This document shows positions 1-64,000 of a DNA stretch of 64,000 nt, piece after piece. The position numbers and the translations under genes are program-made. Below the pieces are notes generated by a model that was not told where the DNA came from, ran no database searches, and saw nothing but the letters and a program-made list of their open reading frames with translations. The stretch is from positions 1-64,000 of the forward strand of contig JAILPK010000020.1 of NCBI GenBank assembly GCA_024699495.1, in the 5' to 3' direction. The first letter of the stretch is position 1; each line of letters begins with the position of its first letter. This stretch comes from Bacteroidaceae bacterium. Lineage in GTDB: Bacteria; Bacteroidota; Bacteroidia; Bacteroidales; Bacteroidaceae.

Positions 1-55
1 CCCCTGCAGCGAAGATAATCATCGTCAGAATCGCCAAGAATATTTTCCTGTTCAT
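1..55 (-). CDS. 5' fragment of an exported protein gene
   Basis: Only the first 18 codons are inside the window. The reading MNRKIFLAILTMIIFAAG has two basic residues followed by a hydrophobic core, which is a typical signal peptide or lipoprotein leader. A competing start at 66-68 in another frame gives a polar, acidic peptide and is less convincing. Nothing can be said about function because the mature protein lies outside the window. No clear promoter is visible in the repeat-rich spacer upstream of it. Confidence 0.5.
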   Translation of the reverse strand, partial: MNRKIFLAILTMIIFAAG

Positions 56-128
56 ATATCTGTTTCATAATTTCGCCTGCAAAGATAATACTTTTTTTTT
101 GATTGAAAGACTTTTTCAAAAAAAATGA

Positions 129-475
129 AGCCCGCGGCGGCCGGCCGGCCGGCCGATGTATGATGTAATATGGAATATGGAAGATGTGTATAAGATGGAT
201 GATGTTTGATGGATGATGGATGATGTGTATAAGATGGATGATGTTTGATGGATGATGTTAGATGGATGATGTGTATAAGATGGATGATGTTTGATGGATG
301 ATGGATGATGTGAGGCTCGCGCGATGAAGCGGCCAAGGGCGGCTCTACTATGTAATATGGAATATGGAATATGGAATATGTAGGGCTGGCGCGATGAAGC
401 GGCGGAGGCCGCGGTTCATGGTTAATGGTTAATGGTTCATGGTTGGGCTGGCGCGATGAAGCCGCGATGGGCAGG
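129..475. repeat. Mixed tandem repeats in the spacer left of the porin gene
   Basis: This stretch has no credible gene. It starts with a run of GGCC units, then three copies of an ATG-rich unit of about 36 bp (GATGTGTATAAG..., starting near 183, 222 and 268), then short runs of AATATGG and GGTTAATGGTTCAT. Three GC-rich copies of GCGCGATGAAGC (319-330, 389-400, 451-462) are set between them. The longest copy (445-472) has a close relative in the 56-kb spacer. Long open frames here read as His/Ile/Ser repeats and are a by-product of the repeats. Confidence 0.8.
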
Positions 476-515
476 GGGAAGCTGATGGCAAAACAATCAG
501 CCGCAATAAACGCTA

Positions 516-712
516 GGAATGGCTAGCAAAGCTAGAAGAGATAGCAAAGATAGAAAAACTAGGAGAGCTAGAGAAGATAGGAAAGCTAGCAGAGCTAGAG
601 AAGATAGCAAAGCTAGAGAAGATAGCAAAGCTATAATGGATAGAATGGATAGAATGGATAGAATGGATAGAATGGTTAGGAAAGATAGAAGCGCTATAAG
701 AGTTAGAAAGAT
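516..712. repeat. Purine-rich AGATAGCAAAGCTAG repeat block
   Basis: About 200 bp of degenerate repeats built from GATAGCAAAGCTAGA-like words, followed by four or more copies of the 10-bp unit GATAGAATGG. The strand is almost free of pyrimidine runs. An open frame through it on the plus strand is dominated by Arg, Asp, Lys and Met repeats and has no support as a protein. The block ends just before the terminator hairpin of the porin gene. Confidence 0.75.
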
Positions 713-730
713 TAGCGGGGCTAAGGCGTA

Positions 731-770
731 AAGTAAGCAAAAGGCTAATGGAGCTTGCCATTAGCCTTTT
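731..770 (-). terminator. Rho-independent terminator of the porin gene
   Basis: A perfect 13-bp inverted repeat (739-751 with 758-770) encloses a 6-nt loop. The arms are AAAAGGCTAATGG and its complement, so T residues follow the stem on either strand. It lies 42 bp past the stop of the outer-membrane gene at 813, so it most likely ends that minus-strand transcript. Confidence 0.75.
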
Positions 771-812
771 GGTTTGTCCGCGAATTGGGGCGGATGTTAT
801 GGGGGGTGAAGG

Positions 813-2462
813 TCAGAACTTGTAGCCTAAGGTGAAGGTGAGGTTATGGCGGCTCAAATCCACTTCTACTGGCTGTAGTGAGCCTGCGGATGAGCGTACG
901 AACTGATCTTCGTGGAGTGCGTCAGATGATGTCTGGTAATAATCGTCGAATGCATAGAAGTCGCCTTTCTGATGGCGGTATTTATATGCCATGTCAGCGA
1001 ACCAATGTTTGCCCTGCCAGCCAAGACCGCAAGTGAAGATATTCGTTGCGCCGAGATTAGTGAAGTCCGTTCCCAGTTGGTAGTTCATTGCTTCGGAGAA
1101 GTTGTCCTGTGAGAGGCGTGCGTCGCTCTTAAATGGTTTGCTGTAGAAGTTGTAGCCGGCGCGCAGTGCGATGTGCTTGGAGGGTTTGAATTCGAATCCA
1201 GCGCGTATGTTGTGCACGCCCTTTACGATGTTGTTGGTCAGCATATTTACGGAGCGGTCCTTGTCCATGGCCAGTGAGGCTGTGGTGCCCCAGTAGTCCT
1301 GGTAAACTCTGCGCGGGTAGCCCATCTTGGTTCTGTTGTTAAGGGAGAACTCGTAGTCGATATCCCATGCGAAGCTCTTGCCCACAGTGGAGCCGATGCC
1401 AACGCGGAATTTCCATGGTGAATTGAGGTTATACTCGAGATAGTTGTCGTCGAGGCTGTTGTAAGTCTCGGCCTCGGGTGTATAGTAATAGCCGCCGGTG
1501 GTATTCTCGTTGTATTTCCACATGCTGTAAACGGTGGTATAGGACTTGTCCTTGGTGAGGGTGTAGAATGTGGGGGACTCGAGGGCGATGCCAATGCGGA
1601 GGGAATTTTCTTCGAAAGGATAGATGATAGTTCCCAGTTTGAAGTTGATGCCTGCACCGCTGATATGTTCTTCTGAATTCAGAGTGTAAGTCTGGTTGTA
1701 GTCGGCGTCCGTCTCAGCCATCAGAGAGCCGTCAGAATAAGCGCCGATGCGATGTTCGACATAAGAGCTGAAGCTGGAATAATTCAGGAAGTCCACCCCG
1801 ATGGTCAAACCGTAATAGTAGCGGTCCTGATGATTCATGGCGAAGTTGATGTCGAGTCCGTAGAGGTTGCCGCTTGTGGTTCGGAAATAGGAGTTGTCTG
1901 TGGTCTGGAATCCCAGTTTTGTGCCGTCGGCTGCATACACATCATACAAGCCGTAATAGTAGCTGTCGCGCAGGAAGGCATTGGGGTTGAGGTTATCCCA
2001 GTAGTCGGATGCGATTCCCGCGAGCTGAGCAACCTGTGAGAGGCCTCCGAGCCCTGCCTGGTTGGCGAAGAGAGAATGGTTGAAGTCTATTTTCTTCTGG
2101 AAGTTAAGCCCAAAAGTGAGGCGTTTCAGATTTTCTCCGTTGACATTCATCGGAGCTACGAATCCGACCTGATCGAAGGAGTAATGTGCTTTGTCATCGC
2201 CTGGTAGAGGTTCTTCTTTCTGAATCAGGGCTCCCATTCCGACGGAGAAATACCCCTTTCTGATGAGTGCCGTTCCGGCGGGGTTGCTGCTGATTGACGA
2301 GATGTCAGCTCCGAGAGCTCCCATGGCGCCTCCCATTCCGACGTATCGGGCAGTGCCATTGATATCAGAGGTGTTGGATATGCGGTCGTTGGTGTATGTA
2401 TCCTGAGCCACGGCAGGCAGGGCTGCGCATGCGAGAATTACGAGAGAAAATATATTTTTCAT
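813..2462 (-). CDS. OmpP1/FadL-family outer membrane transport protein
   Basis: A 549-residue beta-barrel protein with a signal peptide (MKNIFSLVILACAALPAVAQ). After it comes the block NGTARYVGMGGAMGALGAD followed by SSNPAG, the N-terminal signature of the OmpP1/FadL group, whose members carry hydrophobic compounds across the outer membrane. The rest alternates aromatic and polar residues as expected for strands and ends in a C-terminal aromatic residue (GYKF), the usual signal for barrel assembly. Bacteroidales homologues are often named hemin receptor with little evidence, so the substrate is open. It lies 85 bp downstream of the Gly/Ser-rich gene on the same strand and probably shares its promoter; the hairpin at 739-770 ends the unit. 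Confidence 0.85.
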   Translation of the reverse strand: MKNIFSLVILACAALPAVAQDTYTNDRISNTSDINGTARYVGMGGAMGALGADISSISSNPAGTALIRKGYFSVGMGALIQKEEPLPGDDKAHYSFDQVGFVAPMNVNGENLKRLTFGLNFQKKIDFNHSLFANQAGLGGLSQVAQLAGIASDYWDNLNPNAFLRDSYYYGLYDVYAADGTKLGFQTTDNSYFRTTSGNLYGLDINFAMNHQDRYYYGLTIGVDFLNYSSFSSYVEHRIGAYSDGSLMAETDADYNQTYTLNSEEHISGAGINFKLGTIIYPFEENSLRIGIALESPTFYTLTKDKSYTTVYSMWKYNENTTGGYYYTPEAETYNSLDDNYLEYNLNSPWKFRVGIGSTVGKSFAWDIDYEFSLNNRTKMGYPRRVYQDYWGTTASLAMDKDRSVNMLTNNIVKGVHNIRAGFEFKPSKHIALRAGYNFYSKPFKSDARLSQDNFSEAMNYQLGTDFTNLGATNIFTCGLGWQGKHWFADMAYKYRHQKGDFYAFDDYYQTSSDALHEDQFVRSSAGSLQPVEVDLSRHNLTFTLGYKF

Positions 2463-2547
2463 ATCATTGTTTTGATTTATGGTTACTCACCGTGTTAAAT
2501 ATATCTGTGTAAGCGGGAATCTGTCCGGAGGGAGCAGAAGCGGGATA

Positions 2548-3555
2548 TCAACGGCCGCGTCCGCCTCCGCCGCGGCTGCCTCCGCCTCCGCCGCGTGAGC
2601 TGCCTCCGCCGAATGAGCCGCCTCCGCGTGAGCTGCCTCCGCCGAATGAGCTGCCTCCGCGAGAGCTTCCTCCAGAGGAGCTGAATGAGCCTACAGAACT
2701 GCGGGTGCTGCTGGAGCTGGATGAGGTGGTAGTGGTCCGTGACGTCGAGGTGGCAGAAGAGCCTCGGCTGAATGAGCCACGCTGTGATGTGCTGGTGGTT
2801 GTTGCTGTGCGCTGCGAGGGGCGTCCGCCTCCGCGGCTGTAAGTGCCCGTTGAGGAGCGTCCGTAGCCAGTGGCACCGCGCCCTGCGGCTCCGCGGTTGC
2901 CCCAGCCTGCAGAACTGACACCAGTGCGAGTGTTACCGCGCCCTGTGTGTGCAGCATGTCCGCCGCCGTGGTAGTAGCCGCCGTGGTAGTAGCCGCCGTA
3001 GTAAGGCCATCCGTAATTCCATGAATACCATCCATAAGGGCGATGCCATCCATAGTAACCCCAGTTCCAGCTGAATCCCCATCCGGAATGCCAGAAGGGG
3101 TCATAGTAGTAATCCCAGTAGAAGGGGTCCCAGGGGTCATAGACGCAAGACCAATAGTAGGGTGAATGATAGAAACCGCTGTAACCGAAGCGTCCGAGTC
3201 GGCGCGTTATGGCGTAGTCCTCGCCGTCGCCATAGCCCTCGGAATATCCGGCTGCATAGGCTTGGTTGATGAGGCCTGTGGAATCAGCTATGGAGCAGAT
3301 GGAGTCGTCGTACTGATATCTGGCGGCGTAAGCTCCGCGACGGTTGTACTCGTCAACATTACGCAGAGAGCCAGAGCCGTAGGAGGCTGCGTCGTCGTCA
3401 TAGACTATCTCAACATTGTGCGGTTCGGTGAGCAAGACACTACTCGTAGTCTTCGCCTTCTTCTTGGGGACGAAATACATATCGTCGTCCTGGGCCTGAA
3501 CTGTCAGGGGGAGGACCAACAGCATAGCTGCGAGGATGTGGTTATAACGTATCAT
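2548..3555 (-). CDS. Secreted Tyr/Trp- and Gly/Ser-rich low-complexity protein
   Basis: A 335-residue protein with a clear signal peptide (cleavage after VQAQ). Residues near 120-200 are dense in Tyr, Trp, Gly and His (for example PYYWSCVYDPWDPFYWDYYY). From about residue 200 to the end the protein is Gly/Ser/Arg/Thr-rich and closes with FGGGSSRGGG repeats. I recognise no domain with a known function; similar low-complexity exported proteins occur next to outer-membrane genes in Bacteroidales. It is the first gene of a two-gene unit with the FadL-like porin. The DNA of the C-terminal part is repetitive, so its length may vary between strains. Confidence 0.7.
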   Translation of the reverse strand: MIRYNHILAAMLLVLPLTVQAQDDDMYFVPKKKAKTTSSVLLTEPHNVEIVYDDDAASYGSGSLRNVDEYNRRGAYAARYQYDDSICSIADSTGLINQAYAAGYSEGYGDGEDYAITRRLGRFGYSGFYHSPYYWSCVYDPWDPFYWDYYYDPFWHSGWGFSWNWGYYGWHRPYGWYSWNYGWPYYGGYYHGGYYHGGGHAAHTGRGNTRTGVSSAGWGNRGAAGRGATGYGRSSTGTYSRGGGRPSQRTATTTSTSQRGSFSRGSSATSTSRTTTTSSSSSSTRSSVGSFSSSGGSSRGGSSFGGGSSRGGGSFGGGSSRGGGGGSRGGGGRGR

Positions 3556-3610
3556 AGTATTTAAGTCTTAAGTTATACAATATACTTTTTCTTCTGTTTT
3601 TTCTATGCTG

Positions 3611-3641
3611 CAAAGGTCGTTCTATATTTACATACAGCAAA
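3611..3641 (-). promoter_or_regulatory. Probable promoter of the 3555-813 unit
   Basis: Read on the minus strand, a TTTG at 3638-3641 is followed after 19 nt by GACCTTTG (3611-3618), close to the Bacteroidota pattern TTTG/TAnnTTTG. The first two bases of the -7 box differ from consensus. It lies about 55 bp upstream of the start codon. Confidence 0.5.
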
Positions 3642-3778
3642 AGGAAAAACCCTAAAAACCAAGGGGAGAACCCCTATAAAATGTTCTATATGGTTGTTTT
3701 TACGTGGCAAAAGTAGGTATTCAGCGTCAGAAAAACAACAAAATCAACAAAAAACAAATTCAATTAAGAAAAATTGCC

Positions 3779-3786
3779 TATCTTTG
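3779..3786 (+). promoter_or_regulatory. -7 box of the fabD promoter
   Basis: TATCTTTG matches TAnnTTTG exactly and is followed by GC, as is common in this phylum. No good TTG sits 19-21 bp upstream; the region is AT-rich. It lies 58 bp before the fabD start and is divergent from the promoter near 3611. The rest of 3556-3843 is AT-rich sequence without a gene. Confidence 0.6.
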
Positions 3787-3843
3787 CAACAATTTTGGAT
3801 ATAACCCATAATAATATATTTAATTTTAAACAAAAATAAGAAG

Positions 3844-4740
3844 ATGAAAGCATTTGTTTTCCCCGGTCAGGGGGCACAATTTCCCGGGATGGGCAAAGAC
3901 CTCTACGACAACAACCCCACAGCCAAGTCGCTTTTTGACAAGGCAGACGAGATTCTCGGTTTCAAGATCACCGAAATAATGTTCAACGGGACTCCCGAAG
4001 AGCTGAAACAGACGAAGGTGACGCAGCCGGCTGTGTTCCTGCACTCGGTAATCACAGCCATCTGCATGGGAGAGGATTTCCAGGCAGACATGGTAGGCGG
4101 CCACTCTCTGGGCGAGTTCAGCGCTTTGGTAGCCTCGGGAGCATTGTCGTTTGACGAAGGACTGCGTCTGGTAAGTGCCCGTGCGCAGGCTATGCAGAAG
4201 GCCTGCGAGGCCAAGCCCTCGACGATGGCCGCAATCATCGGTCTCGACGACGAGACTGTGGAGCGCATCTGCAAGGAGGTGTCAGCCGAGGGCGGTGTGT
4301 GTGTGCCCGCCAATTACAACAACCCCGGGCAGCTGGTGATCAGTGGCACTGTGGAGGCAATCAATGCAGCCTGCGCAAAGCTGAAGGAAGCAGGTGCCAA
4401 GCGCGCTTTGCCGCTGGCAGTAGGCGGTGCATTCCACAGCCCTCTGATGCAGCCGGCCAAGGACGAGCTCCAGGCAGCCATCGAGGCCACGGAATTCCAC
4501 ACTCCCAAATGTCCTGTATATCAGAATGTGGACGGGAAGGCACACACCAACCCCGAAGAGATCAAGCAGAACCTCATAGCACAGCTGACTGCAAGCGTAC
4601 GCTGGACGCAGGAAGTGCAGAATATGATTGCAGCAGGCGCCACCGACTTCACAGAGTGCGGCCCCGGCAAGGCGCTTCAAGGCATGATAGCTAAGATTGC
4701 CAAGGGCAACGAGGCTGTTACGGCCCACGGCGTAGAATAA
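3844..4740 (+). CDS. fabD: Malonyl-CoA:ACP transacylase
   Basis: FabD moves the malonyl group from CoA to acyl carrier protein for fatty-acid elongation in the cytoplasm. The 298 residues match the family's usual length. Visible signatures are FPGQGAQFPGMG at 6-17, the nucleophile elbow GHSLG with Ser88, an Arg at 113 that binds the malonyl carboxylate, and His198 in GGAFHSPLM. It starts after a good -7 promoter box. The GH13 gene begins 2 bp after its stop, so the two are likely transcribed together although their pathways are unrelated. Confidence 0.97.
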   Translation: MKAFVFPGQGAQFPGMGKDLYDNNPTAKSLFDKADEILGFKITEIMFNGTPEELKQTKVTQPAVFLHSVITAICMGEDFQADMVGGHSLGEFSALVASGALSFDEGLRLVSARAQAMQKACEAKPSTMAAIIGLDDETVERICKEVSAEGGVCVPANYNNPGQLVISGTVEAINAACAKLKEAGAKRALPLAVGGAFHSPLMQPAKDELQAAIEATEFHTPKCPVYQNVDGKAHTNPEEIKQNLIAQLTASVRWTQEVQNMIAAGATDFTECGPGKALQGMIAKIAKGNEAVTAHGVE

Positions 4741-4742
4741 TA

Positions 4743-6500
4743 ATGAAAAGGCTTTTTCTCATAGTAAGCATGGCTGTCTGGGCTATGCATATGTACCCCC
4801 AATCAATGCAAAAAGACAAAATCATCATCTATCAGGTATTCACGCGTCTGTTTGGTTCGGATGCCAATGTCAACCAGCATAACGGCGACAAGGCCACCAA
4901 CGGCTGCGGAACGATGTCTGACTTCTCCGCGAAAGCTCTCGGCGAAATCAAGAAGCTTGGAGCAAACTATATCTGGCCAACGGGAATTATAGAGCATGCC
5001 ACTCAGACGGACTATTCTGCCTACGGCATTGCCCGCGACCATCACGCCATAGTGAAGGGGAAGGCCGGCAGCGCCTATGCCATAAAGGACTACTACGATG
5101 TGGACCCGGACATAGCGACGAGTGTGCCCGGGCGTATGAAGGAGTTTGAGCGCTTTCTGGCAAGGACCCACAAGGCCGGTCTGAAGATGATAATCGACTT
5201 CGTGTCCAACCATGTCGCGCGCCAATATCATTCTGACGCATGTCCGGAAGGCGTTGAGGACCTCGGCGCATCCGACGACAAGAACAAGGCTTTTTCTGCG
5301 GAGAATAATTTCTATTACGCCGTGGGAGAGCAGCTCTCTGCCGATTTCGACCTGCGTCAGGATGAGCAGGATGCTTATTATGAGTTCCCGGCCCGCGCCA
5401 CCGGTAATGACAACTTCTCATCCCACGCCCGCCGCGACGACTGGTATGAAACAGTAAAACTGAATTATGGCGTAGATTACGTCAACGGGCGTGCAGCGCA
5501 CTTCGCCCCCGTCCCCTCGACATGGCAGAAGATGCTTGACATCCTGAAATTCTGGGCATCGAAGGGCGTTGACGGTTTCCGCTGCGACATGGCGGAGATG
5601 GTTCCTGCGGAGTTCTGGGGCTGGGCTATACCCAAGGTGAAGGAGAATCACCCCGACTTACTGTTTATAGCCGAGGTATATAACCCCAACGAATACCGCA
5701 GATATATCAACGAAGGCAAATTCGACTATCTCTACGACAAGGTGGGGCTCTACGACACTCTGCGCGCTGTAACCTGCGGCAAGAGCAACGCCACCGCGAT
5801 AACAGGCTGCTGGCAGGCTGTGGAAGATATCCGCGACCACATGCTCAATTTCCTCGAGAACCACGATGAGCAGCGCATCGCCTCCGACTTCTTTGCCGGA
5901 GATGGCGAGCGCGGACGCGCCCCTATGCTGGTGTCAGCATGCCTCTGGCAGAACCCGATGATGGTTTATTTCGGTCAGGAGCTGGGCGAACGTGGTATGG
6001 ACGAGGAAGGATTCAGCGGGCGCGACGGGCGCACCACAATCTTCGACTACTGGACTGTATCCACAATCAGCCGATGGCGTAACAAAGGTAAGTTCGACGG
6101 GCGTAAGCTGACCCCACAAGAGACTGAGCTCCAAGCATTTTACTCGAGACTCTTAAACCTCTGCAATAACGAAAAGGCATTGAAGGCGGGCAAGTTTTTC
6201 GATTTGATGTATGTGAACCCGAGGAGCGGTCATTTCAACCCCAGCCGCCATTACGCCTTCGCACGGACGGCGGGCAAGGAGATGATAATCGTGGTTGCTA
6301 ATTTCGACGACACCCCGGTGGACATGCATCTGTCATTGCCCCGCCACATGTTCGAACTTTACAACATCGCGCCGGCAAGCCAGAAGAAAGCCACCGACCT
6401 GCTGACAGATAAGTCAATGACTATCGCATTCACACCGGACGAGCCCGTGGAGGTGAAGGTGCCAGCCCTCGGAGGCGTGATGCTCAAACTAAAACTCTAA
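4743..6500 (+). CDS. GH13-family alpha-amylase-type glycoside hydrolase, exported
   Basis: A 585-residue alpha-amylase-superfamily enzyme acting on alpha-glucans. The N-terminus (MKRLFLIVSMAVWAMHMYPQ) is a signal peptide, so a periplasmic or surface site is likely. The four GH13 regions are readable: DFVSNH at 152-157, GFRCDMAE with the nucleophile Asp282, the acid/base Glu311 in FIAE, and NHD at 373-375 with Asp375. The C-terminal 80 residues form the expected small beta domain. It follows fabD by 2 bp. I cannot assign substrate (starch, glycogen, maltodextrin) from sequence; no SusC/SusD pair is nearby. Confidence 0.9.
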   Translation: MKRLFLIVSMAVWAMHMYPQSMQKDKIIIYQVFTRLFGSDANVNQHNGDKATNGCGTMSDFSAKALGEIKKLGANYIWPTGIIEHATQTDYSAYGIARDHHAIVKGKAGSAYAIKDYYDVDPDIATSVPGRMKEFERFLARTHKAGLKMIIDFVSNHVARQYHSDACPEGVEDLGASDDKNKAFSAENNFYYAVGEQLSADFDLRQDEQDAYYEFPARATGNDNFSSHARRDDWYETVKLNYGVDYVNGRAAHFAPVPSTWQKMLDILKFWASKGVDGFRCDMAEMVPAEFWGWAIPKVKENHPDLLFIAEVYNPNEYRRYINEGKFDYLYDKVGLYDTLRAVTCGKSNATAITGCWQAVEDIRDHMLNFLENHDEQRIASDFFAGDGERGRAPMLVSACLWQNPMMVYFGQELGERGMDEEGFSGRDGRTTIFDYWTVSTISRWRNKGKFDGRKLTPQETELQAFYSRLLNLCNNEKALKAGKFFDLMYVNPRSGHFNPSRHYAFARTAGKEMIIVVANFDDTPVDMHLSLPRHMFELYNIAPASQKKATDLLTDKSMTIAFTPDEPVEVKVPALGGVMLKLKL

Positions 6501-6758
6501 GACCCTCAGGCAAAAGCCCTCGAAACAGGCCTTCAGGCAAAAGCCTCGAAACAGACCTTCAGGCAAAGCCTCGAAACAGACCTTCAGGCAAAGCCCTCGA
6601 AACAGGCCTTCAGGCAAAAGCCTCGAAACAGGCCCTCAGGCAAAAGCCTCGAAACAAACCCTCAGGCAAAAGCCTCGAAACAGACCTTCAGGCAAAGCCT
6701 CGAAACAGACCTTCAGGCAAAGCCTCGAAACAGACCCTCAGGCAAAGCCTCGAAACAT
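6501..6758. repeat. Ten tandem copies of a 25-27 bp unit
   Basis: The spacer between the amylase and the SLC13 transporter consists of ten head-to-tail copies of a unit whose core is CAGGCAAAGCCTCGAAACAG. Copies differ by A3/A4 after GGC, by T/C in CCTTCAGG or CCCTCAGG, and by an extra C in some. Each unit holds the small dyad AGGC-AAA-GCCT, so a transcript would carry ten small hairpins in a row. The block starts directly after the stop codon and ends 17 bp before the next start. No promoter is visible in it. Confidence 0.95.
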
Positions 6759-6775
6759 AAAAACAACAGACAGAC

Positions 6776-8434
6776 ATGTCCTTCTCAATAATATACGTAG
6801 CGCTAATCCTCGTGTTTATGCTGTTTGCATTGATGCGGGAATACCTGCGTCCGGGCCTTGTGCTTTTCACGGCAGTAGTCTTACTCCTCGTGGCTGGCAT
6901 CATCACCCCGGAAGAGGCTATAAAAGGCTTCTCAAACAAGGGCATGATAACCGTAGGATTGCTATATCTGGTCAGCGAGGGAGTGCGCAAGAGCGGCCTG
7001 CTGGAACGCATCGTATTCAGGATGCTCCCGAAGAAAAAGGCTAACATAACCAATGCAGGGCTCCGCTTCTACCCTATCGTCTCCTTCATCTCGGCATTCT
7101 TCAACAACACCCCGGTGGTTGTGATATTCGCCCCGATGATAAAGAACTGGGCACGGAAAATGAAGCTCCCGCCAACCAAATTCCTCATCCCGCTGTCTTA
7201 CGCCACAGTAATCGGCGGTATCTGCACGCTGATAGGCACAACCACGAACCTCGTTTTACATGGTATGCTTATCCAGGAGCATAAGGACGAGGTGACGGCA
7301 GCGGCCGACGGCGCCTCAGAGGGGATATTGATGCGCTTCGGAATAGACGGCATCCCGATGTTCGAACTGACCAAAGTGGGTGTGTTCATCGCGGTGGCCG
7401 GTCTGATTTATCTTATATTCTTCTCGCGCTATCTGCTGCCCGACAACCGCCATTCAGAAGAGGAGGTTGAAGACCTGGACATCGCTCCGGGCATGACCCG
7501 CCACGAGGTTCTGCTCGGCAACCGCTTCCCGGGCCTGGGCAAGACACTGCATGAATTTGACTTTTTCCGCCATTACGGAGCCCATGTGCGGGCCATCTGC
7601 AGGGGCGGCCGAGTGCTCGAGGGGGATTTCATGAACATGCGCATGACGCACGAGGATACGCTCATCGTGGATGCCGACGACTCCTTTATGAAGAGTTGGG
7701 GCGAAAGCCGCGTATTCTGGATGATCAACCGCGTCGGTGACTACGAGCCTCCGATGAGCAACAAGAAGCGTTGGCTGGCTCTGGTGCTTCTTATATTAAT
7801 GATTATAGGAGCCACAGTAGGTGAGTTAGGTCCGGTAAAAGAGTGGCTGGCAGCGCAGCCCTTTGTGCAGGAATACATGCCCGCCCTGAAGCTGGACATG
7901 TTCTTCTTCGTGTGCATAACGACAGTGATCATGGCTTGGACACGGCTGTTCTCCCCGCGGAAATACACCAAATACATGTCGTGGGATGTGCTCATAACCA
8001 TAGCATGCGCCTTCGCCATATCCACCGCTATGACCCACTCCGGCTTTGCCGACCTGATAGCCGGATACATCATATCCCTCACCGACATAGTGAAGGGGTC
8101 GGACTACGGAATATTCATCATCCTGGCTGCCCTGTTCCTGATTACCAATATCTTCACCGAACTCGTGACGAACAACGCAGCGGCGGCGCTGGCCTTCCCG
8201 CTGGCTCTGGCTGTGTCAGAAAGGCTGGACATGAACCCCATGCCCTTCGTGGTGTGCATCTGCTTTGCCGCCAGCGCCTCATTCAGCACTCCGATAGGCT
8301 ATCAGACGAATCTCATTGTGCAAGGAGTAGGCGGCTATAAATTCAAGGACTTCCTGAAGGTGGGCCTGCCCATGAATCTTATTGTTTTCATTCTCTCGGT
8401 GATTCTTATTCCGATATTTTATAATTTGATTTAG
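6776..8434 (+). CDS. SLC13/DASS-family permease with TrkA-C domain, probable sulfate transporter
   Basis: A 552-residue membrane protein with about 11-12 hydrophobic segments. The hydrophilic insert at residues 228-308 (from EEEVEDLDI to SWGESR) reads like an RCK/TrkA-C domain, as in the sulfur-responsive SLC13 branch. The motifs FFNNTPVVVIF and IGTTTNLV near residues 103-155, and their second-half counterparts ELVTNNAAAALAFPLA and STPIGYQTNLIV, are the paired substrate- and ion-binding hairpins of the family. It lies 8 bp upstream of cysC and heads the sulfate-activation cluster, so sulfate is the likely substrate; this is inference from context. Its 5' region is a tandem-repeat array. Confidence 0.88.
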   Translation: MSFSIIYVALILVFMLFALMREYLRPGLVLFTAVVLLLVAGIITPEEAIKGFSNKGMITVGLLYLVSEGVRKSGLLERIVFRMLPKKKANITNAGLRFYPIVSFISAFFNNTPVVVIFAPMIKNWARKMKLPPTKFLIPLSYATVIGGICTLIGTTTNLVLHGMLIQEHKDEVTAAADGASEGILMRFGIDGIPMFELTKVGVFIAVAGLIYLIFFSRYLLPDNRHSEEEVEDLDIAPGMTRHEVLLGNRFPGLGKTLHEFDFFRHYGAHVRAICRGGRVLEGDFMNMRMTHEDTLIVDADDSFMKSWGESRVFWMINRVGDYEPPMSNKKRWLALVLLILMIIGATVGELGPVKEWLAAQPFVQEYMPALKLDMFFFVCITTVIMAWTRLFSPRKYTKYMSWDVLITIACAFAISTAMTHSGFADLIAGYIISLTDIVKGSDYGIFIILAALFLITNIFTELVTNNAAAALAFPLALAVSERLDMNPMPFVVCICFAASASFSTPIGYQTNLIVQGVGGYKFKDFLKVGLPMNLIVFILSVILIPIFYNLI

Positions 8435-8442
8435 CCAACCCC

Positions 8443-9039
8443 ATGGACAACAATATTTATCCCATATATGACAAGATGCTCAGCCGCTCTGACAAAGAAC
8501 AGCTTCTCGGACAGAGAGGAGTGATGATATGGTTCACCGGACTGAGCGGCTCGGGGAAAAGCACGATAGCCCTGGGCGTGGAACGGGAGTTGCACAGCCG
8601 CGGCATCCTCTGCCGGATACTCGACGGCGACAATATCCGTTCGGGAATCAACAGGAATCTCGGATTCAGCGCCGGCGACCGCCATGAGAATATCCGGCGC
8701 ATCGCCGAAATCGGTAAGCTGTTTGTAGATACAGGCATAGTAACTCTCGCGGCCTTTGTCTCCCCCACGGAAGAATACAGGGCTCTGGCGCGGGATATAA
8801 TCGGAGAGGAGGACTTCAAGGAGGTATATGTATCCACCCCTCTGGAAGAATGTGAACGCCGGGATGTGAAGGGTCTGTATGCCCGCGCACGGCGCGGCGA
8901 AATCAATGACTTCACCGGAATCAGCGCACCCTTTGAAGTGCCATCCTCGCCGGCGCTGAGCCTCGACACCTCTGTGCTACCGCTGGAGGAGAGTGTCAGA
9001 AGAGTGGTCCAATTAATCACCGCCGACAGCAAAACATAG
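8443..9039 (+). CDS. cysC: Adenylylsulfate (APS) kinase
   Basis: CysC phosphorylates APS at the 3' position to PAPS, the sulfonate donor. The 198 residues fit the family. Visible are the P-loop GLSGSGKST at 33-41, the APS-binding stretch LDGDNIRSGINRNLGFS, the block DRHENIRRIAEIGKLF and the lid region near GLYARARRGEI. It is 8 bp downstream of the transporter and upstream of cysD, with a repeat-filled 366-bp gap between. No reductase genes are near, so the PAPS made here is most simply linked to the sulfotransferase at 15582. Confidence 0.96.
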   Translation: MDNNIYPIYDKMLSRSDKEQLLGQRGVMIWFTGLSGSGKSTIALGVERELHSRGILCRILDGDNIRSGINRNLGFSAGDRHENIRRIAEIGKLFVDTGIVTLAAFVSPTEEYRALARDIIGEEDFKEVYVSTPLEECERRDVKGLYARARRGEINDFTGISAPFEVPSSPALSLDTSVLPLEESVRRVVQLITADSKT

Positions 9040-9080
9040 CCGCCCACGGCAAAAACAAACCGCAGGACTGCTGACCGCAA

Positions 9081-9345
9081 CATCTGAAAGCATAAGACAT
9101 CTGAAAGACAAGGACCGCAAGCATAAGACATCTGAAAGCATAAGACATCCGAAAGCATAAGGCATCTGAAAGACAAGGACCGCAAGCATAAGGACATCTG
9201 AAAACATAAGGCATCTGAAAGCATAAGACATCCGAAAGATAAGGCCCGCAAGCATAAGGACATCTGAAAACATAAGACATCTGAAAACATAAGACATCTG
9301 AAAGCATAAGACATCTGAAAGCATAAGACATCTGAAAGACAGATA
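9081..9345. repeat. Thirteen copies of a 17-bp unit between cysC and cysD
   Basis: The unit is CATCTGAAAGCATAAGA. Thirteen starts of CATC(T/C)GAAA can be counted. Copies 2, 5 and 8 are lengthened to about 31-32 bp by the insertion GACAAGGACCGCAAG or a variant, giving a higher-order period of about 65 bp. Because 17 is not a multiple of three and the unit lacks stops on the minus strand, all three minus frames stay open; these are not genes. The rest of 9040-9405 (366 bp) is AT-rich and holds no promoter I can defend. Confidence 0.95.
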
Positions 9346-9405
9346 CATAGATATAATCAGAACATACATATATATATAAATAAGTAATAAACATCCATAA
9401 TCATA

Positions 9406-10314
9406 ATGACAGAATATCATCTTTCCCACCTTCAGGAACTCGAAGCCGAAAGCATACATATCATCCGTGAGGTGGCTGCTGAATTTGAGAACCCCGTGAT
9501 GCTCTACAGCATCGGCAAAGACAGCAGCGTAATGGTTCGTCTGGCTGAGAAGGCCTTTGCTCCGGGCAAAGTGCCATTCCCGCTAATGCATATCGACAGC
9601 AAATGGAAGTTCAAGGAAATGATTCAGTTCCGAGATGAGTATGCAAAAAAATACGGTTGGAATCTGATTGTGGAATCGAACATGGAAGCATTCAACGCCG
9701 GGGTCGGCCCATTCACCCACGGCTCGAAGGTGCACACCGACCTGATGAAGACCAAAGCCCTGCTCGACGCGCTAAACAAATACAAGTTCGACGCAGCCTT
9801 CGGAGGAGCCCGCAGAGATGAGGAAAAGAGCCGCGCCAAGGAACGCATATTCTCCTTCCGCGACCAGTTCCAGCAGTGGGACCCAAAGAACCAGCGTCCC
9901 GAACTCTGGGATATATATAATGCACGCATCCACAAGGGTGAGAGCATCCGCGTCTTTCCCCTATCCAACTGGACCGAACTGGATATCTGGCAATACATCA
10001 GGCTGGAGAAAATTCCCATTGTGCCTCTGTATTTTGCAAAAGAACGCCCCTGCGTGGAGATAGACGGCAACATCATAATGGCCGACGATGAGCGTCTGCC
10101 CGAGCAATACCGGCCACTGATCAAGCCCCGCATGGTGCGCTTCCGCACACTTGGCTGCTGGCCTCTGACCGGAGCTGTGGAAAGCAGCGCCACGACGATT
10201 GAGGAAATCGTGGAGGAGACGATGACCACGCACAAGAGTGAGCGCACGACACGCGTTATAGACTTCGACCAGGAGGCTTCAATGGAACAAAAGAAACGAG
10301 AGGGATATTTTTAG
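9406..10314 (+). CDS. cysD: Sulfate adenylyltransferase subunit 2 (ATP sulfurylase small subunit)
   Basis: CysD forms APS from ATP and sulfate, powered by GTP hydrolysis on CysN. The 302 residues match the family. The PP-loop variant [13 protein letters not shown] sits at about residues 35-47, followed by [33 protein letters not shown] and the C-terminal [16 protein letters not shown] with its metal-independent family pattern. The start ATG follows the repeat array by 60 bp. Unusually, its normal partner cysN is not next; a helicase gene starts 3 bp after its stop. Confidence 0.97.
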
Positions 10315-10317
10315 ACT

Positions 10318-13300
10318 ATGACAGATTCTTCCGCCGATATTGCCGCCTTGCAGGTGGATGAGAGACAACTCACCCGACAGGCTCTGTGGGAACGCAAGCT
10401 GCTTGACTTCAGCCTGCGCAACAGCTTGTTGAACACGCGCTTCGGGAAACGCGCCCTGCTGCTGGATATCCATGACGTAGCTCATCTTGAAGACCGTCTG
10501 CAGATGGGTGACGGCTATAGCATTGCCCCGAAGGAGAGTTCAGAAGAAAGCAATAAAACCACGGACGCCGCCCCGGGGAGCCGGAATGAATCCCATATTC
10601 TCCCCACCACTCTCTCGCTATCGGAGCTGAAGCCGGTGGTTACCAACCTTTACCGCGGCGCGCGCACAGCGATGGAAGAGAATGGCGCCAACGCTCTGTT
10701 CATAGCCATCGGCATGCTGAAATGGTTTGTTACGGAAAAGAGTGACCAGCCACGTCTCGCGCCCATTCTTCTGCTGCCCGTGAATATAATCCGCAACGGG
10801 GCGGGCTTTCTTGTCAGGATGCGGGATGAGGAGACAATACTCAACATCACACTGATTGAGTTCCTGCGTCAGCAATACAAACTAAGCATCCCCGAGATTG
10901 AGGTGCTGCCTACAGACGACAACGGGGTGAATGTGTCCGGAATCTTTGACACAATCCGCAAAATCATTTCAGACCAGCCCCGTTGGGAGGTCATGGATGA
11001 GAGTGTTCTGGGCTTGTTCTCATTCAACAAGTTTGTGATGTGGAATGATATTCATGCAAATGCCGACCGCCTGCTGGAGAGCTCTGTAATAAGAAGTCTT
11101 GTCGAGCGCCGCCTGGCAGTGGAGGACAATGAAGCAGACATCGACGTTCACAAATTTGATTTACATGAAAAGCCGGATGCAGTGGCCACCCCCATCAGCG
11201 TGGATTCATCACAGCTCGAGGCTGTAATCGAGAGTGCGTCTGACAAGAGTTTCATACTCTACGGCCCGCCGGGAACAGGTAAGTCACAGACTATTACAAA
11301 TATTATTGCGAACGCGCTGTACAAAGGGAAGCGAGTATTATTTGTGGCCGAGAAGATGGCCGCCTTGCAGGTGGTGCAGAAACGGCTCGCAAAAATCGGA
11401 CTCGACCCATTCTGTCTGGAGCTGCATTCAAACAAAGTCACCAAAACTCATTTTCTGGAACAGCTGCAGCAGGCTCTCGACGTGACCCACGGGCATGTAA
11501 GCGAGAATTTCAGGCAGCGCTCGCAAGAACTGTATTCAGTAAGGAAACGCCTCAACGACTACATGCAGGCGGTTCATCATGCAGAGCCCGGAAGCCTCTC
11601 TCTGTTCAGTTGCATAGAGAGATATCTGACCCTGCCGGAGGTTCCGGCCATGGACTTCCCGATTGAACAGGCATGCAGCAAAAATCTTGCAGACCTGGAA
11701 AAGACAGTGAAATCCATTCAGGAGCTGGATGCCATCTTCAAGCTTGTGGGGCATCCGCATAATCACCCGCTCTCAGGCTTGTCGCCGTCGGACGACCACA
11801 GAGAAAGCCTCTCCAAGCTGGAGAATCTGCTGAGGCAGATGGAAGCAGCGCAAAAAAGCGGCTTTACAGGCAGTCCGGCAGAGCTGACTGCTGAATGGAG
11901 AGCAATCCAGAAGAAATGGTTTATACCGCGATTCTTTGCGACCAATTCGTTTCTGAAACGCATAAAAGCCATAGATTCCTCACTGACGAAGAGCGACATA
12001 CCCGCATTCATCGACAGACTGAAGCAGACGGACGGCACAAGCTACGCCACCTGGCTTGAGAAAAAAGATGACTGGCGAGAATGGTTCAGATGGTCCTCCA
12101 TGCGTGCAGAATGGATAGAGGATGGTTGGGAGCCAGTGGTGAATTATATCGAGGCTGGCCACAACACGTCGGACACGGCATGTGCTCTGCAGAGAGTAAT
12201 CCTCAAGGAATGGGCGCTGAAGACTATAGACGGGAATGACGCCTTACGCAGTTTCAGCGGGGCAGCATTCGAGGACGTCATAGCGCGCTATAAGCAGTTG
12301 ACCGAACATTTCCAACTGCTCACACAGAAAGAACTCTACTGCCGTCTGGCAGGCCGCATCCCATCAATAAGCATCGAGGCTGCGACCGGTTCGGAGGTGA
12401 ACATTCTGAAACGCAACATCGCCAACGGCGGGCGCGGGACAAGCATTCGCCGCATAATAGAGCAGATCCCGAACCTGATGCCAAAGCTCTGTCCCTGCAT
12501 GCTGATGAGCCCTATATCTGTGGCTCAGTTTATAGACCTGCGGTGGCCGAAGTTCGACCTCGTAATCTTTGACGAGGCCTCACAGATGCCTACATCAGAA
12601 GCAGTCGGGGCGATAGGCCGCGGCAAGTCGCTAATAGTGGTCGGCGACAACAAGCAGATGCCTCCGACCAGTTTCTTCAACACGCAGCAGGTGGATGACG
12701 AAGAGGCTGAATTCGACGACCTCGACAGCATTCTCGACGACTGCCAGGCGCTATCTATGCAAGCCCACTATCTGGCATTCCACTACCGCTCCAAGCATGA
12801 GTCGCTGATAGCCTTCTCCAATCAGGAATACTATGACGGCCGGCTCTTTACCTTCCCCTCTTCAGACGACCGCCTGCAGAAGGTCTCCCTGGTGCAGACC
12901 GAAGGAGTCTATGACAAGGGCGGCAAGCGCAGCAACCAGGCAGAGGCCGACGCTGTGGTGAAGGAGATAATACGCCGTCTGTCGGACGACGAACTGTCAA
13001 AGAGAAGCATCGGCGTGGTGGCATTCTCCATGGCCCAACAGAATCTCATTGAGGATGTGCTTATGGAAACGCTAAGCGACAAGCCGGAACTCGAGGCCCG
13101 CGCATTTCAATGTGAGGAGCCCATATTCATCAAGAATCTGGAGAATGTGCAGGGAGATGAGCGTGACATCATCTTATTCAGCGTAGGCTACGGCCCCGAC
13201 AAGGATGGGAATGTAAGCATGAATTTCGGCCCGCTCAACAACCAAGGCGGAGAGCGTCGCCTGAATGTGGCAGTCACCCGCGCCCGGTATGAGATGATTG

Positions 13301-14094
13301 TATTCTCCACTCTGCGTTCGGATCAGATTGATCTCAAACGCAGTCAGGCTCTCGGCGTGGAAGGGCTGAAGAAATTCCTGAAATATGCTGAGAACGGCTC
13401 TCTGGACATCCAGACAGACAAAAGCAAGGGCGCAGGCGACAATGATGACTTCCCGATAGCGGAAAGCATCGCTTCAGAGCTCAGGAAGCTGGGGTACGAT
13501 GCGACGCTTGGTGTGGGGCGCTCTCTGTTCAAGGTGGATGTGGCCATAGTAGATCCCGAAGATTCTGAAAGATACAAGCTGGGCATACTGATAGACAGCC
13601 GCTCGCGAAATGAGGTAAAGATTGCACGCGACCGCGAACTGACGCAACCGTCGGTGTTGCAGAATTTGGGTTGGCGTGTGATGCGAGTGTGGAGTGTTGA
13701 CTGGTTCCAGCATCGCCAGCGGGTTATAGACAGCATTGTCCAGGCTTTGTCGGGTGATGCGCCAGCCGCTGCCAATCCGCTCAGTCTGAAAGCGCCCCAG
13801 ATTGTCCAGGACAAGGTTACGACCTCCAAGCCGCCTGCTCTCAAGGGGAAAAGAGAGGGAAAACGTGACATCGACGAACTGCATGAGGTGGAGATTGACC
13901 GGATAGTGTATCAGGTGGTGAAGGAGCAGGTGGCGCTACCGCTTGATGCCATCAAACTGGCTGCCAACCGCATGCTGGGCTATCAGCGCCGGACTCCACG
14001 CATAGACAATGCCATCTCGCTCAGCGTGGGCAGACTGATAGCCAGCCACCTGATAATTAAAGAGGGCGATAACTATAAACTGAAAGATTTATAA
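10318..14094 (+). CDS. DUF4011-type SF1 helicase with nuclease-fold domain and DUF3320-like tail
   Basis: A 1258-residue multidomain protein. The N-terminus ([19 protein letters not shown]) is the DUF4011 signature. Walker A is GPPGTGKSQ near residue 318, followed by helicase motif Ia; DEASQMP near 750 is the DExx box, [10 protein letters not shown] is motif III, and [16 protein letters not shown] near 980 is motif VI. These are typical of Upf1-like SF1 helicases. Residues about 1044-1145 fit the REase_MTES_1575 nuclease fold, ending in [14 protein letters not shown], but the expected Glu and Tyr-His pair are replaced (ILIDS, RN). The last 75 residues read as a DUF3320-like winged helix. The gene is inserted between cysD and cysN with 3 bp and 14 bp gaps. 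Relatives include suspected anti-phage or DNA-repair proteins; its role here is unknown. Confidence 0.85.
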
Positions 14095-14108
14095 AATCTA
14101 TTTTCAAA

Positions 14109-15536
14109 ATGGATAAGAAACTTGACATAAAAGCATATCTGGATGCTGATGAGAAGAAAGACCTGCTGCGCCTGCTTACGGCCGGAAGTGTCGACGACGG
14201 TAAAAGCACGCTCATAGGACGTCTGCTCTTCGACTCCAAGAAAATATACGATGATCAGCTGACCGCCTTGGAGCGCGACAGCAAGCGCGTGGGAAATGCC
14301 GGAGACAGCATCGATTATGCCCTGCTGCTCGACGGGCTCAAAGCAGAGCGCGAGGAAGGTATCACTATTGATGTAGCCTATCGCTACTTCTCCACGAACA
14401 AGCGCAAATTCATCATCGCAGACACCCCGGGGCATGAGCAATATACCCGCAATATGATAACGGGCGGTAGCACCGCCAATCTGGCCATTATCCTCATCGA
14501 CGCACGCAAGGGGGTTATCACCCAGACGCGGCGCCACACATTCCTCGTTTCTCTGCTCGGGATAAAGCATATAGTCCTGGCGGTGAATAAAATGGATCTC
14601 GTGGGATTTGACCAGAATGTGTTCAACAATATAGTTACGGAATACCGCAAACTCACCGAACACCTGGGTATTGAGGATGTGACCTGCTTCCCGTTGTCCG
14701 CCCGAGAGGGGGATAATGTGGTTGAGAAGAGCGCCAACACCACGTGGTATGAAGGCCCTACCCTACTGGATTTTCTCGAGACCGTGCCCATTCACGCCGA
14801 CCGCAACTTCAACGATTTCCGCTTCCCAGTGCAGTATGTCCTGCGGCCGGACCTCAACTTCCGCGGTTTCTGCGGTAAGATGGCCAGTGGCGTAGTAACG
14901 GTCGGAGATGAGGTCATGGCCCTGCCGTCGTTGAAACGCAGCCATGTCAAGAGTATTGTAACCTACGAGGGCGATATCAGGGAAGCGTTCCCGCCACAAT
15001 CGGTAACAATAACGCTTGAGGACGAGATTGACATCAGCCGCGGCGAAATGATCGTCCATCCCGACAACGTTCCCTGCATCGGCCGCCACTTCACCTCAAT
15101 GCTGGTTTGGATGGACGAAGAACCGATGGACACAGGCAAGCAGTTCTTCCTGAAACACAACACCAACACCACGAGGGCAACCATAGCATCAATACGCCAC
15201 CGGGTTGATGTGAACACTCTGGAGGAGAAAGAAGGAAAGCCTTTCTGTCTCAATGAAATTGGGCAGGTGGATATCCTCACAGCCAAGACCCTCTTCTTCG
15301 ACGCCTATGCCAAAAACCGCCAGACTGGTGCCTTCATCCTTATCGACCCGATAACGAATAACACCTCTGCCGTAGGAATGATTCTCGGGCCTCTTGATGA
15401 AAAATCTCTGGAGAATGACATCGTACCCACGATTGATATGTCTGCCTTAGGCATCTCTCCGGAGCATTTCGAGGCACTTGAGACAGCAGTAAAAGACCTT
15501 GCGCGCCAGGGACTGGAGGTCAGACTGATAAAATAA
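14109..15536 (+). CDS. cysN: Sulfate adenylyltransferase subunit 1 (GTPase subunit)
   Basis: CysN is the translation-factor-like GTPase that drives CysD. Its 475 residues show the P-loop GSVDDGKST at 26-34, [12 protein letters not shown] as the G3 region, NKMDL as G4 and an EF-Tu-like second and third domain from about residue 230. It is a stand-alone CysN; the APS kinase is a separate gene, not fused. It lies 14 bp after the helicase gene and 45 bp before the sulfotransferase, so it belongs to the same transcription unit. Confidence 0.97.
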
Positions 15537-15581
15537 GACAGTATAAACACATATAAAATATAAATAAAAAGAAAGGCAGAA

Positions 15582-16709
15582 ATGCCTGTCTGTAAGAATA
15601 TGGGACTATTGAAGTTTGAAAATCTGCCTGTCAACACAATGGTTGGAGCCGACTGGAAAACATTTAACCAGCTCTGTGCCGATAACCATTACGACAAAGG
15701 TTACCAAACAAAATACTATCTGACAAAAAGCATCTGCCGACTGCTTTCGCTGCTTACACCCATCCAGGAGCGCAGATATCAGAAATTGCTGGCGGAAAAA
15801 CCGTTGGAGCATGACCCGCTCTTCATCTTAGGGCATTGGCGTTCGGGCACCACATTTGTTCACAATATCTTTGCCCAGGACGAACATTTTGCCCACACAA
15901 CAACCTACCAGACGGTGTTCCCGCATCTGATGATGTTCGGGCAGCCTTTCTTCAAGTTCATGATGAATATCTTCATCCCAAGCCACCGGCCGACCGACGG
16001 GATGGAACTGACTCCCGATTTACCGCAGGAGGAGGAATTTGCGCTTACGAACACCACGCCGTATTCATACTATGATTTCTGGTTCTTCCCAAAGCGGATG
16101 CTGGAATTCTGCGACAGATACCTCACCTTCGAGAAAATCACGCCCGACGAGGAACAGGCATATAAAGAGGCGTTTATGAAAATCGTAAAGATATCAATGT
16201 GGAACACAGGAGGCACACAGTATCTCTCGAAGAATCCGCCTCACACCGGCCACGTCAAGGCTCTCGTGGAGATGTTCCCCAACGCCAAGTTCATCTATCT
16301 GATGAGGAATCCATACACTGTGTTTGAGAGTACACGCTCATTCTTCACCCAGACCATCGCACCGCTGAAACTGCAGGATGCCAGCGATGACGAGATAGAA
16401 ATGAACGCTATCCAAGTCTATCCCCGACTATATAAAGCTTACCAAGAGCAGAAACAAATCATCCCCAAGGGCAATCTCTACGAGGTGAAATTCGAGGATT
16501 TTGAACATGATGCCTATTCCACCACGAAAGATATATATTCCCGACTGCAACTGCCCTGCTGGGAGGAGAGTGAACCCGCAATACGCGCTTACATCGAAAG
16601 CAAACGCGGCTACAAGAAAAACAAATATGAATACAAGCCACGCACCATTCAGCTCGTAAATGAGCATTGGGGACAAGCGATTGACGATTGGGGCTATGAG
16701 AGAATGTAA
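15582..16709 (+). CDS. PAPS-dependent sulfotransferase
   Basis: A 375-residue cytoplasmic sulfotransferase of the Sulfotransfer_3 type. The 5'-phosphosulfate loop GHWRSGTT is at 84-91 and the 3'-phosphate motif RNPYTVFESTRSFF at 242-255, with Arg242 and Ser250 in the expected places. No signal peptide or membrane span is present. A second start at 15600 (MGLLKFENLP) is possible; the first has AGAAAGG ahead of it. Together with the PAPS-making genes just upstream, it resembles the Bacteroides sterol and steroid sulfonation cluster whose sulfotransferase is BT_0416. The acceptor here is not known. Confidence 0.9.
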   Translation: MPVCKNMGLLKFENLPVNTMVGADWKTFNQLCADNHYDKGYQTKYYLTKSICRLLSLLTPIQERRYQKLLAEKPLEHDPLFILGHWRSGTTFVHNIFAQDEHFAHTTTYQTVFPHLMMFGQPFFKFMMNIFIPSHRPTDGMELTPDLPQEEEFALTNTTPYSYYDFWFFPKRMLEFCDRYLTFEKITPDEEQAYKEAFMKIVKISMWNTGGTQYLSKNPPHTGHVKALVEMFPNAKFIYLMRNPYTVFESTRSFFTQTIAPLKLQDASDDEIEMNAIQVYPRLYKAYQEQKQIIPKGNLYEVKFEDFEHDAYSTTKDIYSRLQLPCWEESEPAIRAYIESKRGYKKNKYEYKPRTIQLVNEHWGQAIDDWGYERM

Positions 16710-16743
16710 AAGAAGAATGACTCTTATTCCATCACAAGAAAAA

Positions 16744-17400
16744 ATGAAATCATTTATCACCTTACTACTTCTGTTTTGCATGAACATAAACGGAGTAAAA
16801 GCAGCAGATCCGCTCACCGGAAAGACTATGCTGGTGTTCGGAGACAGCTATGTTAAGAACCACCGCTGCCCTGTGGAAGAGACTTGGCATTACCAAGTGG
16901 CGGCTTCTCATGGCATGAAATATATCAATGCGGGCCGCAACGGCTCTTCGGTGGCTTTCGACCGCACACGCGACGGATTCGGGCCTAACATGATTACGCG
17001 CCTGAAGGATTTGCCTGCCGAAGTGGATTATTTCATTATCATCGCTGGACACAATGATGCAGACAAGGTGAAAAACAGCGCGGACTCGCTGCTCATGTTC
17101 CGAGACTCGCTCGACCGCCTCTGCCAGATGCTCGTGGAGCGCTACCCCGCTGCCCGCATAGCATGGGTCACGCCGTGGAATGTTGACAGGCCGGGATTTG
17201 CACAAGTAATCGCCACAATCCGCGAGGTGTGCGCAAACCACTCAATTCCTGTGCTTGACGCAGCCCGCGAAAGCGGCATCCACGTGCGCAGCATCCCATT
17301 CCGCAAGCGCTACTTCCAAAACGGTGACACTGCCCATCTGAATGCTTCGGGACACCGGCTGATACTCAACTGGGCCGACCGTTTCATCACCAGCCTATAA
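16744..17400 (+). CDS. Exported SGNH/GDSL-family hydrolase
   Basis: A 218-residue protein with a signal peptide (MKSFITLLLLFCMNINGVKA). The start at 16744 is chosen over an upstream in-frame ATG at 16660 because it gives a clean signal peptide and avoids overlap with the sulfotransferase. The SGNH blocks are visible: FGDSY with the catalytic Ser, GRNGSS, AGHND, and DTAHLNASGH with the Asp-His pair. Members are esterases, lipases or carbohydrate deacetylases. It follows the sulfotransferase by 34 bp and may act on the sulfonated product or be an unrelated rider; substrate unknown. Confidence 0.85.
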   Translation: MKSFITLLLLFCMNINGVKAADPLTGKTMLVFGDSYVKNHRCPVEETWHYQVAASHGMKYINAGRNGSSVAFDRTRDGFGPNMITRLKDLPAEVDYFIIIAGHNDADKVKNSADSLLMFRDSLDRLCQMLVERYPAARIAWVTPWNVDRPGFAQVIATIREVCANHSIPVLDAARESGIHVRSIPFRKRYFQNGDTAHLNASGHRLILNWADRFITSL

Positions 17401-17448
17401 CTGCTAAAATTTACAACATTTTACATAACAATTTAAACATTAGACAAC

Positions 17449-19191
17449 ATGGATCTGGAACTTCTAAAGCAATGTGAGGCTAAGGCACAGGAATGGCTGG
17501 CCTCAGACGTCTATGACGCAGAAACCAAGACTGAAGTTAAGGCACTGCTCGAAGCCGAGGACAAAAGCGCACTCATCGACGCGTTCTATCAAAGTTTGGA
17601 ATTCGGAACTGGAGGCTTGCGCGGTATTATGGGCGTTGGCACCAACCGAATGAATATCTATATTGTGGGGCAGGCAACGCAGGGGTTTGCGAACTATATC
17701 AACAAGGCATTCCCCGGCCGCAAGGACCTGAGCGTAGTAGTAGGCCACGACTGCCGTAACCACGGCCGACAGTTTGCAGAGACCGTTGCCAACATCTTCT
17801 CCGCAAACGGAATCAAGGTATATCTCTTCGAGAGTCTGCGTCCCACGCCTGAAATATCATTTGCAATACGTCAGTTGGGAGCACAGGCCGGTGTGAACGT
17901 AACGGCAAGCCACAACCCGCGTGAATACAACGGCTACAAAGCTTACTGGGAGGATGGCGCACAAGTGCTCGCTCCGCACGACAAGGGTATTATTGATGAG
18001 GTGAATGCCGTAAAAATCGAGGATGTGAAGTTCGAGCCTAACAAAGACCTCATCCAAATCATCGGCGGCGAGATGGACTGGGATTATCTCCAGGCTGTCA
18101 AGGAAGCTATGGTTGACCAGGAAGTAATAATGCGGCAGAAGGACCTCAACATCGTCTATACCCCACTGCATGGCACTGGCCGCGTAATAATCCCCGAAGC
18201 ACTGCGCTCATGGGGCTTCCAAAACATCCACGTTGTACCAGAGCAGATGGTCATCGACGGCAACTTCCCCACTGTGGTCAGCCCCAACCCCGAAAACTCT
18301 GAGGCTATGACCTTAGGTATGAATCTCGGCACCAAGCTCAATGCAGATCTCGTAATTGCCAGCGACCCCGATGCAGACCGCCTGGCTATCGTATGCCGTA
18401 ATGCCAAGGGTGAATGGGAAATACTCAATGGCAACCAGACTTGCATGATGTTTGCCTGGTATATCATCGCCAACAAGAAGAAACTCGGTCAGCTGAAAGG
18501 CAACGAGTTCCTCGTGAAAACAATCGTTACCACCGAACTTATCAAGCGCATAGCAGACAAGAATGGTGTTGAGATGAAGGACTGCTACACCGGCTTCAAG
18601 TGGATTGCTGCTCTCATCCGCGAGAACGAGGGCGTAAAGAAATATATCGGAGGCGGCGAAGAGAGCTTCGGTTTCCTGCCATTTGACAAAGTGCGCGACA
18701 AGGATAGCCCAGCAAGCATCTGTCTCATCTGTGAGATAGCCGCCTGGGCAAAGGATAACGGCAAGACTCTCTATGATCTGCTCATGGATATCTATCTTGA
18801 ATACGGATTCTCTTACAATCACACTGTGAATGTTGTCAAACCCGGAAAGAGCGGAGCAGACGAAATCAAGCAGATGATGGTTGACCTGCGGAAGAATCCT
18901 CCGACTACACTCGGTGGCAGCAAGGTAATCTGTGTGAAGGACTACCAGGAGCTGACGCAGACCGACGGCGAGGGCAACGTGACGAAACTGGATATGCCGG
19001 CTACAAGCAATGTGTTGCAGTGGTTCACCGCTGCAGGCGACAAAATCAGCGTACGTCCTTCTGGCACAGAACCGAAGATTAAATTCTATATGGAAATCGC
19101 AGGCGAGATGGGCTGCCCGAAATGCTACATTTCCGCATGTGACGAGGCCCGCAAAAAAGCAGACGCTATCTGCCAGGAGCTGGGTATCTGA
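17449..19191 (+). CDS. Phosphoglucomutase/phosphomannomutase family enzyme
   Basis: A 580-residue alpha-D-phosphohexomutase that moves phosphate between the 1 and 6 positions of a hexose phosphate. All four family loops are seen: the phosphoserine loop TASHNPREYNGYK with Ser154, the Mg loop SDPDADR at 305-311, the sugar loop GGGEESFG at 401-408 and the phosphate loop RPSGTEPK at 536-543. The length suits the PgcA-like glucose-1,6-bisphosphate-type group. It is separated from the SGNH gene by a 48-bp AT-rich spacer. Whether glucose or mannose is preferred cannot be told from sequence. Confidence 0.93.
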   Translation: MDLELLKQCEAKAQEWLASDVYDAETKTEVKALLEAEDKSALIDAFYQSLEFGTGGLRGIMGVGTNRMNIYIVGQATQGFANYINKAFPGRKDLSVVVGHDCRNHGRQFAETVANIFSANGIKVYLFESLRPTPEISFAIRQLGAQAGVNVTASHNPREYNGYKAYWEDGAQVLAPHDKGIIDEVNAVKIEDVKFEPNKDLIQIIGGEMDWDYLQAVKEAMVDQEVIMRQKDLNIVYTPLHGTGRVIIPEALRSWGFQNIHVVPEQMVIDGNFPTVVSPNPENSEAMTLGMNLGTKLNADLVIASDPDADRLAIVCRNAKGEWEILNGNQTCMMFAWYIIANKKKLGQLKGNEFLVKTIVTTELIKRIADKNGVEMKDCYTGFKWIAALIRENEGVKKYIGGGEESFGFLPFDKVRDKDSPASICLICEIAAWAKDNGKTLYDLLMDIYLEYGFSYNHTVNVVKPGKSGADEIKQMMVDLRKNPPTTLGGSKVICVKDYQELTQTDGEGNVTKLDMPATSNVLQWFTAAGDKISVRPSGTEPKIKFYMEIAGEMGCPKCYISACDEARKKADAICQELGI

Positions 19192-19241
19192 ACCTGTATT
19201 AAGATTCCATAATTAGAATTCCTGTTGAAAATAATCTTAGC

Positions 19242-20027
19242 ATGATGAAAAAAGTCTGGGCATGCCTCTGCCAAGGCGACATCCTATTAATGAGAGAAGG
19301 CGGCAACGCCTTCTCTCTTCCCTTTGGAGACGAACCGCCGATGGCACTAAAGCCCTGGAATATGGTTACACAAATCAGATTGGAAGAGCAGATGCTTATG
19401 GTTGTCCGACTTGATGCGCCTGTCGTTGACATCAAGGGGCTGGTGATGATGAATCTGCGTGATTCCTTTAGTGTACTTTCAGAGCAAGAATACCGGTTTG
19501 CAGGCAAGGCAGCAGAACTTATTTACTGGGACCAGAACAGCAAATACTGCGGCTGTTGCGGTGCTCCGATGAAATTCGAAACGGAGATTTCGAAGCGCTG
19601 CACCAACTGCGGAAAGGAACTGTGGCCGCAATTGGCTACGGCAGTTATAGTGCGTATCACGAAGGATGACTCGCCTGAGCCAAGCATTCTACTTGTTCAT
19701 GCAAAGAACTTCCGACGTCCATATTATGGTCTTGTTGCAGGCTTCGTGGAAACAGGAGAAACTCTGGAAGAAGCCGTTCGACGCGAAGTGCGCGAAGAGA
19801 CAGGCATAGAAATCACGAACCTGCGCTACTTTGCCTCGCAACCATGGCCCTACCCTTGCGGTCTGATGGTAGGATTTACGGCCACCTATGTGTCGGGAGA
19901 AATACATCTGCAACAGTCTGAATTGTCACTTGGAGGATGGTTTACGCGTGACAATATTCCAGCTATACCTGGAAAATCTTCAATCGCACGCCAACTGATT
20001 GACAACTGGCTGAAGCGGGAAGAATAA
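19242..20027 (+). CDS. nudC: NAD(H) diphosphatase, Nudix family
   Basis: NudC cleaves NAD(H) to NMN(H) and AMP and removes NAD caps from RNA in the families studied. The 261 residues carry a four-Cys zinc ribbon (Cys103, Cys106, Cys120, Cys123), a complete Nudix box from Gly167 to Ile189 (GFVETGE then REVREETGI) and SQPWPYP at 199-205, the NADH-pyrophosphatase hallmark. It lies 50 bp after the hexomutase gene. A repeat array follows its stop. Confidence 0.95.
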   Translation: MMKKVWACLCQGDILLMREGGNAFSLPFGDEPPMALKPWNMVTQIRLEEQMLMVVRLDAPVVDIKGLVMMNLRDSFSVLSEQEYRFAGKAAELIYWDQNSKYCGCCGAPMKFETEISKRCTNCGKELWPQLATAVIVRITKDDSPEPSILLVHAKNFRRPYYGLVAGFVETGETLEEAVRREVREETGIEITNLRYFASQPWPYPCGLMVGFTATYVSGEIHLQQSELSLGGWFTRDNIPAIPGKSSIARQLIDNWLKREE

Positions 20028-20099
20028 GAACTGAAGCTGCATTATAGATGTCAGCTAAACGTTGAGAAACATAGCTCTAAGCATCTATAACACTTGCTG

Positions 20100-20317
20100 A
20101 CAAGATTGCAGATTAAAGCAGACTGGATTGCAGATTAAAGCAGACAAGATTTCAGATTAACGCAGACTGGATTACTGAGTAAAGAAGACAAGATTACTGA
20201 GTAAAGCAGACTGGATTGCAGATTTAAGCAGGCTGGATTGCAGATTAACGCAAACTGGATTGCATAGTAACGCAGGCTGGATTACAGATTAAATCAGACT
20301 GGATTGCAGATTAATAG
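20100..20317. repeat. Ten tandem copies of an exact 22-bp period
   Basis: Ten units of 22 bp run head to tail; the core is GATTGCAGATTAAAGCAG preceded by ACTG or ACAA. The ACTG and ACAA forms alternate over the first five copies. Variants replace GCAGATTA with ACTGAGTA or GCATAGTA. The last unit includes the stop codon of the minus-strand esterase at 20311, so the array grew up to the end of that gene. Before it, TTATAGATG (20042-20050) and CATCTATAA (20082-20090) form a dyad without a T run. The 20028-20310 spacer separates two convergent genes and holds no other gene. Confidence 0.95.
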
Positions 20318-21237
20318 CCAAAGTATCTCTTGCAATATATACTCAAGGTGCTGTCGTATTTTTCACTACAATCCTTGTCATTCATTAAGAGATGGCCTGA
20401 ATTTGGGTAAACAATCAACGAATAGGGTTTATTCATACTGTCATACTTTTCTGCCAAGGCTTTATAATGAGCTGGATTTATGAGCTTGTCCTTGTCTCCA
20501 TAAGCGAAGATGGCCGGAAGGGCCGTGCTGTCAGAGATATAGGTTATAGGTGAAGCACTCATCTTTATGCTGTCGAGCCATTGTTTGTCGTTGTGCTTGG
20601 AATTTATGTATTTTCCTGTGCAACAGAACACGAATTTCTTTATATCCTCACTTGTGGCATTTGTGTCATTAGGGAAAAGTAAACAAAAGTCTGCCGGCCC
20701 CACCTTGATAGCCTCGAATTTCAGCGGCAACGAATTGCGATAATTATATGCAAACATCATAGCCAGATGTCCGCCTGCCGACGTTCCGGCAATCGCTATC
20801 TGACATATATGCGCACCATGGTCAGCTGAAAACTGAACAATATGTTCCAGACAATGACCTATTTCGGATAGCATCGTAGGAAGAGACACATTCTCTTCTT
20901 TGAGCAGACTGTAATTCATCGTTGCTGTGGCATAGCCTTTCTGCACCCAGGTGTAACAATCTCTGTGGTGCTCATCCTTGTCTCCCCCTATCCAAGAGCC
21001 GCCATGGACATACAAGATGAGAGCCAGACTATCTATCTCTGACGCATCTGCAGGTAAATAAAGATCATAATTATTGTGTGGATTTTCACCATAACAGATG
21101 TCAAGATACCTATTACCATAACTGTCATTCCACTTTGGCTTATTCAAATATACCAAGATGCCTGCTGCAAGGCAGATGATTAGTAGAAAGCCTGCCATAC
21201 AGGCACAACCTTTCTTAATACAGCCTTTCTTGTTCAT
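20311..21237 (-). CDS. Membrane-anchored alpha/beta hydrolase (carboxylesterase-like)
   Basis: A 308-residue esterase or lipase fold. Residues 15-31 form a hydrophobic anchor or uncleaved signal after a Lys/Cys-rich start. The oxyanion motif HGGSW is at 78-82, the nucleophile elbow GTSAG at 151-155 with Ser153, the acid in GDKD at 247-250 and His282 in SGHLL. This order is that of the BD-FAE/acetyl-esterase group. It lies 78 bp downstream of the CE15-like gene on the same strand, so a shared role in removing ester groups from plant glycans is possible but unproven. Confidence 0.8.
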   Translation of the reverse strand: MNKKGCIKKGCACMAGFLLIICLAAGILVYLNKPKWNDSYGNRYLDICYGENPHNNYDLYLPADASEIDSLALILYVHGGSWIGGDKDEHHRDCYTWVQKGYATATMNYSLLKEENVSLPTMLSEIGHCLEHIVQFSADHGAHICQIAIAGTSAGGHLAMMFAYNYRNSLPLKFEAIKVGPADFCLLFPNDTNATSEDIKKFVFCCTGKYINSKHNDKQWLDSIKMSASPITYISDSTALPAIFAYGDKDKLINPAHYKALAEKYDSMNKPYSLIVYPNSGHLLMNDKDCSEKYDSTLSIYCKRYFGY

Positions 21238-21315
21238 ATAATATAAGTCATTAAAAAGGAAAATATCGATGGGCTGAGAAATATGCTAAAATAATTATTG
21301 GGGGATTCTTAATTT

Positions 21316-22461
21316 CTATTCTCCCAACAGGAATCTATCTATAAATGACTGAACAATGGGGTATTGGCTTTCTGGCAACATACAATGGTTGTGACCGCCT
21401 AATATACTGCAACCAAAACGATCGCCAATGCCAAAACGCTCCCAAACACGACGGGCAGCCTCAGCTGAAGGTTTCATCGCTTCGTCTGCCAGCCACTTCC
21501 AATCTGGGTTCCCAAGTAAGAGCAAAGCACGAGGGCAAATCATCGCACAGACTTCATGTTGATCAAAAGGCAGACGATAAACACTGTCACCTCCGAAATT
21601 ATCACGCATTGATTCAAGAAACCAGTGGTAATCAGTATGATCGAGGTCTTCTACACCTTGCAAGGTATGACTCACACGCCATGCAGCAGCCCCACCACCG
21701 CCAGGTTCCTGAGAAATTGTCAGGGCAATGCGTTCATCAAAAGCGCCGCAATAGAGGGCCATCTTTCCTGCATAAGAACAGCCCGTGACCCCGATATGTT
21801 CCATATCAATGCGAGTTTGGTCAGTTCCCAAAATCTGAAGCCCGTCAAGGAGTCGGCTTAAGCCCCACGCCCATTCAATGTAAGCACCATTTGACTGCAG
21901 ATGGGGATAGAGGCGATCAAACGGATGCTGACCGCGTGTATGGTGATTATGCCAGATATGTGAGTAGTCGTTCACCTGATTCTCATGAAAAACCATTGTA
22001 GCAATGGGCTTTCCCTCGAACAGCTGCCGAGGCAGAGATATGCCACTTGTGCCAATCATCAGGGCATAGGGGGGATGTCCCATTTTCGGGTATTTTATGG
22101 TAGAGCGCATTACCAACTCACGACCTTCGACATTGACCTTTACGATAAGCGTATCAGCATCCATATATGCTGACACAGCACCTGGGGGCATGACCGGTTT
22201 TTCCCCAAGCTCATAATGTTGAATAAGATGTCCCAATATATTGCGCCTATATGCCCAATCACTGAAAGCAGTTACCCCCTCAAGAGGATCGGGCAGCTCA
22301 TGAATTACAGGCAGTTCAGCGGCCGGGGGCATAACAGGTTTGGGAGAGTCGGGAAGGGTATTCTCAACACTATAGACCAAAGGTGGAATTGAGTCTGCCG
22401 TATGCTGCGCCTTAGCTGACAAAACAGTAGCGACTGTCAACAGTAAATAGATTCGTTTCAT
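21316..22461 (-). CDS. CE15-like glucuronoyl esterase
   Basis: A 381-residue exported protein (signal peptide MKRIYLLLTVATVLSAKAQ). CE15 enzymes cut the ester between glucuronic acid on xylan and lignin alcohols. The nucleophile elbow reads GCSYAGK at 227-233 (Ser229); the usual form is GCSRxGK, so the oxyanion Arg is Tyr here. The acidic residue sits in QEPGGGGAAAWR (Glu252) and the His in GGHNHC (His357). A GH115 alpha-glucuronidase lies 3 kb away on the same strand, which supports a role in glucuronoxylan use. No confident promoter is seen in the repeat-rich DNA upstream. Confidence 0.8.
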   Translation of the reverse strand: MKRIYLLLTVATVLSAKAQHTADSIPPLVYSVENTLPDSPKPVMPPAAELPVIHELPDPLEGVTAFSDWAYRRNILGHLIQHYELGEKPVMPPGAVSAYMDADTLIVKVNVEGRELVMRSTIKYPKMGHPPYALMIGTSGISLPRQLFEGKPIATMVFHENQVNDYSHIWHNHHTRGQHPFDRLYPHLQSNGAYIEWAWGLSRLLDGLQILGTDQTRIDMEHIGVTGCSYAGKMALYCGAFDERIALTISQEPGGGGAAAWRVSHTLQGVEDLDHTDYHWFLESMRDNFGGDSVYRLPFDQHEVCAMICPRALLLLGNPDWKWLADEAMKPSAEAARRVWERFGIGDRFGCSILGGHNHCMLPESQYPIVQSFIDRFLLGE

Positions 22462-22516
22462 TGTCCGGTAGAAAAAAATCTATATTAATTATCCTTTTGC
22501 TGAATCTTTAGATTCT

Positions 22517-22680
22517 CCAGGTGGACTAGGTGGACTAGGTATTCTAGGAATTTCTAGGAATTTCTAGGTATTCCTAGGTATTTCTAGGAATTTCTAGGTA
22601 TTCCTAGGTATTCTAGATATTCTAGGTATTCTAGATATTCTAGGTATTCTTGGTATTCTTGGTATTCAAGATATTCTGCT
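22517..22680. repeat. TTCTAGGTATT / TTTCTAGGAA short tandem repeats
   Basis: About 165 bp of alternating 9-11 bp words, TTCTAGGTA and TTTCTAGGAA with CCTAGG variants, drifting to TTCTTGGTA at the right end. CCTAGG and TCTAGA are palindromic, so the block is full of small dyads. It lies just upstream of the CE15-like gene within the 640-bp spacer 22462-23101. Bases 22690-22880 are AT-rich with no gene I can support. Confidence 0.9.
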
Positions 22681-22881
22681 TACTCATGCGAAATAAAACA
22701 TTCTTCTGCAAAGATATATCATTTTGTTAATAACAAAACAAATTGTATCAATATTTTTTGATTATAGCCGAAAAGAATACGAATCAAAGGCGCTTACACT
22801 ATACTACGCCATAGTAGAAGACCTCATGTAAGCCAAATAAAAGACGAGAAAACGTAGAAAAAATCTCGGTTTAAGAGAAAA

Positions 22882-22913
22882 CAAAAACCGCAGCTCCGAA
22901 AAGGAAACTGCGG
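22882..22913 (-). terminator. Terminator of the ffh-folD unit
   Basis: CCGCAG (22888-22893) pairs with CTGCGG (22908-22913), with an inner TCC/GGA pairing. On the minus strand the stem is followed by TTTTTG. It lies about 190 bp past the folD stop, with an array of 46-bp repeats in between. Confidence 0.7.
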
Positions 22914-22920
22914 CTATGTA

Positions 22921-23108
22921 AATAGAGAGGTTCTATTGATTATTATAATAGAGGGTCAAATAATTATATAAATAGAGAGATTCTTATAAATAATTAGAGA
23001 CTCAAATAATTATGTAAATAGAGAGATTCTTATAAAGAATTAGAGACTCAAATAATTATATAAATAGAGAGATTCTTATAAAGAATTAGAGGGTCAAATA
23101 ATTATTTA
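22921..23108. repeat. Four copies of a 46-50 bp AT-rich unit after folD
   Basis: Three units of exactly 46 bp and one of 50 bp, each starting AATAGAGAGATTCTTATAAA and ending in a CAAATAATTAT tail. The last copy runs into the folD stop codon at 23102. In the minus-strand transcript the array would form the 3' untranslated region ahead of the terminator. Confidence 0.9.
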
Positions 23109-23980
23109 TAATACTCGTGGTTGGCAGCTGCCAAAGTATTCATCATCAACATGCAGATTGTCATTGGGCCGACTCCTCCAGGCACCGGGGTTATGGCTTG
23201 GCATAATGGGGCTACAGATTCAAAGTCCACATCACCGCAGAGGCGGAAACCACTCTTGCGTGTCGAGTCGGGAACTCTGGTTGTCCCAACATCAATAATT
23301 ATTGATCCGGGTTTAACCATATCAGCTGTTACGAAACAGGGCTTACCTATTGCTGCTATAATTATATCTGCCTTACGGCATTCCTCCTTCAACTGAGGAC
23401 TATGACTGTGGCAAACAGTAACGGTAGAATCTCCTCCGTTCTTCTGCATCATAAGCTGTGACATTGGTTTTCCTACGATATTGCTTCGCCCAAGTATCAC
23501 GCATTTCTTCCCACTGGTTTCCAGGTTATAACGACGCAACAACTCGAGTATTCCTTTAGGCGTAGCACTGATAAATGCCGGAATACCGATAGCCATCCTT
23601 CCGACATTTATAGGATGGAATCCGTCAACATCCTTACGATAATCTATGGCTTCTATGATCTTCTGTTCAGAGATGTGTTTGGGCAAGGGCAACTGCACTA
23701 TAAAGCCATCTACTGAAGCATCATCGTTTAGGCGTGCGACTTCTGAGAGCAGATACTCTTCTGTAATATCGTCCTCAAACCGAAGCAACGTGCTCTCAAA
23801 TCCACAGGCTTCACATGCGAGCACCTTGTTCTTTACGTAGGTTTCACTGCCACCGTCGTGCCCGACAAGAATGGCAGCAAGATGCGGACGCCTGCCACCG
23901 GAAGCAACGATGGCCTCAACTTTGTCCTTAATCTCAGCCTTTATCTGTGCGGCTGTAGCTTTTCCATCAATGAGAATCAT
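23102..23980 (-). CDS. folD: Bifunctional methylenetetrahydrofolate dehydrogenase/cyclohydrolase
   Basis: FolD interconverts 5,10-methylene-THF and 10-formyl-THF for purine and formyl-Met synthesis in the cytosol. The 292 residues fit the family. The substrate motif [15 protein letters not shown] holds the catalytic Lys, VQLPLPKH is at about 97-104, and [10 protein letters not shown] marks the NADP fold; [13 protein letters not shown] is near the end. It starts 5 bp after ffh and is surely co-transcribed with it. Confidence 0.97.
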
Positions 23981-23985
23981 ATATG

Positions 23986-25311
23986 TTATTTTCTTGGCAT
24001 TCGAGACATCATTTGCCCCATTTTACTGCCGGTTACCATTTTCATCATCTTACGCATCTGCTCAAACTGCTTTATAAGGCGATTTACAGCCTGGATATCT
24101 GTACCAGAGCCGCGTGCGATGCGATTACGGCGACTAGTGTTCAGAAGTTCAGGATGAGTGCGTTCCTTTGGAGTCATACTTTGGATGATAGCTTCAATGC
24201 CCTTGAACGCATCATCATCTATGTCAATATCCTTCAAGGCTTTGCCGACTCCGGGAATCATCGAAGCCAGTTCTTTGATATTACCCATCTTCTTTATCTG
24301 CTGGATTTGGGCATAGAAATCATTGAAGTCAAACTGATTCTTCTGAATCCTACGTTCCAAACGGCGGGCCTCTTCTTCATCATATTGCTCCTGAGCGCGT
24401 TCTACAAGGCTGACTATATCCCCCATGCCAAGAATGCGGTCTGCCATTCGAGCAGGATGGAAGATATCTATGCCATCCATCTTTTCGCTGGTTCCAACAA
24501 ACTTAATCGGTTTATCTACTACCGTGCGAATAGAAAGCGCCGCACCACCACGAGTGTCGCCATCCAGTTTGGTCAGCACAACGCCTGTGAAATCCAGGCG
24601 GTCATTGAATTCCTTTGCCGTATTCACCGCGTCCTGACCAGTCATGGCGTCAACGACAAATAGGATTTCGTCCGGATTGATAGCACGCTTAATAGCTGCT
24701 ATCTCCTGCATAAGAGGTTCGTCCACTGCTAAACGGCCAGCAGTATCCACAATAACGACATCGTAAGCCTTGGCCTTGGCCTCCTGGATTGCATTCAAGG
24801 CAATCTGCACAGGATCTGAATTGCCCTGCTCTTCATAAACAGGAACTCCTATCTGCTCACCAAGTACCTTCAATTGCTCAATAGCAGCAGGGCGATAGAC
24901 GTCGCACGCTGCAAGCAAAGGCCGCTTGTTGCGTTTGTTTTTGAGCATCAAAGCGAGTTTGCCGCTGAAAGTGGTTTTACCAGCGCCGTTCAAGCCCGCC
25001 ATGAGGATAACACTCGGACGACTTTCGAGTTTTAGTTCCGAGGCTTCCCCACCCATCAATAAAGCAAGCTCATCGTGGACAATCTTCACCATCAGTTGTG
25101 ATGGCTTCACCGCCGTGAGCACATTCTGTCCGAGGGCTTTCTGCTTGACAGTATCAGTAAACTGCTTTGCAACCTTATAGTTTACGTCAGCATCCAAAGG
25201 GGCACGACGCACATCTTTGAGGGTTTCAGCAACATTGATCTCAGTGATTTTACCCTCACCCTTCAATATCTTGAATGAACGCTCAAGGCGTTCGGATAAA
25301 TTCTCAAACAT
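23986..25311 (-). CDS. ffh: Signal recognition particle GTPase
   Basis: Ffh binds 4.5S RNA and signal sequences of nascent membrane proteins. The 441 residues show the N domain, the G1 motif [33 protein letters not shown] and a Met-rich M domain ending in [20 protein letters not shown]. It begins only 29 bp downstream of the GH115 gene, with no clear promoter between them, so read-through from GH115 is possible though a promoter inside the GH115 gene is more likely for an essential gene. Confidence 0.97.
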
Positions 25312-25340
25312 GATATTTATATTATCGTTATATTATTTTC

Positions 25341-27740
25341 TTATTTGCGAACAAATAACTCATCGACGACGACGCCCTCGTCTAAAGCAGTCAGCACCAG
25401 ACTGTGATTTCCACGCTTTAGGGTTACAGGCAAACGTGCGATAACTACTGCATAGTTGCGCAGGACATTCTGCTTCCAGGTTTCACTCCGCCCCTCAGTA
25501 TTATATGTGAAGACAACAGGAGTTCCCCCATCCAAAGACAAGGAGAAACGTTGCTGCTCCTCTATGGGATGAGTTGGCAACATGTGAACTTCGACTATCA
25601 GTTCCTTTTTCGATGTTAAATTATAATTGAACTTATATGTGACATTGAAGTTTTTGGGTATTGGCATAGCTCTAATAGATGTGCCAAGGCCTAATACAGG
25701 GGCAAGAATATACTCTCCGCCGAAATTTGCAGCGTCATAGCTGGCTCCGTAGAAAGTGGCTATAGTGGCGGGATCTTTGGTAAGTTGAGTAGTAGAACGA
25801 TCGTGACTAAGCGGTTTGAATACCGTAAGGTCACGTGGAGAAGCATTCATTATGCCCTTCCATTTTCCTTTACGGATCTGATTATACTTCTCTGTCATTT
25901 GCACCACTTTATCATGTGCCTGGTCACTTCTGCGCCATGTGTCAGCGACAGACTCGCCTGGCATATAAGTCTTATTATGACGTGCCAGCATCGCACAACA
26001 ATATTTGGTATTGACAGCAGAAGCGGTAACAAGCGGATATTCACAGAGCTCATAAAAGGCGTCGTAGCGTTCGGGATATGAGCGGCGAATGGAATCGGCA
26101 AGCCACTCCAGCTCAGAAGTAAGTTTGTCAAATGCAGACAAGCGCTTACGGATTTTAGCTTCGCTCCAGGGCAAGTCCTTCACCTTTGTCCATTCTAAAT
26201 CTGTTTCCTCAGTACGAGTCCCCGCCATGTGCTCGGGCTTGCATTGGAACACATAGTTGTAATACTTCTTCATGTAGATGCTGGCAAGGCGCGCCACTTC
26301 CGGGTTAAGCGTCTGTGAATAAAAATTTTCCAGATGAGTGCTTATGGTAGTTTTTGTGACCTTCTCAATATCCCATGCCATATCCATAAAAAGACTGATC
26401 TGATATTCAAGCGGTTTTATGTCACCAACATTTAGGACCCAAACACGAGCCGCGCCGTGGTAATATGCTTCAGACATCTGCTGATACATCAGAAAAGGAC
26501 TGGCAGAAGAGCTCCACAGATAGTCATGCGGACGTCCCCAATAGGAGGCGTGATAATAGATTCCGTTACCACCGCTGCGCTGACGTTCCAGTTCTGTAGG
26601 GAAATGACGGATGTAACCATAATTGTCATCACACCACATAAGTGTCACATCATCCGGCAACTGCAGCCCTGCCTTATATATATCTTCAACCTCTTTGTAA
26701 GGGATGAAGACCTGAGGTATATAGTCAACCCGTTTAGATACATGTTTGGTGAGCAAAGCTCGCTGGTCGCTAATCACCTGTTCCAGCAGCTGCTTCTTTT
26801 CCTCTAATGTGTTTGCTCCGGACATAGGACCATCGTGAATGCCACGAATGCCAAGTGTGTACATCATGGGCTGACGGGCAGTCTCCTTCACACGAGTCTC
26901 CCAAAAATTGAGTACATTTTCTTTGTTGGAAGCATAGTCGTAGGCACCGACTCCACGCTCTTTCCATTCACCATTAGCATTACAAGCCATAGGTTCGCAA
27001 TGGCTTGTGCCGATAAAGATTCCATAGCGCTGTGCCAATTCACGCAGACCTTCAGTTAGGAAAAAGGGTCTTGAAACCTCGTGCATTGGCGGCCAATAGA
27101 GGTTGGCACGCAAACGAAGAAGCAGTTCGAATATCTTCTCTGTGGTTTTTTCCCCAATCTCACCCTTGTCATTTGGTTCGAACACCTTGGTTACCCAAGG
27201 GAGGAAAGCAAAATCCTCATCATTTATAAAAATACCGCGGAAGGAGACGTTGGGGGAGCTCTGCAAGACATAATTGGGACGGAGCGTAAGACTGGTTCTG
27301 CCGTAAGGCGTAACATCGCCCCACCACTCCCAGGCTGAAACGCCAAGCATTCTTGTTACCTCAATGATACCATAGGCTGTTCCATATTGATCGCTGCCGG
27401 CAATAACCAGGCGATTATCGGGACTGACTGCTATGACGAATGCCTGAGCCTGACCGTCAAGCCATGAGAAGTCCACTCCGGTAGTGGCCAGAAGGCTGCG
27501 CCCGGATGCATTGTTGCGAGATGCAATTATGATACGATATTCCCCGCTGTTAACCAACAATTGGGAGGCGAGAACTGCCTGAAAATCCTTTTGTAAAATA
27601 GAAACTGCTGTTTGAACGACTGGTGCTTCTTTTTCACTGACACATACAGATACTGACTCGCCTCGGGCTATGTGGAAATTATCTGCATATAGTCTTGGAA
27701 TGAATATAGAAAGAACTAAAAACAAAAGAACACGTTTCAT
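25341..27740 (-). CDS. GH115 xylan alpha-1,2-glucuronidase
   Basis: A 799-residue exported enzyme (signal peptide MKRVLLFLVLSIFIPRLYA). GH115 members remove (4-O-methyl)-glucuronic acid from xylan, including from internal xylose. Family features seen are AYGIIEVTRMLGVSAWEWWGD, the catalytic-domain stretch FRGIFINDEDF, NLYWPPMHE, GTSHCEPM, LGIRGIHDGPM and LMWCDDNYGYIR. The C-terminal part has the beta-rich fold typical for the family. It sits directly upstream of ffh, with the secG terminator behind it, and near the CE15-like esterase, suggesting a small dispersed glucuronoxylan set. Confidence 0.92.
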   Translation of the reverse strand: MKRVLLFLVLSIFIPRLYADNFHIARGESVSVCVSEKEAPVVQTAVSILQKDFQAVLASQLLVNSGEYRIIIASRNNASGRSLLATTGVDFSWLDGQAQAFVIAVSPDNRLVIAGSDQYGTAYGIIEVTRMLGVSAWEWWGDVTPYGRTSLTLRPNYVLQSSPNVSFRGIFINDEDFAFLPWVTKVFEPNDKGEIGEKTTEKIFELLLRLRANLYWPPMHEVSRPFFLTEGLRELAQRYGIFIGTSHCEPMACNANGEWKERGVGAYDYASNKENVLNFWETRVKETARQPMMYTLGIRGIHDGPMSGANTLEEKKQLLEQVISDQRALLTKHVSKRVDYIPQVFIPYKEVEDIYKAGLQLPDDVTLMWCDDNYGYIRHFPTELERQRSGGNGIYYHASYWGRPHDYLWSSSASPFLMYQQMSEAYYHGAARVWVLNVGDIKPLEYQISLFMDMAWDIEKVTKTTISTHLENFYSQTLNPEVARLASIYMKKYYNYVFQCKPEHMAGTRTEETDLEWTKVKDLPWSEAKIRKRLSAFDKLTSELEWLADSIRRSYPERYDAFYELCEYPLVTASAVNTKYCCAMLARHNKTYMPGESVADTWRRSDQAHDKVVQMTEKYNQIRKGKWKGIMNASPRDLTVFKPLSHDRSTTQLTKDPATIATFYGASYDAANFGGEYILAPVLGLGTSIRAMPIPKNFNVTYKFNYNLTSKKELIVEVHMLPTHPIEEQQRFSLSLDGGTPVVFTYNTEGRSETWKQNVLRNYAVVIARLPVTLKRGNHSLVLTALDEGVVVDELFVRK

Positions 27741-27782
27741 TTTTTAAGCTATTTAGATATATTAGACTGATTGCTATTTGAA

Positions 27783-27840
27783 AAACATAGCCCCGAAAGG
27801 CGTTTGGGCATTATGTGCTGCACCTTTCAGGGCTTAATCT
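27783..27840 (-). terminator. Terminator of the rlmN-secG operon
   Basis: AGCCCCGAAAGG (27789-27800) pairs with CCTTTCAGGGCT (27823-27834) with one mismatch, and the minus strand continues with ATGTTTTTC. It lies 32 bp past the secG stop and 49 bp before the GH115 start. Confidence 0.85.
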
Positions 27841-27865
27841 TCTTGATTATGACAACCCATTGCTG

Positions 27866-28219
27866 TTAGTTGGCAGGCTTCTCTGCTGCGGGTGTAGGCT
27901 GCTGTGCATCAGTTGCAGGAATAGTGGGAAGATTGGTCGGAGCTGTTGTCTTCTGCTCAGTAGCAATACCTTCCATGACAGAATTGTTATTCTGAGATGA
28001 AGGGATGAAATAGACCGAAGCGATGCTCAATACAACCATCGTAGCAGCCAATCCCCATGTTAGTTTCTCAATAACATCTGTAGTTTTACGAACACCCATA
28101 ACCTGATTGCCACTGGCAAAGCCGCTGGCAAGACCGCCACCTTTGGACTCTTGAACAAGCACGATGAGGCACATTAAAATAGATGCAATAACTACGAGGA
28201 TTACAAGTAAATTGTACAT
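27866..28219 (-). CDS. secG: SecYEG translocon subunit SecG
   Basis: SecG aids protein export through SecYEG in the inner membrane. The 117 residues have two membrane spans (about 3-22 and 54-73) joined by the conserved loop VQESKGGGLASGFA. The C-terminal tail is Pro/Ala/Thr-rich and low in complexity, as in Bacteroidales homologues. It is the last gene of the run from rlmN, 20 bp after the TPR-like gene. Confidence 0.93.
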   Translation of the reverse strand: MYNLLVILVVIASILMCLIVLVQESKGGGLASGFASGNQVMGVRKTTDVIEKLTWGLAATMVVLSIASVYFIPSSQNNNSVMEGIATEQKTTAPTNLPTIPATDAQQPTPAAEKPAN

Positions 28220-28239
28220 TTGATATAAAAGGATTTAAG

Positions 28240-29016
28240 TTAAATTTTGTGTTGACTATTCAGCTCCAGCTTACGCAGGAATCTGATTTGGTCGGCAAAG
28301 TAAGCGTTTTTTTTCGGAATCATCAAATTTAAACGCTTAATTATTTCAATTGCCTTGGAATATTTGCCTTGTTTAATGTAAATTCTTGCCAAAGTCTCGG
28401 TAAAATAGTCATATTTTTCAGTTTCTTCAGCTTTATTTGATTCTGATTCAAGTGGAGAATGATCTGCTGATACTCTCTCTGCCTCTTCAACGTCGGGAGT
28501 GTCTGACGGAAGCATAATCCGTCCGCCGCCATCCTCAATGAACTCATCTATAATTTGTGTCGTACGAGAATCATCAACATTTTCTGCTGAGGTGTGCTCA
28601 GTATCTATATCCTCCATCTGCATCAGATATGAGATGTAATCTACAGAGGCATCCACGGATTGGGAAACATCCTGATGGTTTTGTTCAGGGCTTTGGGCTA
28701 AAAATGAGTCTATAAGACTAATTGTGCGGTCCAGCTGAGGCTCTGTACCCGTTTTGACCTTGCTACGCCGGCGCTCGGGAGCTACTTTATATTTGTAGCC
28801 CTCAAGCAATTCGAAGAGTTGTGTCCTGTCGGGAAGTAGGACTGCTGCCTTGCGTAGTTCAGGCCCAAAGGCATCAGACTGGAGCTGGTAGAGTCCGCGC
28901 ACATACAGTAAACGGGCCGAATGAAAATACGGATGACGTTCTACGATTTGCTTTAGTTGCCCGACTACATCGTCGTTAAGGCTTTCAGGATTCTTTATAT
29001 AGTGAATGTAGTCCAT
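28240..29016 (-). CDS. TPR-like cytoplasmic protein of unknown function
   Basis: A 258-residue protein without signal peptide or membrane span. The N-terminus (residues 1-75) is helical and repeats-like (VVGQLKQIVERHPYFHSARLLYVRGLY). The middle is acidic and low in complexity. Residues 215-250 form one tetratricopeptide-type unit (LARIYIKQGKYSKAIEIIKRL). It is conserved between lptE and secG in Bacteroidales, a position that hints at envelope biogenesis, but I know no assigned function. It starts 3 bp after lptE. Confidence 0.75.
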   Translation of the reverse strand: MDYIHYIKNPESLNDDVVGQLKQIVERHPYFHSARLLYVRGLYQLQSDAFGPELRKAAVLLPDRTQLFELLEGYKYKVAPERRRSKVKTGTEPQLDRTISLIDSFLAQSPEQNHQDVSQSVDASVDYISYLMQMEDIDTEHTSAENVDDSRTTQIIDEFIEDGGGRIMLPSDTPDVEEAERVSADHSPLESESNKAEETEKYDYFTETLARIYIKQGKYSKAIEIIKRLNLMIPKKNAYFADQIRFLRKLELNSQHKI

Positions 29017-29019
29017 AAA

Positions 29020-29571
29020 TTACCAGTTAGCTACAGTTGCATTGAATATTTGGTCTGTTATGTCTTTTGTCATCTGTGTAACCAATTCTTCCTGCACACT
29101 CATGAGCTGTTGTGAAGCGGGATATTCTGTAGTGGCAGAGAATTGTCTCTCAAAATCTTCTTTATGTTTCTTGGTGTTTGTGAAGCGCACGTTTACAGTC
29201 ATTCTCAGCTGAACCTGCGATGAATAGCCATCGCTTGATACGCCCTTGTTAAACTGGTCAAAGCCTGTAATTTCGCCTTGTAATACAAGGTCTCCGCCCC
29301 GCCTCACCTGCTGCAGACGGGTCTGTCTTGCATAAATATCCGTCAGAGCATTGTTGAATATTGACTGCATCGGAGCCCACACATAAGCAGAACGAATCGG
29401 GAAGGGATCTATCTGGATGGTCTTTGTTGTTTTGTAGTCTATGCTTGCCCCGTTGAATTTATATGAAATTCTGCAGGCTGTCAAGCACAATGTTACAATC
29501 AACAGAATTGTGGCGGAAACGCAGACTTGACCAAAACGATATTTAGATGTTCGACTATCAGATTTTATCAT
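29020..29571 (-). CDS. lptE: LPS-assembly lipoprotein LptE-like
   Basis: A lipoprotein of about 183 residues with the lipobox LTAC. In the LptDE complex LptE plugs the LptD barrel that inserts LPS into the outer leaflet. Bacteroidota features include YKFNGASIDY near the start of the mature part and the QEITGFD-like strand LQGEITGFDQFNKG. The start at 29571 (MIKSDSRTSKY) is preferred; one at 29580 adds three residues. Either way it overlaps the end of the sigma-54 regulator gene by 14-23 bp, showing tight co-translation. Identification rests on position and general pattern, since LptE sequences diverge. Confidence 0.8.
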   Translation of the reverse strand: MIKSDSRTSKYRFGQVCVSATILLIVTLCLTACRISYKFNGASIDYKTTKTIQIDPFPIRSAYVWAPMQSIFNNALTDIYARQTRLQQVRRGGDLVLQGEITGFDQFNKGVSSDGYSSQVQLRMTVNVRFTNTKKHKEDFERQFSATTEYPASQQLMSVQEELVTQMTKDITDQIFNATVANW

Positions 29572-30823
29572 CAAGACCATATTCTTTTAATTTGCGATAT
29601 AGCGTACGCTCACTTATATGCAATTCCTCTGCTGCTTTTTTGCGCTTTCCGTGGGAGCGTTCCAGGGCTCGGATAATTAGTTTCTTTTCCTGCTCATCGA
29701 TAGACAGGGGCTCCTCCACATATTCTTCCGCATAGGCTGCATTGGCTCTTTCAGAGACATCATGATGTGAGATAATTGTCAGATGCTCACGGCTGTCGGC
29801 AGGAGTCGTATTATCAGATATGGAAGATACAGAAGATGGAATTGGGACACTGCGTTTTGACGGAGAAACATCATTGTCGGAATCCAATCGCTGGCGTAAA
29901 TCTGATATCTCCTGGTGCAAAGCATTCAGCATCTGGAAGATTATCTGACGCTCTTGCTGGTATGAATGTCTGTCCTCCGCACGCGAATCTTCTTCACGGA
30001 CTGCCAAGGCTCTCTCTTCTGTTGTAGGCCACACCTCGTAAGAAGAAAGGATCTCAGGCGTAACGACCCGACTGTCGCGCATCAGTATTGACATCTGCTC
30101 AGTAAGGTTCTTTAGCTGGCGGATATTACCAGGCCACTTGTAGCGCTTCATTATCTCTTCAGCTTCGGGAGAGAGCCGCAAATAGTCATCCGGGACGCCA
30201 TATTTGCGTGCAGTTTCCATTGCAAATTTTTTGAAGAGAAGTATGATGTCATCACCTCGCTCACGAAGCGGAGGCATCTTAATGGGGATTGTGTTTAGGC
30301 GATAGAAGAGGTCCTCACGGAATTTCCTGTCGCGAATGGCAGCTTGGATATTTACATTTGTAGCTGCCACTATGCGGACATCTGTCTTGCGCACCTCGCT
30401 TGAACCGACCCTAATATATTCGCCCGTCTCCAAAACGCGTAGCAGGCGGGCTTGTGTGCTCAAAGGCAATTCACCAACCTCATCGAGGAAAAGCGTCCCG
30501 AAATTGGCCGCCCCGAAATAGCCCTCATGCTCAGCTACCGCACCTGTGAATGCGCCTTTCTCATGGCCGAACAACTCACTGTCGATGGTGCCTTCGGGTA
30601 TTGAACCGCAGTTAATTGCAAAATACTTCTTGCTGCTGCGGTCGCTGTGGTCGTGAATAACACGTGGGATTATCTCCTTGCCGACGCCACTCTCCCCAGT
30701 TATTAAAACAGAGAGGTCTGTAGCTGCAACTTGCAATGCAGTATATAGTGCATGATTCAAGGCATCGCAATTTCCCACAATGCCATAGCGCATCTTTATG
30801 GATTGTAACTTCTTTAAATCCAT
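29558..30823 (-). CDS. Sigma-54-dependent transcriptional activator without receiver domain
   Basis: A 421-residue AAA+ activator. Walker A is GESGVGKE at 43-50, GAFTGA (the sigma-54 contact loop) at 90-95, and LFLDEVGELPLSTQARLLR is the Walker B region. The last 40 residues form a Fis-type helix-turn-helix (KRKKAAEELHISERTLYRKLKEYG). There is no N-terminal response-regulator domain, only about 18 residues before the AAA+ part, so activity must be controlled in another way. It overlaps lptE and follows pdxA by 4 bp, a conserved Bacteroidales arrangement. Confidence 0.93.
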   Translation of the reverse strand: MDLKKLQSIKMRYGIVGNCDALNHALYTALQVAATDLSVLITGESGVGKEIIPRVIHDHSDRSSKKYFAINCGSIPEGTIDSELFGHEKGAFTGAVAEHEGYFGAANFGTLFLDEVGELPLSTQARLLRVLETGEYIRVGSSEVRKTDVRIVAATNVNIQAAIRDRKFREDLFYRLNTIPIKMPPLRERGDDIILLFKKFAMETARKYGVPDDYLRLSPEAEEIMKRYKWPGNIRQLKNLTEQMSILMRDSRVVTPEILSSYEVWPTTEERALAVREEDSRAEDRHSYQQERQIIFQMLNALHQEISDLRQRLDSDNDVSPSKRSVPIPSSVSSISDNTTPADSREHLTIISHHDVSERANAAYAEEYVEEPLSIDEQEKKLIIRALERSHGKRKKAAEELHISERTLYRKLKEYGLDDKI

Positions 30824-30827
30824 TATC

Positions 30828-31904
30828 TTACTCTATGCGAAGAGGTCTGCGGTCTTCATGTTTGTCTTGATACAGCTTTGGCAATGGCGACTGGCGGGCC
30901 TCATCCCAATCCTTACGGTGGCGAAAGACATCAATAGCAGTGTAGATAGCTTGCCGCATAGATGTCTCATCGGCTACTCCCTTACCAGCTATGTCAAATG
31001 CCGTTCCATGATCCGGACTGGTACGCACCAGTGGCAATCCTGCTGTGAAATTTATGCCGTCGTTCATTGCTAACGCTTTGAAAGGAGCAAGACCTTGATC
31101 ATGATACATAGCTAAAACGCCATCGTAGTGCTCGTACTGACGAGTTCCAAAAAAGCCGTCGGCAGGATAAGGTCCAAAAACCTGAATCCCAGCCTTTAAG
31201 GCTTCATCTATCGTGGGAATAATTACTTCGTTCTCCTCCGAACCAAGCAAACCGTTGTCACCTGCGTGGGGATTCAGCGAAAGAATAGCGATGCGAGGCA
31301 TAGATATGGAGAAATCCCTCTGAAGCGAGAGATGGAAGATTTTCACTTTCTCCATCAATGTCTCGCGGGTAATGGCTTGTGGCACCTTGCTTATCGGAAG
31401 ATGAGTTGTGACCAGCGCCACGCGCAGCTTCTCATTCATAAGGATCATCAATGCCTTATCTCCGTTCCCTACCCTTTCCTCAATGAATTCTGTATGTCCG
31501 GGGAATCTGAAGGTGTCACTTTGTATGCTATGCTTATTTATTGGAGCTGTGACTATTACATCTATATTCCCGGCCTTCCAATCTATTATTGCTCTTTCCA
31601 AAGCTGCAAGAGCAGCACGCCCAGCCTCCGCCGTGGCCTGTCCGAAGTCTATTTTCACTTCTTCGGCTGTGCATGGAACAAGATTCAGCCTATTATCCGA
31701 CGCTTCTGTGACGCTGTTTATGGTGAAGAAGTTAGTACTCAAATCAAGCGCTTTACGATGGTAAGTAGCCACTTTAGGTGAACCGTAAATGACAGGTGTG
31801 CACAAGTCAAACATCGCAGGGTCTGCAAAAGCCTTGAGAATAACTTCATAGCCAATGCCATTAGGGTCGCCATGCGTTATGCCTATTCTGATTTTATCTG
31901 ACAT
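30828..31904 (-). CDS. pdxA: 4-hydroxythreonine-4-phosphate dehydrogenase
   Basis: PdxA oxidises 4-phosphohydroxy-L-threonine in the DXP-dependent vitamin B6 pathway. The 358 residues match the family. GITHGDPNGIGYE lies at the N-terminus; the metal-binding His residues are in GHTEF, NPHAGDNG and MYHDQGLAPFK. The C-terminal LVRTSPDHGTAFDIAGK is diagnostic. It is in the run rlmN-DUF4837-pdxA, 32 bp after DUF4837. Confidence 0.96.
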   Translation of the reverse strand: MSDKIRIGITHGDPNGIGYEVILKAFADPAMFDLCTPVIYGSPKVATYHRKALDLSTNFFTINSVTEASDNRLNLVPCTAEEVKIDFGQATAEAGRAALAALERAIIDWKAGNIDVIVTAPINKHSIQSDTFRFPGHTEFIEERVGNGDKALMILMNEKLRVALVTTHLPISKVPQAITRETLMEKVKIFHLSLQRDFSISMPRIAILSLNPHAGDNGLLGSEENEVIIPTIDEALKAGIQVFGPYPADGFFGTRQYEHYDGVLAMYHDQGLAPFKALAMNDGINFTAGLPLVRTSPDHGTAFDIAGKGVADETSMRQAIYTAIDVFRHRKDWDEARQSPLPKLYQDKHEDRRPLRIE

Positions 31905-31936
31905 AATATATAATTTTTCTGGTTTCTATTCAGTTA

Positions 31937-33004
31937 TTATTTACGTTTTCTCATGTCCTTTCTCTGCTCAGCTGTCACAACGACCTCTTCCAAAGTAGTC
32001 TTGATATCTGACTCCTCTTCATCAGGAAGTGTGAGGGTGTATAAAGAGCCCTCCATGCGGCGCATAAGACCGCGTTTCATCTTTTCCGGGGCAAAGACAA
32101 AACCTTCAGCGACAACTACAATATTTCTTGTTGTGTCAACCCGAGAGTGGCTGACAAAAGGACCGCCCATGCCATAATTCTCCATATACCAAAGTCCACG
32201 CGTCTCGTAGGCATACTGCCCATGAACAACAATAGGCTTGCACATAGTGCAGAGAGTATCTGTCGCTACATACGTTTTTGGCAGAGGACCGGGGATATTT
32301 ACTTTCATCACAGAGTCTCGTTTGGCTAAGACATATTCTTTATTGAATGTATTTGGTCCCTCATATGGATATGAATACATAGCAATATTAACTATGGCAG
32401 AAGCGCCGTTGCTTGAAGTCCACAGGAAATTCTCGCCGCGCTTGTAGCTTTTCAGTTCATCAGGAGCATGGAAATGGCAGTCAAGAATCTCCTTGGCTAA
32501 CTGGTCAGTCACTTTGGAGTATTTTTTGTCCAATTCCTTTATCAGGCGATTCATCTCCATCTTGGTCAGAAAATCTATGATGTCCTGGCCATGTTCAAAA
32601 CAGAAGTCTGCAAATTCATCAGCTGACGGGCTCTGGATAGTTAGCACAATCTGGCCTATAGAATGTACATCCCGGGAGAATCTCATTGACGTCTTCGTAT
32701 ATATCTGCTTATTTATATCAACGAGAATTACATTGCGGAAAATATTCAGAATCTGGTCGAAATGCTTAGGCTCGACCTGTGAGATATGGAACGAACGTTC
32801 TGGCTGTGGTAGCCCTGGAATATCTGTATCAAGCACAGAAAAGAGAGCTCTTCCTTCTTTGTCATTCCACGCCTTATCTGTCATCACAACCATAACCTCA
32901 TAGGGACGACCGCTGGCTTTGGGCAGCACAAATTCCTTCTTGCAAGCACCCGCAAAAAGCAAAATGCCCGCTAAAATTAATATATTTCGAATCTTAATAT
33001 GCAT
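31937..33004 (-). CDS. DUF4837 lipoprotein
   Basis: A 355-residue lipoprotein (MHIKIRNILILAGILLFAGAC, lipobox FAGAC). I place the start at the Met of MHIKIRN rather than five codons upstream because it gives a normal leader. The body, with GRPYEVMVVMTDKAWN and later WYMENYGMGGPFVSHSRVD, matches DUF4837, a family limited to Bacteroidota with no known role. Its fixed place between rlmN and pdxA suggests a housekeeping envelope function. The C-terminus is acidic then basic (RKDMRKRK). Confidence 0.8.
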   Translation of the reverse strand: MHIKIRNILILAGILLFAGACKKEFVLPKASGRPYEVMVVMTDKAWNDKEGRALFSVLDTDIPGLPQPERSFHISQVEPKHFDQILNIFRNVILVDINKQIYTKTSMRFSRDVHSIGQIVLTIQSPSADEFADFCFEHGQDIIDFLTKMEMNRLIKELDKKYSKVTDQLAKEILDCHFHAPDELKSYKRGENFLWTSSNGASAIVNIAMYSYPYEGPNTFNKEYVLAKRDSVMKVNIPGPLPKTYVATDTLCTMCKPIVVHGQYAYETRGLWYMENYGMGGPFVSHSRVDTTRNIVVVAEGFVFAPEKMKRGLMRRMEGSLYTLTLPDEEESDIKTTLEEVVVTAEQRKDMRKRK

Positions 33005-33032
33005 TATAAACTCAAGCAATTATAATATGTTA

Positions 33033-33040
33033 CAAATTTA
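33033..33040 (-). promoter_or_regulatory. Possible -7 box upstream of DUF4837
   Basis: TAAATTTG on the minus strand matches TAnnTTTG and lies 29 bp before the DUF4837 start, between it and the rlmN stop. No TTG is found at the matching upstream distance, so it may be weak or fortuitous. Confidence 0.35.
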
Positions 33041-33053
33041 TGCGTCACTTAGC

Positions 33054-34085
33054 TCATGGCCTGCTATTGCTGTTGAGTAAGCCGCAAGCAGCATCTATGT
33101 CCTGACCGCGAGAAGCCCGTATAGTGCAAGTTACATGTTTCTGATTCAGCATGTCGCGGAATGCCTCCATAGTCTTCATCGAGGCTCCCTGGAGCGAGGT
33201 CTCACCTGGCAGCTCATGCCATCTGATCAGGTTCACTCTACATTCCAAACCGCGCAATATTCTTGCTAACTCTTTGGCATGACGCGGTGTGTCGTTAAGT
33301 CCCCCAAACACAATATACTCAAAAGTAAGACGACGTTGGCCTCGCCAGTTATATTGTTTCAGCATGTCTATTATATCCGAAGCCGGGAAACTGCGTTCTG
33401 CAGGCATTAAATCGGCCCGCTCATCGGCAAAGGGGTTATGGAGACTGACAGCCAAATGGCATTGACTCTCCTCAACAAAACGCTGCAATCCCTTGCGCAA
33501 GCCTACTGTTGAGACTGTAATACGTCTTGGACTCCAGGCAAAGCCATAAGGAGCAGTGAGTATTTCTGTAGCTCTTAGCACTGCATCCAAATTATCCATC
33601 GGCTCGCCCTGCCCCATGAAAACGATATTTGTCAGTTGTTCACGCTCTGGCAGGGAATAAATCTGATTAAGGATATCAGCCACACTTAGATTACCATGAA
33701 AGCCCTGGCGCCCAGTCATACAGAAGCGGCAGTTCATCTTACATCCCACTTGACAACTCACACACAGAGTGCCCCGGTCCTCCTCTGGAATAAATACAGT
33801 CTCCACCTTTCCACCTCCATGAGTTGGGAACAGATACTTCAGGGTGCCATCTGCCGAACTTTGTCTCTTTATAGGTGGCATCAATCCTACTTCATAACTC
33901 TCCGCCAGATGCTCTCGACCCGTCTTGCTCAGATTGGTCATCTCAGATATATCACTGATGCCTTTCTGATAAAGCCATTGTGACATTTGCTTTCCTGCAA
34001 AAGCCGGAAGACCACTCTCCAATGCAATCTTAGAGAGCTCATCAGGCAGAAGTCCCATCAGAATATTTTTGTTATCTGTTTTCAC
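33054..34085 (-). CDS. rlmN: 23S rRNA (adenine-2503-C2)-methyltransferase, dual-specificity
   Basis: RlmN is a radical-SAM enzyme that methylates A2503 of 23S rRNA and A37 of some tRNAs. The 343 residues show the cluster motif CKMNCRFC (Cys115, Cys119, Cys122) preceded by CVSCQVG, then FMGQGEPMDN and STVGL. The C-terminal TIRASRGQDIDAACG carries the second, methyl-carrying Cys. It is the first gene of the minus-strand run that ends with secG and has a consensus promoter. Confidence 0.96.
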   Translation of the reverse strand: MKTDNKNILMGLLPDELSKIALESGLPAFAGKQMSQWLYQKGISDISEMTNLSKTGREHLAESYEVGLMPPIKRQSSADGTLKYLFPTHGGGKVETVFIPEEDRGTLCVSCQVGCKMNCRFCMTGRQGFHGNLSVADILNQIYSLPEREQLTNIVFMGQGEPMDNLDAVLRATEILTAPYGFAWSPRRITVSTVGLRKGLQRFVEESQCHLAVSLHNPFADERADLMPAERSFPASDIIDMLKQYNWRGQRRLTFEYIVFGGLNDTPRHAKELARILRGLECRVNLIRWHELPGETSLQGASMKTMEAFRDMLNQKHVTCTIRASRGQDIDAACGLLNSNSRP

Positions 34086-34141
34086 GCACGTATATAATTA
34101 TTGTGTCTGAGGCAAAGAAGTTAGAAGTCTATAATTCGGTG

Positions 34142-34171
34142 CAAATTTACTCAAAGACATCCGATAAACAA
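34142..34171 (-). promoter_or_regulatory. Promoter of the rlmN operon
   Basis: On the minus strand TTG (34169-34171) is followed after 19 nt by TAAATTTG (34142-34149). This is an exact fit to the Bacteroidota promoter, 57 bp before the rlmN start. Confidence 0.8.
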
Positions 34172-34210
34172 AGTAATTAAGTTTTTTTATGTCAAAATGT
34201 CAGTTTTAGA

Positions 34211-34236
34211 GCAAAAAAAAGGGTGCCTAAGCACCC
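34211..34236 (-). terminator. Terminator of rpsP
   Basis: GGGTGC (34221-34226) and GCACCC (34231-34236) form a 6-bp stem with a CTAA loop. The minus strand then reads TTTTTTTTGC. It lies 42 bp past the S16 stop. Confidence 0.92.
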
Positions 34237-34277
34237 TATATGTTGTTTGGAAGTTAAGTTTTTGAAGAGTTGTAGGT

Positions 34278-34820
34278 TTAAGCTTCTGCCGGTGCCTCTT
34301 CAGGCGCTGCTTCTACTTCAGCCTGAGCGGCGGCCTCAGCTTCTGCCTTTGCAGCAGCCTCAGCAGCCTTCTTGTCGGCTACTTTCTTTGCAATCTCTTC
34401 GTTGGTCTTCTTCTCTGCTTCAAGACGAGCCTTGTCAGCTTCCGCTTTCTTTGCGGCCTCCTGAGCCATCACTGCCTGAAGTCCCTTCTGCTTATCAGCC
34501 TTCCACGCATTGAAACGGACCTGTGCAGTTGCCTCGTCAAAGGCTCCCTTCTTAACACCGCCCATCAGATGCTTCATCAAAAAGACACCTTCGCGTGAGA
34601 GAATGTTACGCACAGTGTCAGTAGGCTGTGCTCCGACTCCGAGCCAATAGAGGGCACGGTCGAATTTCAAATCCACAGTGGCAGGATTCGTGTTGGGATT
34701 GTAAGTACCAATCTTTTCTGTAAACTTACCGTCACGCGGAGCTCTTACATCAGCAATCACGATGCTATAAAAAGCATAGCCTTTACGTCCGTGACGCTGC
34801 AATCTAATTTTTGTTGCCAT
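34278..34820 (-). CDS. rpsP: 30S ribosomal protein S16
   Basis: The first 85 residues ([24 protein letters not shown] and [14 protein letters not shown]) are standard S16. The remaining part to residue 180 is an Ala/Glu/Lys-rich helix ([15 protein letters not shown] and onward), a long extension normal in Bacteroidales. It is a single-gene unit with its own promoter and terminator. The tail is chemically like the tail of the oxidoreductase at 56327, but otherwise unrelated. Confidence 0.96.
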
Positions 34821-34876
34821 TTAATAATATGGTTTTAATTGGTTTGAAATATGCTGCCATCTCGTGACAGCGGGCG

Positions 34877-34905
34877 CAAAGGTACAACATTTATCTGATA
34901 TACAA
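34877..34905 (-). promoter_or_regulatory. Promoter of rpsP
   Basis: TTG (34903-34905) and TACCTTTG (34877-34884) on the minus strand are 18 bp apart. It lies 57 bp upstream of the start, leaving room for a short leader. The remaining part of the 360-bp spacer 34821-35180 is AT-rich and shows no gene. Confidence 0.8.
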
Positions 34906-35106
34906 AGCCAACAGAGCCAACTTTTTTTCATAATTGATGTAAAATTGCAATTCTGGGCACTTCCGAATGACCTACAATGGCCTGATACACACACATTATT
35001 ATATATAAAGAACATTTTTTCAATGGAAAAAAGAGAATAAATTCAAAGAAATGCAATTTTTACAAAAAAAACAAGCCAAACATTTCGCTAACTCATTGAA
35101 AGTTTA

Positions 35107-35114
35107 TACCTTTG
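35107..35114 (+). promoter_or_regulatory. -7 box of the HU gene promoter
   Basis: TACCTTTG followed by GC is an exact TAnnTTTG match, 66 bp before the HU start. The upstream element is not clear. Confidence 0.65.
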
Positions 35115-35180
35115 CACGCCGAAATTAAAGAGAGGCTCCTAAAAAAACAATAATAATAACCCTATAATCATTAAAAGAAA

Positions 35181-35456
35181 ATGACAAAAGCAGATCTCGT
35201 CGGGGAAATTGCAAGAGCAACCGGCGTTGACAGAACTACAACATTGACCGTGATTGAAGCATTTATGGATCAAATTAAGATTTCACTCGCTAAAGATGAC
35301 AATGTTTATCTTCGTGGTTTTGGCAGTTTCATCCTGAAAAAACGTGCTCAAAAAACCGCTCGTAATATCACTCAAAACACAACCTTGATAATTCCTGAAC
35401 ACAAAATACCTTCATTCAAGCCTGCTAAAGTCTTCTTTGAAGCTGTTAAAAAATAA
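35181..35456 (+). CDS. HU-family nucleoid DNA-binding protein
   Basis: A 91-residue HU/IHF protein that bends and compacts DNA as a dimer. Helices at the start (MTKADLVGEIARATGVDRTT) and the core LRGFGSFILKKRAQKTARN are clear. The arm has IIPEHKIPSFKPA, with the Pro that intercalates in HU proteins. It is followed after 40 bp by a 29-codon ribosome-associated miniprotein gene; both probably end at the hairpin at 35638. Confidence 0.95.
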   Translation: MTKADLVGEIARATGVDRTTTLTVIEAFMDQIKISLAKDDNVYLRGFGSFILKKRAQKTARNITQNTTLIIPEHKIPSFKPAKVFFEAVKK

Positions 35457-35496
35457 ATTCGCCACACTTAATTTTTCACCCTAAATATTCATAGTT

Positions 35497-35586
35497 ATGC
35501 CAAGCGGAAAGAAAAAGAAAAGACACAAGATGTCTACTCACAAGCGCAAAAAAAGACTGAGAAAGAACCGCCATAAGAGCAAATAA
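35497..35586 (+). CDS. 29-residue AURKAIP1/COX24-domain (DUF1713) miniprotein
   Basis: The reading frame MPSGKKKKRHKMSTHKRKKR then LRKNRHKSK is almost entirely Lys, Arg and His and ends with TAA. It matches the AURKAIP1/COX24 domain of mS38 and the small bS22-like ribosome proteins, which thread into rRNA of the small subunit. It is too short for most gene finders. No Shine-Dalgarno is present, as usual here. It lies 40 bp after HU and 51 bp before a terminator hairpin. Confidence 0.8.
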   Translation: MPSGKKKKRHKMSTHKRKKRLRKNRHKSK

Positions 35587-35637
35587 AAAGGCTCTGCTGA
35601 CATTTGACTCTGTCTTGCGTTCAAGTGAGTCACAGCG

Positions 35638-35690
35638 AGGAACAAATCCCGCCCATCAATCAAAAAGAGGGCCGATTTGTTCCTTGTTTT
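35638..35690 (+). terminator. Terminator after HU and the miniprotein
   Basis: AGGAACAAATC (35638-35648) and GATTTGTTCCT (35674-35684) pair perfectly over 11 bp. An inner GCCC/GGGC pairing shortens the loop, and TTGTTTT follows. Confidence 0.85.
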
Positions 35691-35747
35691 AAAAAATAAT
35701 TGAACATTGCACCCCCATCATTCTCTGATTAAAACAAAAGCACAAAC

Positions 35748-37322
35748 ATGACCTGCGAAGTAATCGTAGATGTCCAGCCCAAAAAGATCGCTATTGCGCT
35801 GACTGAAGACAAGCGCCTCGTGGAATACCAAGAGGAAGAGTTGTCGGCAAGCTTCAACGTGGGCAATATCTATTTAGCCAGGGTAAGGAAAATTATGCCT
35901 GGCCTCAATGCATGCTTCGTAAACGTAGGACATGAGCGAGAAGCCTTCCTGCATTATCAGGATTTGGGACCACAGTTCAATTCATTTGCCAAATACATTA
36001 AGCAGGTAAGCAACGACCGCAAGAAATTGCTGCCAATTTCCAAAGCAACCATCCAGCCGGATTTGATAAAAGACGGAAGTATTGCCAATCTGCTGCAATC
36101 AGGACAGGAAGTTTTGGTTCAAATTGTCAAGGAACCAATTTCTACGAAAGGCCCAAGACTCACCTGTGAAATCACTTTTCCCGGACGTTTCCTCGTTCTT
36201 GTCCCATTTACGGATAAAGTGCATGTCTCTTCGAAAATCAAATCATCTGCCGAGAGAGCACGACTTAAACAGCTTATCTCCAGCATCAAGCCCAAGAACT
36301 TCGGTGTTATTGTGCGCACTGTTGCTGAAGGAAAAAGAGTAGCTGAATTGGACAGCGAGATGAAAGTCCTGGTAAAAAGATGGGAGGACACAATAGCTAA
36401 AGCTCATCACGCCAACGATTTGCCTTGTCTTTGTTATGAAGAAACAAGTCGCACTGTAGCCCTCCTTAGAGACTTATTCAACCCGACCTACGAAAACATC
36501 TACATCAATGACCTCAATGTATTTGAGGAGGTGCGCACCTACGTTAATCTTATTGCCCCAGAATGTGTCGAGGCAGTAAAACTATACAAAGGGAAGCTGC
36601 CTATCTTTGATAACTTTGACGTTACACGTCAGATTAAAACTTCCTTCGGTAAAACAGTAAGCTATAAACATGGAGCATACCTCATTATTGAACACACCGA
36701 AGCCCTGCATGTTGTAGATGTGAACAGCGGCAATCGCGCTAAAAACCCCGACGGGCAGGAAGCCAATGCACTCGAAGTGAATCTCGGCGCAGCCGACGAA
36801 TTGGCCAGACAACTCCGTCTTCGTGATATGGGCGGTATAATCGTTGTGGATTTTATAGATATGAAACTCGCCGAAGACCGACAGAAGCTCTATGAGCGGA
36901 TGTGTGAAAACATGAAGCGAGACCGAGCCCGCCACAATATCCTGCCGCTCAGCAAGTTCGGGCTTATGCAAATCACAAGGCAACGAGTCCGTCCCGTAAC
37001 AGAAGTGATTGTTGATGAGACTTGCCCAACTTGCATGGGCAAAGGAACAATAAAGAGCAGTTTCCTCTTTACTGATGTTCTTGAAACCAAGGTTGATATG
37101 CTTGTTAACCAGCTCGGAGTAAAGTCGTTTACGCTGCATGTACACCCCTATGTGGCAGCCTACTTAAATCAAGGACTTATCTCCCTGCGACTGAAATGGC
37201 AAATGAAATATGGATTTGGAGTTCGCATCATGCCAAACCAGCGACTTGCATTCCTTCAGTATGAATTCCAGACCCCTGACGGTCAGGAAATAGACATGAA
37301 GACTACTGACGAGATGAAATAG
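35748..37322 (+). CDS. rng: Ribonuclease E/G family endoribonuclease
   Basis: A 524-residue RNase G-type enzyme that cuts single-stranded RNA in rRNA maturation and mRNA decay. The S1 domain is near residues 38-130 (VGNIYLARVRKIMPGLNACFV). The catalytic Mg-binding acids are Asp324 (VVDVNSGN) and Asp368 (VVDFIDM), and the zinc-link CPTC at 426-429 is intact. There is no long C-terminal scaffold as in RNase E. It has a strong terminator right after it. Confidence 0.93.
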   Translation: MTCEVIVDVQPKKIAIALTEDKRLVEYQEEELSASFNVGNIYLARVRKIMPGLNACFVNVGHEREAFLHYQDLGPQFNSFAKYIKQVSNDRKKLLPISKATIQPDLIKDGSIANLLQSGQEVLVQIVKEPISTKGPRLTCEITFPGRFLVLVPFTDKVHVSSKIKSSAERARLKQLISSIKPKNFGVIVRTVAEGKRVAELDSEMKVLVKRWEDTIAKAHHANDLPCLCYEETSRTVALLRDLFNPTYENIYINDLNVFEEVRTYVNLIAPECVEAVKLYKGKLPIFDNFDVTRQIKTSFGKTVSYKHGAYLIIEHTEALHVVDVNSGNRAKNPDGQEANALEVNLGAADELARQLRLRDMGGIIVVDFIDMKLAEDRQKLYERMCENMKRDRARHNILPLSKFGLMQITRQRVRPVTEVIVDETCPTCMGKGTIKSSFLFTDVLETKVDMLVNQLGVKSFTLHVHPYVAAYLNQGLISLRLKWQMKYGFGVRIMPNQRLAFLQYEFQTPDGQEIDMKTTDEMK

Positions 37323-37352
37323 CATCTCGAATCTAGTACATTTCAATTACTT

Positions 37353-37400
37353 AAAGGCCGCAATTCAAGTTCTTTATCTTATGAATTGCGGCCTTTATTA
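37353..37400 (+). terminator. Terminator of the RNase G gene
   Basis: AAAGGCCGCAATTCA (37353-37367) and its exact complement (37382-37396) form a 15-bp stem with a 14-nt loop, then ATTATT. It lies 30 bp past the stop. Confidence 0.9.
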
Positions 37401-37419
37401 AAAAAAACTGGAAAAAATC

Positions 37420-37449
37420 TTGTGGATTCACAAATAATTCGTACCTTTG
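37420..37449 (+). promoter_or_regulatory. Promoter of tRNA-Cys
   Basis: TTG (37420-37422), 19 bp, then TACCTTTG (37442-37449) is a perfect match to the Bacteroidota consensus. It lies 17 bp upstream of the mature tRNA. Confidence 0.88.
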
Positions 37450-37466
37450 CAGCCGAAATCAATAAT

Positions 37467-37541
37467 GGTGCCTTGGATGAGTGGCTTAGTCACCGGTCTG
37501 CAAAACCGCTTACAGCAGTTCGAATCTGCTAGGCACCTCCA
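37467..37541 (+). tRNA. tRNA-Cys (GCA)
   Basis: The acceptor arms GGTGCCT and AGGCACC pair fully. The anticodon loop CTGCAAA carries GCA, and the T arm is AGCAG-TTCGAAT-CTGCT. The discriminator base is U, as in all Cys tRNAs, and CCA is encoded in the DNA. A dedicated promoter and terminator enclose it. Confidence 0.96.
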
Positions 37542-37579
37542 AAAAAAGGATGCAACCAAATGGTTAGTATCCTTTTTTT
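37541..37579 (+). terminator. Terminator of tRNA-Cys
   Basis: AAAAAAAGGAT (37541-37551) pairs with ATCCTTTTTTT (37569-37579), with an inner AACC/GGTT helix. The T7 run is part of the 3' arm. Confidence 0.88.
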
Positions 37580-37623
37580 GTAAAATTATCATCTTTTTTG
37601 ATACATGTTTCACAATAAATACG

Positions 37624-37631
37624 TATCTTTG
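37624..37631 (+). promoter_or_regulatory. -7 box for the polysaccharide-export lipoprotein
   Basis: TATCTTTG followed by GC, 22 bp before the start codon. A TTG at 37598-37600 is 23 bp upstream, slightly further than usual. Confidence 0.6.
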
Positions 37632-37653
37632 CAAACAAAATTAGACAATTTGT

Positions 37654-38478
37654 ATGAAGAAACTCTCTTTTTTGGGGCTTTTTGCCGTCATACTGCTTAG
37701 CCTCAACTCTTGCGTAAGTTCAAAAAAGATTATCTATTTTCAGGGTGCTGACACGCTCTATGCACAAGCCCAGGAAATAATGCAACGCTATGAGATGCGC
37801 ATCAAACCTGCCGATCAGATTCTTGTGAAACTTACCTGCAAAGAGCCTATGCTCCTGGAACAATTCAATCAAGACATAACTATTGGTTCTGGCGGTGGCT
37901 CCCGTTCGACCAGTTCATCATATATTGGCAATGCCGGTTCCATGGGCTCAACCTATGGATACAATATCGATAACAATGGTAATGTCAACCTGCCTATCAT
38001 TGGAATTGTTCATGTCGGAGGCATGACAACAGATGAAGCAGGAAAAGCCATTGAACAAGCCATCATAAATAAAGACTTGATTTCCGAGCCTGAAGTCACT
38101 GTGCGCCTGCTCAACGCCCGAGTAACAGTGATGGGCGCCGTGAAGAGTCCGCGTGTAGTTAGCCTCACATCAGAACGAAACACTGTTCTCGACGTATTGG
38201 CTCAGTGCTCCGACCTTTCCGATGCATCTCTGCGTAAGAACCTCAAACTCTTCCGTGAGGAGAATGGCAAGCGCATGATGTACACCATAGACCTCACATC
38301 TGCTGAAGTATTCAACAGTCCGGCTTTCTACGTTCAACAGAACGATATGATATACATTGAACCAAACAAGGCTCAGAACGTAAGAAGCTCACCATTCAAC
38401 ACATTCCTCAGCACTGGTGCAAGTATCTTGAGCGTTGTTTCATCTATCGTAGCTCTTGTGATTGCATTATCCAAGTAA
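37654..38478 (+). CDS. Wza-like polysaccharide export lipoprotein
   Basis: A 274-residue outer-membrane lipoprotein (lipid Cys20 in LSLNSC). The poly-export domain (PADQILVKL and NGNVNLPIIGIVHVGGMTTDEAGKAI) is followed by SLBB-type segments (VTVMGAVKSPRVV). A hydrophobic stretch at the C-terminus (STGASILSVVSSIVALVIALS) would form the amphipathic or membrane helix. In capsule systems such proteins form the export channel with a Wzc kinase. No wzc or capsule genes are nearby; only a 47-codon membrane miniprotein follows. Promoter and downstream terminator make this a small separate unit. Confidence 0.9.
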   Translation: MKKLSFLGLFAVILLSLNSCVSSKKIIYFQGADTLYAQAQEIMQRYEMRIKPADQILVKLTCKEPMLLEQFNQDITIGSGGGSRSTSSSYIGNAGSMGSTYGYNIDNNGNVNLPIIGIVHVGGMTTDEAGKAIEQAIINKDLISEPEVTVRLLNARVTVMGAVKSPRVVSLTSERNTVLDVLAQCSDLSDASLRKNLKLFREENGKRMMYTIDLTSAEVFNSPAFYVQQNDMIYIEPNKAQNVRSSPFNTFLSTGASILSVVSSIVALVIALSK

Positions 38479-38491
38479 GGATCGTATCCTC

Positions 38492-38635
38492 ATGTCACTA
38501 CCCACTCTCATACTAATTGGATGGCTCGGATTTGTAGTAGTAATCTATCTGATTGCATTTTTCGACTACATTTTCTATGCCCACCATTGGAATAAAAAAT
38601 TGCCCATCCTCTGGAACTCTTTATTTGACCAATAA
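38492..38635 (+). CDS. 47-residue single-span membrane miniprotein
   Basis: The frame begins MSLPTLILIGWLGFVVVIYL, continues with a hydrophobic IAFFDYIFYA and ends HHWNKKLPILWNSLFDQ. Residues about 4-30 form one long membrane span, and the tail has aromatic and basic residues. It starts 13 bp after the Wza-like gene and ends before a strong terminator, so it is probably co-transcribed. I do not recognise a family. The composition and sharp membrane pattern favour a real gene. Confidence 0.55.
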   Translation: MSLPTLILIGWLGFVVVIYLIAFFDYIFYAHHWNKKLPILWNSLFDQ

Positions 38636-38754
38636 AATCATTTGTCCCAGTCGGGCAAGTTACTACTGATGACCTAAGGGTGACGAGGAGATAATTAGCA
38701 AAGAGCAATTTCATGGCCAAGGGCCGCTCATAGTAAGAGAGAACAATATATTGG

Positions 38755-38794
38755 CGGTTATCTGTACTTTAACAGATAACCGTTTTTCTTTTTT
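38755..38794 (+). terminator. Terminator of the Wza-like unit
   Basis: CGGTTATCTGT (38755-38765) and ACAGATAACCG (38772-38782) form a perfect 11-bp stem with a 6-nt loop, then TTTTTCTTTTTTG. Confidence 0.93.
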
Positions 38795-38984
38795 GTTAAC
38801 CAAATCCATCAGGGATATAAATGAACATCCCGAAGCTGGCGAAGACCTTTTCATACCAGTTTACGACCAAGTCTATCACGAGGTCGTGGCTCGTTTGAAA
38901 TGCCTTTATTGTCTTATTTCAAAAAAATTAAATTTCAAATACTCCGAAAAAGGCAGCCTAATCAATCGAAATACATTAACTTTG
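38795..38984 (+). promoter_or_regulatory. Spacer with -7 box for the 39008 gene
   Basis: TAACTTTG (38977-38984) matches TAnnTTTG and lies 24 bp before the next start. Bases 38795-38970 have no supported gene. One plus frame through them reads like protein (INEHPEAGEDLFIPVYDQVY) but has no start of its own and no homology I recognise. The rest of 38636-38754 shows nothing clear. Confidence 0.45.
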
Positions 38985-39007
38985 CAGCCTGAAAGAACAA
39001 AAGAAAT

Positions 39008-39712
39008 ATGGATCAGCACTATAATCCTCAAATATACACCCGGCTGCGGACCATTTTTGCAGCAGCAGATATGGATGCGCTAACCTCATATCTTAACGGG
39101 CTCTCAAATGCTCATTTCCGAACTGCCGGATATATAATAGGCGAAAGACTGATGCCAGAGATGGAGACTGAAATGGCATGGAAGGTGATGTTGCATTTAG
39201 TGCAATGGGAGCCAAAGGCTTTTCTGGTGACGCTGGCTAAAGCAACAGCTTTGCGCTTGAAGGCACGAACGCTGTCGCTCTCCGATGACGGTTTCCGCAC
39301 CTTGGCGGCAAATATGCAAGGCGAAGGACATGTCATAGACCGCGAGAAACTGCTTCTGCAATGGTTACCAGTGTTGGAAAAGCCAGATGACATCGAAGGT
39401 CTTTTTACAAGTCTCAACACCGACAATCGACGTCGCATAGATTTCCTGTTACGCACCGATGGAGTCGCAGCCGGATATGTCTTACTTCGAACGCTAAGAA
39501 TGGAAGAACAGGATATTGACTTGCTGAAGCGGACATGTACATTATTAATTAAAAAGGGGAACGCACTCTCTTTTAATTTTGCCAGCATCATTAAGGAATA
39601 CTTCGGACTGGACACCGTCAGGGGAGTTTTTTCCCTGCAGATTCATCCATACGAACTATCGCGCCTCGACACAGACTTCGAGACGTTTTGCAGAGTGGCA
39701 AAAAAAGTGTAA
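39008..39712 (+). CDS. Conserved-looking alpha-helical protein, function unknown
   Basis: A 234-residue soluble protein predicted mostly helical, without signal peptide. It begins MDQHYNPQIYTRLRTIFAAAD and has regular Leu/Ala heptads (KAFLVTLAKATALRLKARTL). I do not recognise a domain. It has its own -7 box and is followed by the convergent GlsB-type gene 27 bp away. Codon use looks like that of its neighbours, so I take it as a real, native gene. Confidence 0.65.
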   Translation: MDQHYNPQIYTRLRTIFAAADMDALTSYLNGLSNAHFRTAGYIIGERLMPEMETEMAWKVMLHLVQWEPKAFLVTLAKATALRLKARTLSLSDDGFRTLAANMQGEGHVIDREKLLLQWLPVLEKPDDIEGLFTSLNTDNRRRIDFLLRTDGVAAGYVLLRTLRMEEQDIDLLKRTCTLLIKKGNALSFNFASIIKEYFGLDTVRGVFSLQIHPYELSRLDTDFETFCRVAKKV

Positions 39713-39739
39713 ATTGGAAATGTTTGAGCTGATAGCTGA

Positions 39740-39976
39740 TCAACCTCTCAACTTGTTCCCAAGCCAAAGCAGAAGGACAGCGCCAACGACAGCTGTGCCT
39801 ATCTCACCAATCCATCCGCTCTCCCACTGAATACCAAGGAGGTCGAACACCCAACCTCCGATAAAACCGCCAAAGAGGCCAAGAAAGAAATTCCAGACAC
39901 AGCCGTCACCTTGACGACCCATAAATTTTCCTGCAAGAAGGCCGGCCAGCAAGCCGACTATTAGTCCATGTATCAT
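39740..39976 (-). CDS. GlsB/YeaQ/YmgE-family small stress membrane protein
   Basis: A 78-residue protein with three Gly-rich membrane spans (LIVGLLAGLLAGKFMGRQGD, then FFLGLFGGFIGGWVFDLLG and a third near the end). This Gly-zipper pattern is that of the transglycosylase-associated family, usually linked to acid or envelope stress. It is a single gene, convergent with the hypothetical gene on its left and divergent from mutS2. Confidence 0.88.
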   Translation of the reverse strand: MIHGLIVGLLAGLLAGKFMGRQGDGCVWNFFLGLFGGFIGGWVFDLLGIQWESGWIGEIGTAVVGAVLLLWLGNKLRG

Positions 39977-40007
39977 CTGTTTTTGTATTTTAAGTTGAAT
40001 TCTGGTG

Positions 40008-40015
40008 CAAAATTA
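40008..40015 (-). promoter_or_regulatory. -7 box of the GlsB-type gene
   Basis: TAATTTTG on the minus strand fits TAnnTTTG, 32 bp before the start codon. It faces away from the mutS2 promoter 22 bp to its right. Confidence 0.5.
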
Positions 40016-40036
40016 GTAAATCCTGATTATTAATAG

Positions 40037-40044
40037 TACTTTTG
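40037..40044 (+). promoter_or_regulatory. -7 box of mutS2
   Basis: TACTTTTG followed by GC, 25 bp before the chosen ATG at 40069. Its presence argues against the upstream in-frame TTG at 40042 as start, because that codon lies in the box. Confidence 0.6.
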
Positions 40045-40068
40045 CACTCGAAAAAAACACAAAGGACA

Positions 40069-42582
40069 ATGATTTATCCTTCTTCATTTGAGGAAAAAAT
40101 AGAAATGACGGAAATTCGGGCGATGCTTTTGCACCACTGCCTGAGTCCATTGGGCGAAGAGAGAGTCACTCAGATTTCCTTCATGACAGATGCCAAAGCC
40201 ATTCGCGAACAACACGCACGCACAGGTGAGTTTGCCAGAATCATGGCTGAAACAGACTCATTTCCAGATCATGGCTTTTACGATTTGCGGCCTGCTCTGA
40301 GACGCATACGCGTAGAGGGAACATATCTCGAAGTGGAAGATTTATGGGACCTGAAGAGATCTCTTGAAGCTATAGCTGAAATAAGAACCTTCCTGAGACA
40401 TGATGAAGGAGAATCCCCCTACCCCGCCTTAAGCCTTATGGCGGATGGAGTGATGACCTTCCCGCTGGTGACCCGACGCATAGACTCTATCCTGGACAAG
40501 TTCGGAAGAGTCAAAGACACGGCATCGGGTGAATTGCAGAGAATACGGCGCGAACTGTCTTCTACCGAGGGGTCCATAACACGCCTGCTCAACAACATAC
40601 TACGTTCGGCCCAGCAAGAAGGGCTTGTTGCAGCAGACGTTTCTCCTACCATGCGCGATGGAAGACTTGTTATTCCTGTAGCACCGGCTTTGAAACGACG
40701 CATCAAGGGAATTATCCATGACGAAAGCGCCACGGGCAAAACCGTATTTATAGAACCACAAGAAGCTGTAGAGGTGAATAACCGCATTCGCGAACTTGAG
40801 GGCGAAGAACGTAGGGAGATTATTCGCATTCTACATGAACTCACAGACCAGATTCGGCCGCTTGCGCCACAAATGCTGGATGGGTATGAGTTCCTGGCCG
40901 ACATTGAGTTTGTTAGAGCGAAAGCTCATTTTGCAAAAGAAATAGGAGCGCTCACCACTACCGAACCGAACATAGCCCCCCACCCTCTGATTGACTGGAC
41001 GCTGGCCATACATCCTCTGCTGCAACGTACGCTGCAACGCCACGGGAAGCGTATTGTGCCATTGGACATCGAGCTAAACCGCCGCCAGCGGATACTGATT
41101 ATCTCTGGCCCAAACGCAGGCGGAAAGAGCGTATGTCTGAAAACAGTGGGGCTGCTGCAATACATGATGCAATGCGGCCTACCAGTTACCTTGGGAGAAA
41201 ATTCGCGTCTGGGTATATTCAACAACATCATGCTCGATATTGGCGACGAACAGAGCATTGAAGATGAATTGTCGACCTATTCCAGCCACCTGCTGAATAT
41301 GAAAAACATGATGCGGCAGGCAAACCCTTCGACATTACTCTTAATCGACGAACTCGGCGGTGGCACAGAACCACAGATCGGCGGCGCAATGGCCGAAGCT
41401 GTCCTCAGCCGCTTTGTTAGGCAGGGGGCTTTCGGAATCATCACCACCCACTATCAGAATCTGAAATTATTTGCTGATCACACCCCTGGAGTTGCCAACG
41501 GCGCAATGCTCTATGACAGGCATCTGATGCAGGCTTTGTTTCAGTTAGAGATAGGCAACCCAGGTTCAAGTTTTGCAGTAGAAATAGCCCGTAAGATAGG
41601 TATTCCTGAGGATGTTATATCAGACGCAAGCGATATTGTAGGACGCGATTATATCAATGCTGACAAATGGTTGCAGGATATCGTGAGAGACAAACGTTAC
41701 TGGGAGTCGAAGCGACAGGCTATTCACAGCCAGGAAAAGCAAATGGCCCATACGATGGAAGAATACGAGTCGGAAATGACTGAATTGCAAAAGCGCCGCA
41801 AAGACATACTACGCGAGGCTCGTGAGCAGGCTGCCGAACTCCTGAAGAAGGCCAACGCACAAATTGAAAACACCATACGCGAGATTCGTGAGGCACAAGC
41901 AGAACGTGAACGCACGCGCACGGCACGCTCAGCAATATCAACGATGATTGACGAGTTGAACGGAGAAGCCACAGATTCTGTTGCCGACTCCGAAATGATC
42001 GACCGGAAGATAGAGCAGCTCAAGGCTCGCAAACAGAGACAAGCTGAAAAACGAGCACGCAAGGATAAAACCGAGGCCCAGCCAGCTACAGAAACAGTTC
42101 AAACTCAAAAGCCTCTGTCTCTGGGAGATACTGTTAGAATCAAGGGACAGACCAGTGTAGGCGTGATAGAACGCATAGACGGGCACAACGCAACTGTGGT
42201 GTTCGGACAGATGCGAACAAGCGTAAAGGCTAACCGCCTGGAGAGAGCCATTCCACCAAAGACTACATCTTCAATGCCGCTGGCAGCCACTTTTGTAAGC
42301 CGCCAGACGAGAGACCAGATGCGGGAGACAAGCCTCCATTTCAATCCCGAGATAGACGTAAGAGGAATGCGCGGAGAGGAAGCCCTGAATGCCGTAATGC
42401 ACTATATTGACGACGCAGTTTTGGTGGGCGCAAGCCGCGTGCGCATACTTCACGGCACAGGCAACGGAATCCTGCGGACACTCATTCGTCAATACCTCAA
42501 CACCGTTTCTTCAGTGGCTGATGCACACGATGAGCACGTGCAATTTGGAGGGGCCGGAATAACCATTGTTGAACTGAAATAA
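40069..42582 (+). CDS. mutS2: MutS2 endonuclease/ATPase with Smr domain
   Basis: An 837-residue MutS2. These proteins curb homologous recombination or rescue collided ribosomes, depending on the species. The ATPase carries SGPNAGGKSVCLKT (Walker A) and LLLIDELGGGTEP (Walker B). A long charged coiled coil follows from about residue 530 to 690 and the C-terminus is an Smr domain (IDVRGMRGEEAL, then RILHGTGNGILR). No MutL-binding N-terminal domain I is present, which separates it from mismatch-repair MutS. It is transcribed from its own promoter. Confidence 0.95.
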   Translation: MIYPSSFEEKIEMTEIRAMLLHHCLSPLGEERVTQISFMTDAKAIREQHARTGEFARIMAETDSFPDHGFYDLRPALRRIRVEGTYLEVEDLWDLKRSLEAIAEIRTFLRHDEGESPYPALSLMADGVMTFPLVTRRIDSILDKFGRVKDTASGELQRIRRELSSTEGSITRLLNNILRSAQQEGLVAADVSPTMRDGRLVIPVAPALKRRIKGIIHDESATGKTVFIEPQEAVEVNNRIRELEGEERREIIRILHELTDQIRPLAPQMLDGYEFLADIEFVRAKAHFAKEIGALTTTEPNIAPHPLIDWTLAIHPLLQRTLQRHGKRIVPLDIELNRRQRILIISGPNAGGKSVCLKTVGLLQYMMQCGLPVTLGENSRLGIFNNIMLDIGDEQSIEDELSTYSSHLLNMKNMMRQANPSTLLLIDELGGGTEPQIGGAMAEAVLSRFVRQGAFGIITTHYQNLKLFADHTPGVANGAMLYDRHLMQALFQLEIGNPGSSFAVEIARKIGIPEDVISDASDIVGRDYINADKWLQDIVRDKRYWESKRQAIHSQEKQMAHTMEEYESEMTELQKRRKDILREAREQAAELLKKANAQIENTIREIREAQAERERTRTARSAISTMIDELNGEATDSVADSEMIDRKIEQLKARKQRQAEKRARKDKTEAQPATETVQTQKPLSLGDTVRIKGQTSVGVIERIDGHNATVVFGQMRTSVKANRLERAIPPKTTSSMPLAATFVSRQTRDQMRETSLHFNPEIDVRGMRGEEALNAVMHYIDDAVLVGASRVRILHGTGNGILRTLIRQYLNTVSSVADAHDEHVQFGGAGITIVELK

Positions 42583-42625
42583 GAAAGTTTTTGCACTTAC
42601 ACGCACACAGATGAAGAATTATTTG

Positions 42626-42633
42626 TATTTTTG
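42626..42633 (+). promoter_or_regulatory. -7 box for the DUF4199 gene
   Basis: TATTTTTG followed by C matches TAnnTTTG, 25 bp before the start at 42658. It overlaps an in-frame TTG that is therefore unlikely to be the start. Confidence 0.55.
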
Positions 42634-42657
42634 CACCGTTATTTGCAACTATTACAG

Positions 42658-43218
42658 ATGAACGACCAACTACAAGACGCAACTACAAGACAGCAGACAA
42701 GAGCCTATGCCGCATGGTATGGAGTGCAAGTAGGACTGTGCTGGATAATCAGCTACGGGCTTATTTTATATGGTTTGAGTGAGCCTTTGGCTGGTCATTT
42801 CGGTCTCTTCACCGGCATATCATCCTTGCCGCTGGCCATTTGGCTGATGCGCCAATTCCGCGACCAGATAGCAGAACTCCCCATAGGTCGCGCATGGCAC
42901 ATGGCCCTCATGATATACCTTTGCGCCTCACTTCTGTTAGCATTAGGGCAATACATCTATTTTGCATATATTGACGGCGGATATATGGCCCGCGAATACA
43001 GCGAAATTCTCACAAACCCTGAATATCGGCCAATGCTTGAGAGCATGCTGCCCAACGAGAACTACGAACAGCTCACAAACGATCTGGTCACTACTCTCAG
43101 TACTATAAGCCCCGCCAAAATGGCTGTTCAGATGATGCCTATAAGCCTGCTTATATCATTCTTCTTAGCCATACCGACAACTTTCTTATCTTTTACAAAA
43201 CCAAAAACCAAAGGATAA
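42658..43218 (+). CDS. DUF4199 integral membrane protein
   Basis: A 186-residue protein with four hydrophobic segments (about 19-38, 46-63, 80-100 and 155-175) and a polar loop of about 50 residues (YMAREYSEILTNPEYRPMLE) between the third and fourth. This is the DUF4199 layout, a Bacteroidota membrane family without a known role. It is 12 bp upstream of a GT2 glycosyltransferase. The pair is common in Bacteroidales, so DUF4199 may assist the transferase in the inner membrane. Confidence 0.82.
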   Translation: MNDQLQDATTRQQTRAYAAWYGVQVGLCWIISYGLILYGLSEPLAGHFGLFTGISSLPLAIWLMRQFRDQIAELPIGRAWHMALMIYLCASLLLALGQYIYFAYIDGGYMAREYSEILTNPEYRPMLESMLPNENYEQLTNDLVTTLSTISPAKMAVQMMPISLLISFFLAIPTTFLSFTKPKTKG

Positions 43219-43230
43219 AAATAGACACAA

Positions 43231-44181
43231 ATGGATATATCTGTTATTATACCGCTCTATAACGAAGCCGAATCACTCCCGGAACTCCACGCGTGGATAA
43301 AACGCGTGATGGAAGCAAACAAATTCTCTTATGAGATTATCTTTGTCAACGATGGCAGCACAGATGATTCCTGGAAGGTTATATCAACGTTGGCTGGAAC
43401 AAATCCGGAAGTTAAAGGTATTAAATTCCGTCGCAATTACGGCAAAAGCCCGGCTCTGTATTGTGGGTTCGCCAAAGCAGAAGGCGATGTAGTAATAACA
43501 ATGGATGCCGACCTTCAGGATTCGCCCGATGAAATACCTGAGCTCTATCGGATGATCAAGGAAGAGGGTTACGACTTGGTATCAGGCTTCAAGCAGAAAC
43601 GTTACGACCCGCTTTCAAAGACCATTCCCACGAAACTGTTCAATGCAACAGCACGCCGCGTAAGCGGTATCCACAATCTTCATGATTTCAACTGCGGTCT
43701 GAAAGCCTATCGCCGCGAGGTCGTAAAGAATATAGAAGTGTATGGAGAAATGCACCGCTATATTCCATATCTGGCCAAGAACGCAGGCTTCAACCGCATT
43801 GGCGAGAAGGTTGTGCATCACCAGGCTCGCAAATATGGTAAGACGAAATTCGGTCTTGACCGCTTCGTAAACGGTTATTTGGATTTGCTCTCACTCTGGT
43901 TCCTCAGTCGTTTCGGCAAGCAGCCAATGCATGTTTTCGGATTGTGGGGCTCAGTGATGTTCTTTATTGGTTTCATAGCTGTGATAATAGTCGGATTCGG
44001 CAAACTCTACGCCATGGCTAATGGCCTGCCATATCGTCTGGTTACTGAATCTCCGTATTTCTTCATTGCTCTGACCATGATGTTGCTTGGAACTCAGTTG
44101 TTTGTTGCCGGTTTTCTCGGCGAATTGGTTACGCGCAATTCTGCACTGAGGAACACCTATCAAATTGAAGAGGAATTATAA
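43231..44181 (+). CDS. GT2 glycosyltransferase, DPM1/GtrB type
   Basis: A 316-residue polyisoprenyl-phosphate glycosyltransferase. The GT2 core has VIIPLYNEAESLPE, VNDGSTDDSW and the metal-binding DAD at 92-94 in TMDADLQDSPDE. Two C-terminal membrane spans (about 232-255 and 270-292) place it in the dolichol-phosphate-mannose or GtrB group, which loads a sugar onto a lipid carrier at the cytoplasmic face. Sugar and pathway cannot be told; no LPS or capsule cluster is near. Confidence 0.92.
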   Translation: MDISVIIPLYNEAESLPELHAWIKRVMEANKFSYEIIFVNDGSTDDSWKVISTLAGTNPEVKGIKFRRNYGKSPALYCGFAKAEGDVVITMDADLQDSPDEIPELYRMIKEEGYDLVSGFKQKRYDPLSKTIPTKLFNATARRVSGIHNLHDFNCGLKAYRREVVKNIEVYGEMHRYIPYLAKNAGFNRIGEKVVHHQARKYGKTKFGLDRFVNGYLDLLSLWFLSRFGKQPMHVFGLWGSVMFFIGFIAVIIVGFGKLYAMANGLPYRLVTESPYFFIALTMMLLGTQLFVAGFLGELVTRNSALRNTYQIEEEL

Positions 44182-44318
44182 TTAAGCTGCACAGGCAAAA
44201 GAACGAAGAGAGGGCAAAGGGGACTAATCGTCCTGTCAACTTATGCTCTGCATGCATACCATCCAATCTGGCAAAGATATAAATTTTTATCATAGAACAA
44301 ATAGAAAGGATTTAAATA

Positions 44319-44789
44319 TTGAGGCGCAAACTCTTTTATATAATAATTGTCTTGTTTGTTACAGCCTGCGACAACATTTCCTGTCCGCTCAACAACACAG
44401 TGGAGTGCAAATACACCTTCTGCGATGAAGACGGAACTGCGATTTCTATCGCCGACACGCTTACCGTGACTGCCATAGGAACGGATTCCGTGATTATAAA
44501 CAGACTTGTAAACGGCAGTTCGATGAGTTTGCCTGTTAGCTTTTACGCTCCGGCTGACACCATTATTCTTACCTTTACGGACACCCTCTCCCGCCAGGCC
44601 ACAGACACCATCTGGATGGAGAAGACAAGCACACCGCACTTCGATGACCCCTCATGCCCCATACACATGTGGCACACAATATCGGCTGTCAGCTCCACCC
44701 ACAGCCTCATTGACTCCATAGTAATCCTAAATACTGCTATCAATTACGATGGCCTTGAGAATATTCAGATACGCTTTATTACTGATTAG
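44319..44789 (+). CDS. DUF6452 lipoprotein with TTG start
   Basis: A 156-residue lipoprotein with lipobox FVTAC (Cys17) after MRRKLFYIIIVL. The start codon must be TTG at 44319: the next codon upstream but one is a stop and there is no in-frame ATG or GTG before the leader. The mature part begins DNISCPLNNTVECKY, the conserved DUF6452 pattern. It overlaps the DUF6048 gene by 41 bp in another frame, a linked pair seen across Bacteroidales. Its role is unknown, probably envelope-related. Confidence 0.78.
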   Translation: MRRKLFYIIIVLFVTACDNISCPLNNTVECKYTFCDEDGTAISIADTLTVTAIGTDSVIINRLVNGSSMSLPVSFYAPADTIILTFTDTLSRQATDTIWMEKTSTPHFDDPSCPIHMWHTISAVSSTHSLIDSIVILNTAINYDGLENIQIRFITD

Positions 44790-45411
44790 TCTTCCGATAG
44801 CTATTCAGGCTCAGACCATTACCGAACAGCCTAAAAAAGCCAGACTGTTCGGCATAGCTGTCGGAGCCGATTTCGTGGGCGCCACGATGAAACTCACCGG
44901 ATGTGACTGGAGCCAGATGGAGGTGTTCGGACGCTTAGCCTTCCGCGACAGGTTTTTCCCTATATTTGAAATGGGATTAGGCGAAGCCGACCACGAAGGA
45001 CGGGAGCTGGACAACCATTTTCATACGCGTGCTCCATATTTTCGAATTGGTGTAGATTATAATATCTCAAAGAACCACAACGGCAACCGCTTCCTTTTGG
45101 GCTTGCGATATGGCTTCACAGCATTCAATTACGATATTACATCTGACACAAATCTCGAAGATCCAGTCTGGGGGACATCTTTGCCAGTGAACTACTCGGG
45201 ACTCAACGGGAGTGCCCAGTGGTTAGAAACAGTCATTGGACTTGAAACCCGCATCTGGACTATAGTCCGAGTAGGTTGGGATATGCGATTTAAGTTCCGC
45301 ATCAGCCAGCATACCGATGAAATAGGTGCTCCATGGTATGTGCCTGGATATGGCAAAAACGCATCCGGCTCAACCTGGGGCGGGACCTTCAAACTAATTT
45401 TTGACATCTAA
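44749..45411 (+). CDS. DUF6048 outer membrane beta-barrel-like protein
   Basis: A 220-residue exported protein (signal peptide MALRIFRYALLLISLPIAIQAQ). The body has alternating strands and ends in FKLIFDI, consistent with an eight-stranded barrel. It matches the DUF6048 family, found next to DUF6452. The overlap of 41 bp with the preceding gene implies translational coupling. I know no substrate or partner. Confidence 0.8.
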   Translation: MALRIFRYALLLISLPIAIQAQTITEQPKKARLFGIAVGADFVGATMKLTGCDWSQMEVFGRLAFRDRFFPIFEMGLGEADHEGRELDNHFHTRAPYFRIGVDYNISKNHNGNRFLLGLRYGFTAFNYDITSDTNLEDPVWGTSLPVNYSGLNGSAQWLETVIGLETRIWTIVRVGWDMRFKFRISQHTDEIGAPWYVPGYGKNASGSTWGGTFKLIFDI

Positions 45412-45459
45412 ATATCTTCGCTTACTTCCTTTCTGAGTAAGAGCACATAAACTACAGTA

Positions 45460-46533
45460 ATGACAGAAGAAAAGAATATATCAAGCCAAGAAGATTCCAC
45501 AAAATCTACCAACGGAAAAGCAGATGTTGTGGCTTCGCAGTTCCGTCCTTGGCACATAGCAGCACTTGCCCTATTTATCATTGGTACAATATTTATTATC
45601 CGCCGTAATAACACTCCAATACCTTTTCAGAAGGAAGAGGGCGCTGCCTTTGGCACCTTTTACCATATTGTTTACCAAAATAAAGAATCTCTGCAGCCGG
45701 AAATTCAGGCTGTCTTAGCCGAGGTGGACTGCAGCCTGAGCATGTTCAACCAGCAGAGCATAATAAGCCAGATCAACCGAAATGAAGATGTCGTCACAGA
45801 CAGCATGTTCCGACGTGTATTCGCTCTCAGCCAAGAGGTGAGCAAGGTCACTAACGGCGCCTTCGACATCACGGTTGCTCCGCTCGTCAACGCATGGGGA
45901 TTCGGTTTCAAACACGGCACTCTTCCTGACAGCATTGCTATTGACAGTATTCGGAAATTCATAGGTTGGCAGCATATTAGTCTTGACGCCGAAGGGCGTT
46001 TACATAAAGAAGACCCACGCATGGTGCTCGACTGCTCAGCTGTGGCTAAAGGCTTTGGTGTCGATGTCGTTGCAGATATGCTGCGCTCACATGGAGTGAG
46101 CAATTTCATGGTGGAAATTGGTGGTGAGATTGTCGTTAACGGACAAAATCCACAAGGAGAGAAATGGAAAGTAGGGGTTAACAGCCCGGAAGATGACAGT
46201 CTGAGTACTTCACGCAAACTGCAGACTATACTCCCGCTTACTGACTGCGCTATGGCAACGAGCGGCAACTATCGTAATTATTATGAAGCCGGAGGCCGCC
46301 GCCTATCCCACACTATAGACCCACACAGCGGATACCCGGTGCAACACAGCCTGCTCTCTGCCACAGTATTCGCTCCGACCTGCGCCGAAGCAGATGCGTT
46401 TGCCACTTCCTTTATGGTTCTTGGACTCGATTCTGCTAAACAGATACTCAGCAGTCGTCCTTCATTGCGCGCATATCTCATATATGCTGACGAAAAAGGA
46501 GATTACCAAGTATTTGCATCTCCCGATTTCTGA
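45460..46533 (+). CDS. apbE: FAD:protein FMN transferase
   Basis: ApbE attaches FMN covalently to Thr or Ser of target flavoproteins such as NqrB, NqrC and RnfG. The 357 residues have an N-terminal membrane anchor at about 32-48. Family motifs are GTFYHIVYQ, VSKVTNGAFDITVAPLVNAWGFG, DCSAVAKGFGVDVVADML and SHTIDPHSGYPVQ, with the Mg-binding Asp/Thr region near EADAFATSFMVLG. No Nqr or Rnf genes are in the window. It lies 48 bp after DUF6048. Confidence 0.95.
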   Translation: MTEEKNISSQEDSTKSTNGKADVVASQFRPWHIAALALFIIGTIFIIRRNNTPIPFQKEEGAAFGTFYHIVYQNKESLQPEIQAVLAEVDCSLSMFNQQSIISQINRNEDVVTDSMFRRVFALSQEVSKVTNGAFDITVAPLVNAWGFGFKHGTLPDSIAIDSIRKFIGWQHISLDAEGRLHKEDPRMVLDCSAVAKGFGVDVVADMLRSHGVSNFMVEIGGEIVVNGQNPQGEKWKVGVNSPEDDSLSTSRKLQTILPLTDCAMATSGNYRNYYEAGGRRLSHTIDPHSGYPVQHSLLSATVFAPTCAEADAFATSFMVLGLDSAKQILSSRPSLRAYLIYADEKGDYQVFASPDF

Positions 46534-46637
46534 CGAATATATCTGTATTTATATAAAAGGTTCTTGAAGTAGCCTCTGAACAAGAACTCACTTTTGAATA
46601 TATTTTGTGGGATTTGCAGATTTTTTCCACATTAAAT

Positions 46638-46668
46638 TTGGCAGTTTACACAAAATAAAGTACCTTTG
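46638..46668 (+). promoter_or_regulatory. Promoter of tRNA-Ser
   Basis: TTG (46638-46640), 20 bp, then TACCTTTG (46661-46668) followed by GC. It lies 40 bp upstream of the mature tRNA. Confidence 0.85.
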
Positions 46669-46708
46669 CGCCGCAATTCCGAGAAACATGTCTCAGAAAA
46701 GCCCGGAA

Positions 46709-46795
46709 GGAAGTTTGGGTGAGTGGCTGAAACCACCAGTTTGCTAAACTGACGTGCGGGTTACCGTACCGGGGGTTCGAATCCCCCAGCTTCCG
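46709..46795 (+). tRNA. tRNA-Ser (GCT)
   Basis: A class II tRNA with a long variable arm. Acceptor arms GGAAGTT and AGCTTCC pair (one G-U). The anticodon loop in CAGTTTGCTAAACTG carries GCT, the variable arm is CGTGCGGGTTACCGTACC, and the T arm is GGGGGTTCGAATCCCCC. CCA is not encoded, unlike in tRNA-Cys at 37467. Confidence 0.96.
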
Positions 46796-46802
46796 CTGAA
46801 AT

Positions 46803-46841
46803 CTCCATAGCTAACCCTGTTAGTTATGGAGGTTTTCTTTT
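46803..46841 (+). terminator. Terminator of tRNA-Ser
   Basis: CTCCATAGCTAAC (46803-46815) and GTTAGTTATGGAG (46819-46831) form a 13-bp stem with one G-U pair, followed by GTTTTCTTTT. Confidence 0.92.
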
Positions 46842-46876
46842 ATGACATTCAACCAACAAGCTCTAAGAATTATCCA

Positions 46877-47132
46877 AGCTCAGAGATATTCATGATATTT
46901 ATAGCGGCTTAGAGAATTTTATCCCGGCTTAGAGATATTTATGCCAGCTTGTAGAAACTATGCCAGCTCAGAGAAATTTATAGCGGCTTAAAGAAACTAT
47001 CCCAGCTTAGAGATATTTATGCCAACTTGTAGAAACTATACCAGCTCAGAGAATTTTATCCCGGCTTAGAGATATTTATACCAGCTTAGAGAAATTTATA
47101 GCGGCTTAAAGAAACTATCCAGGCTCAGAGAA
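46877..47132. repeat. About thirteen copies of a 19-20 bp unit
   Basis: Units run GCTTAGAGATATTTATGCCA, GCTTGTAGAAACTATGCCA, GCTCAGAGAAATTTATAGCG and GCTTAAAGAAACTATCCCA, in a partly ordered succession. The array lies just downstream of tRNA-Ser and its last copy supplies the stop codon of the receiver-like fragment on the minus strand. It is part of the 838-bp gene-poor interval 46796-47633. Confidence 0.92.
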
Positions 47133-47259
47133 GCACCAGCTGCACTGCTGGATTATTGCGGACTATCTGCATCGCCTCCTTCGGTCCCTCGGCCAGAGCC
47201 ACCTCATACTCGTTGCGCTCCAGTATGAGCTTCAGCGAGAGCCCACAAATTTTCATCAT
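47125..47259 (-). pseudogene. Possible remnant of a response-regulator receiver domain
   Basis: A 44-residue minus-strand frame contains LKLILERNEYEVALAEGPKE followed by AMQIVRNNPAVQLVLL. This is the alpha1-beta2-alpha2-beta3 pattern of a receiver domain (the usual form is like ILEREGYEV then DLVLLD). It stops at the tandem repeats, just before the phospho-acceptor Asp would come, and the upstream part lacks the acidic pair. I infer a decayed gene whose 3' part was lost or replaced by the repeat array. The match is short. Confidence 0.4.
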
Positions 47260-47349
47260 AAGAATTAGGCTATCCCAACAAATTATATCTCCTATATGGT
47301 TTTCTTGTTCACTGTATTATTCAGCGATATTCAATCTAAGTGTATCAAA

Positions 47350-47415
47350 AAATACATCGAGGTGTATTCACAAATACATCAAGGTGTATTCACAAATACA
47401 TCAAGGTGTATTTGC
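47350..47415. repeat. Three 22-bp units with internal dyad
   Basis: Three direct copies, each with AATACATCAAGGTGTATT (first copy has G for one A). Each unit is itself a near-palindrome, AATACATC with GGTGTATT. Such spaced palindromes can be operator sites or RNA hairpins, but no gene start lies close by: the nearest is the end of the minus-strand peptidase gene. The sequence 47416-47540 shows nothing I can support. Confidence 0.8.
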
Positions 47416-47535
47416 GCGCATGAAAACATGCTAAACAAAGGGAAAAAAGCTGGAATGAATCGCGACTTAAGATGCGGGCGTGGATTGGCGAAGATATTGA
47501 AATTGCATTGCTGCATAGCATTGAAGAACGGGGTT

Positions 47536-47581
47536 AAATAAGATTCATCCGCAACACATGTTTCCATGCATTGCGGATGAA
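47536..47581 (-). terminator. Probable terminator of the yidC-S9 peptidase unit
   Basis: TTCATCCGCAA (47544-47554) and its complement (47571-47581) form an 11-bp stem. On the minus strand it is followed by TCTTATTT, a weak T run. It lies about 55 bp past the peptidase stop. Confidence 0.55.
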
Positions 47582-47633
47582 AATAAGAGTGCTACCCTAC
47601 TTATAGCGGGCAGCATTATAGTCTGTGTTATTT

Positions 47634-49979
47634 CTATTTCAACCAGCGACTAAGCCAATCGAAGAAGGTGCGCTGCCAAAGGATGCCATTCTGAGGTTTC
47701 AGCACCCAGTGATTCTCGTCGGGATAGAGAAGCAGTTCTGCCTCTATGCCACGCATTCGGGCTGCGTTGAAGGCAGACATCCCCTGAGTGGCATTTATAC
47801 GATAGTCCTTCTCACCATGTATGCAAAGGATAGGGGTATCCCACTTGTCAACGCTGAGATGTGGAGAGTTCTTATAAGTGCGGTCAGCATTTGCGGTGCG
47901 GTCCTGGTTCCAGTAAGCATCATCATATTCCCAATTGGAGAACCAGTTTTCTTCAGTCTCAGTGTACATAGCTTCAAGATTGAAAGCTCCGTCATGCGAT
48001 ATGAAACACTTGAAGCGCTTGTCATGATGTCCGGCAAGATAATAGACACTGAAGCCGCCGAAGCTGGCTCCTACAGCGCCAAGACGGTCGCGGTCAACAA
48101 ACGGGAGAGAGTCACAAGCATCATCTATGGCGCTGAGATAGTCGTTCATGCACTGGCCAGTCCAGTCGCCTGAAATCTCTTCAAGCCAATCCTGCCCGAA
48201 GCCCGGAAGACCGCGGCGGTTAGGAGCAATGATGACATACCCCTGTGCTGCCATTATGTAGAAATTCCACCGGTAGCTCCAGAATTGAGATACAGGTGAC
48301 TGCGGCCCACCTTCACAGAAGAGAAGTGTCGGATATTTCTTTGACGGGTCAAAGTGGGGCGGTTTGATAACCCAATAGAGCAGTTTCTGGTTATCAGTAG
48401 TCTGACACCATCGCGGCTCAGAGCTTCCGGGTGAAAGCTGTGAGAGGATGTGGTCATTTTCTGCAGTCAGCCTTGTGATATCTACGAGAGCGGAATCAAC
48501 AAGAGTTATTGTAGAAGAGGTATTTTCCTCATTCTCTGCTGAAGAGGGAGAGTCAGCAACGGAAACCTCCGAAGAGGAGATATTGACTAAATAGAGGTCT
48601 GAGGGATGGAAGAAATCGTGGCGCTCCATCAGCAGAAGAGTTTTCTCTGCCCCGTTTTCCTCTCCCCTATTTTGTGATACAAACTTAAGACTTCCCCAGT
48701 CCGCCTGATCATTGGTCAACTGCTTTACTTCACCCTCGAGATTAGTGGAATAAAGATTTTCTGTGGCATGCCAGACTCCGATGAAATATATGGTTTTGTT
48801 GTCGTCAGCCCATACAAAATCATCTACATTACTGTCAAATACCTCTGTGACATAACGCTTCTCACCGGTTTGGATATCACAGACACACAGACGCTGTCTG
48901 TCTGCCTCATACCCATCTCGCTGCATAGAAAGCCATGCTACGTAGCGGCCATCTGGAGAGAACTTGGGATTCTGGTCATATCCGGGGTTGTTTACAAGAT
49001 TATCCCCACTGTTGACTGGCTGGTTGCGCAAGGCCTTTGAGGGGTCAACCGACTGCAGATAGGCAGATGCTGCTGTAACAGCGTCTCCAAAGGAGGAGCC
49101 GCTCTTACACAAATTCCTGGCCGACTTGACATCGTGAGAGTTTACATCATACAGGAAGATGTCCGAGTCTGTGCTAATGCTGTAGGCAAGCCCAGTTCTT
49201 ACACGACAGGTGAAGGCAATGAGGTTACTGTCGTCGTCCCCGTCAGCATTTTGCCATGCTATCTGCTCCACGCCTCCGAACGGCTCCATAGGGCACTCGT
49301 AGGGCAGGCCTTCCAGGATGTCATATTCTTCGCCAGATTCCAGATTCAGCACGAAAGGATGCGGTATGCTTTCTACATAGTGATCCCAATGGCGATACAT
49401 GAGATCAGTGATTACCAGCCCCGTACTCTTGGGCAAATCAGCCGGACGCTCCTTGATAATATCGTGGTATGGAACTGTCTTTATCAGAATAACATGCTTG
49501 CCCGACGGAGAGAAGAGGAAGTCATTGACAGCCCCTTCAGTATGTGTAAGCTGACGGCGTTTCTTCCCGTCGGCATTCATTGTCCAGATATCTCCCTTGA
49601 GAAGGAATGCGATGTTGTCATTGTCAATCCAAGACGGAGAGGAGCCAAGGCCGGTAAGGGCGGGAGCAGCCGCAGACGTTTTGGATGCAGCCTTTGCCTT
49701 CTGCCCTTTCTTCTTTTCCTGAGCGGAAATATTCTGGATATAGATGACAGAGTTGCTGCGATTCTCCTTCACGCTATAATACGTGACCTGATATGCAACC
49801 TTGCCGCCGTCCGGCGAAGTGCTGTAAGCGCCGATGCGCCCCATAGCCCACAGAGCTTCAGGTGTCAGGACATCGTTTTCCAGCTGGATATCGCTGCGGG
49901 AAATCATCTTCTTGCTGTCGTCCTGTTTGCAAGCTGTCATAGTAGCTATTACCAAGAGGATTAATGTTAGGCGTTTCAT
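47634..49979 (-). CDS. S9-family (prolyl oligopeptidase-type) lipoprotein peptidase
   Basis: A 781-residue serine peptidase with a lipobox (TMTAC, Cys17), so attached to a membrane in the envelope. The N-terminal part is a beta-propeller with WD-like TolB repeats (SPDGGKVAYQV, FSPSGKHVILIK, FSPDGRYVAWLS). The C-terminal hydrolase has GASFGGF near residue 640 (Ser), GEKDYRI near 724 (Asp) and DENHWV near 756 (His). Members release dipeptides or acyl-amino acids. A Ser/Ala-rich insertion (KKKGQKAKAASKTSAAAPA) sits in the propeller. It begins 6 bp after yidC. Confidence 0.92.
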   Translation of the reverse strand: MKRLTLILLVIATMTACKQDDSKKMISRSDIQLENDVLTPEALWAMGRIGAYSTSPDGGKVAYQVTYYSVKENRSNSVIYIQNISAQEKKKGQKAKAASKTSAAAPALTGLGSSPSWIDNDNIAFLLKGDIWTMNADGKKRRQLTHTEGAVNDFLFSPSGKHVILIKTVPYHDIIKERPADLPKSTGLVITDLMYRHWDHYVESIPHPFVLNLESGEEYDILEGLPYECPMEPFGGVEQIAWQNADGDDDSNLIAFTCRVRTGLAYSISTDSDIFLYDVNSHDVKSARNLCKSGSSFGDAVTAASAYLQSVDPSKALRNQPVNSGDNLVNNPGYDQNPKFSPDGRYVAWLSMQRDGYEADRQRLCVCDIQTGEKRYVTEVFDSNVDDFVWADDNKTIYFIGVWHATENLYSTNLEGEVKQLTNDQADWGSLKFVSQNRGEENGAEKTLLLMERHDFFHPSDLYLVNISSSEVSVADSPSSAENEENTSSTITLVDSALVDITRLTAENDHILSQLSPGSSEPRWCQTTDNQKLLYWVIKPPHFDPSKKYPTLLFCEGGPQSPVSQFWSYRWNFYIMAAQGYVIIAPNRRGLPGFGQDWLEEISGDWTGQCMNDYLSAIDDACDSLPFVDRDRLGAVGASFGGFSVYYLAGHHDKRFKCFISHDGAFNLEAMYTETEENWFSNWEYDDAYWNQDRTANADRTYKNSPHLSVDKWDTPILCIHGEKDYRINATQGMSAFNAARMRGIEAELLLYPDENHWVLKPQNGILWQRTFFDWLSRWLK

Positions 49980-49985
49980 AATCGA

Positions 49986-51875
49986 TTATTTCTTTTGTTG
50001 TTGACGCTGTTGCTCCTCAATTTGTTTCTGCATTGCAGCCAGATGGGCAGCCATACCTGATTGCTTTTTGGGGTTAGAAGCATTCTTTGCCTTGTATGCC
50101 TCGAGCTGTGCAAGCAGTTTCTCATCATTAGTAGTCTTTCTGAGCACCCACATTATTAAAATAGATGTGAAGCCGGAAAGGAAGTAATAGTAGTTAAGAC
50201 CGGAACTATAGTTATTGAACATGAAGAAGAACATGAGCGGCATCAGATACATCATCCATCGCATCATCTTCATCGACTGTTCCTGCTCTGGAGACATTAC
50301 TGCGTTTTGCTGCTGTTTCATGGAAATCCAGGTGTTGCCGATCTGCATCAGACAGAAAAGCACGCAGAATATACTCAGGTGGTCGCCAATAAGCCAGATA
50401 TCTTTGTTCCAATGTATAATATCATCGTATGCAGACAGGTCGTCGGCCCACAGGAAACTCTGTCCGCGCAGCTCAATAGCGTTAGGTACGAAGTTGAACA
50501 GCGCAATCCAGATAGGCATCTGGATAAGCATTGGCAGACATCCGCCCATTGGAGAAACGCCATACTGGGAATAGAGTTGCATCATCTCCTGCTGTTTCTT
50601 CATGGCATCCTCCTGCTTCGGATATTTGGCATTCAGCTCGTCCACTTTGGGTTTGAGAACGCGCATACGTGCGCTGGCCAGATAGCTCTTCTTTGTAGCC
50701 GGATAAACGAGTGCTTTGACTATAATGGTCAGGAGGAGGAGTACAAGCCCCATGTGCAAGCCGAATCCCTTAAGCCAGTCAAAGAGGTAAATGATAAACC
50801 AACGGTTAATCCATCTTACGATAGGCCAGCCGAGATACACCAGATCTTCGAGTTCGAGGTCCTTATCCTTCACAATACTCAGAGCGTTGTGGTCTTTGAG
50901 TGTGTGGAAATCATTGGGGCCGAAATAGAACTGCAGTTGTGTGGGCTGCTTGCCGCTTGGGTCAAAGCCGGTGTGCAGAGTAGCCTCATAATTCTTCAGA
51001 TAGCCCTGCCCTTTCTCATACAACTGAGATTTCAGATGCGAACCGGAGAATGACTGGTGGCTGATGAGAACAGCCGAGAAGAACTGATTTTTGAATGCGA
51101 CCCAATCGAGATTCTCATCGATATCATCGTCGTCATCCGACGTCTCGCTCAAGTTCTTTGTCTTGCCGTCAGTACGATGATAGCGGATACAAGCGTAGCG
51201 CTGCTCGAAGTCAAAGCCTTTCTCCAACTGCCGTGCGCGGTCTGTCCACTTAAGGTCAAGCGAGTTCATCGATGGGGAGAAGAGGTCTGAGATGCCGTTG
51301 GCCTGAAGCGTCATGTCCAACATATAAGCATCCGGACGCAGGCTGTAAATGAAATCCAGAGAACCATTCCCTAACGGCAGGCTGAGCTTTAGCGACTGGG
51401 TACCCGGCTCCGAGCCATCTGCAACAGCTGCTGGCTGGAAATAGAGCTCGGAGGTGATAATATTCTCCTGCTTTCCTTCGAGCATCAGGGTAAGAGAGGC
51501 ATCCTCGTGCGTTAGCAGCCGAACCGGTTGTTTCTGCTGGTCATTATAATTCTTGAGAACGACTTCCTCTACTACTCCCCCATGCGAGTTTACTGTCACG
51601 CGCACATTCTTGTTCTCAAGAGTGAAACGCTGTTCTTCGCCTTGGCGGGCCTGGAAAAGAGCCGAGGTCGAATCGTGGCGCGCTGCTTCAGCCTTGACGG
51701 CCTCCATCTCCTTGCGGTTCTGCTCAGCAACGAGAGCTTCTTTTTGCTGCACAGCAGCGATTGAGTCAGCTTCCAGCTGTGCACGGATCTGCTCTTCAGA
51801 TGGTTTGCTATACCAAGTGAAAGCAATAAAAACGAGGGCCATTAGGAAGAAGCCCCACATTGTATTTTTGTCCAT
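49986..51875 (-). CDS. yidC: Membrane protein insertase YidC
   Basis: YidC inserts and folds inner-membrane proteins, alone or with SecYEG. The 629 residues have an N-terminal span (MWGFFLMALVFIAFTWYSKP), a large periplasmic beta domain to about residue 350, and the conserved five-span core with the groove (LKPKVDELNAKYPKQEDAMK, then YSQYGVSPMGGCLPMLIQMP). An acidic stretch DDDDIDENLD lies in the periplasmic domain. The C-terminal tail is Lys/Gln-rich. It lies between engB and the S9 peptidase in a minus-strand unit. Confidence 0.97.
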   Translation of the reverse strand: MDKNTMWGFFLMALVFIAFTWYSKPSEEQIRAQLEADSIAAVQQKEALVAEQNRKEMEAVKAEAARHDSTSALFQARQGEEQRFTLENKNVRVTVNSHGGVVEEVVLKNYNDQQKQPVRLLTHEDASLTLMLEGKQENIITSELYFQPAAVADGSEPGTQSLKLSLPLGNGSLDFIYSLRPDAYMLDMTLQANGISDLFSPSMNSLDLKWTDRARQLEKGFDFEQRYACIRYHRTDGKTKNLSETSDDDDDIDENLDWVAFKNQFFSAVLISHQSFSGSHLKSQLYEKGQGYLKNYEATLHTGFDPSGKQPTQLQFYFGPNDFHTLKDHNALSIVKDKDLELEDLVYLGWPIVRWINRWFIIYLFDWLKGFGLHMGLVLLLLTIIVKALVYPATKKSYLASARMRVLKPKVDELNAKYPKQEDAMKKQQEMMQLYSQYGVSPMGGCLPMLIQMPIWIALFNFVPNAIELRGQSFLWADDLSAYDDIIHWNKDIWLIGDHLSIFCVLFCLMQIGNTWISMKQQQNAVMSPEQEQSMKMMRWMMYLMPLMFFFMFNNYSSGLNYYYFLSGFTSILIMWVLRKTTNDEKLLAQLEAYKAKNASNPKKQSGMAAHLAAMQKQIEEQQRQQQKK

Positions 51876-51896
51876 TCTTTATTATATATTTATGGC

Positions 51897-52502
51897 TTAT
51901 AAACCTTGGTTAATTGATTCTATGTAAGAGAGCAGCTCTTCTCTGCCTGTCCCCTTCTCTGCCGACGTTATAAAGTACGGAGGAAGCGGCTCCCACTGCT
52001 CGCTGAGACGTCTCATATACGCCTCTATGTTTTCGTTCAGCTTCGCACGGCTCAGTTTATCCGCTTTGGTAAATACTATGCTGAAAGGGATTCCGCTCTC
52101 TCCGAGCCATTCCATAAATTCGAGATCTATGGTCTGCGGTTCCAGACGGCAGTCGATGAGCAGGAAGAGATTGGTCATTTCCTCTCTTTGCAATATGTAG
52201 CTGGAAATCATCTGCTCCAGTTTTGAGCGTTCTTTCTTGCTGCGCTTGGCGAAACCGTAGCCGGGCAAATCCACGAGATACCACTCTCCTCTGTTGATGC
52301 TGAAATGATTTATCAGCAAAGTCTTGCCGGGGGTAGCGCTGGTCTTGGCCAAGCTCTTGAATCCCGTGAGCATATTTATCAGGCTCGACTTGCCCACATT
52401 AGAGCGGCCAATGAAGGCGTATTCCGGGCTTTTATGCTGCGGGCACTGGCTTATAAAAGCGCTGCTCTTAAGATACTCAGCTTTGGAAATATTCATAAGC
52501 AA
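51897..52502 (-). CDS. engB: Ribosome biogenesis GTP-binding protein EngB/YsxC
   Basis: A 201-residue TRAFAC GTPase for late 50S subunit assembly. [12 protein letters not shown] is the P-loop, [12 protein letters not shown] is G3 and TKADKLSR is G4. Length and order fit the family. It is 12 bp after DUF3078 and 21 bp before yidC, so part of one unit. Confidence 0.96.
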
Positions 52503-52514
52503 ACGACATGAATC

Positions 52515-53909
52515 TTAGAAATCGTATGAGAGGCCAAGACTCAGCCACTCTTTGAACATCCAGTGGGTTTCTCTGGCACTGTCATCTTGCAGTGTTCCGT
52601 CATCGTTCTTCTTCAGATTGTAATATCTGGTATCATCAAAACGCGGATAGAAGAACAGGTTTGTGCTGAGGTATTTGTTGATTGTGAAGTTGATTTTGTT
52701 CTCACACTCGATAAGAGTATATTTCATATTTGAGAACCAATATGTGCGGTTGGTCCACTTCACATTCTTCACTATTTCCCATGTGAAGTTTATGTTAATA
52801 CTCGGACCGAAGTCGTGCTTCGCATGCTTCCCCTCGTCTATGCCATAGCGTGTGACGAGTTCATCCGGACGCACATAGGTGATGTTGTGGGAAATCGGAG
52901 AGATATAAACCGAACTGTTGAAGCGCTCTTTCTTCAGCTTATAGTCCATACCCACAGAAATCCTCGAATAGAACGGCGCAAGAAAAGCAGAGACGCGGTC
53001 CTGGCTGTTGTTAGGATACGTAGGATAAGGCTGGGTCTGCAGTTGCACCTGAGCTGTGTAGTTCCAATGTGCTGAGGCCTTGAAACCGAATTTCGTGGTG
53101 AAACGCAGCAGGTTGTTGGTGGCACGGAACTTGTGATAATCATCACTCTGAGAAGTCTGGAATCCGAGCTGTGCCTCAAACTTGTTGTCCCATTGTATCT
53201 TCTGCTTGTTGTCATAATTGGCCTCTATGGCCAGCATTCCGAGCATAGCATAGTTCTTCTCACCTCCCTGATACCAGTTGGCAGAGAAATAAGTCTGTGT
53301 GAACTGCAACGAGCCATTACCCTTTATTTTCCAAAAGTTAGGACGCGTAGCTATGGGCTGCACAATATCAATATCCAGACCGACATCCTCACTTTCTACG
53401 CGGTCTGCCAGGCGCACTTCCTCCTTGATCTTCTGTTTGGAAAGGTCTGAGCGCAGTTTCCCCACATTCTGGAGAGAATATTGAGTCGTTGTGAAAAGAT
53501 TCGGATGTGTTACATAAGCCACATTCAGCATGTTATTGATGGATTCATCTCTCGTGAGCTGCTCATCCTCCGTGCTGCCAAGCCCCCTCAGCGGGCGAAC
53601 AGGTGCCGACTGGTCATCGCCACCTATACCCATAGTCTGCTGTAGAGCACTGGAATAGACCGTTCCAGGGGCAAACAGACGGAAATAATAGGGACTGGGT
53701 GATTTAGCCTTTTTGCCCTTAGCCACCTGATTCCGCTTCTCTACGAGCAACGTCAAAGAGTCTGAATACTGGTTCAATACTGTGCCAAGTTCAGTTATTA
53801 GGCTATCTAATTTGATGCTGTCTGTTGTCGTAACAACTTCCATGACCACCTTTGCCTGGGCACAAGGCATGGCCATCAAGAATGCAGATACAATTATAAA
53901 TCTTTTCAT
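52515..53909 (-). CDS. DUF3078 outer-membrane-type protein
   Basis: A 464-residue exported protein. The start at MKRFIIVSAFLMAMPCAQA is preferred over one 11 codons upstream because it makes a normal signal peptide and places the consensus promoter at a proper distance. The second half has the barrel-like repeats typical of DUF3078 (WKIKGNGSLQFTQTYFSANW and YQGGEKNYAMLGMLAIEANY) and ends in LSLGLSYDF with a terminal Phe. Function unknown; related proteins are outer-membrane barrels. It heads the unit DUF3078-engB-yidC-S9 peptidase. Confidence 0.85.
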   Translation of the reverse strand: MKRFIIVSAFLMAMPCAQAKVVMEVVTTTDSIKLDSLITELGTVLNQYSDSLTLLVEKRNQVAKGKKAKSPSPYYFRLFAPGTVYSSALQQTMGIGGDDQSAPVRPLRGLGSTEDEQLTRDESINNMLNVAYVTHPNLFTTTQYSLQNVGKLRSDLSKQKIKEEVRLADRVESEDVGLDIDIVQPIATRPNFWKIKGNGSLQFTQTYFSANWYQGGEKNYAMLGMLAIEANYDNKQKIQWDNKFEAQLGFQTSQSDDYHKFRATNNLLRFTTKFGFKASAHWNYTAQVQLQTQPYPTYPNNSQDRVSAFLAPFYSRISVGMDYKLKKERFNSSVYISPISHNITYVRPDELVTRYGIDEGKHAKHDFGPSININFTWEIVKNVKWTNRTYWFSNMKYTLIECENKINFTINKYLSTNLFFYPRFDDTRYYNLKKNDDGTLQDDSARETHWMFKEWLSLGLSYDF

Positions 53910-53928
53910 TTTCTTACAAATTTGGCTG

Positions 53929-53958
53929 CAAAGATACGACAAAACAAGCTAATATCAA
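53929..53958 (-). promoter_or_regulatory. Promoter of the DUF3078-yidC unit
   Basis: On the minus strand TTG (53956-53958), 19 bp, TATCTTTG (53929-53936) fits the consensus exactly, 19 bp before the chosen start. Confidence 0.85.
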
Positions 53959-53999
53959 AAAAAAGGGATAATTATTGCATTATAGCCGCACCTTTTTAC

Positions 54000-54007
54000 T
54001 ACTTTTG
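54000..54007 (+). promoter_or_regulatory. -7 box for the BadF-type kinase gene
   Basis: TACTTTTG followed by C fits TAnnTTTG, 49 bp before the start. A TTG at 53975-53977 is 22 bp upstream. It faces away from the DUF3078 promoter. Confidence 0.6.
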
Positions 54008-54056
54008 CGTCATCAAACAATATCTGAAATCGGATTACACTTAAATTCTACGTGCA

Positions 54057-54959
54057 ATGAAATTGATAGCAGACAGCGGTTCCACAAAAACAACCTGGTG
54101 TCTTATATGTGAGGAAAAATCAGAACAAAGCCAGACATTTTACACTGGTATGGGAATAAATCCGGTGAGAGATGATGAAGCCTGCATACTCAGCGCTCTT
54201 AAAGAAGTGAGCGATTGGGTGTGCGGAAGCAGGACATCTGCAGCGAAAACTGTCACAAATGCCGACATCAGCGAAATATATTTCTATGGCGCAGGCTGCC
54301 TGCCTACAACAATTCCAACGATTATACGGCTGCTCTCCGGGATATTCCCCAATGCACACATCGAAGTAGCCTCGGACCTCCTCGGAGCCGCACGTGCATT
54401 ATGCGGCAGGAACGAGGGTATTGCCTGCATTCTCGGAACCGGTTCCAACAGCGGGTTGTATGATGGTTGCCAAATCGTTTCCAACGTCTCCCCGATGGGT
54501 TGGATTCTTGGTGATGAAGGCAGCGGGGCCGTGCTCGGGCGCACACTTGTATCTGAAATATACAAAGGGGCTTTGCGGCATCTGCGCGACGAGTTTGAGC
54601 AAGACTTCCTCCCTACAGTCACCGATATCAAGCAACCTCCCCAAGCCACTGTCATTCAGGCTGTGTATCGCAGCAAGATGCCCAACAGATTCCTGGCTTC
54701 CCTTGTCCCGTTTCTTTCTCACCACAGGAAAGAACCCAGTGTGGGCGAATTACTCCGGAAATCATTCCGCGATTTCTTCCATCGCAATGTCGCTGCTTAT
54801 GCCCGCCCCGATTTATCTGTAAATTTTGTGGGTGGCGTTGCTGAAGAGTTTCAGAACGAGCTGAGAGCTGTTGCTTCGAGCGAAGGCTTTGATTTTGGGG
54901 CTGTTATGAAAGCTCCAATCAATGGGATTGTGCGTTACCATACGCACAGAGATGAATAA
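54057..54959 (+). CDS. BadF/BadG/BcrA-family kinase, N-acetylglucosamine kinase-like
   Basis: A 300-residue ASKHA-fold ATPase of the group that includes eukaryotic-type GlcNAc kinase. The phosphate-1 motif is ADSGSTKTTW at 4-13; YGAGC and CILGTGSNSGLYDG follow, and MGWILGDEGSGAVLGR holds the second phosphate loop. The family phosphorylates amino sugars after uptake or cell-wall recycling. It stands alone with its own promoter. GlcNAc, MurNAc or another substrate cannot be told from sequence. Confidence 0.88.
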   Translation: MKLIADSGSTKTTWCLICEEKSEQSQTFYTGMGINPVRDDEACILSALKEVSDWVCGSRTSAAKTVTNADISEIYFYGAGCLPTTIPTIIRLLSGIFPNAHIEVASDLLGAARALCGRNEGIACILGTGSNSGLYDGCQIVSNVSPMGWILGDEGSGAVLGRTLVSEIYKGALRHLRDEFEQDFLPTVTDIKQPPQATVIQAVYRSKMPNRFLASLVPFLSHHRKEPSVGELLRKSFRDFFHRNVAAYARPDLSVNFVGGVAEEFQNELRAVASSEGFDFGAVMKAPINGIVRYHTHRDE

Positions 54960-55020
54960 AAAATACATTTATATGCTAAATAACATATTCTGTTTAGACA
55001 CAACCAAACCAAAATCGTGC

Positions 55021-55028
55021 TATCTTTG
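55021..55028 (+). promoter_or_regulatory. -7 box of a possible small RNA
   Basis: TATCTTTG followed by CA is an exact match to TAnnTTTG with no gene start after it, only a terminator 61 bp downstream. No TTG lies at the expected upstream distance. Confidence 0.55.
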
Positions 55029-55034
55029 CAGCTG

Positions 55035-55125
55035 TTATCCTGAAAACAATCTTTTTACCTTAACCTAGCTAATACCTAATCGATGAACAAGGAGCCACTG
55101 TGAAGCGGCTCCTTGCTTTTTTTTT
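55035..55125 (+). ncRNA. Candidate small RNA (about 90 nt)
   Basis: Between an exact -7 box (55021-55028) and a strong terminator (55089-55125) there is no open frame longer than a six-residue one (MNKEPL at 55083). A transcript starting near 55035 would be about 90 nt and end in the hairpin. It lies between two convergent genes. The alternative is that the hairpin is only the end of the kinase mRNA and the -7 box is a chance match. Confidence 0.4.
55089..55125 (+). terminator. Terminator after the kinase gene or small RNA
   Basis: AAGGAGCC (55089-55096) pairs with GGCTCCTT (55107-55114), 10-nt loop, followed by GCTTTTTTTTTCC. Confidence 0.93.
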
Positions 55126-55171
55126 CCGGCCTCATTTTGAGGCTTTTATTGTGTGGGTCAATCTGAAGTTT

Positions 55172-55930
55172 TCAGTCTCTGCTGCGGCCGAAGAGGCGCA
55201 GGATATACAAGAAGAGGTTGATAAAGTCCAAATAAAGCGACAATGCGCCAAAGATAGCCACCTTTCCTATGCTGTTGCTGTCTGCCATACTCACCATCTG
55301 CTTTATCTTCTGGGTATCGTAAGCTGTCAGACCTACGAAAATGAAGACTCCGATATATGTGATTATGGAATCCAAGGTGTCATTTGCCCAAAACATATTT
55401 ATCACGCTGGCGATAATAATTCCGATCAGCCCCATGAAAAGCAGACCGCCCAAACCGGACAGGTCGCGCTTGGTTACGGCGCCAACCACAGACATAGCTC
55501 CGAACGTCAGAGCCGAAGCGGCAAAGGCAGAATATATGGCTCCGATTTCATAGGCAAAGAAGATGCTTGAGAGCACAAGACCGTTAAGCGCCGCATAGAC
55601 CAGAAACAGAAGTATGGCCGTGGATTGCTTCATGTTATTCAGACCTGCACTCAGCCATACCACTAAGGCGATTTCTACAATAAACAGGCCCCACATAACA
55701 ATTGAATTGCCAAAAATCACCTGAAGCAACTGAGGCGAACTTACTGTGTATAAGGCCACTCCAGCCGTGACAAGCAAGGCAATCATCATCCAGACATACA
55801 CCTTGGTCATCGCGCTTGCCATCAGACTGCCCGCACCAGACAGCACACCACCCTTGTCGTATGACATGCTGTCTCCGGACATAGCGCTCTTATTATAAGA
55901 TGAATCTGTTATTTCTTCGTAGTCATTCAT
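55172..55930 (-). CDS. Bax inhibitor-1/YccA family membrane protein
   Basis: A 252-residue protein with a polar N-terminus of about 33 residues and seven membrane spans. SMAMT-like ASAMTKVYVWMMIALLVTAG starts the first span; the family's pair of Asp residues near the end of the last spans appears in LTAYDTQKIKQM. Related proteins are calcium-leak channels or bind FtsH. It has no operon partner; both neighbouring spacers are over 200 bp. Confidence 0.92.
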   Translation of the reverse strand: MNDYEEITDSSYNKSAMSGDSMSYDKGGVLSGAGSLMASAMTKVYVWMMIALLVTAGVALYTVSSPQLLQVIFGNSIVMWGLFIVEIALVVWLSAGLNNMKQSTAILLFLVYAALNGLVLSSIFFAYEIGAIYSAFAASALTFGAMSVVGAVTKRDLSGLGGLLFMGLIGIIIASVINMFWANDTLDSIITYIGVFIFVGLTAYDTQKIKQMVSMADSNSIGKVAIFGALSLYLDFINLFLYILRLFGRSRD

Positions 55931-55989
55931 AATACTTCACTTTTTATTTTGGTTATGAGATAATCTAAGAATTAAGCTTCCGCCCCACC

Positions 55990-56310
55990 TCTTTGACTAA
56001 GCCTATGGCACTTCATCGCGCCATCCCACCGGTACGCGGTAAGCCATTTGCCGCATCTCGGCTTTCATCGCGCAGCCCACCGGTAAGCGGTAAGCAGTAA
56101 GCGCCCCATCGCGGCTTTCATTGCGCCAGCCGAAGCATGGCCGCAACCCCGCGGCCCCGCCGCGAAAGCGCCTCAGCGCTTATTGTGTCTGATGGTTTTG
56201 CCATCAGATGCCAACCGCTCTCCGCGGCTCCATCGCGCCAGCCCACCGGTACGCGGTAAGCGGTAAGCCATTTGCCCCATCGCGGCTCCCGGTAAGCGCC
56301 AGGCGAAGCT
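55990..56310. repeat. GC-rich degenerate repeats between two minus-strand genes
   Basis: This 396-bp spacer (55931-56326) is filled with copies of CATCGCGCCAGCCCACCGGT (56011, 56065, 56121, 56231) and GCGGTAAGC words. GCCCCATCGCGGC occurs at 56103 and again near 56275. A hairpin TCTGATGG-TTTTG-CCATCAGA is at 56188-56208. Reverse-complemented, the same words occur at 383-515 near the left end of the window. No credible gene is found. Confidence 0.85.
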
Positions 56311-56326
56311 TCAGCTCTCCGGCCGC

Positions 56327-57943
56327 TTATTTCTTAGCCTTGGCAGCTTTCTTGGCAGCCTTCTTGGCAGCTTTTTCAGCTGCTTTGGCGGCCTTCTCGA
56401 GTTCCTTGTCGTATTTCTCCCAGAGCTTGTTCTTGGTGCAGAGCTGCTTTTGCTCTTCGGTATAATTTATAGCCTGCTGCTCAGTAGCACTCTCGGAGGC
56501 GGGATCTGCAAATGCGAACTTGAATCCCTTTACAGAGTTCCAATAGCCGCGGGTGAAATCAGGGAAGGCTACGCTGGCGCAGTTGTGGTCCATAGAGAGC
56601 GAACCCAGTTCAGCCAGACAGCACCATTCTGCCAGATCATATACATCCATGTCGAGAGGCAAGCCGTTTTGGAGGCAATACACCAGACGGGCATCCATGA
56701 AGAAGTCCATTCCGCCATGACCACCCACCTTCTGCGCCATCTCGCCGTATTTCTTGATGATGGGATGCGTATATTTGTTCCATAGGGCATCGTGCTCTGC
56801 CTTGGGCAGGAATCCATGACTGCTGAGGTCATCCACCTTGGGAGCCACGCCGCTTGCAGCCAGCTGGCTCTTGTCAAGAGCGAAATGCGGTTCCGGATAC
56901 TTGGTTGCATATCCCTTCGTGCCAGTCAGTTTGAACAGGCGGTTATAGGGCTGCGGATTCATCACATTATGCTGGATTTCAATCACCTTTCCTTCTGCCG
57001 TACGCATCAGAGTAGTAGTCTGGTCGCCGTTGCGGTAGTTGGGGCATTGGCGCCCGGTCTTCTTCTCCACCCACTCACGTCCGTGGGCGCTCTTGGTATC
57101 CATTGCCACGAGAGTAGTAAAGCGGTCGCCACGGTGGATATTCATAGCGAGAGCCACAGGCCCCAGACCATGAGTAGCATATACGTCACCGCGGTTTTCC
57201 ATGTTGTATTTCATACGCCAGCCCAACTTGTCAGGGTCTGAGCCGTCGGGATTCTTCCAGTAGTAATCCCAGAACTCATCGAGATTATGGATGTAAGCGC
57301 CCTCTCCGCGTAAGATTTCGCCGAAGACGCCATTCTGAGCCATGTTCAGAGCATTGAGCTCATACCAGTCATAGCAGCAGTTCTCCAGAATCATGCAATG
57401 CTTGCGTGTCTTCTCAGAGAGTTCGATGAGCTGCCAGCATTGCTCTAGATTCATTGCTGAGGGCACCTCAATCGCCGTATGCTTGCCGTTTTCCAGAGCA
57501 CACTTGGCAACGGGGAAATGGTGGTCCCAGTCCGTGGCTACATACACCAGGTCAATGTCAGGACGCTTGCACACTTCCTCATAGCCCTTCTCGCCGCTGT
57601 AAATCTTTGCCGGCGGAAGGCCTGCAGAACGCAGGAATTTCTGGCATGCCTCGGCGCGGGCAGCCTCGAAGTCACAGAGTGCTACAATCTGCACTCCCGG
57701 GATGTATGTAAAGCGCTGCACTGCCCCGGGGCCTCGCATTCCGAGACCTACGAAAGCCACGCGTACCGTGGACATCTTGGGGGCCGTAAGCCCGAGCACA
57801 TGGGTCTGCCCGGCTGCGCGCTGAGGGGATTCCAACACTATTGTTCCTTCTTCCCAATGCCACTTGGTAGAAGGAGAGAGAGACTGCGCCATAGCCGTCA
57901 GTCCGGCGCAGATAAATGCTGCAACAGCAAAAATTCTTTTCAT
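56327..57943 (-). CDS. GH109-type Gfo/Idh/MocA oxidoreductase, exported
   Basis: A 538-residue protein with a signal peptide (MKRIFAVAAFICAGLTAMAQ). The Rossmann motif is VAFVGLGMRG; ALCDFEA and AIEVP follow in the NAD fold. GH109 enzymes use bound NAD to cleave alpha-N-acetylgalactosamine. HGLGPVALAM and GHGGMDFFMDARL fit that group, and His and Tyr residues are present in the expected region. The last 25 residues are a Lys/Ala repeat (KAAKKAAKKAAKAKK), unusual for the family. Other secreted Gfo/Idh/MocA roles are possible. Confidence 0.85.
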   Translation of the reverse strand: MKRIFAVAAFICAGLTAMAQSLSPSTKWHWEEGTIVLESPQRAAGQTHVLGLTAPKMSTVRVAFVGLGMRGPGAVQRFTYIPGVQIVALCDFEAARAEACQKFLRSAGLPPAKIYSGEKGYEEVCKRPDIDLVYVATDWDHHFPVAKCALENGKHTAIEVPSAMNLEQCWQLIELSEKTRKHCMILENCCYDWYELNALNMAQNGVFGEILRGEGAYIHNLDEFWDYYWKNPDGSDPDKLGWRMKYNMENRGDVYATHGLGPVALAMNIHRGDRFTTLVAMDTKSAHGREWVEKKTGRQCPNYRNGDQTTTLMRTAEGKVIEIQHNVMNPQPYNRLFKLTGTKGYATKYPEPHFALDKSQLAASGVAPKVDDLSSHGFLPKAEHDALWNKYTHPIIKKYGEMAQKVGGHGGMDFFMDARLVYCLQNGLPLDMDVYDLAEWCCLAELGSLSMDHNCASVAFPDFTRGYWNSVKGFKFAFADPASESATEQQAINYTEEQKQLCTKNKLWEKYDKELEKAAKAAEKAAKKAAKKAAKAKK

Positions 57944-57980
57944 AAATTCTCTATTCTTTAAGATTAGTTCTTTCCGAGGG

Positions 57981-58011
57981 CAAAGATACTACAGCTTCTT
58001 TACTCCACCAA
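57981..58011 (-). promoter_or_regulatory. Promoter of the GH109-type gene
   Basis: On the minus strand TTG (58009-58011), 20 bp, TATCTTTG (57981-57988), 38 bp before the start. Confidence 0.75.
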
Positions 58012-58081
58012 ATAAATTGCAAATTTTTAATATTTTTGATAAAAAACCAATTATTGTGCCCTTACCCTCAATCATTTTTTG

Positions 58082-58089
58082 TACTTTTG
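58082..58089 (+). promoter_or_regulatory. -7 box for the GT2-DUF4922-SpoIID gene
   Basis: TACTTTTG followed by CG fits TAnnTTTG, 25 bp before the ATG at 58114. It supports that start over one at 58036, which would lie upstream of the promoter. Confidence 0.6.
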
Positions 58090-58113
58090 CGACGTTTGAA
58101 CTACTATTTAACA

Positions 58114-61100
58114 ATGATGGACCCAAGAATTGACTGTTTTTTGCCTTTTGATGCCACAGAAGGCTTGTCTATATCAGACGCGCTGCGCGAAGATGACCTT
58201 GTCAAAGGTATTTACTTCATAGACAATCCCTTCCAGACACAGAGCCTGCAGCAGATGGCCGAGAAAGCCACTGCTTCCTACATATTATTATATACCAAGA
58301 TATTCGACCTGAGTCTTGGCTTTCATGCTTTGGAGCGCATGGTGAGCGTGGCCGACGACAGCGAAGCCACATTCGTTTATTCTGACCACCGCGTGCAACT
58401 GCCCTCGGGAGAAATCGTTCCGATGCCGCTTATCGACTGCCAACTGGGCTCCGTGCGTGACGACTTCTCCTTCGGCTCGCTAATCTTGATGCGCACCGAT
58501 GACGTCAAGGAGTACTTCTCGCAAGAGCGCATACGCGACTACCATTACGCCGGGCTCTACGACCTGCGCCTCTTCCTGAGCCGGCGCAGACTCCCCTACC
58601 ATATCAGAGAATCTCTTTATACAGAAATAGAGACTGACACTCGCCGCAGCGGGGAAAAGCAATTCGACTATGTAGATCCCTCCAACCGCTCACGGCAGAT
58701 TGAGATGGAGCGGGCCTGCACACGCCACCTGAAGGAAATCGGAGCCTGGCTCGCCCCCGATGAGTTCGATGAGGTCAAGCTCGACGAAGGAGACTTCCCC
58801 GTAGAAGCCACCGTGGTAATCCCCGTCCGCAACCGCGTGCGCACAATCGAAGACGCCATCCGCAGTGTCCTCGCCCAGCAGACCGACTTCCCCTTCAATC
58901 TGATAGTCGTTGACAACCACAGCGACGACGGCACTTCGGAAACCATCGACAAACTGATTGGCGCCCCGAAATCCACAATCCAGAATGCGGCCAAGATTTT
59001 GTCCGTGAATAAAGAATGTGAAATAATCCATCTGATTCCCTCACGCAACGACTTTGGCATTGGCGGATGCTGGAATCTGGCCGTTCACCACAGCCAATGC
59101 GGACGCTTCGTTGTCCAGCTTGATTCCGATGACCTCTACAGCGGGCCTGACACCCTGCAGCGCATCGTTGACGCTTTCCGCGAACAGCATGCAGCCATGG
59201 TTATCGGCTCCTACCGCATGACTGACTTCCGACTGAACACCTTGCCGCCGGGGCTCATCAGCCACGCTGAATGGACACCGCAAAACGGCCGCAATAACGC
59301 GCTGCGCATCAACGGGTTAGGTGCGCCACGCGCATTTTACACTCCAATACTCCGAAAGATTCAGATACCCAACACCAGCTATGGCGAGGACTATGCCCTC
59401 GGCCTCATGATCGGCCGCAAATACCGCATCGGGCGCATCTATGATGAGCTCTATTTATGCCGCCGCTGGGAGGGGAACAGCGATGCAGCCCTCTCAACGG
59501 ATAAGATAAACCAGAACAACCAGTACAAAGACCAGCTGCGAACGACAGAAATTCTTGCCCGCCAGGCGCTCAACGCCAGATGGCGGCGCACGACAACCGA
59601 AGAAGAGGTGGAAGCATTCTTCGGGCAGGAATTAGCCGACTGGGAACTGGCACGCAAGAACTATGAAGATCTCGGCCAGCAGGTCAAGACACGCGACCTC
59701 ACCCTCGGTGACATCATGCTGCAGGCTCAGTTCAACCCCGCACGCATTGTATCTACAGCGGCAAAAGTGGACTCGGAGACATTGGCCAAACGGCCCTGTT
59801 TCCTGTGCGACGAGAACCGCCCGGCAGAGCAGCACTCCCTGATGATAGAGCGCCATTACCAGGTGTTGGTCAACCCCTTCCCCATCCTGCCCCACCACTA
59901 TACCATTCCTACCCGCAGGCACAAGCCGCAGTCGATATATGAGCATTTCGGAACGATGCGCCATCTGGCTTGGATAATGCAAAACCACATCGTCTTCTAC
60001 AACGGTCCCCTGTGCGGAGCTTCCTGCCCCGACCACATGCATCTGCAGGCCGGCTCAAGAGGAGTTCTGCCGATAGAGCGCGACTGGGATATGTATGACA
60101 GCAGACTGGAAAAACTCTATCCGCTCACAGGCGGCGAAACGCAGGAGATGGAGGATTCCGGCAACACTTCCGGCCGCTGCGGACTGTTTTACCTGCCCTC
60201 GTATGTATGCCCGGTATTTGTCATCCGTTCGCTCCCCTCAGAGCGCGACAGCCTGCTCTGCCAGAGGCTTTACCGCGCGCTGCCCATACACGGCAATGAG
60301 CTGGAACCGCGAATCAACGTCATCTGCTGGCGACAGGCCGGAGGTGACAGCCGCCCCGATGAAATCGTGACTCTGATATTCCCGCGCAAAAAGCACAGAC
60401 CCGACTGCTACGGCAAATCCTCACTGCTCCACGCCTCGCTCATGGTCTCCCCCGGCGCCTTGGACATGGGCGGTCTTATAATCACTCCGAGAGAAAAGGA
60501 CTTCAATAAGATTACCCCCGAGTGGGCTGCCGAAATCCTGCAGGAGGTAACGCTGACCGAAGAGGAGCTGAAGCCGGTGATAGAAGCCGTGACAGACAGG
60601 CCGAAAGAGGCCGCTGAGCATCCCGAAGGCGGCACTTCTGCCGAGATGAAGTCTGCCTCCGTTGCAGCCACCGACGATGAGAATGAGCCGTTTGTCAATG
60701 TCGGAATCCTCACAGCTGAGAGCGTACGCTTTTGCCTTAACACAGAATACACAGCCAAGGGGGCCGTACACAGCGGCATCCAGGAAGTCAGCTGCGACGA
60801 AGGCGGCATCAAATGGAAGGGGCAGGTATATAGCTCCCTCACCTTCCACCCCATGAATGACGAGGCTAACTTTTCCATCTACGACGTTACCATAGGCAAG
60901 AAATTCCACTGGGAGCGGCAGGAGACGCAGACCTTCCGCGGCACATTGCGCTTTGTCGTGGAAGAAGAGAAAATCGTTTGCATCAACACCCTCCCCGTAG
61001 AGCAATATCTGGAGAGTGTAATAAGCAGCGAAATGAGCGCCACATGCAGTCCGGAGTTTCTCAAGGCATCTGCCGTTATCAGCAGAAGCTGGCTCTACGC

Positions 61101-61929
61101 ACAAATCCAGAAACGCGCCAACGCGGCGGAGAACAAAGACAACTTCTTCTCCTTCACCCGCACCGACACCGAACTGATCCGTTGGTGGGACCGCGAAGAC
61201 CACACCATATTCGATGTCTGCGCCGACGACCATTGCCAGCGCTATCAGGGCATCACCCGCGCCACACGCCCCGAGGTGGCCGAGGCTGTTGCCGCTACCC
61301 ACGGGCAAATACTTACCTACGGCGGTGAGGTGTGCGACGCCCGCTTCTCCAAATGCTGCGGAGGCAAGACTGAAGAGTTTGAGGCTTGCTGGGAGAACGA
61401 GCACAAGCCATATCTCGAGACCATAGAAGACCCCTACTGCAACACAGCCGACCCGACCATTATCGGGCAGGTCCTCAACGACTACGACCAGGAGACCACG
61501 GACTTCTATCATTGGAACGAGACCTTAGACCAAGAGCATCTGTCAACGATGATCAACGAACACCTCGGCGTGGATATTGGGCAGATACGCGACCTCATAC
61601 CCGTAGAACGCGGCAAGGGAGGTCATCTCGTGCGCCTGCAGATCGTGGGCACCAAGCGCTCCATAACCATCGGCAAGGAGCTGGAAATCCGCAAAGCCCT
61701 CAGCAACACTCATCTGAAGAGCTCCAACTTCACCGTCAGAAAAGAGTATTCCTCACCGGCAACGGACGAGTCTGCCGTGCCCTCGGCCTTCGTTCTCGAC
61801 GGCTACGGATGGGGCCATGGAGTCGGCCTGTGCCAGATTGGAGCCGCCGTAATGGGCAGCAAGGGCTTCACATACGAACAGATTCTGGAGTTCTATTACA
61901 AAAACGCTGAAATATCTAAGCTCTACTGA
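58114..61929 (+). CDS. Three-part fusion: GT2 glycosyltransferase, DUF4922 (HIT-like), SpoIID/LytB
   Basis: A 1271-residue protein without signal peptide. Residues 1-225 are unassigned. Residues about 230-480 are a GT2 domain ([32 protein letters not shown]). Residues about 530-850 match DUF4922, with [12 protein letters not shown] and the HIT-like DHMHLQAGS near 641, a fold of nucleotidyl transferases and phosphorylases. Residues about 858-1271 are SpoIID/LytB ([47 protein letters not shown]), a family that cuts peptidoglycan glycan strands in sporulating bacteria. The absence of an export signal for a wall-active domain is odd. The GH92 gene starts 2 bp after its stop. Confidence 0.85.
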
Positions 61930-61931
61930 CC

Positions 61932-64000
61932 ATGCGCCACCTACGCCCGCTTCTGTGTTCATTCTTAGTGTCCTTCTTCCCGTTCTCCGCTTCTTCGCAG
62001 CGGCTCACACAATATGTTGACCCGACCATAGGCAGCGGAGACCACGGCCATGTGTTCATCGGGGCAAATGTGCCCTTCGGACTCGTCAATGCTGGTCCTA
62101 CACAGATAGAACACGGATGGGACTGGTGCTCCGGATACCACTATAGCGGCTCTAAGATTGTCGGTTTCGCACAGACTCATCTCAGCGGAACCGGCTGCTC
62201 CGACCTCGGCGACATCGCCATCATGCCCGCAGTAGAAGACATCCCTCTCTCCCGCGAAGGTATGGCCACGGATTACTGCCACGACAATGAAGCTGTCAGC
62301 CCCGGCTACTATCGGGTGCTGACCGGGACCAGCCTGAAAGTATCCTATCCCGCAGACAGCCTCCCGGCTAATGTCATCTGCACAGAAATCACCGCCACAC
62401 AACACACGGCTTTATACCGCATCACATACCCCCAAGGGGCACGGCGCCAACTGGTCGTGGATCTTGAGAACGGAGTCGGAGACCATGTCTTATGGGGACG
62501 TCTGACACAGATAGACCCATACACGTATGTCGGCTACCGCATCAGCCACGGATGGGCCAACCGCCAGCATATCTATTTCGCCATGCGCCTCAACCAGAAA
62601 GGGCAGCTCAGCGAACAGTCGCAGATGCCCGGCGCTCTGAGCGGAGGCCCCTCGCCCGTAAGCCGCCTGCGCTTGGCCGACAGCGGCCGGCCGCTACTGG
62701 TGCGCATAGCCCTGAGCCCTGTATCTGAGGCCAACGCCCTGGCCAACATGAATGCTGAAGCCTCTGCAGACACAGCCCAAGCCTGGGACTTTGATGCCGT
62801 GCGTGAGGCGGCAGAGAATAAATGGGACGAGGAACTCGGCCGTGTGAAAGCCTCTTTCGTCAACGACCGCGACCGCCGTATATTCTACACCTCCATGTAT
62901 CATTTTATGGTGGCTCCACAAATCTGGGACGATGTCAACGGAGACTGGCGCGGAGCTGACAACCATGTTTACAGGAATCCCTTCGCCGCTCCCCGCGCGG
63001 GACAGCCACAGGCAAGATACCTCACCACACTCTCGCTGTGGGACACTTACCGGGCGGCAGCACCTCTGTCAACAATTATCCTGCCGGAGATGATGCCTTC
63101 CGTGGCAGAGACTTATCTGCGCATCTTCCGCGAGCAGGGCAAACTGCCGGTGTGGCATCTCATGTCGCAGGAGACCGACTGCATGGTGGGATGCCCCGCG
63201 GTTCCCATCCTTGCCGACCTCCTTCTGAAGGGGTTTGTGCGTGACTCCTTAGCAGCCTGGAACGCCATCCGCAGCAGCCTCCTGATGGACGAGCGTGGAC
63301 TGGACGACATGAAACGTCTCGGCTATGTGTCCAGCGAAAACCATGAAGGCTCGCTCTCCATGTCGCTGGAATATATGCTTGCCTTCTGGAGCGCCGCCCA
63401 GGCTGGGAAAGCCATCATGCAGGCGGGGCGAGGCAACGCCGCGGTCAGTGACGACGTGGCGTATTTTGAGCAGCGTTCGCACCTCTATAAGAATTTATAT
63501 GACCCGCGCGTGGGATTCATGCGTTCCAGAAATGCGAAGGGGGATTTTGGTGGCATAGAGAATTTCAACCCCGCCTTTCAGACCAAGGACTACACCGAGG
63601 GGAATCCGTGGCAGTATCTGTGGCTTGTGCCCCACGATGTACAGGGACTCGTGGAGATGCTCGGCGGACGGGACCAGGCTCTCACACGTCTCGACGGCCT
63701 CTTCTCTGCCTCATCTCAGCTGAATGCCGAGGCCAACCCTGACATCACCGGGCTCATCGGGCAATACGCCCACGGCAACGAGCCCAGCCACCACATAGCC
63801 TATCTCTACACCCTCATGGGGAAACCCGGGAAGACTGCCGCCATCGTGCGCCGTATCATGCGGGAGCTCTACACAGACCAGCCTGCCGGATTATGCGGCA
63901 ACGAGGATGTGGGCCAGATGTCTGCCTGGTTTATTCTGTCCGCACTCGGCTTCTATCCAGTGGAGCCCTGTGGCGGAAACTATGTTGTGGGCTCACCCCT
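61932..64000 (+). CDS. GH92 alpha-mannosidase, 3' end outside window
   Basis: The first 689 residues of a GH92 calcium-dependent exo-alpha-mannosidase, exported by a signal peptide (MRHLRPLLCSFLVSFFPFSA). The N-terminal domain starts QYVDPTIGSGDHGHVFIGAN and PFGLVNAGP; SGYHYSG and GFAQTHLSGTG follow. In the (alpha/alpha)6 part WDTYRAA, GNEPSHHIAYLYT and GNEDVGQMSAWFILSALGFY are typical, the latter near the catalytic acids. It is open to the window end, which cuts at GSPL. GH92 enzymes trim mannose from host or yeast glycans. Two bases separate it from the fusion gene. Confidence 0.94.
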   Translation, partial: MRHLRPLLCSFLVSFFPFSASSQRLTQYVDPTIGSGDHGHVFIGANVPFGLVNAGPTQIEHGWDWCSGYHYSGSKIVGFAQTHLSGTGCSDLGDIAIMPAVEDIPLSREGMATDYCHDNEAVSPGYYRVLTGTSLKVSYPADSLPANVICTEITATQHTALYRITYPQGARRQLVVDLENGVGDHVLWGRLTQIDPYTYVGYRISHGWANRQHIYFAMRLNQKGQLSEQSQMPGALSGGPSPVSRLRLADSGRPLLVRIALSPVSEANALANMNAEASADTAQAWDFDAVREAAENKWDEELGRVKASFVNDRDRRIFYTSMYHFMVAPQIWDDVNGDWRGADNHVYRNPFAAPRAGQPQARYLTTLSLWDTYRAAAPLSTIILPEMMPSVAETYLRIFREQGKLPVWHLMSQETDCMVGCPAVPILADLLLKGFVRDSLAAWNAIRSSLLMDERGLDDMKRLGYVSSENHEGSLSMSLEYMLAFWSAAQAGKAIMQAGRGNAAVSDDVAYFEQRSHLYKNLYDPRVGFMRSRNAKGDFGGIENFNPAFQTKDYTEGNPWQYLWLVPHDVQGLVEMLGGRDQALTRLDGLFSASSQLNAEANPDITGLIGQYAHGNEPSHHIAYLYTLMGKPGKTAAIVRRIMRELYTDQPAGLCGNEDVGQMSAWFILSALGFYPVEPCGGNYVVGSP

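Follow-up and report, generated by a model that had tools for sequence, protein, structure and literature searches.

Between cysD and cysN of the window (the whole stretch of 64,000 nucleotides analysed here), we found a gene encoding a large helicase. This protein is likely to be a short, lineage-specific helicase of the ProA/PDC-S37 defence type, which was most likely inserted once between cysD and cysN and has since been riding in the operon, with sulfate activation probably as its address and not its partner.

Layout of the locus

The features of the locus are listed below.

3844..4740, + strand: fabD-type acyl transferase gene, upstream anchor (Acyl_transf_1 in three orthologues; synteny)
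4743..6500, + strand: alpha-amylase family gene, upstream anchor (Alpha-amylase in three orthologues; synteny)
6776..8434, + strand: CitMHS/DASS-type anion transporter gene
8443..9039, + strand: cysC, APS kinase
9080..9338, no strand: tandem repeat array of 17/66-bp units, intergenic between cysC and cysD
9406..10314, + strand: cysD, ATP sulfurylase small subunit (ORF and TIGR02039)
10318..14094, + strand: DUF4011, SF1 helicase, Vsr-like nuclease and winged-helix gene, 1258 aa, short ProA/PDC-S37-like form
14109..15536, + strand: cysN, ATP sulfurylase GTPase subunit (ORF and TIGR02034)
15582..16709, + strand: sulfotransferase gene (Sulfotransfer_3)

The ORFs and a reading of the junctions confirmed the original prediction that cysD, the helicase gene, and cysN follow one another in this order on one strand with gaps of 3 and 14 bp. 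The cysD stop codon (10312-10314) was followed after 3 bp by the helicase ATG at 10318, and the helicase stop codon (14092-14094) was followed after 14 bp by the cysN ATG at 14109. Both subunits of the CysDN ATP sulfurylase had intact reading frames and scored above the curated cut-offs (CysD, 495.5 bits against TIGR02039, cut-off 396.6; CysN, 622.3 bits against TIGR02034, cut-off 336.1). Judging from the gaps and the common strand, the three genes are probably on one transcript. The 17-bp repeat unit (one mismatch or fewer) occurred at a single site in the draft genome, the array between cysC and cysD.

Recurrence in the genus

The neighbourhood of cysD and cysN was examined in 139 genomes of this rumen genus, all of which are drafts. 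Matches to cysD (E ≤ 1e-3) and to cysN (E ≤ 1e-100) were each observed in 98 genomes; the two genes were on one contig in 94 genomes and on different contigs in three (G028, G102, and G120), and G073 and G053 had a match to cysD only and to cysN only, respectively. The helicase gene lay between cysD and cysN in 21 of the 94 one-contig genomes, and the other 73 had no helicase there and a gap of 8-701 bp. G073 was the 22nd case (L089), in which the helicase follows cysD and the contig ends inside cysN. The arrangement is hence not confined to this strain. A misassembly was not borne out either: the order recurred across genomes, and a single misassembly is unlikely because the record titles of the carrier genomes name different studies. 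Each of the 22 helicase-carrying drafts represents one species. The three genes were co-directional in all 22 cases, and the junction gaps ranged from 3 to 245 bp in the 20 cases measured, the window included.

Family and domains of the helicase

By its profile matches, the helicase family is already known, namely ProA/PDC-S37, related to Hhe. The window protein matched ProA (NF058533) strongly across the helicase and the nuclease with 1375.2 bits, below the curated cut-off of 1500. Two relatives, L062 and L073, scored 1390.9 and 1444.9 bits, and G107, among the deepest members of the clade, scored 1780 bits, above the cut-off. The window protein shares with ProA the DUF4011 domain, the SF1 helicase, the MTES_1575 nuclease, and a predicted C-terminal winged helix, but it has no N-terminal transglutaminase-like domain, its nuclease loop is rewritten, and its gene sits between cysD and cysN. 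The best PADLOC match was PDC-S37, a single-gene candidate phage defence system (1044.8 bits; the model has no stated cut-off), to which the window protein, shorter than the 1550-position model, matched in three stretches. Hhe (DUF4011 domain-containing anti-phage protein, NF042953) was matched in two stretches, best in the second helicase part and the nuclease, with 709.1 bits against a cut-off of 2000. This placement near ProA, an anti-phage family, supports the suggestion that the protein is a candidate for defence, and we infer its anti-phage activity from family and anatomy.

Other systems were also compared, from the available parts of the respective papers. Like the window protein, giant HEPN-transglutaminase-SF1 helicase-Vsr-wHTH proteins of the MTES_1575 type combine an SF1 helicase with a Vsr-type nuclease and a winged helix in a single chain, and they are predicted to target invading DNA independently of any modification partner; the window form, however, has no HEPN match and no transglutaminase-like domain (PMC3710099). 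At cDHS1 of Pseudomonas aeruginosa, a large DUF4011 gene likewise has, by description, a fixed core-genome position, but it borders a defence hotspot whereas the window gene is in a metabolic operon (PMC10250203). The Bacteroides PAPS/sulfotransferase cluster Bt_0411-Bt_0416 resembles the window by description in having sulfate import, PAPS genes, and then a sulfotransferase, although the part of that account available names no helicase there, unlike the window operon (PMC9417993).

The domains of the protein are as follows.

10396..10866, + strand: DUF4011 domain, residues 27-183 (Pfam)
11200..11793, + strand: helicase part 1, AAA_11, residues 295-492, Walker A at 316
12733..13308, + strand: helicase part 2, AAA_12, residues 806-997
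13462..13749, + strand: Vsr-like REase_MTES_1575 domain, residues 1049-1144 (Pfam and predicted model)
13594..13611, + strand: rewritten nuclease loop, residues 1093-1098, D-S-R-S-R-N in the window (alignment)
13855..14091, + strand: C-terminal winged-helix domain, residues 1180-1258 (predicted model only)

The helicase motifs were kept in all 27 clade genomes, one of which, G109, reads PR instead of NK within GDNKQMPP. The nuclease loop was different. D-G-x-x-Y was present in 55/55 distant relatives covering the loop and in 5/5 genus relatives outside the clade, whereas all 24 clade rows examined had an altered sequence there: Y was replaced by R in every one, G was retained in 4, and T1102 was replaced by I in 23. 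The loop Y was absent from all 27 clade genomes. Within the clade, G107 alone keeps the N-terminal transglutaminase-like domain, which was assigned from conserved C, H, and D and from a Foldseek search in which transglutaminases matched part of it (best E 2.8e-4). A tblastn search of the clade loci and the window with this domain (E ≤ 0.1) retrieved nothing beyond G107 and, in G011, a weak match confined to the last 57 residues of the domain. Among the 57 distant relatives, 43 carry the domain as judged by N-terminus length, and 14 have a short N-terminus (<150 residues by alignment; some are cut or unsure at the start); by this measure, loss of the domain is not peculiar to the clade.

The altered loop and the missing N-terminal domain, together with a nuclease fold that is still predicted and constrained, are consistent with a repurposed, non-cleaving form, in which the clade would have become a helicase-only block or else a factor in repair or replication. 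We regard this as rather unlikely. The positions of D1074 and D1093 were acidic in 24/24 clade rows, and the nuclease domain was about as constrained as DUF4011 (dN/dS 0.081 in the nuclease domain, 0.033 in helicase part 2, and 0.22-0.23 in the linkers), so some catalysis may remain; furthermore, the patchy presence of the gene is more defence-like than housekeeping-like.

Relatives without sulfate genes and descent of the helicase

The original prediction had also raised a functional link between sulfate activation and the helicase. Such a helicase would need APS/PAPS, PAP, or contact with CysD/CysN, for example for sulfur-based modification or nucleotide-pool sensing. The constant site and strand and the short gaps at the junction agree with this, as does the junction position of the earliest clade branches. 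Five relatives (G023, G047, G075, G129, and G109), however, keep the helicase downstream of the fabD-amylase pair with no match to cysD (E ≤ 1e-3) or cysN (E ≤ 1e-100) in their drafts, which are 73-88% complete, so that only the joint absence carries weight. Four of the five also had no match to PF01507 (PAPS reductase/CysD family; E ≤ 1e-15), and the fifth, G129, had a divergent match of 66 bits. In the pair G023/G047, both without cys genes, the helicase was still under purifying selection (dN/dS 0.105). Within the flanks examined, none of the 57 distant helicase loci had cysD or cysN at 45% identity or above. Five other genus genomes carry family members elsewhere, outside the clade (99% SH-aLRT), and three of these (G041, G063, and G070) have cysD-cysN without a helicase in between; accordingly, the whole family is not tied to cysD-cysN.

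We also considered Dnd/Ssp phosphorothioation, whose DndC/SspD-type PP-loop proteins we take to be members of PF01507. The draft genome of the window, 86% complete, had no second PF01507 protein (E ≤ 1e-15), the sole match being CysD itself. According to the available part of a review, CysD is no biochemical equivalent of DndC (PMC10853773). Since relatives with no match to the cys genes still keep the helicase in this place, sulfate activation is probably its address, and we give the functional link little credence.

In the helicase tree, G107 branched first and G020+G130 next, all inside cysD-cysN. The amylase-helicase genomes, which had been grouped by gene order before tree building, took three positions (G129, G023+G047, and G075), indicating three changes of state. 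Constraining them to one group was rejected (p-AU 7.9e-6), and the three changes persisted after five more rows were added. G109, a long branch, was inside the clade in the first tree and unresolved at the clade base in the larger one, which casts some doubt on the ancestral insertion site. Its gene order is fabD-amylase-634-aa gene-carAB-helicase, and that of G060 is amylase-carAB-like-CitMHS-cysC-cysD-helicase-cysN; G109 may be a further case of sulfate-gene change at the same locus. The trees fit one insertion at the cysD-cysN junction followed mostly by inheritance, and the three changes would not require three losses if the sulfate operon can be regained by recombination. The fabD-amylase of the window grouped with the helicase-less G034 and its helicase with G125/G132, and strict vertical descent therefore fails here. 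For G137, whose amylase frame stops early, only fabD was in the tree. Recombination was examined in a few pairs, with one clear tract: in the species pair G081/G094 it spanned cysC-cysD-helicase-cysN, and beyond it the fabD windows were still at 88-93% and one sulfotransferase window was at 92%.

Selection on the helicase

The helicase is under purifying selection, with dN/dS of 0.05-0.14 in 7/7 examined pairs with dS below 1.6. A neutral insertion, also offered originally, in which the helicase would be a tolerated passenger heading for decay, is highly improbable: the cysD-cysN junction does accept other genes (472-aa and 316-aa ORFs in G152, of another genus), the close relatives G034, G018, and G111 have cysD-cysN alone, and G028 has the two genes on different contigs with other neighbours, but these dN/dS values, the conserved motifs, and the presence of the helicase where the sulfate neighbours are gone do not fit such a passenger.

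Discussion

Taken together, the placement, recurrence, and co-direction of the gene and its nearness to a known anti-phage family held up, whereas the link to sulfate activation did not. For an operon-borne helicase of the ProA/PDC-S37 type, the trees suggest a single insertion between cysD and cysN in the ancestor of a subclade of the rumen genus. The helicase would now be carried in a PAPS/sulfotransferase operon, probably on one transcript, and the sulfate genes would have been lost later in some relatives. Going by its family and anatomy, the protein may use its winged helix and DUF4011 part to load the SF1 motor onto foreign or abnormal DNA. The motor may then halt replication of that DNA, whether or not the altered Vsr-like domain cuts it. 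The operon would supply expression and homologous arms for exchange, and no substrate.

Judged by sequence comparison, what sets the window protein apart from ProA, a known family, is the short form, the rewritten nuclease loop, and the cysD-cysN site. A defence-type gene sits inside the operon of a two-subunit enzyme in 22 draft genomes, and relatives from which the operon is gone still have the gene at that locus. Surveys based on defence neighbours could miss such a helicase. More tentatively, the protein might be a domesticated immune helicase borne by the operon, which has shed its protease-like domain, whose nuclease has become differently acting or DNA-clamping (the loop Y changed to R, still constrained), and which would be steadily expressed from a core metabolic operon and not a defence island, moving between species as a cassette by homologous recombination through cysD/cysN. 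If so, this would be a route by which a defence gene turns quasi-core without a mobile element. The natural series of a long form in G107, short forms in the others, and a loop altered throughout may indicate which parts of a ProA-type protein immunity needs.

Helicase gene between cysD and cysN

When the junctions were read, the helicase gene was located 3 bp 3' of cysD and 14 bp 5' of cysN, as the original prediction had stated. The genes of the locus are as follows (fabD and amylase are named via orthologues).

3844-4740, + strand, fabD
4743-6500, + strand, amylase
6776-8434, + strand, CitMHS-type transporter
8443-9039, + strand, cysC
9406-10314, + strand, cysD
10318-14094, + strand, helicase gene (1258 aa)
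14109-15536, + strand, cysN
15582-16709, + strand, sulfotransferase

No second match of the helicase's kind was found in its draft genome. The setting resembles the PAPS/sulfotransferase cluster Bt_0411-Bt_0416 of Bacteroides (PMC9417993). A Bacteroidetes-type promoter pattern occurred in exact form nine times in the window, against an expectation of 1.33, and not once on either strand at 3743-22708; this gap fits a long transcript, although the test is weak. Long tandem repeat arrays were observed in several of the gaps that separate large ORFs (6500-6757, 9080-9338, 20099-20314, 22535-22677, and 46894-47132). The 17-bp unit of the 9080-9338 array had nine matches in the draft genome, all inside that array, and the repetitive 148-aa minus-strand ORF spanning this cysC-cysD array (9013-9459) is probably a repeat by-product.

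Recurrence of the arrangement

The original prediction had asked how often the arrangement recurs. Among 139 genomes of the genus, all drafts, cysD and cysN each had a match in 98. Both were on a common contig in 94 genomes, and the helicase lay between them in 21 of these; in the remaining 73, cysD and cysN were separated by 8-701 bp without it. G073 was a 22nd case, interrupted by a contig end. The helicase orientation matched in all 22 cases, and in 19 of the 21 cases besides the window, the gaps were 10-245 bp after cysD and 13-128 bp before cysN, as set by the ATG choice. Outside the genus, none of the 53 genomes of the family sample with both genes on a common contig had a gap able to hold the helicase. 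Furthermore, when neighbors within flanks of up to 8 kb were counted at 80 named relative loci, discarding matches below 45% identity, cysD and/or cysN adjoined the helicase at 19, and neither did at 4 near and 57 distant loci. Five further genus genomes (G049, G066, G070, G041, and G063) carried helicase relatives at other locations, and the stretch examined there contained no cys gene.

In G152, of another genus, a 472-aa ORF (MBOAT-like by eye) and a 316-aa ORF lie between cysD and cysN (L191:4088-6726), which is an independent interruption. In G028, cysD and cysN are on separate contigs (L143 and L144) with different neighbors, and by eye the ORF ahead of cysN resembles a TonB-type receptor. 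On a Bacteroides finegoldii record termed a plasmid, rpsA and a reverse transcriptase gene flank a DUF3320 protein from the helicase's family (L194:4801-11890); this record also carries glutamine synthetase and may be part of a chromosome.

Proposed loss of the sulfate genes and possible joint transfer

In four genomes (G129, G023, G047, and G075), the gene order was fabD-amylase-helicase, and amylase and helicase were 23-281 bp apart. In G109, the order was fabD-amylase-634-aa gene-carAB-helicase; the 634-aa product showed weak glutamine-amidotransferase matches. The G109 helicase lies 3' of a 1521-aa carbamoyl-phosphate synthase fusion (L178:6768-17217), again among metabolic genes. In G060, we observed the order amylase-carAB-like gene-CitMHS-cysC-cysD-helicase-cysN. 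Neither cysD nor cysN was matched in any of the first five draft genomes, whose completeness was 82, 80, 88, 73, and 87%; the chance of missing both genes in all five through incompleteness was calculated as about 1.5 in 10,000, assuming independence. A PF01507 search (E<=1e-15) gave no match in four of them and one divergent member (66 bits) in G129.

The first helicase tree contained the 27 helicases of the window's clade (hereafter, the clade) and 11 of 57 distant relatives. G107 split off first and G020+G130 next, and all three lie within cysD-cysN. The four amylase-helicase genomes required three state changes, and single groupings of these genomes (p-AU 7.9e-6) and of the cysD-cysN rows (p-AU 3.2e-16) were rejected with quick trees. 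In the second tree (43 rows, adding five other genus relatives), the clade was united with 99% SH-aLRT and the three changes persisted; G109, on a long branch, took a basal position not separated from G107. The simplest reading is that the helicase was inserted between cysD and cysN, followed by three losses of the sulfate genes, perhaps four with G109. With fewer losses, the operon would have to have been reacquired around the helicase.

A tree built from fabD and amylase in 36 genomes recovered mostly the same groups with one clear conflict: it joined the window to G034, whereas the helicase tree joined it to G125/G132. The sulfate-gene tree placed the window beside G030/G108/G081/G094/G125/G132 (SH-aLRT 96). 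These placements suggest joint arrival of the operon and the helicase of the window. G081/G094 are a direct case of such joint arrival. Their dS was 0.58-1.07 for fabD, amylase, CitMHS, and sulfotransferase, and 0.23, 0.15, 0.10, and 0.28 for cysC, cysD, helicase, and cysN, respectively. In 300-column windows, identity in the tract was mostly 92-99% and dropped to 52-83% where gaps occurred and toward the right end; coding windows outside were mostly 73-85%, with fabD reaching 93% and one sulfotransferase window 92%.

Protein anatomy and likely function

The protein comprises DUF4011, an SF1 helicase whose PDB sequence matches were Sen1, SMUBP-2, and UPF1, a Vsr-like REase_MTES_1575 domain, and, in the predicted structure, a C-terminal winged helix. 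Helicase motifs were retained in all 27 clade members, and helicase dN/dS was 0.05-0.14 in all seven examined pairs with dS <1.6. Pooled values, descriptive because the nine overlapping pairs share genomes, were 0.033 for helicase part 2, 0.071 for DUF4011 and the middle, 0.081 for the nuclease, 0.099 for helicase part 1, 0.194 for the winged helix, and 0.22-0.24 for linkers and the variable insert.

In alignment, 43 of the 57 distant relatives carry 358-422 residues N-terminal to DUF4011, among which Cys, His, and Asp are conserved. The remaining 14 have 0-149 residues; therefore, the missing N-terminal part is not peculiar to the clade. G107 alone among the clade members carries this domain, which gave partial Foldseek matches to transglutaminases and UNC119-like beta folds (best E 2.8e-4). 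The nuclease loop D-G-x-x-Y was invariant in the 55 distant relatives covering it and in the five other genus relatives. Each of the 24 clade rows compared showed a change: Y was replaced by R in all 24 and T1102 by I in 23, G was retained in 4, and positions 1074 and 1093 remained acidic. Among all 27, G107 has W at the loop Y position and retains G; accordingly, the loop change probably preceded the N-terminal loss. In Vsr, residues of the equivalent loop region presumably take part in catalysis.

The window helicase scored 1375 bits against ProA (NF058533; cut-off 1500), 709 against Hhe (NF042953; cut-off 2000), and 1045 against the PADLOC candidate PDC-S37, its nearest families. By family alone, it would be a defence protein. 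A 2013 survey described giant proteins that combine HEPN and transglutaminase domains with an SF1 helicase, a Vsr nuclease, and a winged helix, and predicted that they target invading DNA with no need of a modification partner (PMC3710099). The window helicase may bind and remodel foreign or aberrant DNA via its winged helix, DUF4011, and motor, with weak, different, or no cutting by the Vsr-like domain, and the operon would supply it with expression and homologous arms.
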